Assembly (NCBI GenBank): GCA_019022495.1
Contig: JAFEKR010000009.1
Location: forward strand, 310,001-374,000
DNA from: Epichloe hybrida
Taxonomy: Eukaryota; Ascomycota; Sordariomycetes; Hypocreales; Clavicipitaceae
DNA length: 64,000 nucleotides
Direction: 5' to 3'
The position numbers were made by a program, and so were the translations under genes. Shown here in pieces: positions 1 through 64,000 of the stretch (its first letter is position 1; every line of letters begins with the position of its first letter). The notes beneath the pieces were generated by a model that had not been told where the DNA came from, did not search any database, and was given only the letters and a program-made list of their open reading frames with translations.

Positions 1-1
1 C

Positions 2-1259
2 GAGGATGACCGTATCCAGGCGCAGGAGAGTGCCAAGAAAGTTGAGGATGCAGATGAGAGCGACGAGAGCGAAGCTGAGGATCCCATGATGCTTCAGCGC
101 GAGGCCAAGGACTGGAAGGTAAGCGTCTGCCCGCCATATTCGCTCCGCCTCTGCACATGCAAGATTCACTTGGAATGCCGTGGAACTGACCTCTGTGTTT
201 CTCATTGCTGCTGCATAGACCCAAGACCACTACAAGATTCTCGGAATCTCCAAGTACCGCTGGAAAGCCACGGAGGACCAGATCAAGAAGGCCCACCGCA
301 AGAAGGTCCTCAAGCATCACCCCGACAAGAAGGCTGCTCAGGGTCGCACTGAAGATGACCAGTTCTTCAAGTGTATTCAGAAGGCGACTGATGTTCTTCT
401 TGATCCCGTCAAACGTCGCCAGTACGACTCGGTCGATGAGGACGCCGATGTCGAGCCCCCAACCAAGAAGCAGCTCCAGAAGGGTGACTACTACAAGCTC
501 TGGAGCAAGGTGTTCAAGTCAGAGGCGCGTTTCTCCAAGAACCATCCTGTCCCCTCATTCGGGAGTGCCGATGCTACCAAAGAACAGGTCGAGGATTTCT
601 ACAACTTCTGGTACAACTTTGATAGTTGGCGTAGCTTCGAGTACCTTGACGAGGATGTCCCAGACGACAATGAGAACCGTGATCAGAAGCGCCATGTTGA
701 GAGAAAGAACACCAATGCCCGCAGGAAGAAGAAGGCCGAGGACAACGCCCGCCTCCGCAAGCTGCTGGATGAAGCGTCCGCTGGCGATGAGCGTATCAAG
801 CGTTTCCGACAAGAGGCCAATGCCTCCAAGAACAAGAAGCGTCTGGAAAAGGAGGCTGCCGAAAAGAAGGCTGCCGAAGAAGCGCAGGCTAAAAAAGAGG
901 CTGAGCAAAAGGCCAAGGCCGAGGCCGAGGCCAGCTTGAAAGCTGACCGTGAGTCGGCAAAGAAGGCCAAGGAGGCCGCCAAGAACGCCGTCAAGAAGAA
1001 CAAGCGTGTGCTCAAGGGGTCTGTCAAGGATGCCAACTACTTTGCTCCTGGCGAGGCTTCTGCTGCGCAGATTGACGCCGCGTTGGGAGATGTCGAACTC
1101 ATTCAGGGCAAGATTGATCCCGATGAGATTGCGGCTCTAGCTGGTAAGCTTAACGGTCTCACCGTTGCCGAGAAGATCAAATCCGTCTGGGCCGACGAGG
1201 TGAAGAGATTGGTCGATACTGGCAAGCTCAAGCACGACGAGGTTAGAACCCTGGCATAG
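2..1259 (+). CDS. zuo1: zuotin, ribosome-associated DnaJ-type co-chaperone (5' truncated by window)
   Basis: Partial gene, open at the left edge: exons <1-118 and 219-1259, with an intron at 119-218 (GTAAGC donor, CATAG acceptor, phase 0). The second exon opens with a J domain that carries the HPD signature in KHHPDKK. A region like the zuotin homology domain follows (FWYNFDSWRSFEYLDED), then a long Lys/Glu/Ala-rich charged helix (about 720-1010) typical of the rRNA-binding part of Zuo1, and a C-terminal helical domain ending in RTLA. In the family, Zuo1 pairs with Ssz1 as the ribosome-associated complex and stimulates the Hsp70 Ssb on nascent chains. No SANT/Myb repeats follow, as expected for fungal zuotin and unlike animal DNAJC2. 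The N-terminal part lies outside the window. The identification rests on the J domain plus the characteristic downstream order and is secure. Confidence 0.93.
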
Positions 1260-3128
1260 ACTACGTTGTGTGTGGCCATCTCTCGTGTGGTCGAACGTGT
1301 TCAAAAGGAGGGCGAAATGGTTGAAGTGATATGATTATCCAAGATTTAATTCTACATAGATGACACGGGAAACCATAGGAGAGAGCGCACAATCATGACT
1401 GGATGTACTCCAAATAACGACCCTTGCGCTCGGAGGGAGATATTTGTTGACTTTAAAGCTTTCCATCGCAAGATTGTTTCCGTGGTGTAATGAACGCCGT
1501 CCGTGTCTCAACGCTGGCCATATTACCAATCGCCGTCAAAATTCGGTAGTCACGCGAGTTGGGCTGCCTTGAATCTATGCGCAGAGTCACGGAGCCAGAC
1601 TTCTTAAAAACAAGCAGCGTCGCACGCCCAATGCCCTAATGAAAGGGGCAGCCCAGATACCGCAACTATTGAGATGATCCCGAAGGAAGTCCCTAAAGGA
1701 GCAGACAAAAAAGCAAAGAACCTTTGAGGAACCTAAAAGAAAAAACAGGAACAAGTTGTGTGTGGATGAGGTAGACGAATCATCGGACTGAGCTACGGGC
1801 TAATAAGCATTCATGTAGTCAGCCCGAGACCTGCGTCGAAACAAGATGATGAACTCGTCAACCGACATTGCTTTTTCAGGTCCCTGGTACTAGAGCCCCC
1901 ATTCTTTTCCGGCACAAGCTGCGCGCCACCGAGGCAACTTTCTTATGTATGCAAGATCTCGCCGTAACTCATATCAACGTGCGATTCACACACAACTTGG
2001 GAGTATGTAGTACTCCTACATAATTCGCCTTGACTCCGGTTTGGCTCACATCCCTACGAATAACCAGCTTGCTTGGGGTTGTTCAGTCCAGGCACCAGAC
2101 GGACGAGACAAGAACTTCCTCTGACGTCACACAGGGGACAACAGGGTGGGTGAATCAGCTACTTCTCCCGGCCACACACACGGCCGGGGAAAGTGAACCT
2201 CCTTCTGCCGGGGTGGCGGCGCGTTGTCTGTCGGCGCTAGCTTCTAGCGCCGCGCCTTATGCTCCGGGGTGCTAGCGTGCTTATGTACATTACGCGCACA
2301 TGCAAGCCGTGGAGTGAGAGTAATAAGTGGCTAGTGCCCTACATAGACATTGACTGGCCTTCTTTTGACTCGCCCCGATGCTTGGAGATGGTTGCCACAC
2401 GCTGCAGGGGCTCTGGGGCGAAGTTGAGCGGTTGCAAGACAGTACACATAACATGCGGGACATATCCCGTAATCGAACCCTGACTTTTCATAAACCCTAC
2501 CCCCAACTAACCCCCGAGTAGTGTATTAGTGTATGGTGTAGTATTGTTAACCCTATGTATTTGCTTTTAATTATAGCTATTATTTAGATTTATTTTCTCT
2601 TTTTCCCTATAATTTCTAGTGGAGCATCCCCCATGTCATCTATTCGCCACAAGGAGGCAATTAGCGAAGGGCACATCTATTTTTCAGGGTCCTGAGTTGT
2701 CTCCCAATTCCGGTCTCCACCTCGCCACCTTCCCGCTCATCCCTCGCTCGGAGACAATGGGATTTTCTGCCATTTTCCCATGTCCAGGTTGAGCTCTCTG
2801 GAATTCGCTATCAGAGCTCCGCCCTCTGAGATCTGTCTGTTCAGTGTCTTGTTCTCTCACAAGACATTTGAGGGGGGGGGAGAAATCGCTTTCGTCAACT
2901 TATCTTTCTCACCTTGACGTATTCTTACCACACTCATCCGTCAGCTTCCACAGTTCCACACGTGTTCCCACTCATGGCCTGACCTTTGAAAATTAACATT
3001 GCCCACTCCAAGATCCAGTCCAATCTTGGCCCTGTCAACAACACGCGCCATCATCAGCCGGAAATCTTTGGTCCTACGTTCTGACTTGTTTGTTCCGTTT
3101 TCAACTCCAGATACTTCAACGACCATTC
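1260..3128. other. intergenic region with a small AT-rich patch and GC-rich hairpins
   Basis: I see no supported gene. The stretch holds a perfect CRE-type palindrome TGACGTCA at 2122-2129, a perfect 8-bp-stem hairpin (GGCGCTAG, 3-nt loop) at 2233-2251, a GC-rich patch at about 2160-2275, and a T-rich patch at about 2520-2620 that resembles a small RIP-affected remnant. Open frames here are short and have no recognisable domains. Confidence 0.6.
2122..2129. promoter_or_regulatory. perfect CRE palindrome TGACGTCA
   Basis: An exact 8-bp ATF/CREB-type bZIP site lies 1.0 kb upstream of the GATA-finger gene and 0.86 kb downstream of the zuotin stop. Function is inferred from the motif only. A single 8-mer match can occur by chance. 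Confidence 0.3.
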
Positions 3129-3871
3129 ATGTCTGTGGCCTCTTCTCCAGCCGGCGGCGGGGGAGGACCGGTCTCGTTCCATCGGAGGAGTCGCCGTCCA
3201 CGACACGAGGCCCCGCCTCACGGAGGTTCTGGAGCCGCTAGCGTCAAATTGTCATTGAATGCCTTGAGACTCGGCGAAAGCTTTGATACGGTATGTTGCC
3301 ATCCTCGTCGAAGTCATCCATCGCTAGCCGCATGTCTTCCCGCGGCAAGCACGTACGTGTCGCCCGATTGCTCATATCTTCGTTTTGCACTGTCCAGATC
3401 AAACTCGACGTCGGCCTCCTAGCATGGCACGTCGGGCATTTCCCGACAGAGAATGATTCGACGATGGCCGAGAACGTGAGCGAGGATGACTTGTACGCAA
3501 TTCTCGAACTATCGCAAAACATTGGCATCAACGTCGACCGAATATTCGCTCTTCGAAATCAATATGGAGACCATACGGATACCGGAAGTAACGCGGAAGA
3601 AGCACTCAGCCCTCCACCAGGAAGCCACCTATACACTCACAACAACCCTGACTGCGCGAGCAGAGATGGCTACGACATCAGGCACGGTTTCCGAGTTCCG
3701 ACGAAGCGACCACGAAGTCCCAGCTGCCGCACGTGCTCTACGGATCATACACCGAAATGGCGAAATGGTCCGGCAGGTCCTGGCACGTTATGTAACGTCT
3801 GTGGGCTGATATATGCCAAGCGGAGGGGCAAGGTTCGAGCGAAGCTTGCAAGGCAACCTTCCTCGTGTTGA
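3129..3871 (+). CDS. small GATA-type zinc finger protein
   Basis: Exons 3129-3290 and 3398-3871 give a 211-aa protein. The intron (3291-3397) has a GTATGT donor and a CCAG acceptor, phase 0. The first exon is a Gly/Arg-rich N-terminus. The C-terminus has one GATA finger at about residues 164-189: C-x2-C-x18-C-x2-C with the family core TPKWR and LCNVCG, followed by a basic tail (AKRRGKVRAK). The x18 spacing is the less common fungal variant seen in NsdD/white-collar-like fingers, and the finger also sits at the extreme C-terminus as in NsdD proteins. The protein is much shorter than NsdD (over 400 aa), so orthology is not claimed. Presumed role: nuclear DNA binding at GATA sites. A start at 3293 without splicing is possible but needs a less natural N-terminus. 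Confidence 0.72.
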
Positions 3872-4415
3872 TTTGAAATTGAAAAGAATGGTCGAATGCA
3901 AAATTGCGGGAGAGGGTGAGAGTCCTATCCTATCCTTTGTTCCTTGTTCTCGAATGATACCAAATGCATCCTACTTTCCGTCTCGGCCGGATTATACCCC
4001 ATCTCGCAGTCAGGTAGTTGTTGGTTACTCAGCTAGTCAAAGAAGACGTTTCTCGCACGCCACGAGGGATGTTGCAAGTAGTTTTTTGGCATGCGGAAAC
4101 ACCATATCCTCAAGCAAATTCCCACGTTGAAATTTCTGTAAATCGGGATCCACATGGCCGGCTCGCTCTGGACCCCGGCTCCACTTTGCGTTGGCACCTG
4201 CGCACGCTCTTCATTCAGGATGGGATTTCTTTTCCTTTCTCCTTTGTTCGCCCCTCAATCCCAATATAAGTGTCCAGTGTCATTTCACAAGTCCACGGTG
4301 CCCGATTTGGAAGCCGTAGAAAAGCCGATGCAAATTTGCGTCATACACCTTGATGTAATGATATTTCACGCCCATCTTTCACGCCAAGTGGGTGTCAAGT
4401 GTGATATTTCCCGCC
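3872..4415. promoter_or_regulatory. upstream region of the hybrid histidine kinase gene
   Basis: This 544-bp intergenic stretch separates the GATA-finger stop from the histidine kinase start. A CCAATATAAG element (about 4259-4268) sits about 150 bp before the kinase ATG and could serve as a CCAAT/TATA-like promoter element. No coding feature is supported. Confidence 0.35.
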
Positions 4416-7400
4416 ATGGCCGTTAGTGCTGCTGCCGAGGAAGTACGTGAGCGCGAGACCTTCCGGTTCGTCCTAACTCTTGAGCCTAATAACAGTGCAA
4501 TGTAGAACTATCCCGGCACATATTCAAAACTAATCTTCACTATCCCATCCGCAGATACGACTCGCCCTTGATCAATCTCGTGTTCCCCGACGCAAACGAC
4601 ACGGCCGTTTTCCCATCGGAGCTCACACCAGACCCCGCCCTGACTGCCTTTGCCCAGCTTGGTGTTTTGCGCCTTGACGGCTGTCGAGCCCTGATTTCGC
4701 TCTTCGACAAAAAGCACCAGTACGTCGTTGCAGAAGCCACTCCGACAACACCTCTTTTCCCCGGCATCTGTGCGGTGCATCAACCGACCGGTCGAGATGG
4801 ACTTGCCGAGCGACTCCTCCTCTGGGGCACGTCCCTTCCCAGGGTTTCTAGCATCTGCGAACATGTGCTTTTAGCATCAAATGGGGAGAATGGAGCCGAC
4901 AAATCCGTCCTCGGCCAGGACAAACCAGACGATTTGCCAGTAACTATAGTGGGTGATCTGGTCAATCACCAGGCAAAATGCTGCGGCCGAACCGTCTGTC
5001 CTTTGTGGCCCGACTACAGATTTTATGCTGGGGTGCCTCTGCGAACCCCGCGCGGTATTGACATTGGTGTCTTTTGTGTGTTCGACACCGAGGCTCGTTT
5101 GGACTGCAACCGGAGCGTTGTACCAATCATGCAGGATCTTTCCAGGACCATCATGGGCTACTTGGAGACTCGACGTCTCAGGGATGGACAGCGGCGGGCG
5201 GACCGTATGGTTCGTGGCGTTGGGAGCTTCGTGCAAGGCAAATCAACCACTTCAGGCTGGGAGCCTGCTCCCACTGATGTATACACCAGAGCGGCCGAGG
5301 AAAGAACCTCCTCGAGAACGCCAAAGGCTGAGATACGTGAGCAGAAGAACAGTGAGGGTAAACACGATGGTAAGCTTATTTCGCGTCGTACTGATTTGCT
5401 TTCGAATTGCAGGCAAGCATTTCTCCAGGGTGTGTGGGGGGGGGGCTTTGCTAATGGCCGAGCTACTCGTCTAGACTCGAAATCTCGATCATCAAGCGCG
5501 CACAGCGATGGGAGCGCTCATGTGAATGATGGCTCAATGCGGTCGGTAGAGCACATCTTCTCGAAGGCTGCCAAAATCATTCGAGAGTCAATCGAAGCCG
5601 ATGGATTGTTATTTTTGGATGCTGGTATATCGTCATTCGGAGGGCTGGCAAGTACTAGCGGCATTTCAGGGGTGCCCAGTGTCGAACGTCGCTCATCCGC
5701 TACAAGCATGTTCTACGCGCCCGGCGACTTGAACATCGGGCCTTGCTGCAAAGTGCTGGGGTTCTCTACATCCTCGAACTCGAGCATCGATGGCCACCAT
5801 CAAGACCAAAGTTACAACCAACTTCCCCAACAGGTCCTAAGCGAGTTACTTGCACAGTTTCCAAGGGGCACGGTCGTCCAACAAAGACAAGACAAAGCCG
5901 CCAAGACAATGAGCGAGACGTCGAAACTTGGACACACACGGCTCGAGCAAACAAGCGTTCCGCAAAGCAGCTGCAATCTCACGCAAGAGGCCCAATCAAT
6001 TTGCCCCAAGGGCATCATCGTTGGAGGAAGACGTAGTATAGAGGCTGTGCTCAAAGAATTGCTCCCCGGAGCCTCGAATGTGGCCTTCTTCCCGCTCTGG
6101 GACACGCAGAAACGGCGATGGTACGCGGGCGGATTCGCATGGACAAAGAAATGCTCTCGAGTTTTATCAGTCGAAGGCGAGCTTAGCTATCTTGTGGCAT
6201 TCGGCACAGTCATCATGGCCGACGTCTTTCGAACAGACGCAAAGGCGGTTGAGCGATCCAAAATGGATGTACTCAGCTCCATCTCACACGAGCTTCGCTC
6301 GCCACTACATGGCATTATCCTAGGCGCAGAGCTCCTTCACGACACGGCCTTGGATGCGTTCCAAGGCGATCTCCTGCACTCCGTGGAAACATGCAGTCAT
6401 ACCCTGCTCGACACCGTTGACCATCTGCTGGATTGGAGTGGAGTCAATAACTTTCTTTCTCCAGCACCCGTCCCACAGAACAACGGTCATGTAGAGGAGC
6501 GGGGGCTGAGAAGGGGAAAGGCAGCGTCAATAGAATCTGGTATGATGAATATTGTTTCACGCGTCAAGGTTGACTTGATTGTCGAGGAGGTTGTCGAAAG
6601 CGTGTATGCAGGCCGTATCTTTCAGCTCAGAAGCCTTGGATCCAACAGCGGGCATCATGGCAATTGCTCGGGTGCGAGTGCGAGTGCGAGTGCGAGTGCG
6701 AGTGCGGGTGCGGGTGCGGGTGCCGATTCTGTGCAGAGTGCTGATCTCGTCGACGGCCCTGTGGCGGCCCAGAAAGACTCGGATATTGCGACGATTTGTG
6801 TCGATATCCAACCGAACACGTCATGGGCATTTTACACCCAACCGGGTGCTCTGCGTCGTGTGGTCATGAATCTGGTCAGCAACTCGCTCAAATTTACCAC
6901 CAAGGGGTTTGTCAAAGTTTCACTAGATCAACCTCGACAGGACTCTGCCTGCAAAGACGCGAACCACACGTTTGTGAGGTTGACGGTCACTGACTCTGGC
7001 TGTGGTATCGGGAAATCGTACCTCGAGAGCGACGTCTTCACCCCCTTTATACAAGAAGATACCCTGAAGCCCGGGATGGGTCTCGGGCTGAGTTTTGTAG
7101 AAAGGATCGTAACGGCTCTGAAGGGGACCATCTCGATAGACAGCATAGTCGACAAAGGGACCGTGATCTCGGTGGTGCTGCCGCTCCCTGCTGCGATGCC
7201 AGACATTGCGACGTCGACGTCACCGTTGCAGACTGAAGAATTCGACGCCCAGCGAAACGATTTACGCGGCCTTCGCGTTTTATTGCTCGGCTTCCGCGAC
7301 ACCCCATCGGTCGACCGTGAAGACGGGGTTTTGGGAACAAACGTGGTCGAAAGGGACGCCATGGCGAACATCTGCCGAGATTGGCTGCAGATGCAGGTAG

Positions 7401-8392
7401 TCGACCCGTCCGAAAGCGGTGATCTTGTGCCTGATCTGCTGCTTTGCGACGAATCCTACCTGCAGTTGAGTAATGCACACAACGCGTCGCAACACAACGC
7501 TTCTTCCTCGCCGCCGGCGGTGGTCATCTGCAGGAACGCAATATCGGCTCGTCGACTCACGGGAAACAACGCGTTCAAGCGTCAACCCAACAAGCAATTG
7601 TGGGAATTCAGCGCCCAACCGTACGTCGATCAGACCCCCTTGACGCAGTGCCGCCATCTGAGGGGCCGGTCAGCCATGCTAACGCGATGAACAAACAGGG
7701 TCGGACCACGCAAGCTTGCCAAAGTCCTCGCACTCACCTTCAAGCGGTGGACCGGCCACCAAGCCGCACTGCACCCGATACCATCAGCAGTTCAGACTCC
7801 CGAGGACGAAGAAGGACCACCGCAATTCGGAAACTCCATCAACGATGTGTTCCAACTCAAACGCGGCGGCGACGGGACCCCGGACTCTCCAATGAGTACC
7901 AGCACTATGCAAGAACTCTCGCTCCTCCCTGAACGCATCCGCCGGCCCACACCCCTGACGCCAGTCACGCCTGTTGACCAGTCCCCCATCTGCCATGGCA
8001 TAACAGAGCCAGGAACCAACTTCCTGCTTGTTGACGACAACCCCATCAACTTGAAGATCCTCACTACGTACATGAAGAAACTAAAACTACCCTACAGAAC
8101 TGCCACCAACGGACAGCAGGCGGTAGATGTTTTTGGTCAGGACTCGGGCCGTTACAAGTGCGTTTTCATGGACATCTCCATGCCGGTCATGGATGGCTTT
8201 GAAGCAACGCGGCACATTCGAGCCATGGAGATGGAAAGAAGGCTGCACAGGTGTGCCATTTTTGCCCTGACAGGGCTAGCTTCGGCGGATGCGCAACAAG
8301 AGGCATTCACCAGCGGGATCGACCTGTTTCTCACAAAACCTGTCAAACTGGCCGAGCTGAGCCAGATTCTGTCGGCGCGAGATCTGATGTGA
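4416..8392 (+). CDS. hybrid histidine kinase: GAF, HisKA, HATPase, receiver
   Basis: Best model: exons 4416-4465, 4555-5369, 5475-7620 and 7699-8392, giving 1234 aa. The start gives MAVSAAAEEVRERETFRYD, a typical opening for this fungal family. A GAF-like sensor region spans about residues 30-225. HisKA has the phospho-acceptor His560 in SSISHELRSPLHG. The HATPase domain (about 720-850) keeps its N box (NLVSNSLKF), G1 (DSGCGIG), F box and G2 (GMGLGLSF). The receiver domain near the C-terminus has acidic pocket LLVDDNP, phospho-acceptor Asp1162 (FMDISMPVMDG), and the Thr and Lys (TKP) positions. All catalytic residues are present, so an active cytosolic phosphorelay sensor feeding an Hpt protein is expected. 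No transmembrane segment is seen. The 5370-5474 intron (GTAAGC, GCTAAT branch, TAG) is exactly 105 nt, so retaining it keeps the frame. Its removal is inferred. The ligand is unknown. Confidence 0.9.
6671..6722 (+). repeat. 6-bp coding minisatellite in the histidine kinase
   Basis: Tandem GTGCGA/GTGCGG units encode an alternating Ala-Ser then Ala-Gly tract (about residues 686-704). It lies in the linker between HisKA and HATPase. The unit is a multiple of three, so length changes keep the frame. Confidence 0.9.
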
Positions 8393-8990
8393 TTGGCTGG
8401 GCCAATGGATGAGGGAAGAATGGACAGAACCTGACGAGACAGGAACCCGACGAAATGGAATGAGCTACTGTGGATTTACCCAATTTGATATCCGATCTGG
8501 ATTTTGGCGTGGCTCTCTACGGACGAATGGTACACACGACGCAAGCACATGTAGATAGTTCTGGCCGAGCAACCCCCTGCGCTGGGGCCAGAAAGATGGG
8601 CGTTTCGGTTATTACACAGAAGGGAGCGACGCAGCTTTGGAAGACTTTGAGAACTGTTGTCCTCTGGCTGCTGGTTGGCATTACAATGGTCATGAGCGTT
8701 GTACTTTTTTTCGCTGCAGTTTACGGATTACAAGGGGCAGACAGACAATTGAAGCTTGTCGAAGCCAATGTCCAATGTGTATGTACTCCGTACATGGAAG
8801 GATTTTCCCGACTGCGCTGCTAACCAGATTTGAACATGGACATGGGTGTGTGACAGCCTGATTGCGGGTGAATAAATGATTAGGGATATTACCAGACCAG
8901 CCCGGCCCGCCAGGGATCCGTGCGTGATGTGCTATGTAAAGCCTTCATCTCGAGGTGGATAGTGTCTCACTCGGCCGAAGATGGTTGGAC

Positions 8991-9055
8991 GTCTGGTCTG
9001 GTGGTCTGGTCTGGTCTGGTCTGGTCTGGTCTGGTCTGGTCTGGTCTGATCTGGA
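8991..9055. repeat. (CTGGT)n tandem array
   Basis: About a dozen copies of the pentamer CTGGT with two interruptions. It is non-coding. Confidence 0.9.
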
Positions 9056-10133
9056 CGGGACGTTGTAAAACATGCAGTAGTAGTTGGCGACTAGGCCTAA
9101 GACGGAGTGACCATCTGCAATCCAGGCATCCGTACTACATATATATTTCAAGAAAGACTCAATCAGGTAAAAGTAAACTAGAGATACATTACAGACCCTG
9201 GTTCACGTGACCCCACGAGCTGTATATTACGACTACATAAGGAGGTGATGAGCCTCATCGTCATGATCAAAGTTGTCTTGTTCGGAGGGAGTAAGCACCC
9301 CGCCTTGTTGGTTCGGGCGGCTTCGAGTGAGAGTGAAAAAAAAAAAAAAAAAAAAACGGCAAAATGACGCCAACGCCTTAGCGCCGGCCGAGTGCTCGCG
9401 CGGGCGACGGGAAAACACCCTGAATGGGGGAAAGCTTGCGAGTTGATGGGCTCTGAAACGGCTGCAGGTGGCATTGTGTTTACAGTAGAGGAAGTGGCGG
9501 GCGAACTCTGTCTGCCGAGTTTGGCAGAAAGTACCCGTTCCCACGGCCCGTTGATGGTACGACAAGGTGACGAGGGATAGATGGAGGCAGTGTTGAGCAT
9601 ACAGTACGACCCCCCTGAGTTGATTTATACATCTATAACAGGGGGATGAAGCAAATCAGGCGTTAGCAGGGAAATAGGGGGAGATGGGGGGGGCTAGGAT
9701 TCGTGTAAGTGCCCTAAATTTTCTTCTACTTTATATAGGAAATAAATTTTTTTTTTTTTTTTTTTTTACTCGCGCTATATACACTGTGTGTTTTCCTTGT
9801 AGCTCTCGGGGTATATAGTGTACTTGTAGCTATTGGAGAGGAACGAGAATAATTCAGAAGGGGGAAGTGTATTAGACGCAGTGAGTAGTCTAGCGTACCC
9901 CCAGGGGCCAGGAGTGCCGGGGACCGGGACTTGCACCACGCGACATGATGCTGGATGCTGGGGGGCGATTTTCGGCCGACGAGGCCATCACAGGGATGAT
10001 TGAAGTTCGGGACGGCTGCACGAGGCCTGATCAGGACATGTACATGGAGTGGTCGGGAAAGTCAAAACTTCGTTCACGCTGACCAAAAGGCGTTTGATTC
10101 TCTTTCTCATTATTCATTATTTTATATGTGTGT

Positions 10134-10165
10134 GGGGGGGGGGTAGGGGGTAGGGGGTAGGGGGG
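10134..10165. repeat. G-rich (TAGGGGG)n tract
   Basis: A run of ten Gs followed by three TAGGGGG-like units. It resembles but does not match the TTAGGG telomere repeat. G-quadruplex formation is possible. Confidence 0.7.
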
Positions 10166-10213
10166 ATATTCAGATGGAATGAGAAACTATGGACGCATGC
10201 AAGTAATGCACTA

Positions 10214-11492
10214 TTACGACGATCGAGGTATGCCATGCCGCTCAGAAGTGTCGCAGATCCGCATCAGCCCATTTCCACGGCTGCGACTCTCGAGGAGAGA
10301 CAAGCGCTCCCGCAGGAAGTTGTTCCCGCATATCAGTCTCTCCAGCCACTCTGCCGTCTTTTCGAGAACGACCGACTTGCTCATGTCGCGCTTGGCCAGG
10401 TCGGGAATCATGTCGGCCAGGTCGGCGAAGCCGTTTTTGAGAACGGCGCGGCGCTTCTGTTCCTGGCGGATGTGGTTCCTCCTCCTCTGCTCGATGGATT
10501 GCTTGCCGCGGCGGGGGCGCATGAAGGCCATGCTGTCGTCCGTGTGGGCGCATGCCTGGGGGAGGACGGAGGAGACCTGGTGATGATGATGATGATGATA
10601 TGTTTGCTCGTAGGGAGGAGGGCCTCGCATCTGGTCAAGGGGCTGCTGCTGATGCTGCTGCTGATGCTGCTGATGATGCTGCTGATGATGCTGCTGATGA
10701 TGCTGCGACGGGTTCTCGAGAGGACGGGACCGCTCGGCCTGAGTCCAGTGCATCAGGGACGCGGCCGTCGTGGTGTCGAAGCCCAAGCACCACCTTTCCG
10801 GCAGGGCGGCATTGCTCTCCGTCTCGACGCTGCTCCGGCGGATGTCGTCCCTGAAGTCGTCGAAGGACTGGAAGCACAGGTCGCCCCCGGTGGCGGCGGC
10901 GTGCGCATCCTGCCGCGAGCATTGAGCCCGAGTAGTCCATGCGTCACTCGGCGGCGTGAGGGGGCTGGCCAGCGGCGTGTCATCCACGTCCACGGACCAC
11001 GGGTAGCTGCCGCGCCGTGGCTGGGGACTCTGCGTCATGTCGTGGGCAAAAGAAGGGTCATGATGGTTGCTCACGCGAGGCCCCGTGGGTATTTGCGGCG
11101 GACACTGCAGCTTCCTGTGAGCTGTCTGGAATCGATTCAACGGCGCCTTGTTGTTGCCAGCCACGCCCAGCGAGCCGGCATGAGAGAATGGCAGTCCTCC
11201 GTGAGGCCAGAGGTCGATGCCCCCGGGGAGCAGGATTGGTTCATATTCCTGGAATTTTCCAGGGCTGGACGCAGCAAGCGTCGTGTCTGCGAGATGGGAG
11301 AGAAGAAGGCGTTAGGAGAGCGGAATTTTTTTTTTTTTTTTTTTCGAAAGGAGCATAGTCAAAGCACGGACAAAACGATGGTGTCAAAGCAAAGCAAAAA
11401 CGAGACCAACGAGAAAGGCGAGGGTATGACCGGTTACACATACAGTCCAATGCCCAATGATTCAGCTCATCGGGGTAGTAATTGACCTCCAT
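10214..11492 (-). CDS. bHLH transcription factor with Gln/His-rich region
   Basis: Minus-strand exons 11492-11444 and 11286-10214 give 373 aa. The intron has a GTATGT donor, a CCTAAC branch and a CGCAG acceptor, and it joins codons cleanly (WALD|Y). The start MEVNYYPDELNHWALD is favoured because longer frames lack an ATG. Residues about 284-350 form a bHLH. The basic part RRRNHIRQEQKRR has the His288/Glu292/Arg296 pattern of E-box (CACGTG-type) binders, then helix 1, loop and helix 2 (SVVLEKTAEWLERL). The middle contains a (HHQQ)n tract and a His6 run encoded by CAT/CAG-type repeats. No leucine zipper is obvious. Presumed nuclear dimeric regulator. Targets are unknown, and I do not assign it to Ino2/Ino4, Tye7 or another named family. 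Confidence 0.88.
10578..10716. repeat. coding CAT/CAG trinucleotide repeats in bHLH gene
   Basis: A GAT/TGATGA run (His6 on the minus strand) and a TGCTGATGA-type array (Gln/His-rich on the minus strand) lie within the bHLH reading frame. Length polymorphism would preserve the frame. Confidence 0.85.
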
Positions 11493-13752
11493 TTGTCGTG
11501 CGTGCGTGCAAGATGGGAACGAGACGCCTACACCGTTTCAGCGTGCGATGCGTTTGCAACGCTGCAACTTGTGGAGAGGGAAAAGGAAGAGCAAGAAAGC
11601 AAAAAGGAAACAGACAGAGTCGAGGTCGTCCGAACACATGCAGCAATGACTCTGGAGAATCGAGTTGGTCGTCGTCGGTCCCCCGATCTTTAAACGCAAG
11701 CTCCGGCAGAAAAAAAAGGTGTTGGAAGGTTTCCCGGTGACTATTTCCCGGAGAGTGGCTTCACGTCAAGCTCAATAGGGGCACCCGAATTCTATTCGTC
11801 TGCTTGGCCCTTCTGCTTGGCCCTTCTGCTTGGCCCTTCTGCTTGGCCCTGCACAATGGCTTTGTTTCATCTCTGGCCGGGGGATGTCGAGGACGTCGAG
11901 GCCCAAGCCGCGTCTACATGCGTCTACATGTATTACTTCACCTCTCACTTATTTCCTACCCCAACATCGACAAGCCAGACTAGTTCCCCTTCCGGCCTAG
12001 TGTCTTGGCTTGGCGTTGACAGGCAGCCCGGGGTCGACCCCCTGCCCTTGGCGTTATTAACTCATTTTAATACGGAGTGCGGATTATTAACTTCCGCATC
12101 AGGCACTGCCCACCACCTTGTTCAAGAGAAGTGGGTCCCTGCAACTGCCGCGAGGGGTCAAAACTCTGTCAATTTCTACAACTTCCGTTGCATCACGGCA
12201 AACTCCATTCCCCACCGATCATCCCACCGATCATCTATCTAATATTATCCCAGCACGTTTTGTCGACGACATGGCATTGACAGTGACAGTGACAGTGACA
12301 GCGACAGCGACAGACAGACAGCCTGTCCATTCAGACCAACGAGCCCCGAGAGGGCGGTAAAGTCCGTAACGCGGAGGGAAGGGGGGTGATCAAGGTTGAT
12401 ATCATCATGCAACCCTGGCTGGCCCTGCTCGAGCCATCCGTGCGTGGTGCGGTGCCTCCAAAGGATCCCCCCCCCCCCGTCGATCGACGTCGACCAGACA
12501 GTTTCCCCGCACGTCAATGGAAGCTTCCCGAGATCACCCACCGTTACATACTACATAGTATTTGTGTGCTCCAACTTCCAAGTACCCCCGGTGCCTGAAC
12601 AGCAAGAATCAGGACTAGCCGTACTTGTGACGGCGTGAACAACAAGTCCAATCACATGAGGCCTCGAGCAAGCTTGATTTGCCTAGTCGCTCGATGGCTT
12701 GAGCATACATATTGCGGCCAAGAAGAAGAAGACAACAACCTTGCATGCGCACGCGCGAGGGAATCGAAATGTGGCTATCATGGTCGCAATCAAAACCCCA
12801 GGTATTATCCAGATCTCAGGGCAGCAGAGCCCGGTCCATCGTTATCGAGACTCATCTGTCAGCCCGTCGTGCCCTTTATCCAAACCGGCTGATGTACATG
12901 GTGCCAGCCAGACCACCCGCCGCTGCCAGGGTGGCTGGCTGTACGGAGTATGTACGGCCAAAGTCGAGCCGGGGTATTTCATTCTAGTCTCAAGTTGGGG
13001 AAACAAATGGCGGATAAATGAGGCACTTGCATCATGACGGTTGCAACGCATCAAAATGTCTTGCCTTCACGAAGCCGCCTGTTGGATGTATGTATGTAGG
13101 AAGACGGAAACGAGCAGGGTCCATAAGGTTCTGTCGTCACGAGAGAGATGAAGTTCTCCTATTCGTGTACGTTGTAGATGCATTGTTCGGTTTTCAATCC
13201 CCTAGGTACGGAGTACAGTTCATCTGCATCACATGTCCTCGGTCTAATGCATTCCCCTAGAAACTTTCAAAAAACGACGTCCGTGTTTTGACGATATCGA
13301 CACGATATCGGGAGGACCTTGACCCCGCCACGGGCTGTCACGGTCGGCCGTGACAAGGCGATTCACTGAAACGGCCCCGTGATGAACCTCGACGTCTAGC
13401 AGGGGTTGAGTCGTGACTTTGGGCCTTGATGGCCGCCACTTATGCCCCCAGCTAGCTTGTATAACTTAGTCTCGGCTTGCGGAGCAAGTGGGCTATGAAA
13501 CAAGAAGCGGTCTTGGGGAGTTTCCCGTCCGCCGTAGTGGATCTTGACTGAGACGAAAATCCCACCCTTGTGCGCAATCCGAGGGGCCATCAGGATCGCT
13601 AGCACGTTGGACACTCAGAGTGCCACTGAACTATGTTGGTCGCGTCTCCGAGTGTGCGGGCCTCGCCCTGATCTTGCCACTTGTTGAGGCGAGCATGGAC
13701 TATGTAGTTCCACCGAGTCATCGCTGTCGACGGGGCGGTTGCAATGGTGAAT
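11493..13752. other. intergenic region upstream of bHLH gene
   Basis: I see no supported gene in 2.2 kb. It holds four tandem copies of a 13-bp TTCTGCTTGGCCC-like unit (about 11797-11850), a (CAGTGA/CAGCGA)n tract near 12279-12315, two copies of the GTACGGAGTA motif (12941, 13206) and a perfect hairpin TGTCACGG-TCGG-CCGTGACA at 13336-13355. It probably contains the long promoter of the bHLH gene. Confidence 0.5.
11797..11850. repeat. 13-bp minisatellite, four copies
   Basis: Four head-to-tail copies of TTCTGCTTGGCCC (the first starts GTCTGC) in the upstream region of the bHLH gene. Confidence 0.85.
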
Positions 13753-14040
13753 TTACTCGTCTTCACTCGCCATCATGTTCTCCAGATCATCTGCAACATC
13801 CATACGCTCGGGGAGAGATCGCTCTATGAGAGAGGATCGAAGCGTCGTGCATCTTGACTCTCCCCATCTCATCATCTGCGCGCAGTGGCTGGACCTCTGC
13901 ACTGCACCGGACCTAGCGATGCACCGATGCCAGACTTTGCTTACGCGTTGCGCCGAGGTCATGATTGAACGCATGTCTAGATCGAGAAACACTGCGTCAC
14001 CAAGCTCTTCTACGGCGAATCCGCTGTCCATGGCTGTCAT
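13753..14040 (-). CDS. F-box-like domain fragment, short
   Basis: A 95-aa minus-strand frame starts MTAMDSGFAVEELGDAVFLD and continues LDMRSIMTSAQRVSKVWHRCIARSGAVQRS. This matches the pattern of the small fungal F-box family: an ELL..I...L..R.LL..QRV...W...I..S..LQ arrangement. After the F-box the usual ALFF-type continuation is missing, and the tail is Ser/Glu-rich without further domains. F-box proteins normally bind Skp1 and recruit substrates to SCF ubiquitin ligases. The short length and divergent tail suggest a fragment or a frameshifted pseudogene. Confidence 0.45.
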   Translation of the reverse strand: MTAMDSGFAVEELGDAVFLDLDMRSIMTSAQRVSKVWHRCIARSGAVQRSSHCAQMMRWGESRCTTLRSSLIERSLPERMDVADDLENMMASEDE

Positions 14041-15847
14041 GTTTGAAGATTGGGGGGCTTCACAAATAAATGGCTGATTTATGGAAGATGAGAATAGAAA
14101 CTTTTTTTTTTTGGTGCCGAGAACATCCTTCTCAAGGCAGCGAGTAATTTGAGCAGGCCCTTCCTCAGGATCACCATGTAACTGGGCGGCACGATGTTTG
14201 TGACACGACGAAAAAATCACGGCAACGAGACAAAGGGTGGATAAGGACGAGCTTTTGACTATACCGCTTGCTTGACTTGATACTGACAAGAGTCGTCATG
14301 ATCATCACGGGCCTTCGATGTTCGTGAAATGCGTGGAAGAAGGCTCATGTGCTGCCATTGAGACACGTAAACATGGATACGGTAAACATGCTTATTATTT
14401 CGTCATGGATCGGCGGTCTAGCCTACTCGGTCCGTCCAAGACCCCTCCCCCCATGCAGCATAACAAGTAAACTAATGTAGAAACCGTTGTACCCCCTCGT
14501 CTTTCGATGTGCGCATCTCCGGTGCCCTTTCAAGCGATCGATTCCGCACAGAACAACGCCGAATCAACAGATCTTGCCATCTCCGCTGTGGGTAATTGCG
14601 TAATAGCTTGCAGACTTTAGTCTGGATCTCCAACATTTTTCTCTCTGCTAATCGCGGCGACCGAGGTGGTCATGACCAGACGTGGATCATCTGCAACACC
14701 TCAATAGCTGCTGGTTCAGCGAACGTTGCAGGAGGCACCGAGTTCCAATCCAGACGGCGTCAGATTTCGCGAGTTCCTGGACGCCCACGTCATCTGCTCA
14801 TGCGACTAAATGCGTTGTCCGCTCGAGGTCGACTGACAGCCAGTCTGAGGAAACGGCTCGCTTCGTGGAACAGGAACTCGTGTGTTGGAGGCGCGGATCA
14901 GGAAGAACATTCAGGTATATGCAGCTATTTCATCTAACCAGCAGCTAGGCCAAAATAGCCAAAAACGGAGCGCGTACCCCTAATAGTAGCTGCGATCAAT
15001 AAGCATATATATATATGCTCACCATCAATCCATTCGCGGGCGGCTCGATGTCCCGGCAACGAAGTGGCGCGCGGTCGTACCAACTTCCGCCAGACTTGCT
15101 CGCCGTGTTCAAAAACGGTGCTCTTAGAGAGTCAAGCCAGGAGGGCCATTTTGTATATTCCACACAAAGTGTGTCGTTTTGCTGCTCTCCATCTTCTGTT
15201 GCTCCCGTCGACTTGACTGACGTTGGGTGCCCTTCCGGTTTCGATCCAGAACCCGTGGCCCGTCGGCGGTATCGAGGCTGTACGCCACGACGATTCGAAC
15301 GCAACGGAGCTGGCTTTGGAAAAAGAGGTATGTATCGGGGTGTGTTCTGCTCTAGAACAGGATGTACCTTGCGACGGAAAGGGTGCCACGACTGAAATTT
15401 ATGAAAGAGGGAGAGGAGTCCCGGTCCTACCTGTTGGAGAATTTTATTTTCATGGCTGCTCGAGCGCAGAGAGTGCGCCATTGGATGCATCTCCGTCAAC
15501 TTGGACTCCTGCTACATGGGCCTTTATCCCGCAACTCATCGCATCGCTAGCTTTTGATTGTACAGCCCAGCTATTTAGGATCACGAGTGCCAGGTGGCTG
15601 ACTATCCTTCACGCAAGCACTGCAAGCATCGTCTTGCCGGCTATCCATACCACGAACCCCTCATTGACTTCTATTCGGCCTACCAGAACCTCAGGTCCAA
15701 CACTGCTGGCACGCGCCATTAAGACTTGGTCTGAAGCGTCTTCTCGTCGCGTACATACTGAAAGAATTTATTTCGGACTTGCTGAAACTCTAATTACGTC
15801 TGCATCTAGCCTAAGGCTGATTCTGATTCGTCTGTACCAAAGTTCTG
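14041..15847. other. intergenic region, possible decayed coding sequence
   Basis: No gene is supported. Moderately long frames exist on both strands (for example plus 15015-15395 and 15223-15855), but they overlap one another, shift frame repeatedly and show no domain I recognise. A GTATGT donor-like site at about 15328 follows a plausible coding stretch, so a degenerate gene is possible. An AT palindrome GCATATATATATATGC lies near 15003. Confidence 0.4.
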
Positions 15848-17419
15848 TTACCTAGCTTCGTGATTTATACCTTGCCCACCATTATCGAGCTCTTGCTCGC
15901 CAACAGCTTTCAAAATCGCGGCTGCTGATGAGGATGCAGGAGCACCATCAAATTGAGCGTGGCGAAAAGCAGCAACAACCTCGACAGGCGACAGAGAAAC
16001 ACCTCGACCAAGTCTCCAGAAGCCATGGAAGAGCGGTAGCGTGCACAAAGCGGCAACCACGGTCACGGCGACCGCAGCGAAAAGGAAAGGGTAGCTGGCG
16101 ACATAGATTGCGACGGTCTCTGTATACACTGCCATTGAAATCGCCGAGGGCCTGCTTGTACCTGCACTAGGTGGTGCCCTGCCTGTCCGCATGGCGGATC
16201 GGAAGATGAGTTCTCGAGCAGCTGCAAAGACAACGGGTGTGGGATCCTTGAACCGGATGTCGCAGGATGTGCGCTCCGTGACGAGTTCATACGCCAAGAG
16301 ACCCTTGACGAAGCGATTCCACCACCCAACGTCGTAGAGGAGGCTGTCTGCTTGAATGCTATAATTGGCACTGTATCGTGAGTCCAGAACCAGTGCGATA
16401 CCACCATGAGTCGATCCATTTCCGGTACCCGTGTCCTCGTTGATCTCGGCGGGTGTTTCTAGTGAAACGATTTCATCGTCCACATATGTAGGAACGGGAT
16501 CTAGTTGAAGAGTATAGTTGGAGATGAGGATGGGATATCGCACCAATGCGGGACGAATTTCACAATCCCTCGTTTTTAGCACAATACCATGGGTTGCATT
16601 GATACATCCGAAATCCGGCTTCCAGAGAGCGTCGTATCCAAAAAACCTCGGTTTCGTTTTTAAGTTATTGAAGCTCAAACTCTTTCGCGGCGAGACAACG
16701 GTCGATGGAACATTCTTGCTTGGAACCTCTTGGTAGGTGATGGAACTAAGCAGCACCTCGGTCATATTTGATATGTAGCGAGCAAGGCTGCTCGAATCCT
16801 TGTAACTTGGAACATTGATCGTTGAATCTGTACAGTTAAAGAAATACCCGGCAGCCGTCAAGCGGGCCTTGTATGTTCCATTTCGCATAGTTGAGCTATT
16901 CACACGAATAGGTCCTTGACTCATGTACTCCTGCATCACGGCGCGGAAATCCTCGGACAAGACACTCAGCTGCGGTTCGCGACCACTGATTGACGCGGAG
17001 AAGGCCATCGGCAGTTGGGTCGCGGCGTAGACTCCATCCAGAGTGACATTATGCGACTCCAGCCTCGTCTCGACATCGAGTGCTCTTTGCCCCAAAGGAG
17101 AATTAACATTGGCCACCAACACGAGGAGATACACAGTCGCGGCCGTGCTCAGCCCCTGGGCGCGGAGGCTGCTCAACGCATTCGGGGGCGTCCCACCAAA
17201 TATAGATGAATATAGATGGGGGGGTGTGAAAGTGGCAAGCGATGCACCGCCGCATCCTGCACTTGGTCTGACATCCCGTCGCCGGTGTGCTTGGATATCC
17301 GTCCAGCCTCGCTTCCGCTTCGTGCCGAATTTTCTGGGCGCTGCAATTTTGGTTGGAACCCCCAAGCCCAGCCACAAGCCACCGTAATATTCATAGTCCC
17401 TTGATGATGACTCGTGCAT
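15848..17419 (-). CDS. DUF3176-like fungal membrane protein, N-terminus lost or undetected
   Basis: The minus-strand frame encodes up to 523 aa. From about residue 85 it reads like the C-terminal two thirds of fungal DUF3176 proteins. It has one hydrophobic segment (LSTAATVYLLVLVANV), a long extracellular-looking domain with several N-x-S/T sites and paired cysteines, then a membrane segment (YPFLFAAVAVTVVAALCTLPLF). The tail GFWRLGRGVSLSPVEVVAAF and ILKAVGEQEL is family-typical. The first 80 or so residues look unrelated and basic. The usual N-terminal pair of transmembrane helices and the GPWGS-type motif are absent. Either upstream exons are unrecognised or the 5' part was lost next to the AT-rich block about 0.5 kb away. 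Function of the family is unknown. Confidence 0.6.
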   Translation of the reverse strand: MHESSSRDYEYYGGLWLGLGVPTKIAAPRKFGTKRKRGWTDIQAHRRRDVRPSAGCGGASLATFTPPHLYSSIFGGTPPNALSSLRAQGLSTAATVYLLVLVANVNSPLGQRALDVETRLESHNVTLDGVYAATQLPMAFSASISGREPQLSVLSEDFRAVMQEYMSQGPIRVNSSTMRNGTYKARLTAAGYFFNCTDSTINVPSYKDSSSLARYISNMTEVLLSSITYQEVPSKNVPSTVVSPRKSLSFNNLKTKPRFFGYDALWKPDFGCINATHGIVLKTRDCEIRPALVRYPILISNYTLQLDPVPTYVDDEIVSLETPAEINEDTGTGNGSTHGGIALVLDSRYSANYSIQADSLLYDVGWWNRFVKGLLAYELVTERTSCDIRFKDPTPVVFAAARELIFRSAMRTGRAPPSAGTSRPSAISMAVYTETVAIYVASYPFLFAAVAVTVVAALCTLPLFHGFWRLGRGVSLSPVEVVAAFRHAQFDGAPASSSAAAILKAVGEQELDNGGQGINHEAR

Positions 17420-17934
17420 GCCAACATTACATCGAGCATCACAGCCCCCGATTTGTAGTCAGCCAAATCCTCTCCGACGCCATCAACCCCGATGACAAAT
17501 CGTCACCGGCGTAAAAACACATTCAGCTCCAGCCAAGGGCGTTTTATGCAGCATGAAAAACTATTGGGTCCATGAACGCGACCACAAATTGTGGCTGTTC
17601 AGAGGCAAGTTGAACTCTGCGAGGCGGCAACCGCTAGGTCAGGCTTTCATACATGCCTTCAGAGTCCAATACACAAAGCACCAGCCAAGCCAGCCAAGCT
17701 CTACTTTTTATCCCAAGGCTATGTGTATTCTGCGCCGAGTATTCGGACATCTCACCATGAATGCTCAAGCAAAGAAAGCGAAAGCCACGTGCCACGTGCG
17801 TTTGCTTCTACAGCAGTATGACATAACTTTGCGACCACCCTTTAGGGCAAAAAAAAAAAAAGTGGATTCTAAATCAACTATGTTTTACATATTAATGATC
17901 CTTTGCCCTAAGGCGAGGTCCACGTGTCACTAGC
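17420..17934. other. boundary stretch between DUF3176-like gene and AT-rich block 1
   Basis: No coding signal is recognised. Base composition is normal until about 17930. The missing N-terminal exons of the neighbouring gene were looked for here and not found. Confidence 0.5.
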
Positions 17935-17958
17935 GAGCCATTAGCTATTAGCTAGTGA
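17927..17958. repeat. short inverted repeat at left edge of AT block 1
   Basis: TCACTAGC at 17927-17934 pairs perfectly with GCTAGTGA at 17951-17958, right at the composition change. It could be a relic terminus of an element. Evidence is limited to the pairing and position. Confidence 0.4.
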
Positions 17959-18290
17959 CTTGCAGATATAACAACACACTTAGACCTAGCAAGCTTTAGT
18001 TAATATACGAGTGCCCCTATACCTCTTGCCTAGCTATCCTTTGTTCTCACACTTATTGTCAGGGAGAGCGCCCTTAAAGCCTAGGATATAAGAGGGCAAC
18101 GCGCACTAACTAGGATAAAACCCTCTCTAAGATAATAGGTAAATACAAATATATCAGAAGTACCTCTATAAACTAGTTATAACTATAGCATACTATATGC
18201 CTTTTAGGTATAGAAGTTAGGTGCTATTTATACCTTTAATTAACTAAATTAAATATTTTTATTTACTTATATTAACCTCTATGATAGAAC

Positions 18291-20205
18291 AAACACGGTT
18301 GCAGAGGAAGAGGGAATTACGTTAATTTATACTATAAGTAAAACTTAAATGAATTTAAGTTTAACTATGGTTATAAATTATAACTCTGTGTTTAGTTTGC
18401 CTTAGAGCTTTAAAGCATAAGTGGTAAGCTACAAGATAGAAGAGATATAAAGACATTGTCAGGTGCGCGCGCGCGCGTGGCCTAATAATCAATTGTAAGG
18501 TGCAATGCAAGCGAGAGCTAGCATTAGTGAATCTTTTAGTCCAATGGCTTACCTGTATACCTTCGGGTTCTAATATTAATGCTAGCTCTTATAGGTCTTC
18601 TAGTGTGCTAGTCCTAGGTTTAAATCCTCGTGGGTAAGGCGTGCGCTAGGTCTTAGGTTTAATTCCTGTAGCTGGATTAAGACCTAATAGGTCTGGGGGT
18701 GCGATCCAAGTCAGCGTAGTTGTTTAAAAGCTAGTGCACTTAAGACCCCTGTAAGTATAAATTAGCTATAGACAGAGCTTTGCACTACACTACATCTTGT
18801 AGTTTTTTTTTTTCTAACAAATAATTAATATCTAATCTTAGAAAATACATATAGATATAAAACTTCTATTTTTAGATAGCTAACTTAAAAACTACAGTGT
18901 AGTTATATATAAAAGTGGGTCTAAAAGTGGATCCTCTAGCCATAAATTAGAAAAACTACATTTTACTACATTTTAGCACTTAAAAAACACTACAAATGTA
19001 GTATTTCCAATTTGTGGGCCTAGGGCCCACTTTCGGACCCACATTTATATATAGTATTTTTCTTAGAATTTTACTCTATAGGATTACGTGATTTTTAGGA
19101 TAATAACTTTAATAACTAGCTAGATATAAAATTAAACAAAAAAACTACACAAAAAACTACACTACACGAGTGTAAAGCTCTGGCTATAGATATAGGTAAA
19201 GAGCTTACTTTATACTATTTATAATACCTTTCCTTATTAATATATAAGGGGGTAAAGAGATTTTATATTACCTTAGTTTCTTTTATTTATTAATAAAGGC
19301 TTTCCCTTATAAAGAAATTAATTATTATTAGAGAATTCCTTATACTTTTATACTTTTCTTTTTAAAATACCCTTATCTTTAGCTTAAAGCGCTTTATAGC
19401 TTAGTTAATTTACTACTTCTTAGTGTAGTATTACTATAAGGTAAATAAATAGTTAAATAATATACTTACTAAAGAAGCTTTATAAAGCCTAGGTTAATAG
19501 TAAATTAAATAGTATAAAGTATAGTATAACTTAAGTAACTTTAAAAGAGATTATCCCTATAATATAAGATTATTACCCCTAGTATAAATAGATTATAAAG
19601 TTAAGCTAAAAGCTATTTAAGTACTTAATATCATAAGGTAAAGTATATACTTTAAATAAGTAATATAAATACTAAGTTACTTAAAAAGAAGTTTAGCTTA
19701 ATTAAAAGAAAGGTTATAACCTAGCTACTCTTAGTTACTAATAATATTACTTATAATACTTAGTATAATATCTTTTTAAAGAACTTAATAGCTAGGGATA
19801 TTATATTAGAAGTAAGTAATAATATAAGCTTTATAGTAATAGTATTGATTTTTAAATTTCTTTTTACCTCATTGGTTATACCAATGCATCTGATTTTTTA
19901 TAACACAATTACTAGTAATACCTAGCTAGTAAAATAATTAATAACTAAATACTTAGATTTATAGTAATAAATAAGCTTTAAGGTTATAAATATAAGACGC
20001 TATAAGGTTAGAGCAAAGTTTATAATAAACTTTATAATTACATTAGCATAAGATATAGTTATAATTTATAACCATAGTTAAACTTAAATTTGTTTAAGTT
20101 TTGCTTATAGTATAAATTAACATAATTCCCCTTTCTCTATAACCATGTTTATTTTATCTCTCTTACTTATGCTTTAAAGCTCTAAGGCAAACTAAACATA
20201 ACTTT
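18291..20205. repeat. long imperfect inverted repeat inside block 1
   Basis: About 95 bp at 18291-18392 reappears inverted at about 20055-20152 with roughly 90% identity. The differences are almost all C/T or G/A. A second shared piece (about 28 bp, AGTTTGCCTTAGAGC...) lies right of the first copy (18405-18432) and inverted at about 20165-20205. Order of the two pieces differs between the copies. It may be the ends of one RIP-hit element or two oppositely oriented copies. Confidence 0.6.
18514..18589. repeat. hairpin with 13-bp perfect arms
   Basis: AGAGCTAGCATTA (18514-18526) pairs with TAATGCTAGCTCT (18577-18589) around a 50-nt loop, in a less AT-rich island that also holds a (GC)n relic near 18463-18478. 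Confidence 0.6.
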
Positions 20206-22499
20206 ATCCTCACTTATCTCTAATTTAATTCGAACCTAATAGACACACTACACCCATTACAATCGCTAGGTAGGTTTTGCGTAACTAATTAACTAATTAA
20301 ACAATAGCATAGCTAAGGGTAACTAAAAGCTAGAGGTAATAACCACTAAGCTATAAAACCTTTAGGCTATCTAAAAAGCTAATAAAAATCCTAATTAAAA
20401 GGAAATTAAGAAAACTAAAGAAAATATAGAGAAATTTAAGAAAAGTAAGAATAAGAATAGGAATAAAAGACTAGAGAAAAAGGCTCGATATTTAGAAAAG
20501 ATATTAAAAAACATAGAGCTTTAATCATTTAAGCAGTTTTACCTCGTGCTTAGGAGGGGATGAAAAGCTTATAAAGTACCTTTAAAGGTGTCATGGCTTG
20601 CACTAAAAGGTTAAGAACGAAGTGATAGCTAAGACTATCGCAGTTACTACTAGATAAATACTAGCTAGGGGCAGGTGCGTAAAGGTTTTAATCTCTAACC
20701 TAGTACTAATAATATGCATAGTCTTTAATAAATACCTTACTTTATAAGCATATAGCTATCTTATAGCTAGCTAGCCTCTTTATTATTTATATAGCCTAAA
20801 GGTTCTCTAAAGACTTACTTTAATAAATATCCTATCTTTAATCTTTACACTCCTAATATAATACCTCTCTTATATATAATTAACTTTAATTATAAAATAA
20901 GTTACTTACTTAAGGTATAGTTATTATATTAAAGCTTTATAAGGAAAATAAGATAAGGTATCTTATATTTAGATATATAGGTAAATAAAAAGAAATAATA
21001 ATAATAATACTACTAATTAAAAATAACCCCTTATTATAGTTAGTAATGTTTAAATAGTAGCTTATATATAGCTTTACTATAGTAAAATAAATATTATTAC
21101 CTATTATATAGCTAGAAAAAAAAATATAGATAACTTATATTAATTTTTATAATTAGTTAAATAAATAAGGTACCTAATACTAGGGTTCTAAATAGTCTAA
21201 CTAAAGGGCTTATATTATAGTTACTATAAGCTTATAGCTATTAGGTATATGTGCGTTTAGTAATACTAATAGTTATTATTATAATTTATAAATTACCTAT
21301 ATATAGTGTGTTAAATTACTTAAGGGGTCTAGAGTTAATATAAAAGAGACTAATTTTCCCTCTTTTTTATACTTTTCCTTTCTTTTATAATATCCCTTAA
21401 CCTTATACGTTACCCTTACTAGCTAAGTAATAGCTCTCTTATTACTATTACTTAGTAATTACTAACCTCTTTTAGTCCCTAATTATTATTATTATCTATC
21501 CTTATTTATCTTAGTTTCTTACCCTTATCTAGCTTATAAGTTTATACTCTTATTAGTATAACTTCCCTATCTAGTTTATTATAGCTAACTTATAGCTAGT
21601 TTACTATATCTAAGTCTTATGCCTAAACTTTACCTTTATTAACACCTTAAGAAAATCTATTAACTAAGAAATCTCCTATAAAGTCTCCCTAAAAGTAAAC
21701 TTCTTCTAAAATCTTATTATAAGTTTATTATATTCTTATAGTGTCTCTATTACTAACTTACTACTAGTAAAATAACTTTAAAGAAAATTCTATATATACA
21801 CTATTATTAGTAAGTAATAATATAAAATATTCTCCTAAAAAATAGTACTTATAAGATTTTAGGTTACCTTATTAATAAAAAAACCTTCCTAGCTAAATAT
21901 AATAAATCTTTAAGTATAACTTCTTTACTTACTTATTACTTCTTTATAGCTAATATTTAATAGGCTATTTAATAAAATATACTTATTACTTCTAAAATAA
22001 TAAAAACTATATTGTAGTATATCTCTCTTAACTAGAATTTACCTAGTTATTACTAATATACTACTAGACTTTAGCTTAAATTATATAGCTTTATAATAAG
22101 CTATTTAAACTTATTAAAGCTACTCCTAAAGGTAGCTATTACTATTAAAATAAAGTAAGTATAATCCTATTACTTAAATACTAAATTACTACTAACTTAC
22201 TACTAGCTTATTATAAAAGTAAAGAAAAAGCTATAGAATACTATCTTAATTTATAAAAATTCTAATAAGTATAGTTATATTTACTATACTTAAATATTTA
22301 CTAATATTACTTATAAGGTAAAATATAATAAATACTATAAATCTAAAGACTTAGGGTAATATTTTAAACTATCTTTACTTTATAGCCTAAAATATCCTAA
22401 AGGTAAGCTTTCTTAATATATATAGCTAATACTTAAATAACTTACTAGTAGTTTATACTAAATACTATTAATTTACTTAAATATATTAGTTTTATTAAG

Positions 22500-25400
22500 C
22501 TCTTTAGTATACTTTAGGTTTATATATATAAAGAGAGAGATTCTAATAATAAAAATACTTCTAAGGCCTCTTTCTTTATAGCTTCTATAGCTATTACTAA
22601 TAATAAGGGATTAGTAATCTTAGGGGCTAACTTTATTATAAAGGTATAAGTACTTAGTAGCTATATAATAAATTATTTAAGTTATCTAAGTAAATTAACT
22701 TTATTTTCTAATATCTTAAGTATATTAAGTTATAAAATATAACTACCTTATATTAACTTTATTACTTAGCTATTACTTATAGTTATTAATAATTTCTCTA
22801 GTAATAAAATCCCTTTTTAATACCTAAGAATTCTTTAAAGTATTATAGCTCTTTTATTTAACTAGATATTTATAATACTTTCTATTATAGTAGTATAAAA
22901 TAATTCTCTTAACTTTAAACTCTTATTTATTATCTTTAATAGTATCTTATAATAAGAATATATTTTCTATATTTATTAGGTTTCCTTTAAAAGGTTTAAG
23001 ACTAGTAATATTAAATATATTATATAATTAAGTTCTAGGTAGTAATTTTAATTAATATACTAATGTATAACTCCTAATTACCTTTTTAATCTTATAAGGC
23101 CTTATATACTTTATAGCTAGCTTATTACTAGGGTGTCTTAGGTTAATATTTTTTATTAATAATAAAATATAATTACTAACTTTAAACCTTATTAGAGTTT
23201 TTTTCTAATTATAATATTTTTTATACTAAGTCTATAAGTTACTTAAAAGTTACTTAATTATAGTATGCTTTTCTTTTAGTACTAAAATCCTACTTTTAGC
23301 TTAATTATTTACTAAAGGGATATTTACTATTACTTACTATAGACCTCTAGGATTATAACCTTATAATACCTTTACTAGTGTGTAACTATATATTAAGTAA
23401 TTACTTATATTATATATAAACTACGCTATTAATAGGTTATTTACTTAATTAGTCTATTTAGCATAAGTAAAAGCCCTTAAATAATATTCTAAGACCTAGT
23501 TTAAACGTTTTATTTAACTATTTATTTAGGGGTAAAAAGTAGTGCTAAGTAACTGCTTTATTATAAGAAAATAATAAAAAGTTATCTAGAAATCACTAGT
23601 AAATATAAAACCTTAGTCTATTATAATACTTTCTAGGGCTTTATAGTCTTTAAAAATATATTCTAAGAACATAGTTACTAGCCTATTACTAGTTAGTTAT
23701 ATTAAAATAGGGATGTAAATACTGTATTTTATAGAATAGTTAATAATAACTAAAATTACATTATAAGTCTAATTTAAATCTTTTACTAGTAAAAGTCTAG
23801 TAATAAAATCTATTAATAATTCTTAAAAGGGGTAATTAAGCACTAGTAATATAGCTAGCTTACTATATAGTTTATAATACCTTAGTTTTAAAGTCTAATA
23901 ATTTATATAAGTACTAATATATACCTTTATATCTTTCTTTATTATTAGCTAATAATATTAATTTATAATCTAATAAAGAGTTTTACTTACTCCTTAGTGC
24001 CTAGTAATAAGGTTATTATAAGTTAGTAATAAAATTTCTTTTCTTATACTTAGAGAAATAAAAATATAATTCTTAAATATTAATAGCTTAGAGAGTTTAA
24101 TTAACTATATTTAGGATATAGATATATTACTACTTTTAAGTAACTTTAATTAAGCTATAGTAAAGTCATTACCTTACTATACTTTATATAATAAGACTTA
24201 AATTAGGGGTTTTAATTCTAAGCTCTTTTCTAGAAAGTTAGAGTTAAACTTAGAAAAGGTTCTTTAAATAAATTAAATTCTAGCTATAATATCTCTATAA
24301 GTAATTAGTTTAATAAATACTTCTAGTCTTATAAGGATATAAATAAGTAATATTTTTAAGGGGCGCCCTTATTACTTACTAGTAATAACCTATACTAGTT
24401 TATCCCTATTAGAAATAGCTAGTCTAATAGGAAAATTAAAATAATTAAGTAATAAATAATATATATACTAGGTACTAATAGTATTACTATAGCTAGCTTA
24501 TTACTTATTAATAAAAGTATAAAAAGTATTAAATAACCTTACTAATATAACTCTTCTAAGATTATCTAGATTATTAGGTTCTTTAGGAATATAGTTAAAG
24601 TTATAATTTTTTAAAACCCTAGATATTAGTAATATTATTATAGTGTTATTATTGTTAAAAATAAGACCTATTTTTAGCCCTTTCTAGTTAAAGGACCTTT
24701 CTATTACTAGCTTGCATTACAAGCCTAACAGCTGCGACTGACTGTGTGGATGACTAATCCAAATCAATTATCAATTGTGAATTATTCAATTGCGTTGTGG
24801 CTACAAGCGCAGCCACAACCATAACGCCACTAGTAATTAGGTAAGCTAGGGTGACGTAAGCAGGTTACCCTATAGCTATCTTTAACAGCGATTTTCTCTT
24901 TAACTAGAGGTCGTACAAAAGTCTTGTATATAGCAAATTAAAGCTAGAAGACAGGGCTTTTATTTTATGCAGGAATATTTTTTAAACTAAAATTTAGTGC
25001 ATACGGGTTGCTAGTTTGTATGGTGGTGAGTCGATTTTTTGGATTTTACATACAAATGAATTTTGCGGAAAACAAAAAGTAGCCTATAAGACCTTTTTAG
25101 CGGTCTGGATCCACTAATACGGTTAGTAGGTATATGAGAGGAAGAAGATCTTTTCAATCTAGCTAGATAGCTAGGCCTCTTAATCTAACAGCCGCATTGC
25201 CTATATAATATCACTAAAATCAATTCTATTAGTATATAAGATATCGTAAAAGTTATCTAGATTGAATTCTATTAGTTGATAACTGCCGAAACCTTCCATT
25301 GCGTTACGTTGAATATTTCAACGTGGTGGTTCTACTAGTCCCTAACCGTAGAGCTGCACCTGTACAGCTGTTGCTAGCTGGCAACTAGCTCCCTACATTT

Positions 25401-28400
25401 CAATAATTATAACTAACTATTAGTTATATTAAGTAATGTTTTTATAGAGCCTATAGCATTAATAATATACTATAGTGTTTTTATCTCTTAGTATTTATAA
25501 ATTTAAATAAAAAGGTAAGAAGTTATATAGGTATAACTTTCTCTTTCCTTACCTTACTTATAAAATCTAGTTTTCTTAAAAGTAAGTTAGTAGGATTTAA
25601 TTTCCTTATATAATATATAATATATAATCTTAAAATTAAAAGAATAAAGCTTATTAAGCATAGTTACTTACTTACTAGTAAGCTTAGGCTTTATAGTAAG
25701 GTACTTATAGTTTAAATAATCTATAATAACTTTAATTATATAAGCTAAATAAGCAAGATAGTGTCTCTATATATAAAAAGCCTCTTAGATAGCTAATAAT
25801 TCACTATTAGGTATTAAATATTATAATTTAGTATTAGTTATTTTCCTTAATATAAATATAACTAGGTACTAGTAACCTAGCACTAATATTATAAGTATAG
25901 CCTTAATTATATATCTAGATATATTTGTCTCTACTCTAAGATATATAAGTAAGTTAAAATACACTAAAATTAGCGCTTTCTAAAATCTTTATTAAAGCTC
26001 TCTAAACATTACTAGCTTATAGGGTTTTAGTTTAAATATTACTAGTTAATTCCCTCTAAGGTAATCTATTAATAAGATAATAACTTTACTATACCATTTA
26101 ATAAAATAGTAATAAAATCTAGTAAAACTAAGAAATAACTAAATATTAAAAACACTATATAGTATTAGCTAAGTTATAATTACTTTAACTCTTACTAAGT
26201 CTATTATAATACCTTTCTTTAATATCTTAAAGCCTAAAAATTTAACTTCCTTAACTAAAAATTAACACTTCTTAAGGTTAATAAAAAGACTTATCTCTCT
26301 AAACCTATATAAAACTTATTTAATATACTTTATATAATCTTTAACCTTACTACTATATATTAGTATATTATCTAGATAAATAATATAGGTCTTATTAATA
26401 AGTCCTTTAAGAGTATTATTAATATACTCTTAAAAAGTTACTAGTATATTAACTAGTTTAAATAGTATTACTAGATATTTAAAGTAGCTATATTAATAAT
26501 AAAACACTATTTTCTACTTATTACCTAAGTAAATATATAGCTAGTAATATATATCTTTTAAATCTAGGACTATAAAAATAACTACGCTTACTAATTAATT
26601 AAGAATTTTAGTAATAAAGGGTAAAGAAGCCTTATTCTTAATTATAATCTTATTTAAGCCCTTATAATCTATATAAAGCCTTAATTTCCCTTCTTTCTTT
26701 AGAATAAATAAAATTAGGGCTTTAGCTAGGCTAACTAATCTTCTAATTTACCCTTTAAGCTATATACTTATAAGGTACTCTCTAAGAATCTCTAGCTCTC
26801 TCTTAGCTAAATTATATATAAGCCCCTAAGGTAATGTTTTCCCTTTTTCTAATTTAATTATATAAGTATAACCTCCTAGTTTAAGAAGCTTACTTACTAA
26901 CTCTTTAGAAAAAATATCTATAAACTCTCTATATTCTTCTAGGATTATTAGTATAAGGCACTTAGTGCTCTTATCCTAATTTAATATAGCTTCTTTACTA
27001 CTTATATTTTCTAAAATTAGTATAACTATAATACCTTTACTTTTTTACTATAAATAAGCATACTCTAGGATTTATATAGTTACTTTACTATTTATTTATA
27101 TATCTATTATTACTAGGTCCTTTAATTAGCCTTTTCCTTTTTAATTTTTATTTTCTAGAATACTTAGCTTAATCTTTATTACTTCTAATAATAAAGTAAC
27201 TACTACTATTTTTTTCTCTTTATATACTTACTACTTACTATAAGTAAAGGAAAGATATTTTATTACTAGATATCTCTAGTATTTATACTCCTAATATATA
27301 ATTATAGGTAAATATTCTTTAATCTAGTTTATATCTAGAATTATCCCTTTATCTATATTAGTAATAAAGTAACTAACTTAGTAAACCTTTATAAATCCTA
27401 TACTATCTTTTATCTTAACTAATTTTTTTAGAATTCCTTAATATAAAATTACTTTTTTACTTATACTCTTTAATATTCTATCTAATTAAATTATATTTTC
27501 CTAATCCTTTTTTAATAATAATTTTAGATAAATTATTAAAGACTATATACCTATATTAAATAGCACTTATATAGCTAACTACTAGTTATCTTATTATAAA
27601 GATACTTATATTCTTATTTTATTATCTATAGGGTATTCTATAGTAAGATTATATTCCTAGGTTTATACTAATTAAACTAGTATTATATTAGGAGATATAG
27701 CTTTATTATTACTTTCCCTTATGCTTCTTAGTTATATATTTAGTACTTTTATAAGTAAAATAATCTAGTGCTTAATAAGTTAGTATAGTATACCTAGGCT
27801 TTTTATATTTATAGTATACTAGGGATAATCTTTTCCCTTAGTCTTTACTTTATTACTATGCCTTATTTATAAGTAATATAAAATAAGAGTATTACCTTTT
27901 TCTTTTAAAGTCCTAACCTTTTTTATTATTCTAGCCTTATAGTTAGCTTTAGGTTATTAAAATCTCTTAACTAATTATTTACTTCCTTATAGTATTATTT
28001 AAGCTATTTAAAAAGATTATAATTCTTAGATATATAAGGATTTCTTTAGGTAACTTAGCTTTTACCTTATCCTAATATATCTTTTACCTAAGATTTAGTA
28101 ATAACCTTATTACTTCTAAGTATACTTATATTTATTATTCTAGTTTTTAACTATTCTAGAAAATTTACCTAGGTAATTAATAAATAATCTATATACTATT
28201 ATAGCTATATAATATATTTACTATTACTTTATATTACTAGCTAGGTAGCTACTTATATATACTACCTTAGTTATATTATCCTTAAAGGTATAGTAATCTA
28301 ATTTAAATAGTATATCTAAGTTTACTAAGAAATTCTATAGGCTTTTATATATTTCCCCTTTATATATAGGCATTTTTATCTATATTTTAATAAGACTACC

Positions 28401-28870
28401 TTACTATATAATTACTACTATATTACTATAAACTATAGGTAAGATTATAGCTAATATTTAAGAAGTAATTATAAGTCTAGATTAAGGGGTAATTATAGGT
28501 CTAGTTTAAGATTTAACTAATCCTAGATTTGCCTTAAGCTCTCTAATTTATGCCTTTATTTATAAGATCTATTATTTTCTCTAAAGGTAATATAGCTTAG
28601 ATTATATAACCTTATAGCATTACTATGATACCCTTTTTTCTTTAGTTATATTATCTATATCTTTACCTAAATTAGGATTAAGTAGTATTTATTACACCCT
28701 ATTATTATTTATAGTTCTAGATTATAAGGGTTCTTTATTTTCCTAATTATCTATAGCTTTATTATTATAAGGTACTAGTGTGTTTCTTATAAATCTTTAG
28801 AGTATTAGCTATATAATAATCTAGCTAATAGTTTATATTCTTAAAAAGGTTAAGAGAGATTAATTTATTA
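22500..28870 (-). mobile_element. Ty3/gypsy LTR retrotransposon relic, RIP-mutated
   Basis: On the minus strand the order of decayed domains fits a gypsy element. Gag and protease-like sequence lies at about 27500-28300. Reverse transcriptase at about 26350-26400 reads YIIYLDNILIY, the catalytic YLDDIL with the second Asp turned to Asn. RNase H is at about 25550-25950 (ETNISRYIIKAIL ... NSELLAIQEAFQY). Integrase core is at about 23350-23620 (STTFHPQINSQIKRLNQ-like after ignoring stops). Stops correspond to Q codons hit by C-to-T. A 0.7-kb less damaged island splits the RNase H to integrase part. The right end abuts the zinc-knuckle exon with no LTR recognised. It cannot encode a working product. 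Confidence 0.75.
24700..25410. repeat. less-mutated island inside gypsy relic
   Basis: Base composition here is clearly less AT-rich than the surroundings. The segment contains perfect palindromes, GTTGTGGCT/AGCCACAAC (24794-24819) and ACGTTGAATATTTCAACGT (about 25303-25321). One end reads TGTAGGGAGC on the minus strand, like a retroelement LTR start. It may be a younger insertion such as a solo LTR. I could not define a target duplication. Confidence 0.45.
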
Positions 28871-28875
28871 TCAGT

Positions 28876-29151
28876 CGAGATTGTCCAGAACCGAAGGACT
28901 GTACGTATTCTCGCAGTTTTTGAAACGTAAAAAAATCGACCAATACTGACCTTACCACAGGGAGCAAAGTGCAATGCTCCAACTGCCAACAGTACGGACA
29001 TACCAAGGTGCGCTGTAAAGAGCCTCTTGTGGAAGAGGATGATGGCTTCGGTCAAGCTGGTGACAACTCGAATGCCAACGGCGGCGATTCTTCCTGGCCT
29101 TCTGGTGATGGAAACACGGAAACTGCTGCCGCGGCAGACTGTGGTTGGTAA
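28876..29151 (+). pseudogene. 3' remnant of a zinc-knuckle (CCHC) protein gene
   Basis: Two exons remain: up to 28900 and 28961-29151, with an intron at 28901-28960 (GTACGT donor, CCACAG acceptor). Joined they read RDCPEPKDWSKVQCSNC and on to the knuckle C-x2-C-x4-H-x4-C (CSNC, YGH, TKVRC), then an acidic Gly/Asn/Asp-rich tail ending in GW. This is the usual C-terminus of fungal multi-knuckle nucleic-acid-binding proteins (CnjB/Gis2-like), which carry many CCHC units upstream. Upstream of about 28872 the sequence is RIP-type AT-rich DNA with a stop at 28861-28863, so the start and most knuckles are absent here. The 5' part was searched for left of the block and not found. Probably non-functional. 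Confidence 0.75.
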
Positions 29152-29632
29152 TTCGATGTGCCTTGACGACTAGGAGCTCTTCTGCCCTGGCTCTTTTCAT
29201 TGCGACCTGCATTGCTATCACGCACAGACACTCCAATTTAAGTTGGAACTTTTTGTTTTCACTCTGCGCGTATATACGAGACAAGCAAAACAGATGACGA
29301 GATGGCGTTGTCGTCACTCTAATGAGCTGGTTCGATAGTTTTCTGCAATCAAATCAGTTGACGTTATTCCCCGAACTTCTTTGTCCTTGTCGTTTAAGTA
29401 AGTAATTACACGGAAAGAAGTTGATGTGCTACACCCTATTGGTTAAACCGTGGCGCCCACCCCCGCATCTAGCCCATCTAGCCGGGGACCTCTTTGACTG
29501 GCCATAACCTTTCGGTCGATGGTGGTACATGTAGACTACAAATGACGGTTGTTTCCAACGTCAATCGGGCGGAAAAGGGTTCTGTCTCGATTCCAAGTTC
29601 CCATCTTCCATTCTGCGTGACCTCGTGACAAG
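29152..29632. other. intergenic region between zinc-knuckle remnant and GST-like gene
   Basis: This 481-bp non-coding stretch serves as the 3' flank of the truncated gene and the promoter of the GST-like gene. An ATTGGTTAAACC segment near 29439 contains a CCAAT box on the minus strand. Nothing else is recognised. Confidence 0.5.
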
Positions 29633-30506
29633 ATGGCTGAAGATGAGATTGTGCTCTACCACTACGCATACTCGCCGTATGCCCGACGCATCATCTGGTA
29701 TCTCGCCTTGCGAGGCATCCCATACGTCCAATGTGTATGTTGACGTCCGAAACTGCGCAATTCATTGTTCCCTGACGATGGAGCTAACAAAAAGACAAAC
29801 GCAGAACCAACCACCCGTGATGCCCCGTCCAGACGTAGCCCGTCTAGGGATCGGCTACCGACGTATCCCCATCCTCGCCATCGGCAGAGACATCTATCTC
29901 GATACCCGGCTTCAACTCCAAAAGCTGGAGAAGCTCGACACCTCAGCGCCCCGACTGGGCTCCGCCTCGGCCGAGCACCGCGCCATAGAGCGCCTCCTCT
30001 CCAATCTCATCAACGACGCCGGCATCTTCCACTGGGCGGCCGCCCTCCTGCCCGCTAGCCTCCCGCTCCTCCAGGATCCCAAGTTCCAGAAGGATCGCGA
30101 GGACTTCACGGGCGCGGAGGCGAAGCGGACGCCCGAGCGCGACGCGCGCGTCCAGCCCGTTGCGCTGCGCGAAATCGCCTCCGTCTTCCACTTCCTGGAG
30201 GGCACCCTCCTCGCCGACGGGCGGGAATGGGTCCTCGGCACCCCGTCTCCCGGTCTCGCGGACATAGAAGCCGTGTGGCCGCTCCACTGGCTGGCCGGCG
30301 TGCCTGGCGCGCTCCCGGGGGGCAAGTTCTCGCCGGAGGTGTACCCCCGTGTGTACGCGTGGATAGACAGGTTCGACAAGGCCGTGCAGGAGGCGCGGAG
30401 GAAGGCCGGGAGGCAAGGGAGGGTCAAGGGCGAGGAGGCGAGTCGCTCGATTGTTGGGTCGGGGTACCACGACGAGGAGGTGGATGTTGATGCGACGGAC
30501 TTTTGA
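29633..30506 (+). CDS. glutathione S-transferase-like protein (GST N-terminal fold plus helical domain)
   Basis: Exons 29633-29734 and 29805-30506 encode 267 aa up to the first stop. The intron has a GTATGT donor, a GCTAAC branch and a CGCAG acceptor. The N-terminus (IVLYHYAYSPYARRIIWYLALRGIPYV) is a thioredoxin-fold GST domain with the S/Y-P-Y-A-R helix start. Later parts (MPRPDVARLGIGYRRIPILAIGRDIYLDTRLQ split over residues 39-70) complete that fold, with the cis-Pro loop at RIPIL and the D-T/S motif. Residues about 90-230 are an all-helical GST C-terminal domain. The enzyme would bind glutathione or a related thiol, cytosolic, substrate unknown. The frame ends early relative to the family: a conserved C-terminal extension continues in another frame (next entry). 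Confidence 0.78.
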
Positions 30507-30708
30507 GGCTGTCAGTTTGGGGCTTGCGCGGGGGGATGAGGTGCTGGTTGGGCCGACGGACATGGGGAGTTCGGGAAAGGATGTGGGGAGGCTGGTTGGG
30601 CTGAGTGACGAGGAGGTTGTGTATGAGACGAGGGGGGAGGATGGGGTGGTGAGGGTTCATGCGCCGAGGCATGGGTTCAGGGTTAGGAGGAATGGGGGGA
30701 AGTTGTGA
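30504..30708 (+). pseudogene. frame-displaced C-terminal extension of the GST-like gene
   Basis: Immediately after the stop, an overlapping frame reads EAVSLGLARGDEVLVGPTD, then VGRLVGLSDEEVVYE and RVHAPRHGFRV. This small beta-rich extension is what I expect after the GST fold in fungal homologues. A TTTT run at 30501-30504 sits exactly at the break. One T fewer would fuse the two frames (DATD-F-E-A-V). This is either a genuine disabling frameshift or a homopolymer sequencing error. No intron with good splice sites explains the switch. Confidence 0.65.
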
Positions 30709-33261
30709 GTTTTTTCAGGGAGAGTTGGTGATGATGGTCGTCTGAGTACTCCGTAGTGTTGTAGATGACTTTTGGGGAAACTACGTGGTGTTTTTGCAAA
30801 TGGCTGGATTGGTGTGGGTTCTTGACATGGACATGACGCCTGGATGGTAATAGTTTGTGTTTTTTTTTTTTTTTGGCATAGTTTTTGATGATGGGCTGGT
30901 TTTGAAAAAAATAGGTTGCGAGGAGTTTTTCGGCCATGTGTTGACTGGCGGACGAGTTATCCCGTTGTCGTGTACTTACCCTACAGAAACATGTGTATTC
31001 AAACAAGAGGTGTTGATCTATTTTTAGTTTTTTTTTGCACTCATTGGTTGTGGCCAATGCGTCTAATCTTAAGTTTCTCTTGTTTGAATCACAATTCGAC
31101 ATGAAGGCAAAACGTTTGGACATCCGTTTGTGTGTTCAGTGGGCTACATCATGTTCGGTATTTCAAATTTCCATGCAAGAGCCCAAGAGGAACTCTAAAG
31201 CAAATCTCCAAGTCAGTTCACCATCTAGGAGAGGGGCTTTCGGAAGGTAGCCCTACATGTCGAGTACCTATGTAGGATCTGGAGCAGAGGGGTGACGCCA
31301 AGTCGATAATTGTTTGTAACGATGCTCGATCTGATAACCCTCTGATGATGCCATTCAGATCAAATGTCTGATATAAATTTATGGCACACTCCCTCGATGG
31401 CCAGTCGCTTCACGCGCGCCAAGAATGTGCCCCGCCCGCTTTCTCATCGATATGCGGAACATGGGAGTCGTTATCACTCAGCAGATGAAAATCAATCTAG
31501 CCATGTATGCATGTATGTAGGCACGGCCAGCCAGGGCGAGACATTGAGCGATGCGTCCGTCTCCTCAGGGGGTGAAACATGCGGTTATGTAAAAATGTTT
31601 AAGATGCATCGTAGACACAAGACGGACTAGCGAAAAGCGAAAAGCGAAAAGAGAGAGGGGCGTCGTCATGTTAAGCACGGGTGCACGACGCGCGCAATTG
31701 TGACGTAAGAATGTCGTGTGTAAAAAGTGTCGCGGCAGAACCCAGCATGCTTGCGCGCGGCGCGTACCATCAAACGTCTGTCTACATATGTACCGTGACC
31801 AAAAACTCTGCGTCCGGATTAATTCATTGCTTTTCGCTGCACAAACAACACATGCAATTACATGTATGAACAGCGCTCGAATCGCAAGGGGAAAAAAAAA
31901 AAAAGTCGAGGGCATGTAGTTGACGTCATCCAAGGCGAGTTAGCACGACATGGTCCGGCGGGCCCCCTCCCATCCCACCCAAGTTGCCTCACAGTGGAGG
32001 TCTGATGTGAAACGAACAAACGCACTGTGCTTCTCTTTCCAGAAACCAAAGAAGCAGAAATTGCCCCAACTACACCAGACTATACAATACCGTGACGATT
32101 TTAGAGTGACTCTTGCGGTCAATCATATTTGATCACGCACACAAAAACAAGGGAGCAAGTAGAGCGAAAAAAGCCGTCGTTGCCTATGACCAACCCGCCA
32201 GTATTTGTCGTGAGAGGGAGGGTTACTCAGAGGCTGCATGCAGGTCGCTATTGTAAATCAACCAATCCCAGGACTGTCCGAGTACATATGAGCTACATAC
32301 TATGTACTCCGTGCTCGTGTCCCGGCATCTCTACTACATAATCCGTAGTGTCAAGGACGACGCCGAGCCGGAGAAAGATCGTGTCCGAGGTAACTTTCTG
32401 AACAAAGGATGGGCAACTTGGCGACGGATCATGGATCTCGTGTTCGAGAACAATGTTGATAGGTTTCCGCATCGTCTTGTATTACTGCCCTTGTCGATAT
32501 CTGTTGCGAACGCGCCCGTCGGCTGATATGCTGGCCAACGCGTGAGGGTTATTATCAGCAATAATAACGGGTAAAGAACACGTCATTCTGACCTAATGCA
32601 AATCTACATGCAGCCGAGTTGCGCGTCTACTCCGCACTGCAGGCCATGGCGATGCCCTGAAGGGATCGAGGTGCAAATTGTCCTGTCGGTCACGTGCATT
32701 GGAAGCAGAGTCGGAGTTCGTCTGGTTAATATCGCAGAGGTGCAATGAGAGTGGGAATCAACAAGTTTGCAACAAGGCGGAGTGTCAAACACAGTGCGCA
32801 GATCGCCAGCCTTGGACATGCCACCGTGGCACCGTCAGGAACGGTAACGGTCAGGTGCTCTGGTTGCTGCGTCTTTGCACCGTGCGCGGTCAGCCGGATC
32901 GTCGTCGGAGAAGACGCTCCGTGCTGCGCGTCACAGACACGGCCCGGACTCAAGCATGAAATTGGGAGCAGGAGATGGGAGCAACATGAGATGAGGGAGG
33001 CACTTTGATGCTGCAAAAAGTGCAAAATGGACTGTCGAGTGCGTTTCCGCCACGCATCATGTATTGGAGTGCGGCAGAGGGCTACTGGCTAGATGGGTTG
33101 CTCGAGATAAAGTCGGTCGGTCAAGCGAGCCCAGACGGAAACGTTGATGTAGTGTACACATGACCAAGTACCAAGTTACATGTATATCCACGGTTCACGT
33201 TCACATCGCGATTCCTCTTCCTATTGCTATCCATTTACATATCCCGCCGCCAGACAGATCC

Positions 33262-33357
33262 GTGACCGTAACCGTAACCGTACCTGTAACCGTAACCGTA
33301 ACCGTACCTGTAACCGTAACCGTAACCGTACCTGTAACCGTAACCGTAACCGTATGT
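33262..33357. repeat. 24-bp minisatellite, four copies
   Basis: Four head-to-tail copies of a 24-bp unit built from (GTAACC)x3 plus GTACCT. The first unit differs by one base and the last ends GTATGT. It is non-coding. Confidence 0.92.
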
Positions 33358-33671
33358 AGTCCGTATAACCGTCATTTTCGCTGTCTCATGCTGCCTCTGA
33401 TGGCGACCCGTGGGCCGTAACATGTGTCCGATTCATGGGCAAATCGACCGATTTCCCGCACAGTGCGAGCACATCGTCACGTGCTGGTTTGTCAGCCGGC
33501 CAGCCAGTCAAGTTCACGGCCGTTGCTCCTTCCCTATCACCTCTTTCAAATTTGCCTCTCTGGACCCGCCCTCGCTGGCCACAGCACCACTAGAAAGAGG
33601 CCCCTTCCAAGACCCCCGGCGCCGCCATTCGCTTTTTTTTTTCTGCGCCTTCTTTTTCGCTGCTTCTCACA

Positions 33672-33688
33672 ACGTCATCTCTGACGTC
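33672..33688. promoter_or_regulatory. paired CRE half-sites upstream of the Atf1-type gene
   Basis: ACGTCA (33672-33677) and TGACGTC (33682-33688) face each other 520-536 bp upstream of the bZIP start codon. ATF/CREB-class factors bind TGACGTCA-type sites, so autoregulation is a reasonable inference. No further evidence is available. Confidence 0.35.
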
Positions 33689-34207
33689 TTTTTCTCTGCA
33701 AACTCACGCCTGAGCCCCCTTCCTGATCGTCGTCTGCTCGACGCATTCCCACTCTCAGCTGCGCGCGCCCGTCCGCATTTGGTTGCAATCGAACGCGCTT
33801 GAGGCCTGCGACGCACACTTATTTTGTATCACTTGTCGTTTTGAGCAAAGACGCTGGTCTGGTCGTTTTTCTCTTTCTCTTCCCTCTCGGCCCGACCGCT
33901 GCGTGGCCCTGCCTGTGCGCTGCTGCTGCGCGCTTGTAAATCTTCGCCCAGCCTAGACAGCGCCGCCGCCTCGGCCTCAGCCTACGGCATTTTAGCCTGC
34001 CCTGCCAGAAATAAACGCCTCTGACATCTTTGTCGACGTCTCTGACCTCATCGCCTGAGGCGCTCCTTTCGTCTTTTCCCATCGACCTCATCGACTCGTG
34101 TCCATCTCACACACTCCACCCCACCCCGTACACGGCGTACCAACCAAGCCCCCCATATCCTACCCCCCCATCACTACTACACTACATCAACGCAGCATTG
34201 TGTCATC

Positions 34208-36184
34208 ATGGGGACTTCTCCTACAACCGAATCGAAGCCCCCCCAACCGTCCAGCAACAAGACATCACGACAAGGTGAGCCACATCGAGCCTCTTCTTGA
34301 GCCTCATTTCCTTCCTATTCCATCTACTGCACCATTGCCACACTTGTCTCCTTGGCCCGTTGTCCCAACGCATCGCACTTTTGCCTCGTTGCTCTTCTCC
34401 ACCCGTCGTCATCCACGTCACATCAACCCCCCTCCCCCCCCCTTCACCCATCATCCCCTTCTCATCTGAGCCTCAATCTCGGGGAGTTGCAACCAGTCAT
34501 CATCGTCAGCTCTACTAACAAAGTCGGTTATTGTTGTTGCGACTACAGATCCAACCCCCGATTCCAAGCCCAACCCCGCCGTGAAGCCCGACGGTGCGTC
34601 TCATGTGGAACACGCGAAGCCTCTCGCGCCTCCTCCTCGACCAGGTCAACAATCCAAAGAAAATAACACACCCGACTTCTTCGCCGGCCAAGTTGGTGGA
34701 TCTCTCAGTCTGGAGCCCAATCCCTTCGAACAGTCTTTCGGGGGCGGCGGAGGCCCAGAGACTCCAGGAGGCACCAAACTGCCTTCTGTCGCATCATTAA
34801 CCTCGCCATCTTCGCTTCTCCCCGGCGGCAACTCGACACCTTTCAACTGGGGAGGTGGCTCGCTGCGCACCGGTCCCTTGAGCCCTGCCATGTTGTCAGG
34901 ACCAGCCAACGACTACTTCAGCGATACGCACCACCTCCGTGGAGGATTTCCGACCCCGAACGAGTCTTCGTTACGATCTGGCCTCACGCCCGGCGGTAGC
35001 GGGTCCATGTTCCCTGCCCCAAGCCCAAATTCTCAGGCCCTTTTTGCACAGCTCGCCAGCGGCGGCGCGACTCCCAGTACGCTCGACTTTCATCGAACTG
35101 CCATCAGCGCAGCTGCTGCCAAACGCGATCAAAACCCTCCTGGTCAACAACAAGGCCAGCAACAACACGTGCGGCAGCAACAAGAACAACAACAACAACA
35201 ACAGCAGCAGCAGCAGCAGCAAGTACAGCAACCAACCTCGCAGCCCTCTGATGTGCCTAACGGCACACCGAAAATTAAAACAGAGCCAAAACAAGCATCT
35301 GGGCCTTTCGACCCCCACGATAACGACGCCGCGAACGGGTTATTTATGCTGGCTCAGGGTGCACAGAGTAGAAACGGTACTCAAGCGTCAAACCGATTCA
35401 GCACTTCTGGCGCGCCTAGCCACGCTCATCCACCCCCAACATCTACTCAAAACGCAAACACATCGCCCCAAATGCCAAGTGGTAAAGGTGCATCGAGAGG
35501 GGTGAGCGAAGGGACCAATGGGTCTCAAGATAGCGAGCAGGCGAGACCTGCGGCCAAGGGCAAGGGCAAAAAGGGCGCAGCTGCGACAAATGGTAGAAGA
35601 AAAGCTGACGATCTACCACCGGCCAAGGCCCCCCACAGTAAAAAGGCAAAAGGCAATTCCAGTTCTGTGAATGGAAGTATTCCCGATTTCTCTGACGACG
35701 ACGACGACGATGACGACATGATGGGTGAAGACGGAAATCCGAAGGTGAAGATGACGGATGAGGAGAAACGCAAAAACTTCCTCGAAAGAAATCGGTACGC
35801 TTCGCTTTCTTCTTGTTAAATTTTAATTGCCTTGATGTTGAGGTTCTAACACCAAAGTTTAATAGTGTTGCTGCTCTCAAGTGTAGACAACGTAAGAAAC
35901 AGTGGCTCGCCAACCTGCAAAACAAGGTTGAAATGTACAGCAGTGAAAATGACGCCCTCACAGCGCAAATAACGCAGCTGAGAGAAGAGGTCGTCAACCT
36001 AAAGACATTACTCCTGGCCCACAAAGACTGCCCCGTTACTCAACAACAAGGTCTTCACGGGGCTTTCATGTCACAAGTTGTCGAGCCCTACAACTCCCAA
36101 ATGAACCCTTACGGAATGGCCGGGCCAATGTCTAATCAACAGCAGGTCATGGCCGGACAAGGAGTCCAGCGCCGTTTCTCATAG
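34208..36184 (+). CDS. atf1: Atf1/CREB-type bZIP stress transcription factor
   Basis: Exons 34208-34274, 34549-35794 and 35866-36184 give 543 aa. Both introns have CTAAC branch points, and the second splits the basic region exactly as NR|VAALKCRQ. The N-terminal half matches fungal Atf1/Aft1 proteins: LEPNPFEQSFGG, TKLPSVASLTSPSSLLPGG, and TPFNWGGGSLRTGPLSPAML, likely target of the Hog1/Sty1-type stress MAP kinase (several SP/TP sites). A Gln-rich stretch (35145-35232) and an Asp8 run precede the bZIP. The basic region KNFLERNRVAALKCRQRKKQW has the invariant Asn437 and Arg445, followed by a leucine zipper (about 450-490). It acts in the nucleus as a dimer on CRE sites, with roles in oxidative and osmotic stress, conidiation and secondary metabolism in relatives. 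The upstream CRE half-sites suggest autoregulation. Confidence 0.95.
35145..35232 (+). repeat. coding CAA/CAG repeat (polyGln) in bZIP gene
   Basis: Alternating CAA and CAG codons encode a Gln-rich tract with an uninterrupted run of about twelve Gln. Repeat length is likely polymorphic. Confidence 0.9.
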
Positions 36185-37620
36185 AATCAGCAGCGAGTAG
36201 CTGGTGAAGCACAGACGATTTTCTGGGACAATCAGGGGACAACATACTCTGCTGCGATGCGAATCGATGGCTCTTCACAGACATGACAAGTTCATGTCGA
36301 GCCTCGAGACAAAACGTCACCTTGCACCTCACCAGAAAGTGGCATAGACTCATTCAAAAGTCTGACAATCGTCATTTGACTCCGCTCGATCCCAACAAGC
36401 ACAAGTGCTTGGTTCGATCCTGTGAGCATAGGGGCTTTTCTCTTCACCATGTCGACCATATCTTGCCCTGTATAACAATCTATTATGAAATTGGACGATC
36501 TATTTGGGACTTGGTGTACGGAACTCCGGCAAAAGAGGCAGTGACTCTTCGGAGCACAAGCTTCAGGGGCTTGCTTTACTTTATTCAGACTTGGTTTCGT
36601 GTTGCAGGCCATGTGGCCTCTCTATGAGAGGTATGATTTGTTGATTGGCCTGTTGCACATTCATTTATGTACATTTCCACACAGCACACACATCAAAAGG
36701 TGTTGGAAGGGACGAGATCTGCTTTGTTTACACGTGGCGTTGCGGATGAACACGTAGCTTTGTTGACAACGTTTTGGTTTTCTTTGTTGGTGTGGACAGG
36801 CCTATCCAGTATCATTGCGGTAGCAATAGGCAATAAGAAGCTACGAAGAAGTACTAAGTTGAACAAGATATGGCTCGAGGCTAGTCATGTGTCACTGTGA
36901 TGTGTGAGTTTTTTTTTAAAGAAAAAAAAAAAGAATCCATAAAGGGAATTAAAAGGAAGGAGAGGGGAGAGGATTTATACACCACACTGCAAGTTCTGGC
37001 TGCATGAATCAAAGTGTTTTACGGATTATTCTGAGGTATAACGAATGAACTTGGCAAACTTTTTTGAGGGACTGACTGACTGATGCGCGCGCATTGGACC
37101 AATCACGCACTCGACTGGTATTTCTACGAGGCGGGGTGCAAAGTGGCCCAAAACGGCTTAGTGCAACGCAAGTCGTTGTCTTCGTCTCTCCCAAGGTAAA
37201 CAAGACGAGGCAGCTTCTCTCTACACGACAAAGCATCGCCATTTTTGCGCCTGGTGTTGCTCTCTGCCGAGCAGACTTTTTGTTTGCGCAATCCCGCTCT
37301 CGATTCGACAAGCCGAAAGTACATACGGAGATAAATCACCATACTACGTGCGCCGGCTGTCGAGCTCGAGCCAGACGCGGCATCGGTGACGCGACAAGTC
37401 TGCTCGAGAAGTCGAGACTCGATCGAAACTGCACATCGCCTCGCGCGACAGCCACCCCAGCAAGGTGGTTCACCACCATACCATCCATACTCATACTGCC
37501 CGCCACCATCGCCAAAGCCTCACGCAAACCGCCGACTTTGTACATTGAGCGGCCGGGCCGGCCCGTTACTCACATTCGACTTGCATAACTCGCCCCATGT
37601 AGCTCTTTCATTGGCCATCC
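36185..37620. other. intergenic region between bZIP and DSN1 genes
   Basis: No supported coding feature in 1.4 kb. It covers the bZIP 3' flank and the DSN1 promoter. A GGTTCGATCC string at 36413 was checked as a possible tRNA B box and has no fitting cloverleaf. A short A/T homopolymer stretch lies near 36908-36932. Confidence 0.5.
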
Positions 37621-39485
37621 ATGACGACTCTTGTGACGACTCAACAGGCGCTACAACTTCTTAGCATGAGCAACCAGCAAGAGCGCCGAAGAAGCAAGCG
37701 CCGTCCGGCTGGTAGGTTCTGTGCAGGCTCACACGGAGTCGAGGAAAGGCCGTGAGAAGGTTGAATGAAGTAAAGTATGCTAACCACTTTGGTCTGTAGC
37801 CGTGAATGATTTTGAACGCGACGATGATTTCCAGTTTGTTCGAAAATCGAAGCGGCCAAGGACGGAGGAGCCGGAGCCAGAGCCAGAGCCAGAGCCAGAG
37901 CCAGTGCCAGTGCCAGTGCCAGTGCCAGTGCCAGTGCCAGCGGCGACGACGACGTCGACAACAACAACAACAACAACAACAACGGGGAAAGGGACACGCG
38001 CAACTACCACAGAATCAGCATCAACGTCAATATCGGCTGCGGCCATCCCCGAGGGAGTTGCAGAGGCGGAACCCGGTCTCGTAGCGACGACTCCAGCCGG
38101 CCCGCCAACCTCAAAATCAACGTCGAGAACAGGACAGCGGAAATCCGCGCGGTTAAAAGGAAATGATGACAGTCCGAACGGGGAGGCACCACGAACGGAG
38201 AAGAGGTCGACGAGAAACAGCTCGCGGGCTGCAACGTCGGAGAGGGATGTTGACGGCGGTCTGGAGTCGCACGCGAATGGCGCACCGGGGGGCAGAGCGG
38301 ACCAGACCAAGACCAAGACCAAGACTTCGAAGCCGGTGAGACGATGGGAGCCGTCACCAACGCCGCGAAGACCAACGGAGTCGTCCAAGATTGCGCTGCC
38401 CATGAGCGACACACCGGTCATCAATCGAAACAAGGAGATGCGGAAGAAGGGGGGCAAATCGAATAGACGGAGCAGTCTGGGATCGCGAGGTCGGAGGGCC
38501 AGCTCGCTGATTGACAATGGGCAGACGGCGATACCGCATCGCGACGTTGACCCCAAGGAATTCTACAAACATATCGCGGGGGACCTGCCGGAGCCGAGGA
38601 GGATGAAGCAGCTGTTGATGTGGTGCGGCGAGCGGGCGCTGCCTCAGAAGCCGCCTCACGGAACGGCCAATTCAGAAGCCATCCTGGGCGGTACGTAAAC
38701 GTCTACATCAGTCGTCATGCGAAGTCCATTGCGTCTTCTTCCTTCCTTCTCCTCTATATCCTTGCTAACGAACGATTGGGGAAAAACAGCGCGAGCAATC
38801 CAAGACCAAATACTAAAAGACTATGCTCTACGGTCCGACTTCTCAGACTGGTTCAACCGAGACGACGATTCACCATCCAGCACCGCCATTCTTCAACCGA
38901 ACCCCCGGAATATAGAACTCGATGACAAGTTAGCCGCGCTAGAGGCAAAGATACAAAGGTAGCAAGCAGCCAAACCAGCCAGCCATATGCCCACCCCTCT
39001 CTCATCTACTACCATCATTGAACGAACGCCCATCTAACCCATCCAGGCTACAAGAAGAAAAACAAGCCTGGCAAGCTATCCGCAACCCAGCACCGCCCGA
39101 CATGCCACCCATCTATGAAGACGACTCGCCAACCGTCCAACTCCCCGATTTCTCGCTCCTCGAACCCGAAGAAGGCAAGATCAGAAGCTACCTCGCCGAT
39201 GAACTTGTCCCCTTCGAGACGGCCCGCTCGCAGATGGAATCCCGCGTCCGTACCGTCCAGTCTTTGCTGGAGTTGGAGATTGACCAGTTGGCAGACAATG
39301 TGCACAAGCTCGAGCAGCGCGTCCTCGTGGCGGGCCGGCAGGCGGATGTGGCGCTGGGCCTCGCGGCGAGGAGGCTGAAGGAGAGGGAGAGGCTGGAGAG
39401 GGAGAGGGCGGGAACGAGCGAGATGCCCTTGATGGAGGTGCTGAGGGGGTTGAGCGGCATTTTGCCCCCCGGGAAGGAGGGGTGA
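37621..39485 (+). CDS. dsn1: kinetochore MIND/Mis12 complex subunit DSN1 (Mis13)
   Basis: Exons 37621-37711, 37800-38690, 38790-38958 and 39047-39485 give 529 aa. All three introns have GT donors, AG acceptors and CTAAC branch points. The N-terminus RRRSKRRP and the centre (RRSSLGSRGRRASSLIDNGQ) match fungal Mis13/Dsn1. The latter is the basic Ser-rich motif phosphorylated by Aurora B in relatives. The conserved domain follows: FYKHIAGDLPEPRRMKQLLMW, AIQDQILKDYALRSDFSDWF, NPRNIELDDKLAALEAKIQRL, then a coiled-coil tail (IDQLADNVHKLEQRVLVAG) and LRGLSGILP. Dsn1 assembles with Mtw1, Nnf1 and Nsl1 and links CENP-C to Ndc80 at the kinetochore. An expanded Glu-Pro/Val-Pro then Thr-rich tract is unusual low complexity. 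A start at 37666 is possible. Confidence 0.93.
37870..37982 (+). repeat. coding hexanucleotide and CAA repeats in DSN1
   Basis: Tandem GAGCCA then GTGCCA units encode (EP)n and (VP)n, followed by an ACA/ACG-rich stretch encoding poly-Thr. All keep the frame. The tract lies in the disordered N-terminal part. Confidence 0.92.
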
Positions 39486-39492
39486 CGAGTGC

Positions 39493-39538
<46 letters not shown>

Positions 39539-40077
39539 CGTGTGATGAGTTATGAGGGATTGACTTGTGCTACTTTTTTTTTTTTTTTTTTTCTGATGAT
39601 GATTTGTGGGTTGATTTGATTTGCTTCTCGAAATGGATACGGACATGGATACCTTAGCGTGGCGTGGGGAGTTGGAAATTGAGATTGCTTTGTCAGCTTT
39701 TGATGGCTTGACGGCTTGGCGGGTTCGATTTGGCGGTGGATGCTGTTTGTTGCCTTTTGTCGCCTTTTTGTCATGTTGGCGATGCTGCTGCTCATGGCTC
39801 GGCATGCTGTGGTGCCATGTGACCCAACCTCACCCATTCGTCGTCAACATGTTTGTGTACGTACATCACAATCGCCGTGTCACAGCCACTGCCCTGGTTT
39901 TCATCTCATCACACTGCATGTGGTCTACAGCCAATTTTTTGTATTCCAGGTCCTATGGGACGCGGAATGCCCAAGGAGGTCCCAAACCCGTACATTACAC
40001 TAAACGTGTGTGCCCCCCTCAAGGGCCAACGCCGCGATGCAGCAAACCCCCCCAGTTCTCCGTCCGAGGGTCGACAT
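39486..40077. other. convergent intergenic region
   Basis: It lies between the DSN1 stop and the SDHAF2 stop. It contains a (TTG)n microsatellite at 39494-39537, a poly-T run at about 39573-39592 and no supported gene. Confidence 0.6.
39494..39537. repeat. (TTG)n microsatellite
   Basis: About 14 copies of TTG directly after the DSN1 stop codon, within its likely 3' UTR. Confidence 0.95.
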
Positions 40078-40801
40078 TCACCCCAAATCTATCCCCCCCA
40101 GCGCCGGCATAAAAGCCATTCCCTCCCCTTCCCCCTCCACACTCCTGCTCCTCACGTGGTCCCTCAGCATGTCGAGAATCTGGCTGCCCCTCCACCGGTG
40201 CGGCACAGGCCGATACGCGGGCTTGAAGTTGCCCACCGTCTGCGCCCACTCGCCCGAGGGTGGTTCCGCGCGCACGACGCCATCGTCCGCCGGGTTCGTC
40301 GAGGGGATCCCGTCCGACGACGGCTCGCGCTGCGTGGCCCAGTAGTAGATGTCCCAGTCGTTTTCGTCGAGAAGCAGGTCGTACTGCGTGAGGAGGTCGG
40401 ACGGCATGGTGGGGAGGTGCATCTTGGCAAACGTCGATAGGAGGAGGTCACTTTCGAGGGTGCCTCTCTTGCGGGATTGATCTGCCAAAAGAAAAAAAGG
40501 AAAAAAAAAAAATTTAAAAAATTTGGCGTGAGTTGTGTGGTCAAGGAGAGAAGAGGCAAAGACAACACAACAAAGAACAAAACGCACATAGTAACCTGGC
40601 TCGCTTGGTGTTGTCGTCTTCACCGGTTCTTCGGAGCGGCGCAACGCGGAACTTGATGCCTTGGAGCTCGCCGACGCCCAGCTCGCCGGGTTGTTGCGGA
40701 GGACTGGGGGCGGCGCTGTGTGAGCGGGTGGCGAGGCGGAGGGCGCGGATGGTGAGGAGGGCGCGTCGGGCTGCGGTGGCGGGGCGGAGGGCAGAGGCCA
40801 T
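40078..40801 (-). CDS. sdh5: succinate dehydrogenase assembly factor 2 (SDHA flavinylation)
   Basis: Minus-strand exons 40801-40588 and 40481-40078 give 205 aa. The intron (40482-40587, GTGCGT donor, GGCAG acceptor) joins RARLLY|QSRKRG, the most conserved block of the family. The N-terminus ([21 protein letters not shown]) is Arg/Ala-rich without acidic residues, a mitochondrial presequence. The core is [17 protein letters not shown], then [16 protein letters not shown]. In the family this matrix protein binds the flavoprotein Sdh1 and promotes covalent FAD attachment. The C-terminal part after IYYWATQ is Ser/Gly-rich and less conserved. Length is typical for fungi. The neighbours are unrelated housekeeping genes. 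Confidence 0.94.
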
Positions 40802-41345
40802 GATGTGTTGATGTGTTGCTGGTTTATTCTGTTTGTTGTTGTTGATGGGATTGCAGAGTGAAGAAGATGGGAAGAAGAGATGGATGGATGGTTGTGGGAG
40901 TGCAGGTGTTAGTTATTATAAAGGCTGACCGAGTGGAAGTGGCTCAGCTCAGCTGGATGCGGATGCGGTTCCACACGCGGGACATGACACATGATGATGG
41001 ATTGCACACAACACGTCCACACCGAAACACACACACACACACAACAATGACCACATTTGCTCGTTCCCATCCATCATACCATACCCCTCTACCGTACAAT
41101 CCCATGCATCGAGACCGACCATCATCTTATATTTTATCCCCCTCATCGTCCATCATCATGTACAAACGCCGCATACCAGGTGAATTCAAGAAGAAAGAAG
41201 ATGGCCTTTTCTTTCCCCAAACGCTCCTTCCTAGCCTCGGGGCTTATTAATATTTCTTTCTTCTCTCTCCTTCGATCCATCATTCGTGAAGGGAATCGCC
41301 CTGACAAAGCATAAAACTACCTGATATCCCAAACTGCCCGACCCC
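40802..41345. promoter_or_regulatory. upstream region of SDHAF2 gene and 3' flank of ERV25
   Basis: This 544-bp non-coding stretch includes a short (AC)n tract at about 41024-41043. It should hold the SDHAF2 promoter and the ERV25 terminator. No specific element is recognised. Confidence 0.5.
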
Positions 41346-42197
41346 TTAGATAAGATGCTTGGAGCGGAAGTACGCACGCAGATACATAATCTGCCAGGCC
41401 CAAAGACCGATGAGGATCCACGTCGTGGTGACGCCAAACCACTTGACACGGTTGTTGGTGCTCTCATTCGTATCACGCAGCTTCTGTTCCCGTACACGCA
41501 GGTAGTCCATCTCGTGGACAATCTCCTCGGCGAGCTCCTCAACACGACGCAACTCGGCCTCCATGGGCTTGAGCTTCTCAGTGGCCTGGATGGCGCTCCA
41601 GTCCTTGGCGTCGGCGCCGATGTCGATGTCGAGCTCGATGTGACGCGAGGCGGGATTAGGTCGACGCGCTGTGGCAGCTATATGTTAGCAAAGGAGTCCC
41701 TCCATTGTTTCGTTCGTAGATGACAAAAAAAGGGCCCTCTCCGGCTCAAGATGACGTACATCCCGAAAACATATTCTCGAAGCAGACATCAAAAGAAACA
41801 TCCGCATGGCTCTGGAACGTGACTCTCGACTCGCCAACGATATCTCTCGGTCGGCCGTACTCGTTGCCCAATGAATCGCGGACCTAGAACACACACACGT
41901 GTACACACGCAAAACGTTAGACAAGACCCCTCCCCTCATTCATATATATCGTCACGCTCGTTTCCATCAATCCCAACATACATGCATGTTGACAACCATT
42001 CCGTCGCCCTTGAACCCGTCCACCGTAGCCGTCACAACAACAAGCGTCTCCTGGCCGACAAAGTTGCGAATGCATCTCTCCTTTTTGTGGCTCTCGCCAC
42101 CGCTGTGCGCAACCAGGTCGAACTTGAGGGCGTTGGCCACCCCAATGAGCAGCAATAAGCTACCGAGCCATTGTAGTGTCGAGCGATGTGCCGCCAT
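41346..42197 (-). CDS. erv25: p24-family COPII cargo receptor Erv25
   Basis: Minus-strand exons 42197-41982, 41883-41760 and 41668-41346 give 220 aa. Donors are GTATGT and GTACGT, and the last intron has a GCTAAC branch. The protein has a signal peptide ([23 protein letters not shown]). A GOLD domain follows, with the conserved Cys pair (KKERCIRNF and FDVCFEN) that forms a disulfide. Then come a coiled-coil neck ([39 protein letters not shown], in parts), one transmembrane helix ([16 protein letters not shown]) and the short cytosolic tail [10 protein letters not shown] with aromatic and basic sorting signals. Erv25 works with Emp24 and other p24 proteins in ER-to-Golgi transport, for example of GPI-anchored proteins. 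It is divergent with the U1-C gene across 418 bp. Confidence 0.95.
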
Positions 42198-42615
42198 GGC
42201 CGTATGTGCGTTCTTCTTCTTGTACCCCTTTTGACGTCGGCAAAAAAAACAAAGGTTGTTGCACCAGAAAGGATCGAGAGGCTCGTCGGATGCGGGAATG
42301 GAGAAAGGAGCACCACAACTGCCAGCTTTTTACCTTTGTTGCAAGGTGTCGCATTTGAATGGGAGCTGCGAAAGGGGACTGAATGGACAAGGGGGCCGGG
42401 CGGATTTCTTGACCAATCAGAGCTTCTCACCTCATCGCTCCTGCCTGCAGCGCCCCTTGGAGACAAGTCACGTGTGGGACCGGGGGGGCATGGACCCGGC
42501 TTGCAGCCAGCCTCGTTAGCAAGCTCGACTTCCCTCGGATTTGACGAGAGGGTCAACAACACTGTCAGACTTGCCATTTCTTCGTCCTGCGCGAAAGCAG
42601 TTGCGCCACTTCAAC
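42198..42615. promoter_or_regulatory. shared bidirectional promoter region ERV25 / U1-C
   Basis: The 418-bp stretch lies between two divergent start codons. A CCAATCAG box (ACCAATCAGAGC) at about 42412-42423 lies roughly midway and could serve both genes. No coding feature is supported. Confidence 0.5.
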
Positions 42616-43496
42616 ATGCCGAAATGTAAGTTTCTTCATCTTAAAAATCCTCACATGTAACTTTTTTCACGCGGTGCTAACTCGAGAACCAGTCTTCTGT
42701 AAGCCATCACCCACTCGCCATACCCGAAATGACCCATCCATCGACAGAACTAACCTCCCGACTCTAGGCGACTATTGCGATGTCTACCTTACGCACGACT
42801 CCATGAGCGTGCGAAAGGCTCATAATAGTGGAAAGAACCATTTGCGAAATGTCGTCGACTACTATCAGCGTAAGATGCACCGGCCCGTCCCTACTTTCCT
42901 CACCTGCGACCAGAGGGCCATCCAAGCTGACATACAGCTTTAGAGATCGGACACGAGAAGGCTCAATCGGTCATTGACTCCATCACCTCATCGTACGCTG
43001 CTGAGGGTCAAGCACATGCCAATCCCATGTTGCCGCAAAACCAGCCTGGCAATGCCTTTCCCCCGCCGTTTCCCTTCCCAGGTGAGGCTTGTTACTCCGT
43101 CGTCGTCTCGTGAGCCGTGGCCGATTTGACTGACTCTCTCTATCTCTAGGCGGCCCTCCTCCGTTCCCCGGTATGCCTGGTGCTCCCCCGGGACAGTTTC
43201 CCGGAATGCCTCCTCCTCCTGGTGGTGGCCGTGGTATCCCTGGCATGCCTCCCTTCCCTCCCGGCCCCAACGGTCTACCTATCCCCCCTCCTGGCGGTTT
43301 ACCATTTCCACCTCCCGGTGGTTTGCCGTTCCCTCCTCCAGGTGCCGCTGGTGCGCCGCCGGGCTTTCCTGGAATGCCAGGTATGCCAGTCATGCCACCG
43401 CCCGGTCAAGGATTTCCTCCTGGATCTGCCCCTCCGGGCTTTCCTCCACCGGGTGTCGGTGCTCCAGGGGCTCCTCCTGGACATGAGAGAAGGTGA
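42616..43496 (+). CDS. yhc1: U1 small nuclear ribonucleoprotein C
   Basis: Exons 42616-42625, 42693-42698, 42768-42869, 42944-43081 and 43150-43496 give 200 aa. The second exon is a 6-nt microexon (TCTTCT). It is needed to build the invariant N-terminus [17 protein letters not shown], and without it two essential residues are lost. The matrin-type C2H2 zinc finger uses Cys6, Cys9, His24 and His30. It is followed by [19 protein letters not shown], then a long Pro/Gly/Met-rich tail with PPPG repeats typical of fungal U1-C. In the U1 snRNP, U1-C stabilises the pairing of U1 snRNA with the 5' splice site. Each of the two introns flanking the microexon has a CTAAC branch. Placement of every exon boundary is consistent in phase. 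Confidence 0.95.
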
Positions 43497-44292
43497 AGAG
43501 ATGTGGTCGGTGAAACGGATTGTATCATGCCCTAGTTAGGCAGGACGGAGGTTCTATTTGCTTTCCTTATTTTCTTCTCCTTTGTTCATGGGGTGGGGTG
43601 CATTTGAAGCTTCAGTCTGCATTTGGCGTTAAGGTCAAGGTCGGAAAATAAGCCATGGCATCGTGGTAAGACTGTAGAAGCATGGCCACATTTGATTTTC
43701 ATCAGGCACTGTTCAAGACTCAAACACATGATACAAATTGACTAGGGTTGTACAAATCAATGCACAGATCTTTGTTCATTGGCAAGCGTACATGCAAAGA
43801 CAACGTGTGGCTGTCGAAAAATCTCGACCCGGCCGTTATATCCATAATACAAGATGCTCAACCGGCCCCATCTGGTCATCTGCCCACCAGGATAGATGAA
43901 GACGCGACTAATTAATCCATTTGTGAAAATCAACTGCGATCCTCTCTTGCGCGAACATCATTTCAACGCCCGAACAAACAAACAAACAAACAAACAAACA
44001 AACACACAAACAAGTAACCAAGCACCCCGAAAAATGTCTAAACCCCTTCGATCCATGAGCTGGATATAGTGCCATCTTGTCGTAATAGTCGCTGTAGTCA
44101 TAAACCCGTCACATCATGGCCATCGTAAATTTTTGCCCACACCAACTATGTGCATGATAACATGATGGTAAGCTTTCTAGGCGTTCCGCCTTTAGATCTT
44201 CGTAATTCCCCTTTCCCTCTTTCCTTGACGTTTTCTTCCTTCTGTTTGCTCTTCGTCCACATACGAGTGGCTCTTTCTTTGGCGGTCCAAGT
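43497..44292. other. convergent intergenic region
   Basis: It lies between the U1-C stop and the stop of the large disordered protein. It contains an (AAAC)n microsatellite at 43972-44003 and no supported gene. Confidence 0.6.
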
Positions 44293-45727
44293 TCAGTTGG
44301 GGTGATGAGCCTGTTGGTTTTTGACAGTGCTCGATCGAATCACCTCACCAACTCCATCGCGGACTTCTCGGGGTCCGCTAATCATCTGCCGAAGCTCCTG
44401 TGTTCGCTTTTCCCTGCGCCTCTCACTCCACTTTCTCGTGAGGCTGGGCATTCTTTCAAAGCGACTGCTGAGAGAGGAAGATCGTCGTAGTCTGTCACTG
44501 CTGCGGCGTCTCCGCGAGCTGTGAACACGCCAAAACCCTTTCTGAGAATTGCCCTCTGATGCTGGTCTTCGCTCTTTTTGAAACCCCATTGACTGCCGCT
44601 TCAACGAGTTCTCGCTCGATCGTCGCCGCATTACCTTCAAATTTCCACTAGGAGTTCGTCGAATTGTGCGGCGCTCGGGTCCCTGGACATCGTCCATGTG
44701 ATATTGATACTCTGGTCGTGTAGGCAAGATGGTAAATATGTTCTTTACTTTTGCGCTTAGACTCCGTTTCAGGGGTCGTGGTCGATTGTCTATCGGAGGG
44801 TATCGGTAGATCTCCTCTACCCTTTCACTAGCACGACGACAACTAGAGCAATCGCAGTCGCCGGCGTCATTAGCCCACTGCGGCCGCCAGTGAGGATGCA
44901 GCTTATCCTGTTCCGCCGGTTCACCTTTTTTTTGGCCGTAGGCGAGGTCCACGTCCGGATTAAGAAACCCAGGCCTCTCGAGATCAACCGAGTTACGTTC
45001 ATTGCGTGATACAGAAAAGGTTCTCGTCAAGAAGCCTGGACGTTTTGATTCTGAGGGCGGGGAGCTGATGGAGTGCCTTCGTCTGCTTAGTGCTCTCCTC
45101 ACGAGAGAGGGCCGGCGACCAGGTTTCTCAGCCGAAACCTCATGAAAGTTACCCAGCTGCACCAGCCTTTCCTCAGCTGGGGTAAGACCTGATGGAGTGG
45201 CAGGGATGAAATTGATTGCTGGCGGATGAACAGGCGGATTAGGGGGCGAGCGGGGATTTCGAAGCGGCGAATCCACCTCTTCCAGAGATTGTCGTTGCTC
45301 TGGCGTCAAGACACCCACTTCAGGGCTTGTGGTAGTGAATCCGGGGGTTTCGTTCGACTCCGCCTGCTCAAGGCCCTGTCTGTTGCATCAGTTGCATCTT
45401 GCGGTTTGGCAGGATGATTGATCCTTAACACTGAGGAGTTCTGATGTGGATACATGTGCACAGCCTGGGCCTCCGATACTTCTGGAGCCGTCCAATTTGT
45501 TTCCATGGACATTACAGAGAATGGGGTTGTGCGAGACGAGTGCTTTCTTGCCGAAGCAGCATCATCATGATGATCCGCACCGAAAGGACCTTGTCCGTAA
45601 TCCCCATCAGACCGAGACGTCTGTGGGGACTGAATCGAGATGATAGGCGAAGCTGCATTTTGAGATGTCGGTACGATGGCGACCTTTGCCTGCGTAGCCG
45701 TGTGACTTGCTGGCTCCGTTACCATTA

Positions 45728-45759
<32 letters not shown>

Positions 45760-47522
45760 GTTATTGTTGTCCTCGGCGCAGTCGATTTCTGATCGTGGCG
45801 ATGCATCTCGTTCAAAGCTTTCACGCTCTCAACAGTGAGAGATCCCGACCGTGAAGTAGTCCGACTCGTCGGGGCAGACAGAGAGGAAGAGCGAGTCGGC
45901 ATTATGGGAGGAAAATCCATGGTACGTTGGTCTGACCCATCAGAAACAGAAGTCGACCGATCCCGGCGCGACTGTCGATCAAAAGACAATTCTTCACTAG
46001 AAAATGGGGATCGATCCAAAGGAGAAGAACCGCCGCTTCTTGTTCTCGAATGTCGGCTTGACGAAGACCGCAGAGACGGCTCCCGTGATTTTGATTTATG
46101 AGAAGACCTTCGATCCGGTATCACAACTACAGGAATACCTCCACTCTTCCGCACTTCTCGCCTAGCTCTGCCGCTTACCATGGAGGTAGTGCTTGTCGTA
46201 GAAGTATAGCTATCATGCCTGCGCGCGATCTCGTCCCGCGAGTTTGACAGCGGTGACACTTTGACCGGCGGCGACTCCATGCCTTCAGATGCATTATGTT
46301 GACCACGCGGACTTGACTCTTTCAGCTCTCTGCGCTTACGCACATGGCGTAGAGTCCTCTGTCTTTGAAGGGGGCTGGGACTGTCGACTAATATGGCTTC
46401 TATTACAGTGGACGGTGCGGAGTGGAGAGATAGCCCAGTCGATCGTCGAGGCTGCATTGTTCTTGACGCTTCCGAGCGCAATGCGACGACCCCTGTACGT
46501 CTTCGTTGTGGTGTTGATTGAGGTGACGACTTAGGCGTTGACCTCACGGTAGCGGCTTCCTTGAGCGACATGCTTCGAACGGCTTCGGTCGCATTTGTTG
46601 GAGTGATGACTTTGTCCTCCAACGCTTCGTTCTTGGCTCTATCCAGCTGCGGTTTTCTTGGTGAAACAGATTTTGGTTCGCGCCTACCCACAGAAACCGC
46701 GCTTTGAAGATTATCGTCCCACTCCCTTTCTACGTGTCGCGTTGACCCCCATTCGCCATCAAGTTGAGCTAGTTCACCACGAGTGCGCGGGGTGTAGAAT
46801 TCATCGGAATTTGTCTTAAGACGCTCGAGTGCAAAATCTAAAGCCTGAGGTTGAACAGCCCGGCTCGCTGTGCTGACAGGAAATCGCAGAACCGTCGTTT
46901 GCGAGGGGGTCGAGGAAGCCAGCATGACCGTTTCTGTTGTTGACATGGCAGCTTCATCCTCGGAAGAAATGGGCTCCTCTCTAGCCGTTTTGAAGGATTC
47001 AGTTCGGGAGTCTGTCGTTGCTGTGGCAGTTCGAGGGTAGCCACGATCCAGACCCAAGAAGGGTCGCGGTGCGCGTGCGCGGTTCGCTGGCTGAGGAGGC
47101 GTCTCGTCTGGTGTCGGTGGGCTTCGCTGATCCGGAGGTGTGGCTGGCGGTCGTTTCGAGGAAGCCTGTGGAGTCTGGATTTCAGCATCTGGTGAGTCCG
47201 AACCGGGCGGTTGAGCAGGGTGACTGCCAGACGAGGCGCGGGAGCAATTTGGAGGAGTCGGAGGCAAGTCGGGACCTGTACCTATCCTCCGCGGTCGGTG
47301 TTTCAATGTTCGTGGACTGGACGTTTGAGAAACAAGAGAGCCCGAGGGAACAGCAGTGCCAGTGGCTGCGTCATAGATGACAGGTAGAGCTTGACCATCA
47401 TCCACTGACCGGTCCTTCCCTGGACGAGGCAGAACCTTATGCTTCTTGAACTGCCCATGTGGAAGATGACGACACTCTGTCAGTGTTTCGTGGCCATGCT
47501 CCGAAAGAGTCGGTGCCGTCAT
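44293..47522 (-). CDS. large intrinsically disordered Ser/Arg/Pro-rich protein, function unknown
   Basis: Two long minus-strand frames overlap: one ending at 45306 and one running 45380 to 44293. A plausible intron at 45376-45431 (56 nt, GTGTTA donor, ACAG acceptor, CTGAT branch) joins them in phase, giving 1057 aa. An alternative donor at GTATCC with acceptor at AACAG also fits. The start is set at 47522 (MTAPTLSEHGHETLTECRH), since the frame further upstream lacks an ATG. The protein is mostly disordered with Ser/Arg/Pro-rich stretches, a poly-Ala run (about 45726-45765) and a Cys pair (DCDCSSCRR). The C-terminus is rich in RRSSS and basic (RKWSERRREKRTQELRQMISGP). No enzyme or known fold is recognised. 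I expect homologues only in related fungi. The many RxxS sites suggest kinase regulation. Confidence 0.6.
45726..45765. repeat. GCC/GCG trinucleotide run (poly-Ala coding)
   Basis: The plus strand reads (CCG)n/(CGC)n. On the minus strand it encodes about ten Ala in the disordered protein. Confidence 0.85.
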
Positions 47523-48450
47523 TGTCAGTGCAGGAATGACGGCACTCGGCTTGAGCACGTTCCGAGGAGAGAAGTGATGTGAAGTGAAAGGATGCGAGGT
47601 CAGAGTTGAAAAGATACGATGCCACTTCCTAAAGGTTATTCTGTGGTGGCGGCTGTCTTGAAACTGGGGTCTCTGTGCATTCTGGACACGGATTCGTCGT
47701 TGCCGGCGACGCCATTCAATTGGACAAAGCGCAGGATGTGAAGCAAACAGCTGCAGCACTGCAGCAAGGGCAGCAGGAGAAGGGGGCCAGATTTCCAGTT
47801 TATTAACAAAGCGACTGAGGCCGGGGACAAAGCTATGTGAGCTCCTGAAACATGGAAGCAAGCGAGAGTTGTATGTACGTCAACGTCGATGGGTAAGGGG
47901 GGCAGGGGGCCAGGTTCATGAACAGAAGCCGACGTGGTGAGCACGAATATGGGGCGATGCGACTAGTAAATGATGCTGGACGATGCCGTTGTTGTCGCCG
48001 AAGCGAGACAGGGTCAAGAAGTCTCAGAGAACACAGAAGCGAGCAGACCAACGGACATGGCAGTGAATCGCGGACGAGGCTGCCAGTAATTATCCAGAAT
48101 TGCAGGTGACTTCACTCTGTGCTGCAGCTGGCGTCTGGCCGTCTGGCAGCTGGCAGCTGGCAGCTGGCATCCGGCAGCTGGCATCTGGCGTCCATCTAGT
48201 CCGTACTCCGTACGTTACGGATTACTGGAGTCGTTTGGATAAGCAAAATTGGACTAGGGCTGGGAGATGAGTGGGAACTTGTTTGTTGGACTCGAGAAGA
48301 TACTGCATGTCATTGGCGCTGGCTGGCGGGGTTATCTTGGCTGGCCCTGGCCCTGGCCCGCCCGCCATCCCTCCACCTTGTCCACCACTGCAAGACAGAA
48401 CAGAAATGTTCCCAGCCTTGATTCGGCGCTCCTGCACTGCGCCGAGGGAC
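47523..48450. other. upstream region of the disordered-protein gene
   Basis: No separate gene is supported. The minus-strand frame continues upstream of 47522 without an ATG and likely represents 5' UTR. A GGCAGCT/GGCATCT minisatellite lies at about 48127-48190, and an exact GTACTCCGTAC motif lies at 48203-48213. Confidence 0.5.
48127..48190. repeat. degenerate (CTGGCAG)n minisatellite
   Basis: Seven or more units of CTGGCAG and close variants (CTGGCAT, CCGGCAG) occur in tandem. Confidence 0.8.
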
Positions 48451-48460
48451 CGAGGGAGGG

Positions 48461-48981
48461 TGAATTGCTCGGGGCGCAGCGATTTTTTGCTAGGTGCGCA
48501 GAATACCCCACCCGCCCCGCTTTTTAGGCGGTCAGGCCCGCCGCCATACCCCATAGTACATTTACAGTACAAACGTATGGCAGATTTACTGAACACCAAA
48601 ATCAACAAATTTTTTAACAGGTCTTTTCCCTTTAATTATATCACAACCTACATCGCAATAGATAAAAGAAATTAACGCCGCTGGCAGCGAGGAGCCCCGT
48701 CCTCTCAACAATCGAATACCAATACAAATAACAGGCAAAGAGGAATAATTAAAGGACAGGGCTCTCTTAAGATTAAGGAATTTATTCTTTTAACGCTATT
48801 ACTGCTATTATAGCTAATAAAATGCGCAAGCACATTTTCATTTAATTAAGGGCATTTGCTACCATATGTTTGTACTGTAAATGTACTGTGGCTTGTGGTA
48901 ACGGGGACGCTAGTCCAAAATCGGGGCGTGGTGGGGTATTCTGCGCACCTAGCAAAAAATCGCTGCGCCCCGAGCAATTCA
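48461..48981. mobile_element. non-autonomous Mutator-like element (MITE) with long TIRs and 10-bp TSD
   Basis: The 521-bp element is bounded by identical 10-bp direct repeats CGAGGGAGGG (48451-48460 and 48982-48991). Its ends are inverted repeats of about 125 bp. The outer 52 bases are identical (starting TGAATTGCTC), and similarity continues inward, including a perfectly shared AGTACATTTACAGTACAAAC block. The interior is AT-rich with no transposase. Long TIRs plus a 9-11-bp target duplication fit the Mutator superfamily. Perfect outer TIRs and TSD suggest a fairly recent insertion that escaped RIP. It lies between genes and disrupts none. Confidence 0.88.
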
Positions 48982-48991
48982 CGAGGGAGGG

Positions 48992-51521
48992 GCACCCTCA
49001 CCATCCAAATGCGAAATCCTATGCTCGTGCATATGAACCAAAAAGTTGCGTCTCTTATACGAGAGTATGCAAATGCGTACAAATATACCTCTACGCACGC
49101 ACATTTCATTCGCCCACGCACTCGCCTGGATGTAATGAGCTGCAGCTGCAGCCGAGACTGATAGGACGAACTGTGCTTGTAACGATTCATCATTTCGCGC
49201 TGCCCTCTACAGGATTTTCTGCGGGCCAAGACGAATCTGCTAGATTCAGGCAGGAGATACTCGAATAGCCACTGGCACTTCTTGTTCTGGAAGCTCAGCT
49301 CTGTGTGTTCCGTCGGCTCGTCAGCATTACAGACAGCATTCTTGCCGGATGCTCTGGCGTCGAGCCCAGCGCATTATCATAGATGGAATCTTCTTGAATC
49401 CAACGATTCTAGACAAGCTCAGCAAATAAAGCTGCGGTCATCTCTTGGCAATGAACCTTTCTCACCTCCGCCAAGAAGACTGATCAATGCTCGCCGTCAG
49501 GGACAAGCCATGAACGATTTCTGCTCTGCTTTACGCAACAACCTATCGAAAAGAATTGAGATGGGCTCTTTGGGGGTGGGGGTGGGGGGGGGGTTGTAGA
49601 GTCATTGAAATCATCGTCTGTGAAGTTAAGCGACACGCTATCGATGAGCCAGAAAGCTGAATGCTGCAAAGTTGTAGAAAACACCCTCACCCTCTTTTCT
49701 GAGAGTTACTACCTAGTACCGAACCGATATTACGCGAACCGGCAAGTCTCAAATATAGGCACGAACTTACACCAGCCAAAGCCACGGCTCGACCACCGGT
49801 GCCGGTTGCAAGCTTGGACGAATCCTTGAGAAAAGACGAATGTCTAGCCTCAAGAGGAAGAGAAGCCGTCAGCCGTGACCCCGATAGTGGTCTCAAGGCG
49901 TTCTTTGGTCATTTTACAGGGACGAGTTCGGCCACGCAATGCAAGACGACGCAGGGTTTGTGGCACGCAACCTCGTCGGATAAGCAGTTGGATTCGGAGG
50001 TGGCACGAAAGACACAAACAAGAAGTCAATCATTGTCCATCGGCCGCATCCCCGAAGCCAAGGTTCATCCTTTTATGCTGCGGTCGAGTTTTGCCTGGAG
50101 ACTCGCAATCGCTTTGGCTGGCACCGGCACCCATGTGGCTCCCGAGTAGCGACGACGACGCAACAGGCAGCGTGGCATAGAGTATACAATCATGATGTAA
50201 GAGCAGAATAGAAGAACAGTCTTGAATGTGCATGACCTTAGTACGAAACTGATCGATGAAGATTGGTGGACACTGTAGAGGCTACATGAACAAAGAGCTA
50301 GGGAAAAAGCATGTACGGAACTTCTACGGATACGTCAGCAGAAACATGGAGTTTTTTGCATGAATTGAGAAGTTTTCCATCGAAAAAAAGTCCGATGCGC
50401 TCATCATGCTGAGTCGACGAGCGTTAACAACCCACATAGCGCAGATTCGGAGATCAACGGCAGAGCTTCTCCGTGACGTTGCCATCCTTGCACAACAGCA
50501 GCGCCGCCAAGCATCGCGAGAGGCTCATTTCGCAAAACAAATCCTTGGCGCCGATCCTCCGGAGATGCTATCCTTCCCCGCACAGATCGACGGATGAAGG
50601 GCAATGCCCAAACTAATTGTGAAACAGACAGGACGCACGTCATTCAGATCCGCTCTCGCGTTGCGGACTCGGGTCCGCTGATGGCCCTGAATTATCAATA
50701 CCAGCCCACGCCTTTTTACCGAAGAGACTTATTCTTCAGCTTTTGTACGAACATAAATACGGATTACCTCGGAAGATAGACGAAAAGGAGCAACGCAACG
50801 ACGAATAACAGCACACTGTGGTGTCTCGCAGTGAAACACGCGGGCTTGCACAGTACGACTCGCACGGAGCCACCCGGAAGGAAGGCGCCACTTGAGGGGT
50901 GGCATGGAGAAGGAGCGCCTAAAATAAAAGATTTCCCTCTTCATCACTTGTGCTAAGTTGTTGGCTATGACGCGGCCGAGGCCGGAATACAAAGATGTCT
51001 GTTCTTCCCATCCATCTGATCTTGCATTCCTGAGCATGGTCCGGCGCTATCATTGTCGCCAGATTTAGAAGCGCTGTTATCGGGATGAACAGGTAAAACA
51101 GCCACAGGCCTCTACAAGTCGTTTTGGGGAAAGCGGGTGATGCCACCGTGGATATTTTGGTTTCGTACGGAGTACAGAGGAGCACTCAAGATGGGATTGA
51201 ACAGGGGGGCTGTACTGACTAGTCGGGCCTTTTTGTCTGGTCAGCAAAAGTCGCCATGCGAGGCAGAATAGGTTGTAATTAGCCAAGCAAACGTTGTCGG
51301 GACCGTCCGTGACCAGAAAAAAAAAAAAAAAAAAACTTCCGTGCTGCGTGGCTGAGTGTCGTCCGTCAACTCCGTACGGACTGTACTCAGGTTGCAGATC
51401 CATCGGGCGGACAAAGTGGCCCTATGACGACAGGCAAACTGGCGCAGCCAACAGCTGGTAGGTAGTATTAGGTGCGTGAGTGTTGGACCGCGAAGCTAGG
51501 GTTCAATGTGATCGCATCTAT
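48992..51521. other. gene-poor stretch between MITE and AT-rich block 2
   Basis: I see no gene I can support in 2.5 kb of normal base composition. Short frames exist. For example, plus 50406-50597 has a Gln/Ala/Arg-rich helix-like sequence, and 49282-49599 is Ser-rich. None shows a domain or consistent splice structure. Features are a G-run near 49577, a poly-A tract near 51318-51336 and GTACGGAGTAC at 51165-51175. Possibly decayed genes at the flank of the repeat block. Confidence 0.45.
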
Positions 51522-51734
51522 TGAGTTGTCTAACCCTATAAGAGGGCAAGGATTACGGTTTAAATACCTAAGTACCTTTACTATTAGTAAGGTACTAATA
51601 TAGTACTAAAATATACTATAAAGTTATAGAGGTCTTAGAAAATAACTAGCTAAGGGTAAACTATTATCTTAGCTAGTTAAGTAATAAGACTATTATATAG
51701 TAAGGGTAGATTATACCTTTATAAGTATAACACA
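51522..51734 (-). mobile_element. Ty1/copia 3' LTR
   Basis: Read on the minus strand, this 213-bp segment starts TGTGTTATAC directly after a polypurine tract (CTCCTAAGGGGG) and ends ACAACTCA, giving the TG...CA termini of an LTR. It closes the copia relic. Host-like sequence resumes beyond 51522. Confidence 0.7.
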
Positions 51735-52083
51735 CCCCCTTAGGAGACCTTATTTAAGGGCTTTTATAATAAATCTAAATTAATAAAATTAGTTAAATTA
51801 ATTTTATAGTGTAAAAAAGTAGTTAATTTATTATAATCTTATTTAAATTAAGGTTATTATATAATACTTATTCTTTAGGTTTTTTACTAAGTATACTAAA
51901 GGGTAGTTATATAAGCCTTAATACTTTATAGAAGCTTATAAAAGCATTTCCTATAAAAGGCTTTATAAGGCTATTAGTAATTATTTCTTTAGTAATAATC
52001 TAGGTAATATTAAAGGTTTCTTTTATAATCTCTTAATAAAGCTAGTAGTAATAAATATCTATATAGTAAAGCTTTATAATAAG
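51735..52083 (-). mobile_element. copia relic, C-terminal RNase H part (distal to hAT insertion)
   Basis: The minus strand reads KLYYIDIYYYQLYQEIIKE (one stop taken as Q), the decayed form of the copia RNase H tail TKLRHVDIH..LRQEV. Then come a few more codons and a polypurine tract before the LTR. It continues the fragment at 61952-64000. Confidence 0.75.
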
Positions 52084-52089
52084 CAGAGC

Positions 52090-52155
52090 ATGTAATGTAA
52101 TGTAATGTAATGTAATGTAGTTTTTGGGGTTTGGATGTAATGTGTAATGTAATGT
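52090..52155. repeat. left subterminal (GTAAT)n array of the hAT
   Basis: Tandem TAATG pentamers just inside the left tip, with a GGGGTTTGG interruption. Similar arrays lie inside the right tip. Confidence 0.85.
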
Positions 52156-52879
52156 TAGGGAAAAAAAGTGGGGTATATTAAGGTCTTATAATATTATATA
52201 GAATTTTCTCTTTAAGATTAATATTAACCTTTTTCTCTTACTATTTTTTTTAAAATTACTATAAATTTTCTAAATTTCTTATATTTTAGATTATTACTTA
52301 TAATTCTAGGTATAGGGTATTATAAGTAAGATAAATACTTAAATTATATTCCTTATTTTTTTTCTATATTTCTAGGTATTATAATACTAATAAACATTTT
52401 TTCTAAGTATTAATATTAATTTATTTAGGATAAGTGTTCTTTTTACTAGAATATACCCTATATATACTTTTAGAAATAATGTTAAATAATATATTATAAA
52501 TTCAAATAATTAGATCAAAAGATTATAAAACATTTCTATAATAGCTTTTATTTTTCTTTATTTAAAACAAAAAACTTAGTCTAATATCTATTTTATTATA
52601 ATTAATATAAAATATTTCTAATATTTATATTTTCTTTTATACTTTTTTTAAATTTATTACTTAAAGATTAATACTTTATTTATAAAGAATTCCTAAAATA
52701 TTAGTAATAAAAGAAAAATATTTATATAATATTAGTAATATAATTTAAAAAAGGCTTTATTTATTATAATAGCTTTTAGGTATAGAAACTTATTATATAA
52801 TATTATATACTATTTTTAAATATAGTATTTAATTATAATAAATTTATAGCTTCTTCTATATTAGGCAATATAAGATATA

Positions 52880-53243
52880 TATAATATAATTAGTATAATA
52901 TAATTAGTATAATATAATTAGTATAATATAATTAGTATAATATAATTAGTATAATATAATTAGTATAATATAATTAGTATAATATAATTAGTATAATATA
53001 ATTAGTATAATATAATTAGTATAATATAATTAGTATAATATAATTAGTATAATATAATTAGTATAATATAATTAGTATAATATAATTAGTATAATATAAT
53101 TAGTATAATATAATTAGTATAATATAATTAGTATAATATAATTAGTATAATATAATTAGTATAATATAATTAGTATAATATAATTAGTATAATATAATTA
53201 GTATAATATAATTAGTATAATATAATTAGTATAATATAATTAG
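52880..53243. repeat. 14-bp satellite, about 26 copies
   Basis: An essentially perfect head-to-tail array of AGTATAATATAATT. It lies within the hAT, left of the transposase. Uniformity despite surrounding decay implies expansion after RIP. Confidence 0.95.
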
Positions 53244-53833
53244 AAAAGACTTACTATACTTAAAATTAATACTTTTTTATATAGAAAATACTTTTTTATA
53301 AATAAAAATCAATTATTTCTTAGTAAAATTCATAGAAAAAGCTATAAATTAGCTAGATTTATATAATTTTAAAGCTATAGGTATACTATTTTAATTTTAT
53401 AAAGTAAATATAAAAAAGTGAGTCTTATGTGGTTCTTATGTGGGTCTTTACTAGTTTCATTAGTCTTATTAGACTATTTAGTCAATTGCGTCATTTATGA
53501 CCTACTTGCTTAGCTAAGTGAAAAATTTTTTAAGGAGGGGTATTCCTTTACTTTCTCTTTTCTTTCTTCTTTTCTCTTTTCTTTTTACCTTAGTGAATCC
53601 AAAAAAAACATTTAGAAAAACCTTTACATAGTTAAGCTAGTTGTGTTTACTCTTGTTTTTATAATCTTTTTACTTTTTAAATAAGTTACAAAACCCCTAA
53701 AAAAAACAAAAATCAGGAAAAATCAGGAAAAATCAGAAAAAATTAGGAGAATTAGGAAAATTATACCTTTGAAAATCTGCAAAATCTACAAAAATCAGAG
53801 AAATCGGAAAAAAAGACCTAGACCCACTTCACT

Positions 53834-56800
53834 ATGGATTCCTCTTTTTGCCCCTTAGATAACGATTCTAATGCTAGTATGCCTAGCCTTTCTAGGCCTA
53901 GCTTACCTTCTAGGCCTAGCTTACCTTCTAGGCCTAGCTAGGCTAGCCTAGCTTTAGGGCCTTCTTAAACAAGTAATCTTCTAGGATTATATGAGAAAAC
54001 CCTTAAAAATTAACAAGATTACGAGTTTTCTTTAAAAGCATATATTTTTACCTATAATTTATTTAATTATTAGTTATCTAATATTAAATATAATAAAGAA
54101 AGGGAAATTATATGCTTTTATACGCAATCTAAATGTAATTTTACGTTTAGAAGCAAAGCAAAGAGATTCTAAGCTTCTAATAGGGTTTAACACTATTGAA
54201 TTAAGCATCTAGAAATTGCTACTTCTAAATCAGAAGAAAAAAAACCTAAAAAGATCATTAGTAAGTCTTTTATTCTATTTTATTCTATTTATTTTAAATT
54301 TTAAATAATTAATTCTATACTAACTATATATCTAGTACCTGAAATTCTAGTAGTATTCACTCTTACTAATTAGTCTTCTTTAACCTCTTTTTTTTTAACA
54401 AAAAGACCTCGAAATCATACTATTTTAGAGGAATTTTCATCTGAAGAAGCAGTTAATCTAGTTATTAAATTTCTACTAGAAAATAACCTTTCTTTTGCTA
54501 TAAATTAATAGTAAATCCTTTAAAAATTTACTAAATTATTATTTTAGGTAAGTTAATTCTTTTCCTATAACTATTATAGTTATTTAAGCTAATTTATATA
54601 GGAATAATAATTTAGCTTCTTTACTTAGTCACCGAACAATAATACATAGAATAAATACTATGTATTATTTATCTAAGCAAAAAATCCTCTAATAAATCCA
54701 ATATTAAATTAAACATTAAGGTTTAATTTCGGTTTAACTAGATATTTGGACTTTGTTTAATTCAAAGTCTTATCTAGGGGTTAATATAAGCTAGCTTAAT
54801 CTAAACTTTAAGCTAGAATATAAGCTAATTAGTAAGTCTTTTAATTAGTATTAATTCTATTATTTACTAATTATTTTACTTATAGGATTTGAATATCTAT
54901 CAAATTTACATATAGGAGCTTATATTTACTAATGCTTTAATAATCTTATTAAAGACTATTACTTAGAGCTAAAGGATATTCTTAGGTAAGTTATTTCTTT
55001 AAATATTATAACTATTATTACACTTTAATTCTAATTTATATATAGTTTTACTAGGGATAATGGTTCTAATAATAATACTTTTATAACTTCTTATATTAAT
55101 AAGAGTTATAATAGTATTAGTATTAAACCATATAATATCCGATGTATAGCTCACGTTCTTAATATCGTAGCTAAGGATATTATTATGAATTTTATTAAAT
55201 CTATGTCTTCTAAGGAAGACTTAGAAAGTTTTAAAAATAGTGAATATCTTCACTATTCTACAGAAGAAACTTCGTATATCTAAGGGAATCCTGATTTTCA
55301 ACAATTTAAATCCTTAGCAAATGGTAAGTAATTAATCTATTATTCTTTACTATTTTTTATCTAATAATGCTAATATTAATTATAGGTATACTAGGAAAGG
55401 TTAAAAGGATTGCTATTCTAATTAAAAATAACCAAGCTTTATATAAAACTTGGTTAAAATGCCTTAGAAAAGCAAAAACATAAGGTAACCTAGCTAAGAA
55501 TTGTAATATTACGAAGATTCCTTTAGGTAAGTCTTTAATTCTTATTATAATTATACCTAATACTAATCTATTATATTTATAGCTAATGAAATAAGGTGGA
55601 ATTTAACCTATAAGATAATTAATACTTCTTTAGAGCTTAAAGAAGCTATTATTCTTCTTAATAGGGAAACTAATATTGCTACCCTTAAGGATGCTATGCT
55701 TACAACACAAGAATAGGCTAATTTAGTAACCTTAAGCAGTATATTAGAGGTTTTTTATGAACTTACTATTATACTTTAAAGCTAGAAGTATAATACTTTA
55801 GGTCTAGTCCCCCTTTTTATTACTAAGATATATGAATATCTTAATAATATAAAAGAGGACTAAAAGGCTTATAATAACTAGGTATTTATCTATTTTACTT
55901 TCTTTTTAATTATATTATACTAACTTATAAAATTAGAAACACGTTTATAATCCTTTTAGTAAGGACTTTATAGCCTCTATAGATATTAGCTTAGAAAAGC
56001 TAGGTAATTATTTCCTATAAGATATAGGAAATAATTACCACTTTTATAAGCCTTATTTATATGCTATGTTATTAGACCCTAGGCTTAATCTTATTACTAT
56101 AAAAGATAAGCTTGGATTACAATTAAGAACAATTAAAAAGTTACTAGATAACTTAGAAAAGGATTATAATTCGTAAGTATAATGTTTATTATTATTATTA
56201 TTCTTATTACTAACTTTAATACTAGGCTTCTTCCTACTTATAAGGAAAATCAGGCTAATTTAGGCCTAGGGCTAGGCTTAGATAATTCAGAGCCAGAAAA
56301 TACCCAATTTCTAGTAGAAATTGGAGGGCCTATTTAGCCTAGAACCTTTTCTAATCCTTAACCTAAGCCTAAGTCTTCTAACCTCTATAAAGGGTTATTC
56401 TTAAATGAGAGAGATAAATCTATTTAAAAAACTTAAAAGAATGAAATCCCTACTTTTACTAACTTAGAACCTAAAGAGGATAAAGTAAGTAAATATTTCT
56501 TCCTATTATATCTTATTATTATACTAATATTATAATAAAGGAAGATATCTTTAAATGGTGGGAAGATAACCAAAAGTCTTTCCCTATTCTAAGTATAATA
56601 GCTAGAAGATATCTAGCTATTCCTGCCACTTCTAGTGTAATAGAAAGCACCTTTAATACTAGTAGGAATATTATTACTAAGCGCCGAACTTCCTTAAAAC
56701 ATTTTACAATTAAGGAACTAATTCTATTAAAGAATTAGGAAAAGGAGGATAATATTGCTACTAAGCAATACTTAGAGCTATATAACTATTATAGCTCTTT

Positions 56801-56950
56801 TTCTGAGGATTTAGATACTATGTCTTCTTTAAAGGAAAAAGAGAAATTAGATAAATCCCAGGATTTATCTAGTTTTTTCTTCAGAAGATATATATTCTAA
56901 CTTAGACTAAGTAAATCTTTAGAAGGGTTTTTTCCTAATTTAGTCTAGTT
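53834..56950 (+). pseudogene. decayed hAT transposase (BED finger to hATC domain)
   Basis: The frame begins ATGGATTCCTC at 53834. It is followed by a Ser/Pro repeat and a BED-like finger (ICFYTQSKCNF, then H-x3/4-H). Further on is RNase-H-fold core sequence, and at 56520-56750 comes an almost undamaged hATC dimerisation region, WWEDNQKSFPILSIIARRYL then AIPATSSVIESTFNTSRNII. Several GTAAGT donors followed by TATAG acceptors (for example near 54545, 54985, 55322 and 55527) indicate multiple introns. Stops occur mainly where CAA/CAG Gln codons would have become TAA/TAG, consistent with RIP. Catalytically dead as it stands. Fewer stops than the gypsy relic, so it may be younger. Confidence 0.8.
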
Positions 56951-56992
56951 TTCCCTTAATAAAGATTTTTATATTATTATAACTACTAGTAT

Positions 56993-57185
56993 AACTATTA
57001 TTATAACTATTATTATAACTATTATTATAACTATTATTATAACTATTATTATAACTATTATTATTACTATTATTATTACTATTACTATTACTATTATTAT
57101 TACTATTATTATTACTATTATTATTACTATTATTATTACTATTATTATTACTATTATTATTACTATTATTATTACTATTATTATT
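56993..57185. repeat. 12-bp (ATTATTATAACT / ATTATTATTACT)n satellite
   Basis: Two successive variants of a 12-bp unit directly after the transposase remnant and directly before the LINE-like fragment. Confidence 0.9.
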
Positions 57186-57189
57186 AGGA

Positions 57190-59480
57190 CCGAGAACGAG
57201 TCATTAGAACCGAGAGAAGAAACGCGTGGAGAGACGCCCTACAAAAGGCTAATACGTGGAGAAAGGACAGGGGAGCGTGAAGACTAGAGAGATAGGCCTA
57301 GCTCTGAAGCTAGGCCCCCCTAGAACTACCTAGGCTACTAGAGCTAGAAAAAACTAAAAATAACCTAAACCTAGCTACTATATATAAGGATAAAGTAAGC
57401 GTGCTAGCACTAAGGTTCTTCCCTAAGCCTATAGTAAACCTCTCCTAAATCCTAGACCTTACCTTCCTAGAGCTAGATAACACACTATTCCTAGATAATA
57501 ACTAGTTTAGATTAGAAGAGATATTAGATATTATATTAGATATAGCTAGCTAGAAAGCACTAGGTAATAATAAGCTCCTAGCAGGCCTTATTAAGGCCTG
57601 TAATAAGCTAGTAAAAGAAGCTATAGTCTAGCTCCTAAATACTATCCTTAAAGTAAGGTATTTCCTAGCCTAATTCTAGACTACTAGAGTAGTAGTAATT
57701 AGGAAACTAGGTAAGATAATAAAAGAGATAAGAAGGGCTAATACTTAGAGGCCTATCTCCTTACTAAATATTATAGGAAAAATTATAGAAGTAGTAATTA
57801 TAAAGTAACTTATAGCCTTTACTAAGGTAAAAGGACTTCTCCTAAAGCTATAGATAGGGAATAGGATAAATAGGTTAATAAAGACTATAATTAGGGTCTT
57901 AGTAAAGTGTGTAAGGGAGGCCTAGAGTAAGGGTAAAATTGCCTTACTTACCTAGATAGATATTTTATTTACTTTTAATAAAGTTAGCTACCTATACCTA
58001 ATTTACTTACTAATCCTAATAGGAATCCCCTACTAGCTAATAGCTATAATATAAAGCTTCCTAGCGGATAGAATAAGCTAGCTTAGCTTTAATAGAGGAC
58101 TCTCTAGACCCTTTAAGATTAAGGCTAGTACCTTATAAGAATCTCCCCTTTTACTAATTCTCTTTCTCCTTTACTTTATAGAACTTTATATATACCTCTA
58201 GACTATCCTAGGCATAGTAGTAATTAGATTTACTAATAATATAAATATTATAGTATTTAGTAAAAACATAGCGTAAACCTAGAGAAAACTTAAGGTTACT
58301 TAGAAGATTTATAAGGAATAAGTAAAGGAGGTAGGAGTAAAGTTTAACCTAGTAAAAACTAAACTTATATACTTTAGTAAGGCCTATAGGCCCTTATAGG
58401 CTAGGGTCTAGCTTAGTATAGAGAAAATAGCGCTAATAAAGGCATGCTAATTCCTTAGGGTATAAGTAAATAGGAAACTTAACTAAAGCGCTTATAAAAA
58501 CATCCTTAAGGGAAAACTAGCCTAGTAGTGGCTTACACTCTCTATATTAGTAGCGTTAGTATAGGGCATTAGCTTTAGAGATACCTAGCTTATATACATA
58601 TAGGTAATCTAGCCTATTCTTACCTATAAGGCAAGCGCTTACTATACCCTAACTAAGAAAGGAGGAAAACTATAAGGAATAGTTAGAAGTTTTATAGTGG
58701 ACTAATTAACCTATCTCTAGACTATAGCTAGAGTATTTAAGGCTATACTAATTGCTTAACTAGAAGTTAAAACCTATATCCCCCCCCTAGACCTTTACCT
58801 AAATAAGATAAAGTAAAAGTTTAAGAAAAGGATTATACTTAGTAAAATAATAAATAAAATACAGGCTATAGCTAACTTAGTGTAAATAGTACTATAATGT
58901 AGAAGAAGACCCTTACTTACTAATAATAAACTAGATATATAACTATATAAGGAGTAAAAGAAAAGATAGGAAGACTAGTATTCTAATAGGTAATAGAGAT
59001 AATATAAGCGTAGGAGAGAGCTAATAGAGGACTGCTTGCTTACCTATAACCTAAAGGAAATCTAGAAATTTCACACTAGGCTTAATAAGCATATCTCCTC
59101 TATAATAGTATAATTATATATAGGAAAGATTAGCCTTAATAAGTTTCTCTTCTAAAGGCATGTTCCTAGGGTAGCTTTGCCCCTATATAGCTATAGTTAT
59201 ATAGTTAAAGATTAGTACTATATAATTATTAACTACGCTAACTATAACTATAGACACCCTTAAATAAGATAGCCTAAAGATATATAGGAAGTAAGGCTAG
59301 CCCTAGATAATCCCCTAAAGGCAAGATATATTATAAAGTAATTCCTTAGCATAAGAAGACTCTAATACTATATATTAGCATAAGACCTAGCCTTTAGTTA
59401 ACGTAAACTAGGGGAGGATCTAGGCTACCCTAGAGGTAACTAAACTAACTAATAAATAGACACTGTAAATAACTAGAGAG
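57190..59480 (+). pseudogene. 5'-truncated LINE (Tad-like) reverse transcriptase remnant
   Basis: Plus-strand reading, ignoring RIP-type stops, gives the reverse transcriptase of a fungal non-LTR retrotransposon. RPISLLNIIGKIIE is at about 57748, then GLSRPFKIKASTL and PLLLILFLLYFIELY. The catalytic box RFTNNINIIVFS (about 58226-58262) has both Asp changed to Asn. Downstream KTYIPPLDLYLN is the usual Tad-clade motif (AETYTPPLDLYLN-type), then a decayed Cys/His tail near 59170-59260. No endonuclease domain precedes it, so it is 5' truncated, as common for LINE insertions. It sits inside the hAT element and is non-functional. Confidence 0.72.
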
Positions 59481-61500
59481 AGGCACTAGGTAAAATAGTA
59501 TAGCCATAGAGGTAAGCTAGATATAAGGTAAAATCACACTATAATAAGAAGACTATAGGTCTAAAATAGTTATTAGATTAATTTTAAGTTAAAAAACTAT
59601 AGGTATTATTTCACACTAGCCTACTGCTGCCCCTTTACTAACCCTAAATTAGCCCTATTTCTCCTTAGGAATAGGGATTATATTCTCTATTACCTTGCTC
59701 TTACCCTTAGCTAATAGGCTAGTAGCTAGGAGCTAGTTTATCTCCGCTACTTAGGCATTAAGCTACTAGAGCTAAAAGATAACCTTATTATATTATTCCT
59801 CTGTAGACCTAGACTTAGCTAAGTCTAGGCTTACTATAGTAACGCCCTATTTCTTCTTAGTATGGTTTTTAGCATAGAGTTTCTTAACCTAAGCTATATA
59901 GTCCTTTAAGGCCTAGATAATTAAAGTTAGCTATAGAATAAAGCTACTACTAAGCTAGAGTAAAATTACTTATATTACTCCTAGTAACTATACTAGCCTA
60001 GGTCTTAACTAACCACTAATATTCCCCTCACTAGCTAGTAATATTTAGCTATAAGCAGATTAGCACTAGAGTAAGCTTAGAATAGGCATAGGAGTTAATA
60101 TTACCTTAATATATATATAATTGCAAACCTAATAATTAAAATAAGCATTAGATATCACCCCTTTATATGTAAATTAGCCTTACCCCTAGACTAGAAATAA
60201 ACTAACTTACTAATAACATTATAGCACTAATAGCCCTTATTTTTAATAAATTATATCTTATAGGACACACACTAGATCTCTTATAGCTTACCTAGCTACC
60301 CTAGGTTAGACCTAGAAATAAGGTAAAATAAAGGTAAAGGGAACTTACTTCTAGGCCTTTTGCCTTTACCTAATCTAATTACTTCTAGGTTAAGGACTTC
60401 CTTAAATACTTATTTAAGGTTATAAGTTCCTAGGTAAGTTAGAGCTAGAATAGCACTAAAAATAAGGTACTTATAGAGCTTAGTAATATTATAGTGTGTT
60501 TTTCTACGTAAAACATTAGTATTTAAACTAGCACTAGACTAGAGAAGCCTTAAATAGCTCCTAAAAGGGATAGGAAGGAAAAGAACCTATAGGAAATTTA
60601 TTATAAGAAGAGACAAAAGGTTAAAACCTTAAGGGAGAAGGAGCTCTCTTTTATACTTAAGAGAGAAAGGGGGGGGGGACTAACTATAATATTAGCTAGA
60701 AAACAAAGCATAAGATAAGCAAACGCATAGATAGCGCGTAACTAATCTAGGAGCAGAACCGCCTAGACACTAGGCCTAAATCACCTACCCCTTACTATAA
60801 TTAAATAAAACCATATACTTAGACTTTATAAGATATCTAGACTAGTGCTAGGTTAGATTTAGCTAAAAAGTAAGGTACTAAAAGAGTTAGAAGTAAAGCA
60901 AATAAAAAGTAAATTATTATTATAAATCTAAATTCACTACGCCCTAGGGCAAAGTAAGAGACATAGAACTAGGTTAAAGCAAGACTAGACTAGTACTAAA
61001 GGGAGTTAGTTAGGACTATTACTATACCTTTTTCTTTTCTTTTTTATTTTCTTTAGGATAAGGCTAGCGTAAGCTAGCACTAAACACCTACAATTAATTA
61101 CACCTAATATAGCGTAGACCTAGGAGAGGGTTAGCGCTAGCCTATTCACAGACGTAAGGGGGTTTTTCTTCCTAGCAAAGGGTTTTCCCTCTTAACTAAG
61201 TGGATAGAGTACTAGGAACAGCTACATAGTTAGCTAACTAGCGTAAAGAATATATACTATTATTATTATTTAAAAAAAACATAAAAGAGAAAATATTTTT
61301 ATAATATTAATATTTTTAAAAACCTTAAAATACTAAATACTTAAAAGATTTACTTTTTCCTATAGTAAATCCCTTATACTTACTTATATTCTTATTTATA
61401 TATTTTATTTTCTATTCATTTTTTATTAAACTTTAACACTAATAATATTATAAAGTAATATAAGCTATTATAAGCTAAACTAGTATTAGTATTAAGCTAT
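59481..61500. repeat. unassigned AT-rich decayed sequence inside hAT
   Basis: No domain recognised with confidence on either strand. A minus-strand piece near 59600-59830 is LINE ORF1-like in composition only. It could be the LINE 3' region or further nested fragments. A CTAACTAG-rich, less mutated stretch lies near 61030-61250. Confidence 0.4.
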
Positions 61501-61510
61501 TATAATTTAT

Positions 61511-61686
61511 AAGCTATTATAAGCTATTATAAGCTATTATAAGCTATTATAAGCTATTATAAGCTATTATAAGCTATTATAAGCTATTATAATTATAAGC
61601 TATTATAAGCTATTATAAGCTATTATAAGCTATTATAAGCTATTATAAGCTATTATAAGCTATTATAAGCTATTATTAGCTATTAT
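61511..61686. repeat. 10-bp (AAGCTATTAT)n satellite
   Basis: About 17 copies of AAGCTATTAT with one interruption near 61590, inside the right arm of the hAT. Confidence 0.93.
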
Positions 61687-61769
61687 ATATGTTTATATAT
61701 ACTCTCTTAACGCTTATAATTAAAGCATTTACCTTAAAGAGAAAAATAAAAAATAATTACAAATAATTA

Positions 61770-61945
61770 CATGTAATGTAATGTAATATTTAGGGGTTAG
61801 GTGTAATGTAATGTAATGTGTAATGTAATGTAATGTAATGTAATGTGTAATGTAATGTAATGTAATGTAATGTGTAATGTAATGTAATGTAATGTAATGT
61901 GTATTAAATACATTACATTACAAACATTACACAATGTAATGCAAT
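61770..61945. repeat. right subterminal (TAATG/CATTA)n arrays of the hAT
   Basis: Tandem TGTAATG units on the plus strand, then inverted CATTACATTAC units just before the right tip. They mirror the left subterminal array. They are probable transposase-binding repeats, as known for hAT elements. Confidence 0.85.
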
Positions 61946-61951
61946 GCTCTG

Positions 61952-64000
61952 ATAATAAGCTTAATAAACTTTTCTTTAAGAAGGTAAATTATTTATATAT
62001 TATTATATTTAATTTTAAGTATATTATTACCTAGGCATAGCTTAATCTCTTAATATAACTATCTAAAGGCTATAAGCTCTTTACTATAATATAAAAGCAC
62101 TATAAGCTTTACTTTAGTTAATAATATAGTTATAGTAGCTTACTTTCTTACCTTAAAGAGTATAAGTCCTTTAAAGAGCTTTATAATATAATCTTATAAG
62201 CTCTTTTATATTATAGTATTATTAGTAAAGGAAGTATTACTATAGGCTTTTAATTTAGGGTTATTATTACTATATTTAATTACTAAGTTTACTTATATAT
62301 ACCTATACTCTAAGGCTTTTTTTATTACTTTTATATACTATAGCTTTAGGTATTAGAGGTATTATAAGAGTTATAAGGCTATAAAAGTAATATTAAGTCT
62401 TAAAATAATTATTAGATATAGTAAGGTTCTAACTAAAGATTAATACCTCTTAAGATCTTATATACTAACCTTTTCTTTAAAGAGTTTTAATAAAATAGTA
62501 ATTATTAATACTATAAGCCTTTATTATAGGATCTTTATATTAAATTTAGTAATAGCTTTATCCTAGTAAGACTTCTAATTAAGCTATACCTTTTAGTTAG
62601 TATAATCTCTAATAATTTTAATACCTAGAAACTATTATAGCTCTCTAAGGTCTTTAATATTATACTTGGTAAAGAGTCTTACTTTAAATTTATTATATAA
62701 ATATAATTTTCCCTTAGTAAATAAGGCTATAAGGTTATTTATATAGAAAAAGATAATTAGACTATTTTTAATAAATATATAAGGGTCCTTAAAGATTTAT
62801 ATAAAGCCTTTAATAACTAGCTAGCTAATTAGCTTTTATTTATAAAAGAGGTACTCTTTATAGCTTATAAACTACTCTAAGAAGCTTTAGGTAAGCTTAT
62901 TTATCTTTATAGCCTAAGGGTATCTTATAGTAAACCTCTTTATTAAGGTCTAAATTTAGGAATACTATAATAAAGTTATATTAGTATACTTCTAGGTTAA
63001 AGTAATATATAATAGCTATAAATAGCCTAAATATATTAGTAGCTAGTGTTATTACTTAAGTTAATAAATAACTCTTTAGTTAATAATTCCTAAGAATATA
63101 AAGATAAGCTTTATATTATAGGAGGTAGCCTTATTTATCTAATTTATAGGAAAATACCTAAGTAAGACCTAGAAGCTTTATATATATAAGGATATTAGAT
63201 CTAGCTACCTTTATAGCTACCTTTCTATTAATAATCCTATTAAATTCTTTATCTTATACTTTATAGAATTCTTTTTCTTTTAGATAACTAGCTAGATTAT
63301 TATAATAAGCTAAAGGAGGAGAAAGCCTAGATATATAAGGCTTTTCTTTACTCTTAAGTCCTAGGGTAAAAGCTACTATAAATACCTTAAGATTATTATA
63401 ATCTTATAGATTTATTAATATATTATAATTGTTATTACTATTAAGTAAGTTAAGTAAATTATAAATACTTAATAGTATATAATTTATAGAACCTAGTAAT
63501 TATTTAGGTAAACTTAGAGGAGTTAGTAAATTTAATTCTTAACTTCCTTTTTCCTTTTCTTTATAATCTAGTTAATTATAACTAGTAGGAGTTTTAACCT
63601 ATTATAGCTAATCCTATAGTTATTATAGTAATAAAGGGTATACTATTTATAGAAGCCTTATATTAAGGCTTTTATCCTTATTATCCTTAACTAGCTCTTT
63701 AAGGCAGTGTTTTTTAACCTCTTTTATGATTAATAATAAGCCTCTTTCTTAAGCATGAAAGATAGACTTATTAAAGGTAATATAGCTTAATAAGAACTAG
63801 TAGTTTCTCTTTATTATTAGTATCTAAATTAGGTATTACGTAGAGAAAATATATTTAGTAAGGTATCTAATATAAGCTCTCTAAGCAAGCTTTAGACTTA
63901 CCTTATAAAGGTTACTTTATATTATTATAAATACTTTATAACTATATACTTATAAGTAATTTATAAAGGCTTCTAGCTTCTCTAGTAAGTAACTCTATTA
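61952..64000 (-). mobile_element. Ty1/copia reverse transcriptase/RNase H relic (continues past window)
   Basis: The minus strand carries decayed copia pol. LLRVVYKLQRVPLL (from LLRALYGLRRSPLLW) is near 62900. LIIFFYINNLIALF (YVDDL box, both Asp now Asn) and IKDLRELQQFLGIKI are at about 62600-62800. YSNTSFTNNTIIQKSLQDYI, VRKQATITILLTKVKLI and YSKELIAFRQLYQEI (RNase H) are at about 62030-62330. Stops replace Gln codons. The frame runs up to the hAT target site and resumes at 52083 to the left. The 5' portion lies beyond the window. Confidence 0.82.

Follow-up and report, generated by a model that had tools for sequence, protein, structure and literature searches.

Evidence for a LINE nested in a hAT transposon that is itself nested in a copia-like retrotransposon of a fungal genome

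Restless, the hAT transposon of Tolypocladium inflatum, is 4097 bp long, with inverted repeats of about 20 bp at its ends and an 8-bp target duplication, according to the consulted part of its description (PMC10992017). The hAT element described here is, like Restless as presented in that part of the paper, a fungal hAT of a similar order of size with inverted repeats and an 8-bp duplication (PMC10992017). Compared by description, the two differ in that the perfect tip repeat is here 8 bp long and is followed by TGTAA arrays. Subterminal short repeats like those of our element occur in Kat1 and at other hAT ends, and the Kat1 paper, in the part consulted, speculates that repeated short motifs inside the ends help the transposase (PMC4763223). 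Kat1 is, however, domesticated, and its motif and organism are different. Hermes, an insect element, resembles our hAT in the C-terminal dimerisation region, over about 70 residues compared. The other two elements of the locus are decayed copies of known kinds: the first is like fungal Ty1/copia elements in its weak RVT_2 signal, putative LTR edge and apparent RNase H order, and the second is a LINE with a weak RVT_1 signal, which we take to be Tad/I-like. A search of the literature found, among the papers listed, no description of this hAT family, which would be a new family of a known kind.

Throughout this report, “the window” means the whole stretch of 64,000 nucleotides that was analysed. 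We conclude, with a probability of about 0.94, that it contains three transposons nested one inside the other: a LINE in a hAT element in a copia-like retrotransposon (Table 1). In the proposed order of events, the copia-like element would have landed first, on the minus strand, adjoining a gene-rich stretch, with its outer LTR edge at 51481. A hAT element of about 5.8 kb net would then have entered the RNase H region, and the staggered cut usual for hAT elements would have left a copy of the 8 bp ATAATAAG at either end of it. Finally, a LINE with its 5' end cut short would have entered the TTA-type microsatellite of the hAT, probably by target-primed reverse transcription. The locus is an ordinary case of nesting among known kinds of transposon, in an apparently RIP-scarred fungal genome. 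A preliminary description of the same DNA overlooked both the third event, the LINE, and a short non-autonomous hAT family, to which we return below.

Table 1. Positions of the nested elements and their parts within the window
Feature	Position	Strand	Remarks
Copia-like LTR retrotransposon, distal part	51481..52083	-	LTR edge TGTTGG... at 51481; C-terminal part of RNase H adjoining the hAT
Copia-like retrotransposon, proximal part (RT and start of RNase H)	61960..64000	-	runs off the window; RVT_2 pieces in L031, L028
hAT target-site duplication, left copy ATAATAAG	52076..52083	.	single copy at 28 empty sites
hAT target-site duplication, right copy ATAATAAG	61952..61959	.	single at empty sites
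hAT including nested LINE	52084..61951	+	9868 bp; about 5.8 kb without the LINE
hAT left tip CAGAGCATGTAATG and subterminal TGTAA array	52084..52160	+	same kind of tip in sister copies
hAT right subterminal TGTAA array and tip CAGAGCATTGCATTACATTG	61771..61951	-	
14-bp minisatellite in hAT, 26 copies	52880..53243	+	
Open transposase piece, C-terminal dimerisation domain	56493..56735	+	PF05699, Hermes
hAT microsatellite (TATTATTATTAC)n, LINE target	56972..57186	+	continuous in hAT copies without the LINE
LINE, 5'-truncated relative to nine other copies	57187..61256	+	4.07 kb; CTATTATTATTA on both sides

The genome searched comprises 79.9 Mb in 156 contigs. Within the window, GC-rich gene blocks alternate with AT-rich ones, which lie at about 18-29 kb and beyond about 51.6 kb. 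The first of these (18000-29000, GC 19-34%) lies between gene-rich stretches and perhaps consists of more decayed repeats. One protein of the window has its best match at 55%, and the leading matches include two Hypocreales, Trichoderma virens (53%) and Drechmeria coniospora (50%), from which we place the DNA in a filamentous ascomycete close to this order. The stretch 47900-51242 is collinear with C1:4064467-4067715, mostly at 78-80% identity, and the cytosine methyltransferase loci of this genome form two pairs that are 91-93% alike; the genome may be hybrid or have two diverged subgenomes. An Rfam scan of the window gave nothing at gathering scores.

Similarity to most of the copia copies listed starts at 51481. 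The sequence TGTTGGACCGCG at this point is common to 21 other fetched loci (22 matches), and the 12 bases preceding it differ among the loci, apart from two duplicate pairs. Because a shared start is thus combined with differing flanks, 51481 is taken as the LTR edge, a check that covers one edge, with TG at 51481, the far copia end lying outside the window. In a paralogous copy elsewhere in the genome (L031), the pieces match RVT_2 with an E value of 8.1e-6 at best (26.0 bits, below the Pfam cut-off of 31.6), and no RNase H family of Pfam was matched by its RNase H pieces. These pieces nevertheless carry ...LLKEEFIKLITKLQHVDIHYH and then LHQEVTKGTFNITWITTKEIIADSLIKPL, in the order of what we take to be the copia RNase H motifs, and matching peptides can be read in that phase from the flanks in the window, interrupted by stops. 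The LTR edge and the reading of L031 through the junction bear out the earlier placing of the insertion in the RNase H region of a copia-like element. We blame the decay of the elements for the scores below cut-off, both here and for RVT_1 in the LINE.

The 8-bp duplication ATAATAAG and the inverted tips CAGAGCAT (52084-52091 on the plus strand and 61944-61951 on the minus strand, perfect over 8 bp) lie exactly where they had been reported. The duplicated sequence by itself is not rare, with 20 matches within the window, and duplication and tip together (ATAATAAGCAGAGCAT) occur twice in the 79.9 Mb. The second such site (C124:861207, L001) has no copia alignment. Next to its tip, it matches the right-hand array stretch of the hAT (61507-61785) in minus-strand orientation. 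This site, probably a further hAT end preceded by the same eight AT-rich bases by chance, was left out of the count.

The order of the first two insertions can be read from copia copies that lack the hAT. The right flank (61960-63460), used as a query, gave at least 42 matches, with 40 of 191 candidates scored, and 30 copia loci were cut out of the genome, including the window itself (L003). Among the 29 others, 28 run across the junction of the joined flanks without a gap there and have a single 8-bp site; the remaining one (L030) stops short of the junction. Two pairs among the 28 (L010/L011 and L020/L021) have their flanks in common, and each pair is probably one locus that was assembled twice. 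Indels in these alignments are mostly of about 20 bases near window 51800, away from the junction. With the empty site present in 28 of 29 loci, the view that copia came first and hAT second proved right, and the adjacency of the two copia parts was borne out, in this case by comparison with paralogous copies from the genome in place of a consensus element.

The preliminary description had also claimed that excision of the insert restores the copia frame. On the minus strand, the right flank ends in ...LLKEKFIK in frame 0 and its final codon is complete, the left flank goes on as LIIKLYYIDIYYY in frame 0, and L031 reads LLKEEFIKLITKLQHVDIHYH across the same junction point. The phase therefore stands. 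The open frame does not, as there are stops within the reading: the earlier translation “KLYYIDIYYYQLYQEI” has Q at in-frame stop codons.

That the insert is a hAT element, as first proposed, was upheld by its transposase domain, by its likeness to Hermes and by 8-bp duplications in other copies. The open piece of the transposase matches PF05699 (Dimer_Tnp_hAT) with an E value of 3.7e-18 (65.5 bits, cut-off 21.4) and Hermes (6dww), by sequence, with an E value of 5.9e-10, whereas three other open pieces of the hAT matched no hAT family in Pfam. The transposase gene is broken by stops and probably also interrupted by introns. Across the genome there are 127 matches to PF05699, and the right tip (20 bases, up to two mismatches) has 122 matches, against one for a reversed control. 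A query with the transposase part found at least 11 other nearly whole copies at 90-98% identity, with 40 of 204 candidates scored. Both ends were sought in 11 long copies (ten near-whole copies and one broken copy on C124) and located in six, five of which have 8/8 duplications (CTTCTAGC, ACTATAAC, TATATAAA, CTAAGATC and CTAGCGAG); copies that share the hAT ends and carry 8-bp duplications, predicted earlier, thus exist elsewhere in the genome. The flank bases of the long copy on C113 match at 5 of 8 positions, and in five long copies the left tip is absent from the stretch fetched. The copies with perfect duplications measure 5622, 5228, 5073, 5611 and 13735 bp. The longest (C102:2969861-2983595, with its ends in L090 and L058 and the duplication CTAGCGAG) exceeds its sisters by about 8 kb, presumably through insertions of its own.

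The same tips also bound short elements. Thirty tip loci were cut out, namely the window, seven long copies and 22 others (two of which overlap), and 10 of these 22 have a partner tip and a duplication matching at 7/8 or 8/8. Because a search by tips can return only copies whose tips are intact, it was repeated with an interior query, for which 40 of 628 candidates were scored. Copies were counted if they matched from query base 1 to at least base 884 at 89% identity or more, a count that leaves out partial matches and a group at about 75-85%. At least 18 near-complete short copies were found, 12 with an 8/8 duplication and two with 7/8; two more are imperfect (C102:3700841 and L053), one lacks a detectable left tip (L040) and one, on C101, has both tips altered. 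A match of at least 7/8 is expected 0.0024 times per pair of ends, given the base composition of the copia flanks in the window. All 14 good duplications differ from one another, and the insertions are therefore independent. We infer that these copies were moved in trans by a hAT transposase. The C101 copy (L114, L115) carries ...CAATACTCTG in place of both tips. This sequence is similar to the end of a second tip family (CAGAGTATTG...), which suggests nesting or an exchange of ends between tip families.

CpA loss is typical of fungal RIP (repeat-induced point mutation). We calculated a CpA index, (CA+TG)/(AC+GT). Its value for the gene region is 1.23, whereas copia stands at 0.08, the LINE at 0.29 and the left part of the hAT at 0.54; the two hAT ends reach about 1.0. 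The copia element, the LINE and the hAT interior thus carry CpA loss of the RIP type, with RIP as the likely mutagen, and the hAT tips lack it. The same division is seen in ten short copies, where CA+TG versus AC+GT is 410/372 in the outer 120 bases of each end and 371/950 in the interiors; one short copy (L055) is milder (107/140).

These values suggest that the ten short copies, with their CpA-poor interiors and CpA-retaining tips, spread after RIP, an argument drawn from one genome, with polarisation by the majority and with arrays that could rebuild themselves. We advance tentatively, as slightly less than an even chance, the further proposal that the hAT family functionally escaped RIP: its interiors are stripped of CpA, its tips and arrays hold CpA, it was moved in trans to at least 14 sites, and its short copies show little fresh CpA-biased mutation. 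An alternative, which we consider less likely, is that the short copies were RIPped separately after dispersal, so that their likeness reflects saturation and their tips were spared by chance or by arrays rebuilding themselves. Saturating RIP does make copies converge, and private C>T changes in the ten short copies are about twice as frequent at CpA (19/750) as at CpT (18/1690). The CpA rate is, however, close to that at CpC (12/550), without a clear excess; in the majority sequence, 50 CpA sites lie within the outer 200 bases of the two ends, where the ten copies together have 6 private changes at CpA; and the 14 differing duplications mark independent insertions. Seven long copies, the window included, have 34/1197 private changes at CpA, 17/1421 at CpC, 6/308 at CpG and 17/3857 at CpT. 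This mild CpA excess over both CpC and CpT, to which C113 contributes 13 of the 34 CpA changes, would agree with RIP after dispersal; under the spread-after-RIP reading, it would represent light RIP-like change that reached the long copies later.

A second alternative is that the CpA loss reflects long-term AT-biased drift in silent chromatin and not RIP. The tips are special arrays of fixed composition, which leaves some room for drift. We regard it as improbable, because it is specifically CA/TG that are depleted when compared with AC/GT (from 0.08 in copia to 1.23 in the gene region) and because the genome has four cytosine methyltransferase loci, two of them RID-sized. These four DNA methyltransferase loci (L130-L133) have no stops in the matched parts; two have open frames of about 650 amino acids (RID-like) and two of about 1200 (DIM-2-like), assignments made by size alone.

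The duplication at the window site touches on the same question. Among the 28 empty copia sites, the 8-mer is ATAATAAG in 25 and a G variant (GTAATAAG or GTAATGAG) in L023, L028 and L031. Because both copies of the duplication begin with A, as in those 25, and not with G, the copia DNA may already have been mutated when the hAT inserted into it, a faint hint that the window hAT may be a late mover.

The third insertion is recognized by what other hAT copies lack. In each of the seven long hAT copies in which this region could be compared (L042, L049, L050, L057, L058, L061 and L062), the bases preceding 57187 are linked to those following 61256 through the TTA-type microsatellite, and the LINE therefore arrived last. 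A query of 57300-61430 has matches of at least 2.85 kb, at 91-94% identity, at no fewer than 35 other places (36 of 1308 candidates scored), 32 of which span at least 3.8 kb. That the insert is a single 9.87-kb hAT, as the preliminary description held, with a long cargo region, is very improbable, although one pair of tips and one duplication enclose the whole: 57187-61256 has these long matches elsewhere, 32 of them nearly whole, and weak similarity to reverse transcriptase, and is a separate 5'-truncated LINE absent from all seven long hAT copies examined, so that the single-element view is refuted unless all seven cleanly lost the segment within the microsatellite.

Nine LINE copies were inspected. 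All nine reach further 5' than the window copy and have a common 3' end, ...AAAGAATATATA or nearly so, downstream of which they mostly differ, although L064 and L068 partly resemble each other there. When stops are read as X, 57620-58519 matches RVT_1 with an E value of 8.4e-7 (29.3 bits, just under the cut-off of 29.6). Seven open pieces of the LINE, scanned separately, gave no reverse transcriptase match, and the window LINE is not among 150 places of the genome scored with RVT_1. It should be mentioned that the 12-bp duplication around the LINE falls in a repeat of period 12 and is no proof alone. One LINE copy (L065/L066) has hAT-like sequence close downstream, and the hAT stretch 61256-61430 occurs near several LINE copies, which had been ranked with a query that contained that stretch. 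A preference of the LINE for the hAT microsatellite was considered and dropped, since the nine copies read have no constant target. In about the first 110 bases of the window LINE (57187-57300), CpG and CpA sites are kept that are mostly lost in the nine others; judged from these sites, the window copy appears less mutated at its 5' end.

Nested insertions of this kind give a firm relative chronology where RIP-like mutation ruins other clocks, and three kinds of evidence cross-check one another here: copia copies without the hAT, hAT copies without the LINE, and sister hATs with other duplications. If the hAT family did escape RIP functionally, RIP would kill the coding sequence and leave elements that are dead as genes but still mobile, and the end-recognition needs of the transposase would act as a filter on the surviving copies. 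If the short copies spread after RIP, they would make it possible to ask in nature whether transposition itself is halted by RIP or whether only the gene for the transposase is destroyed, and which bases of the tip a fungal hAT requires.
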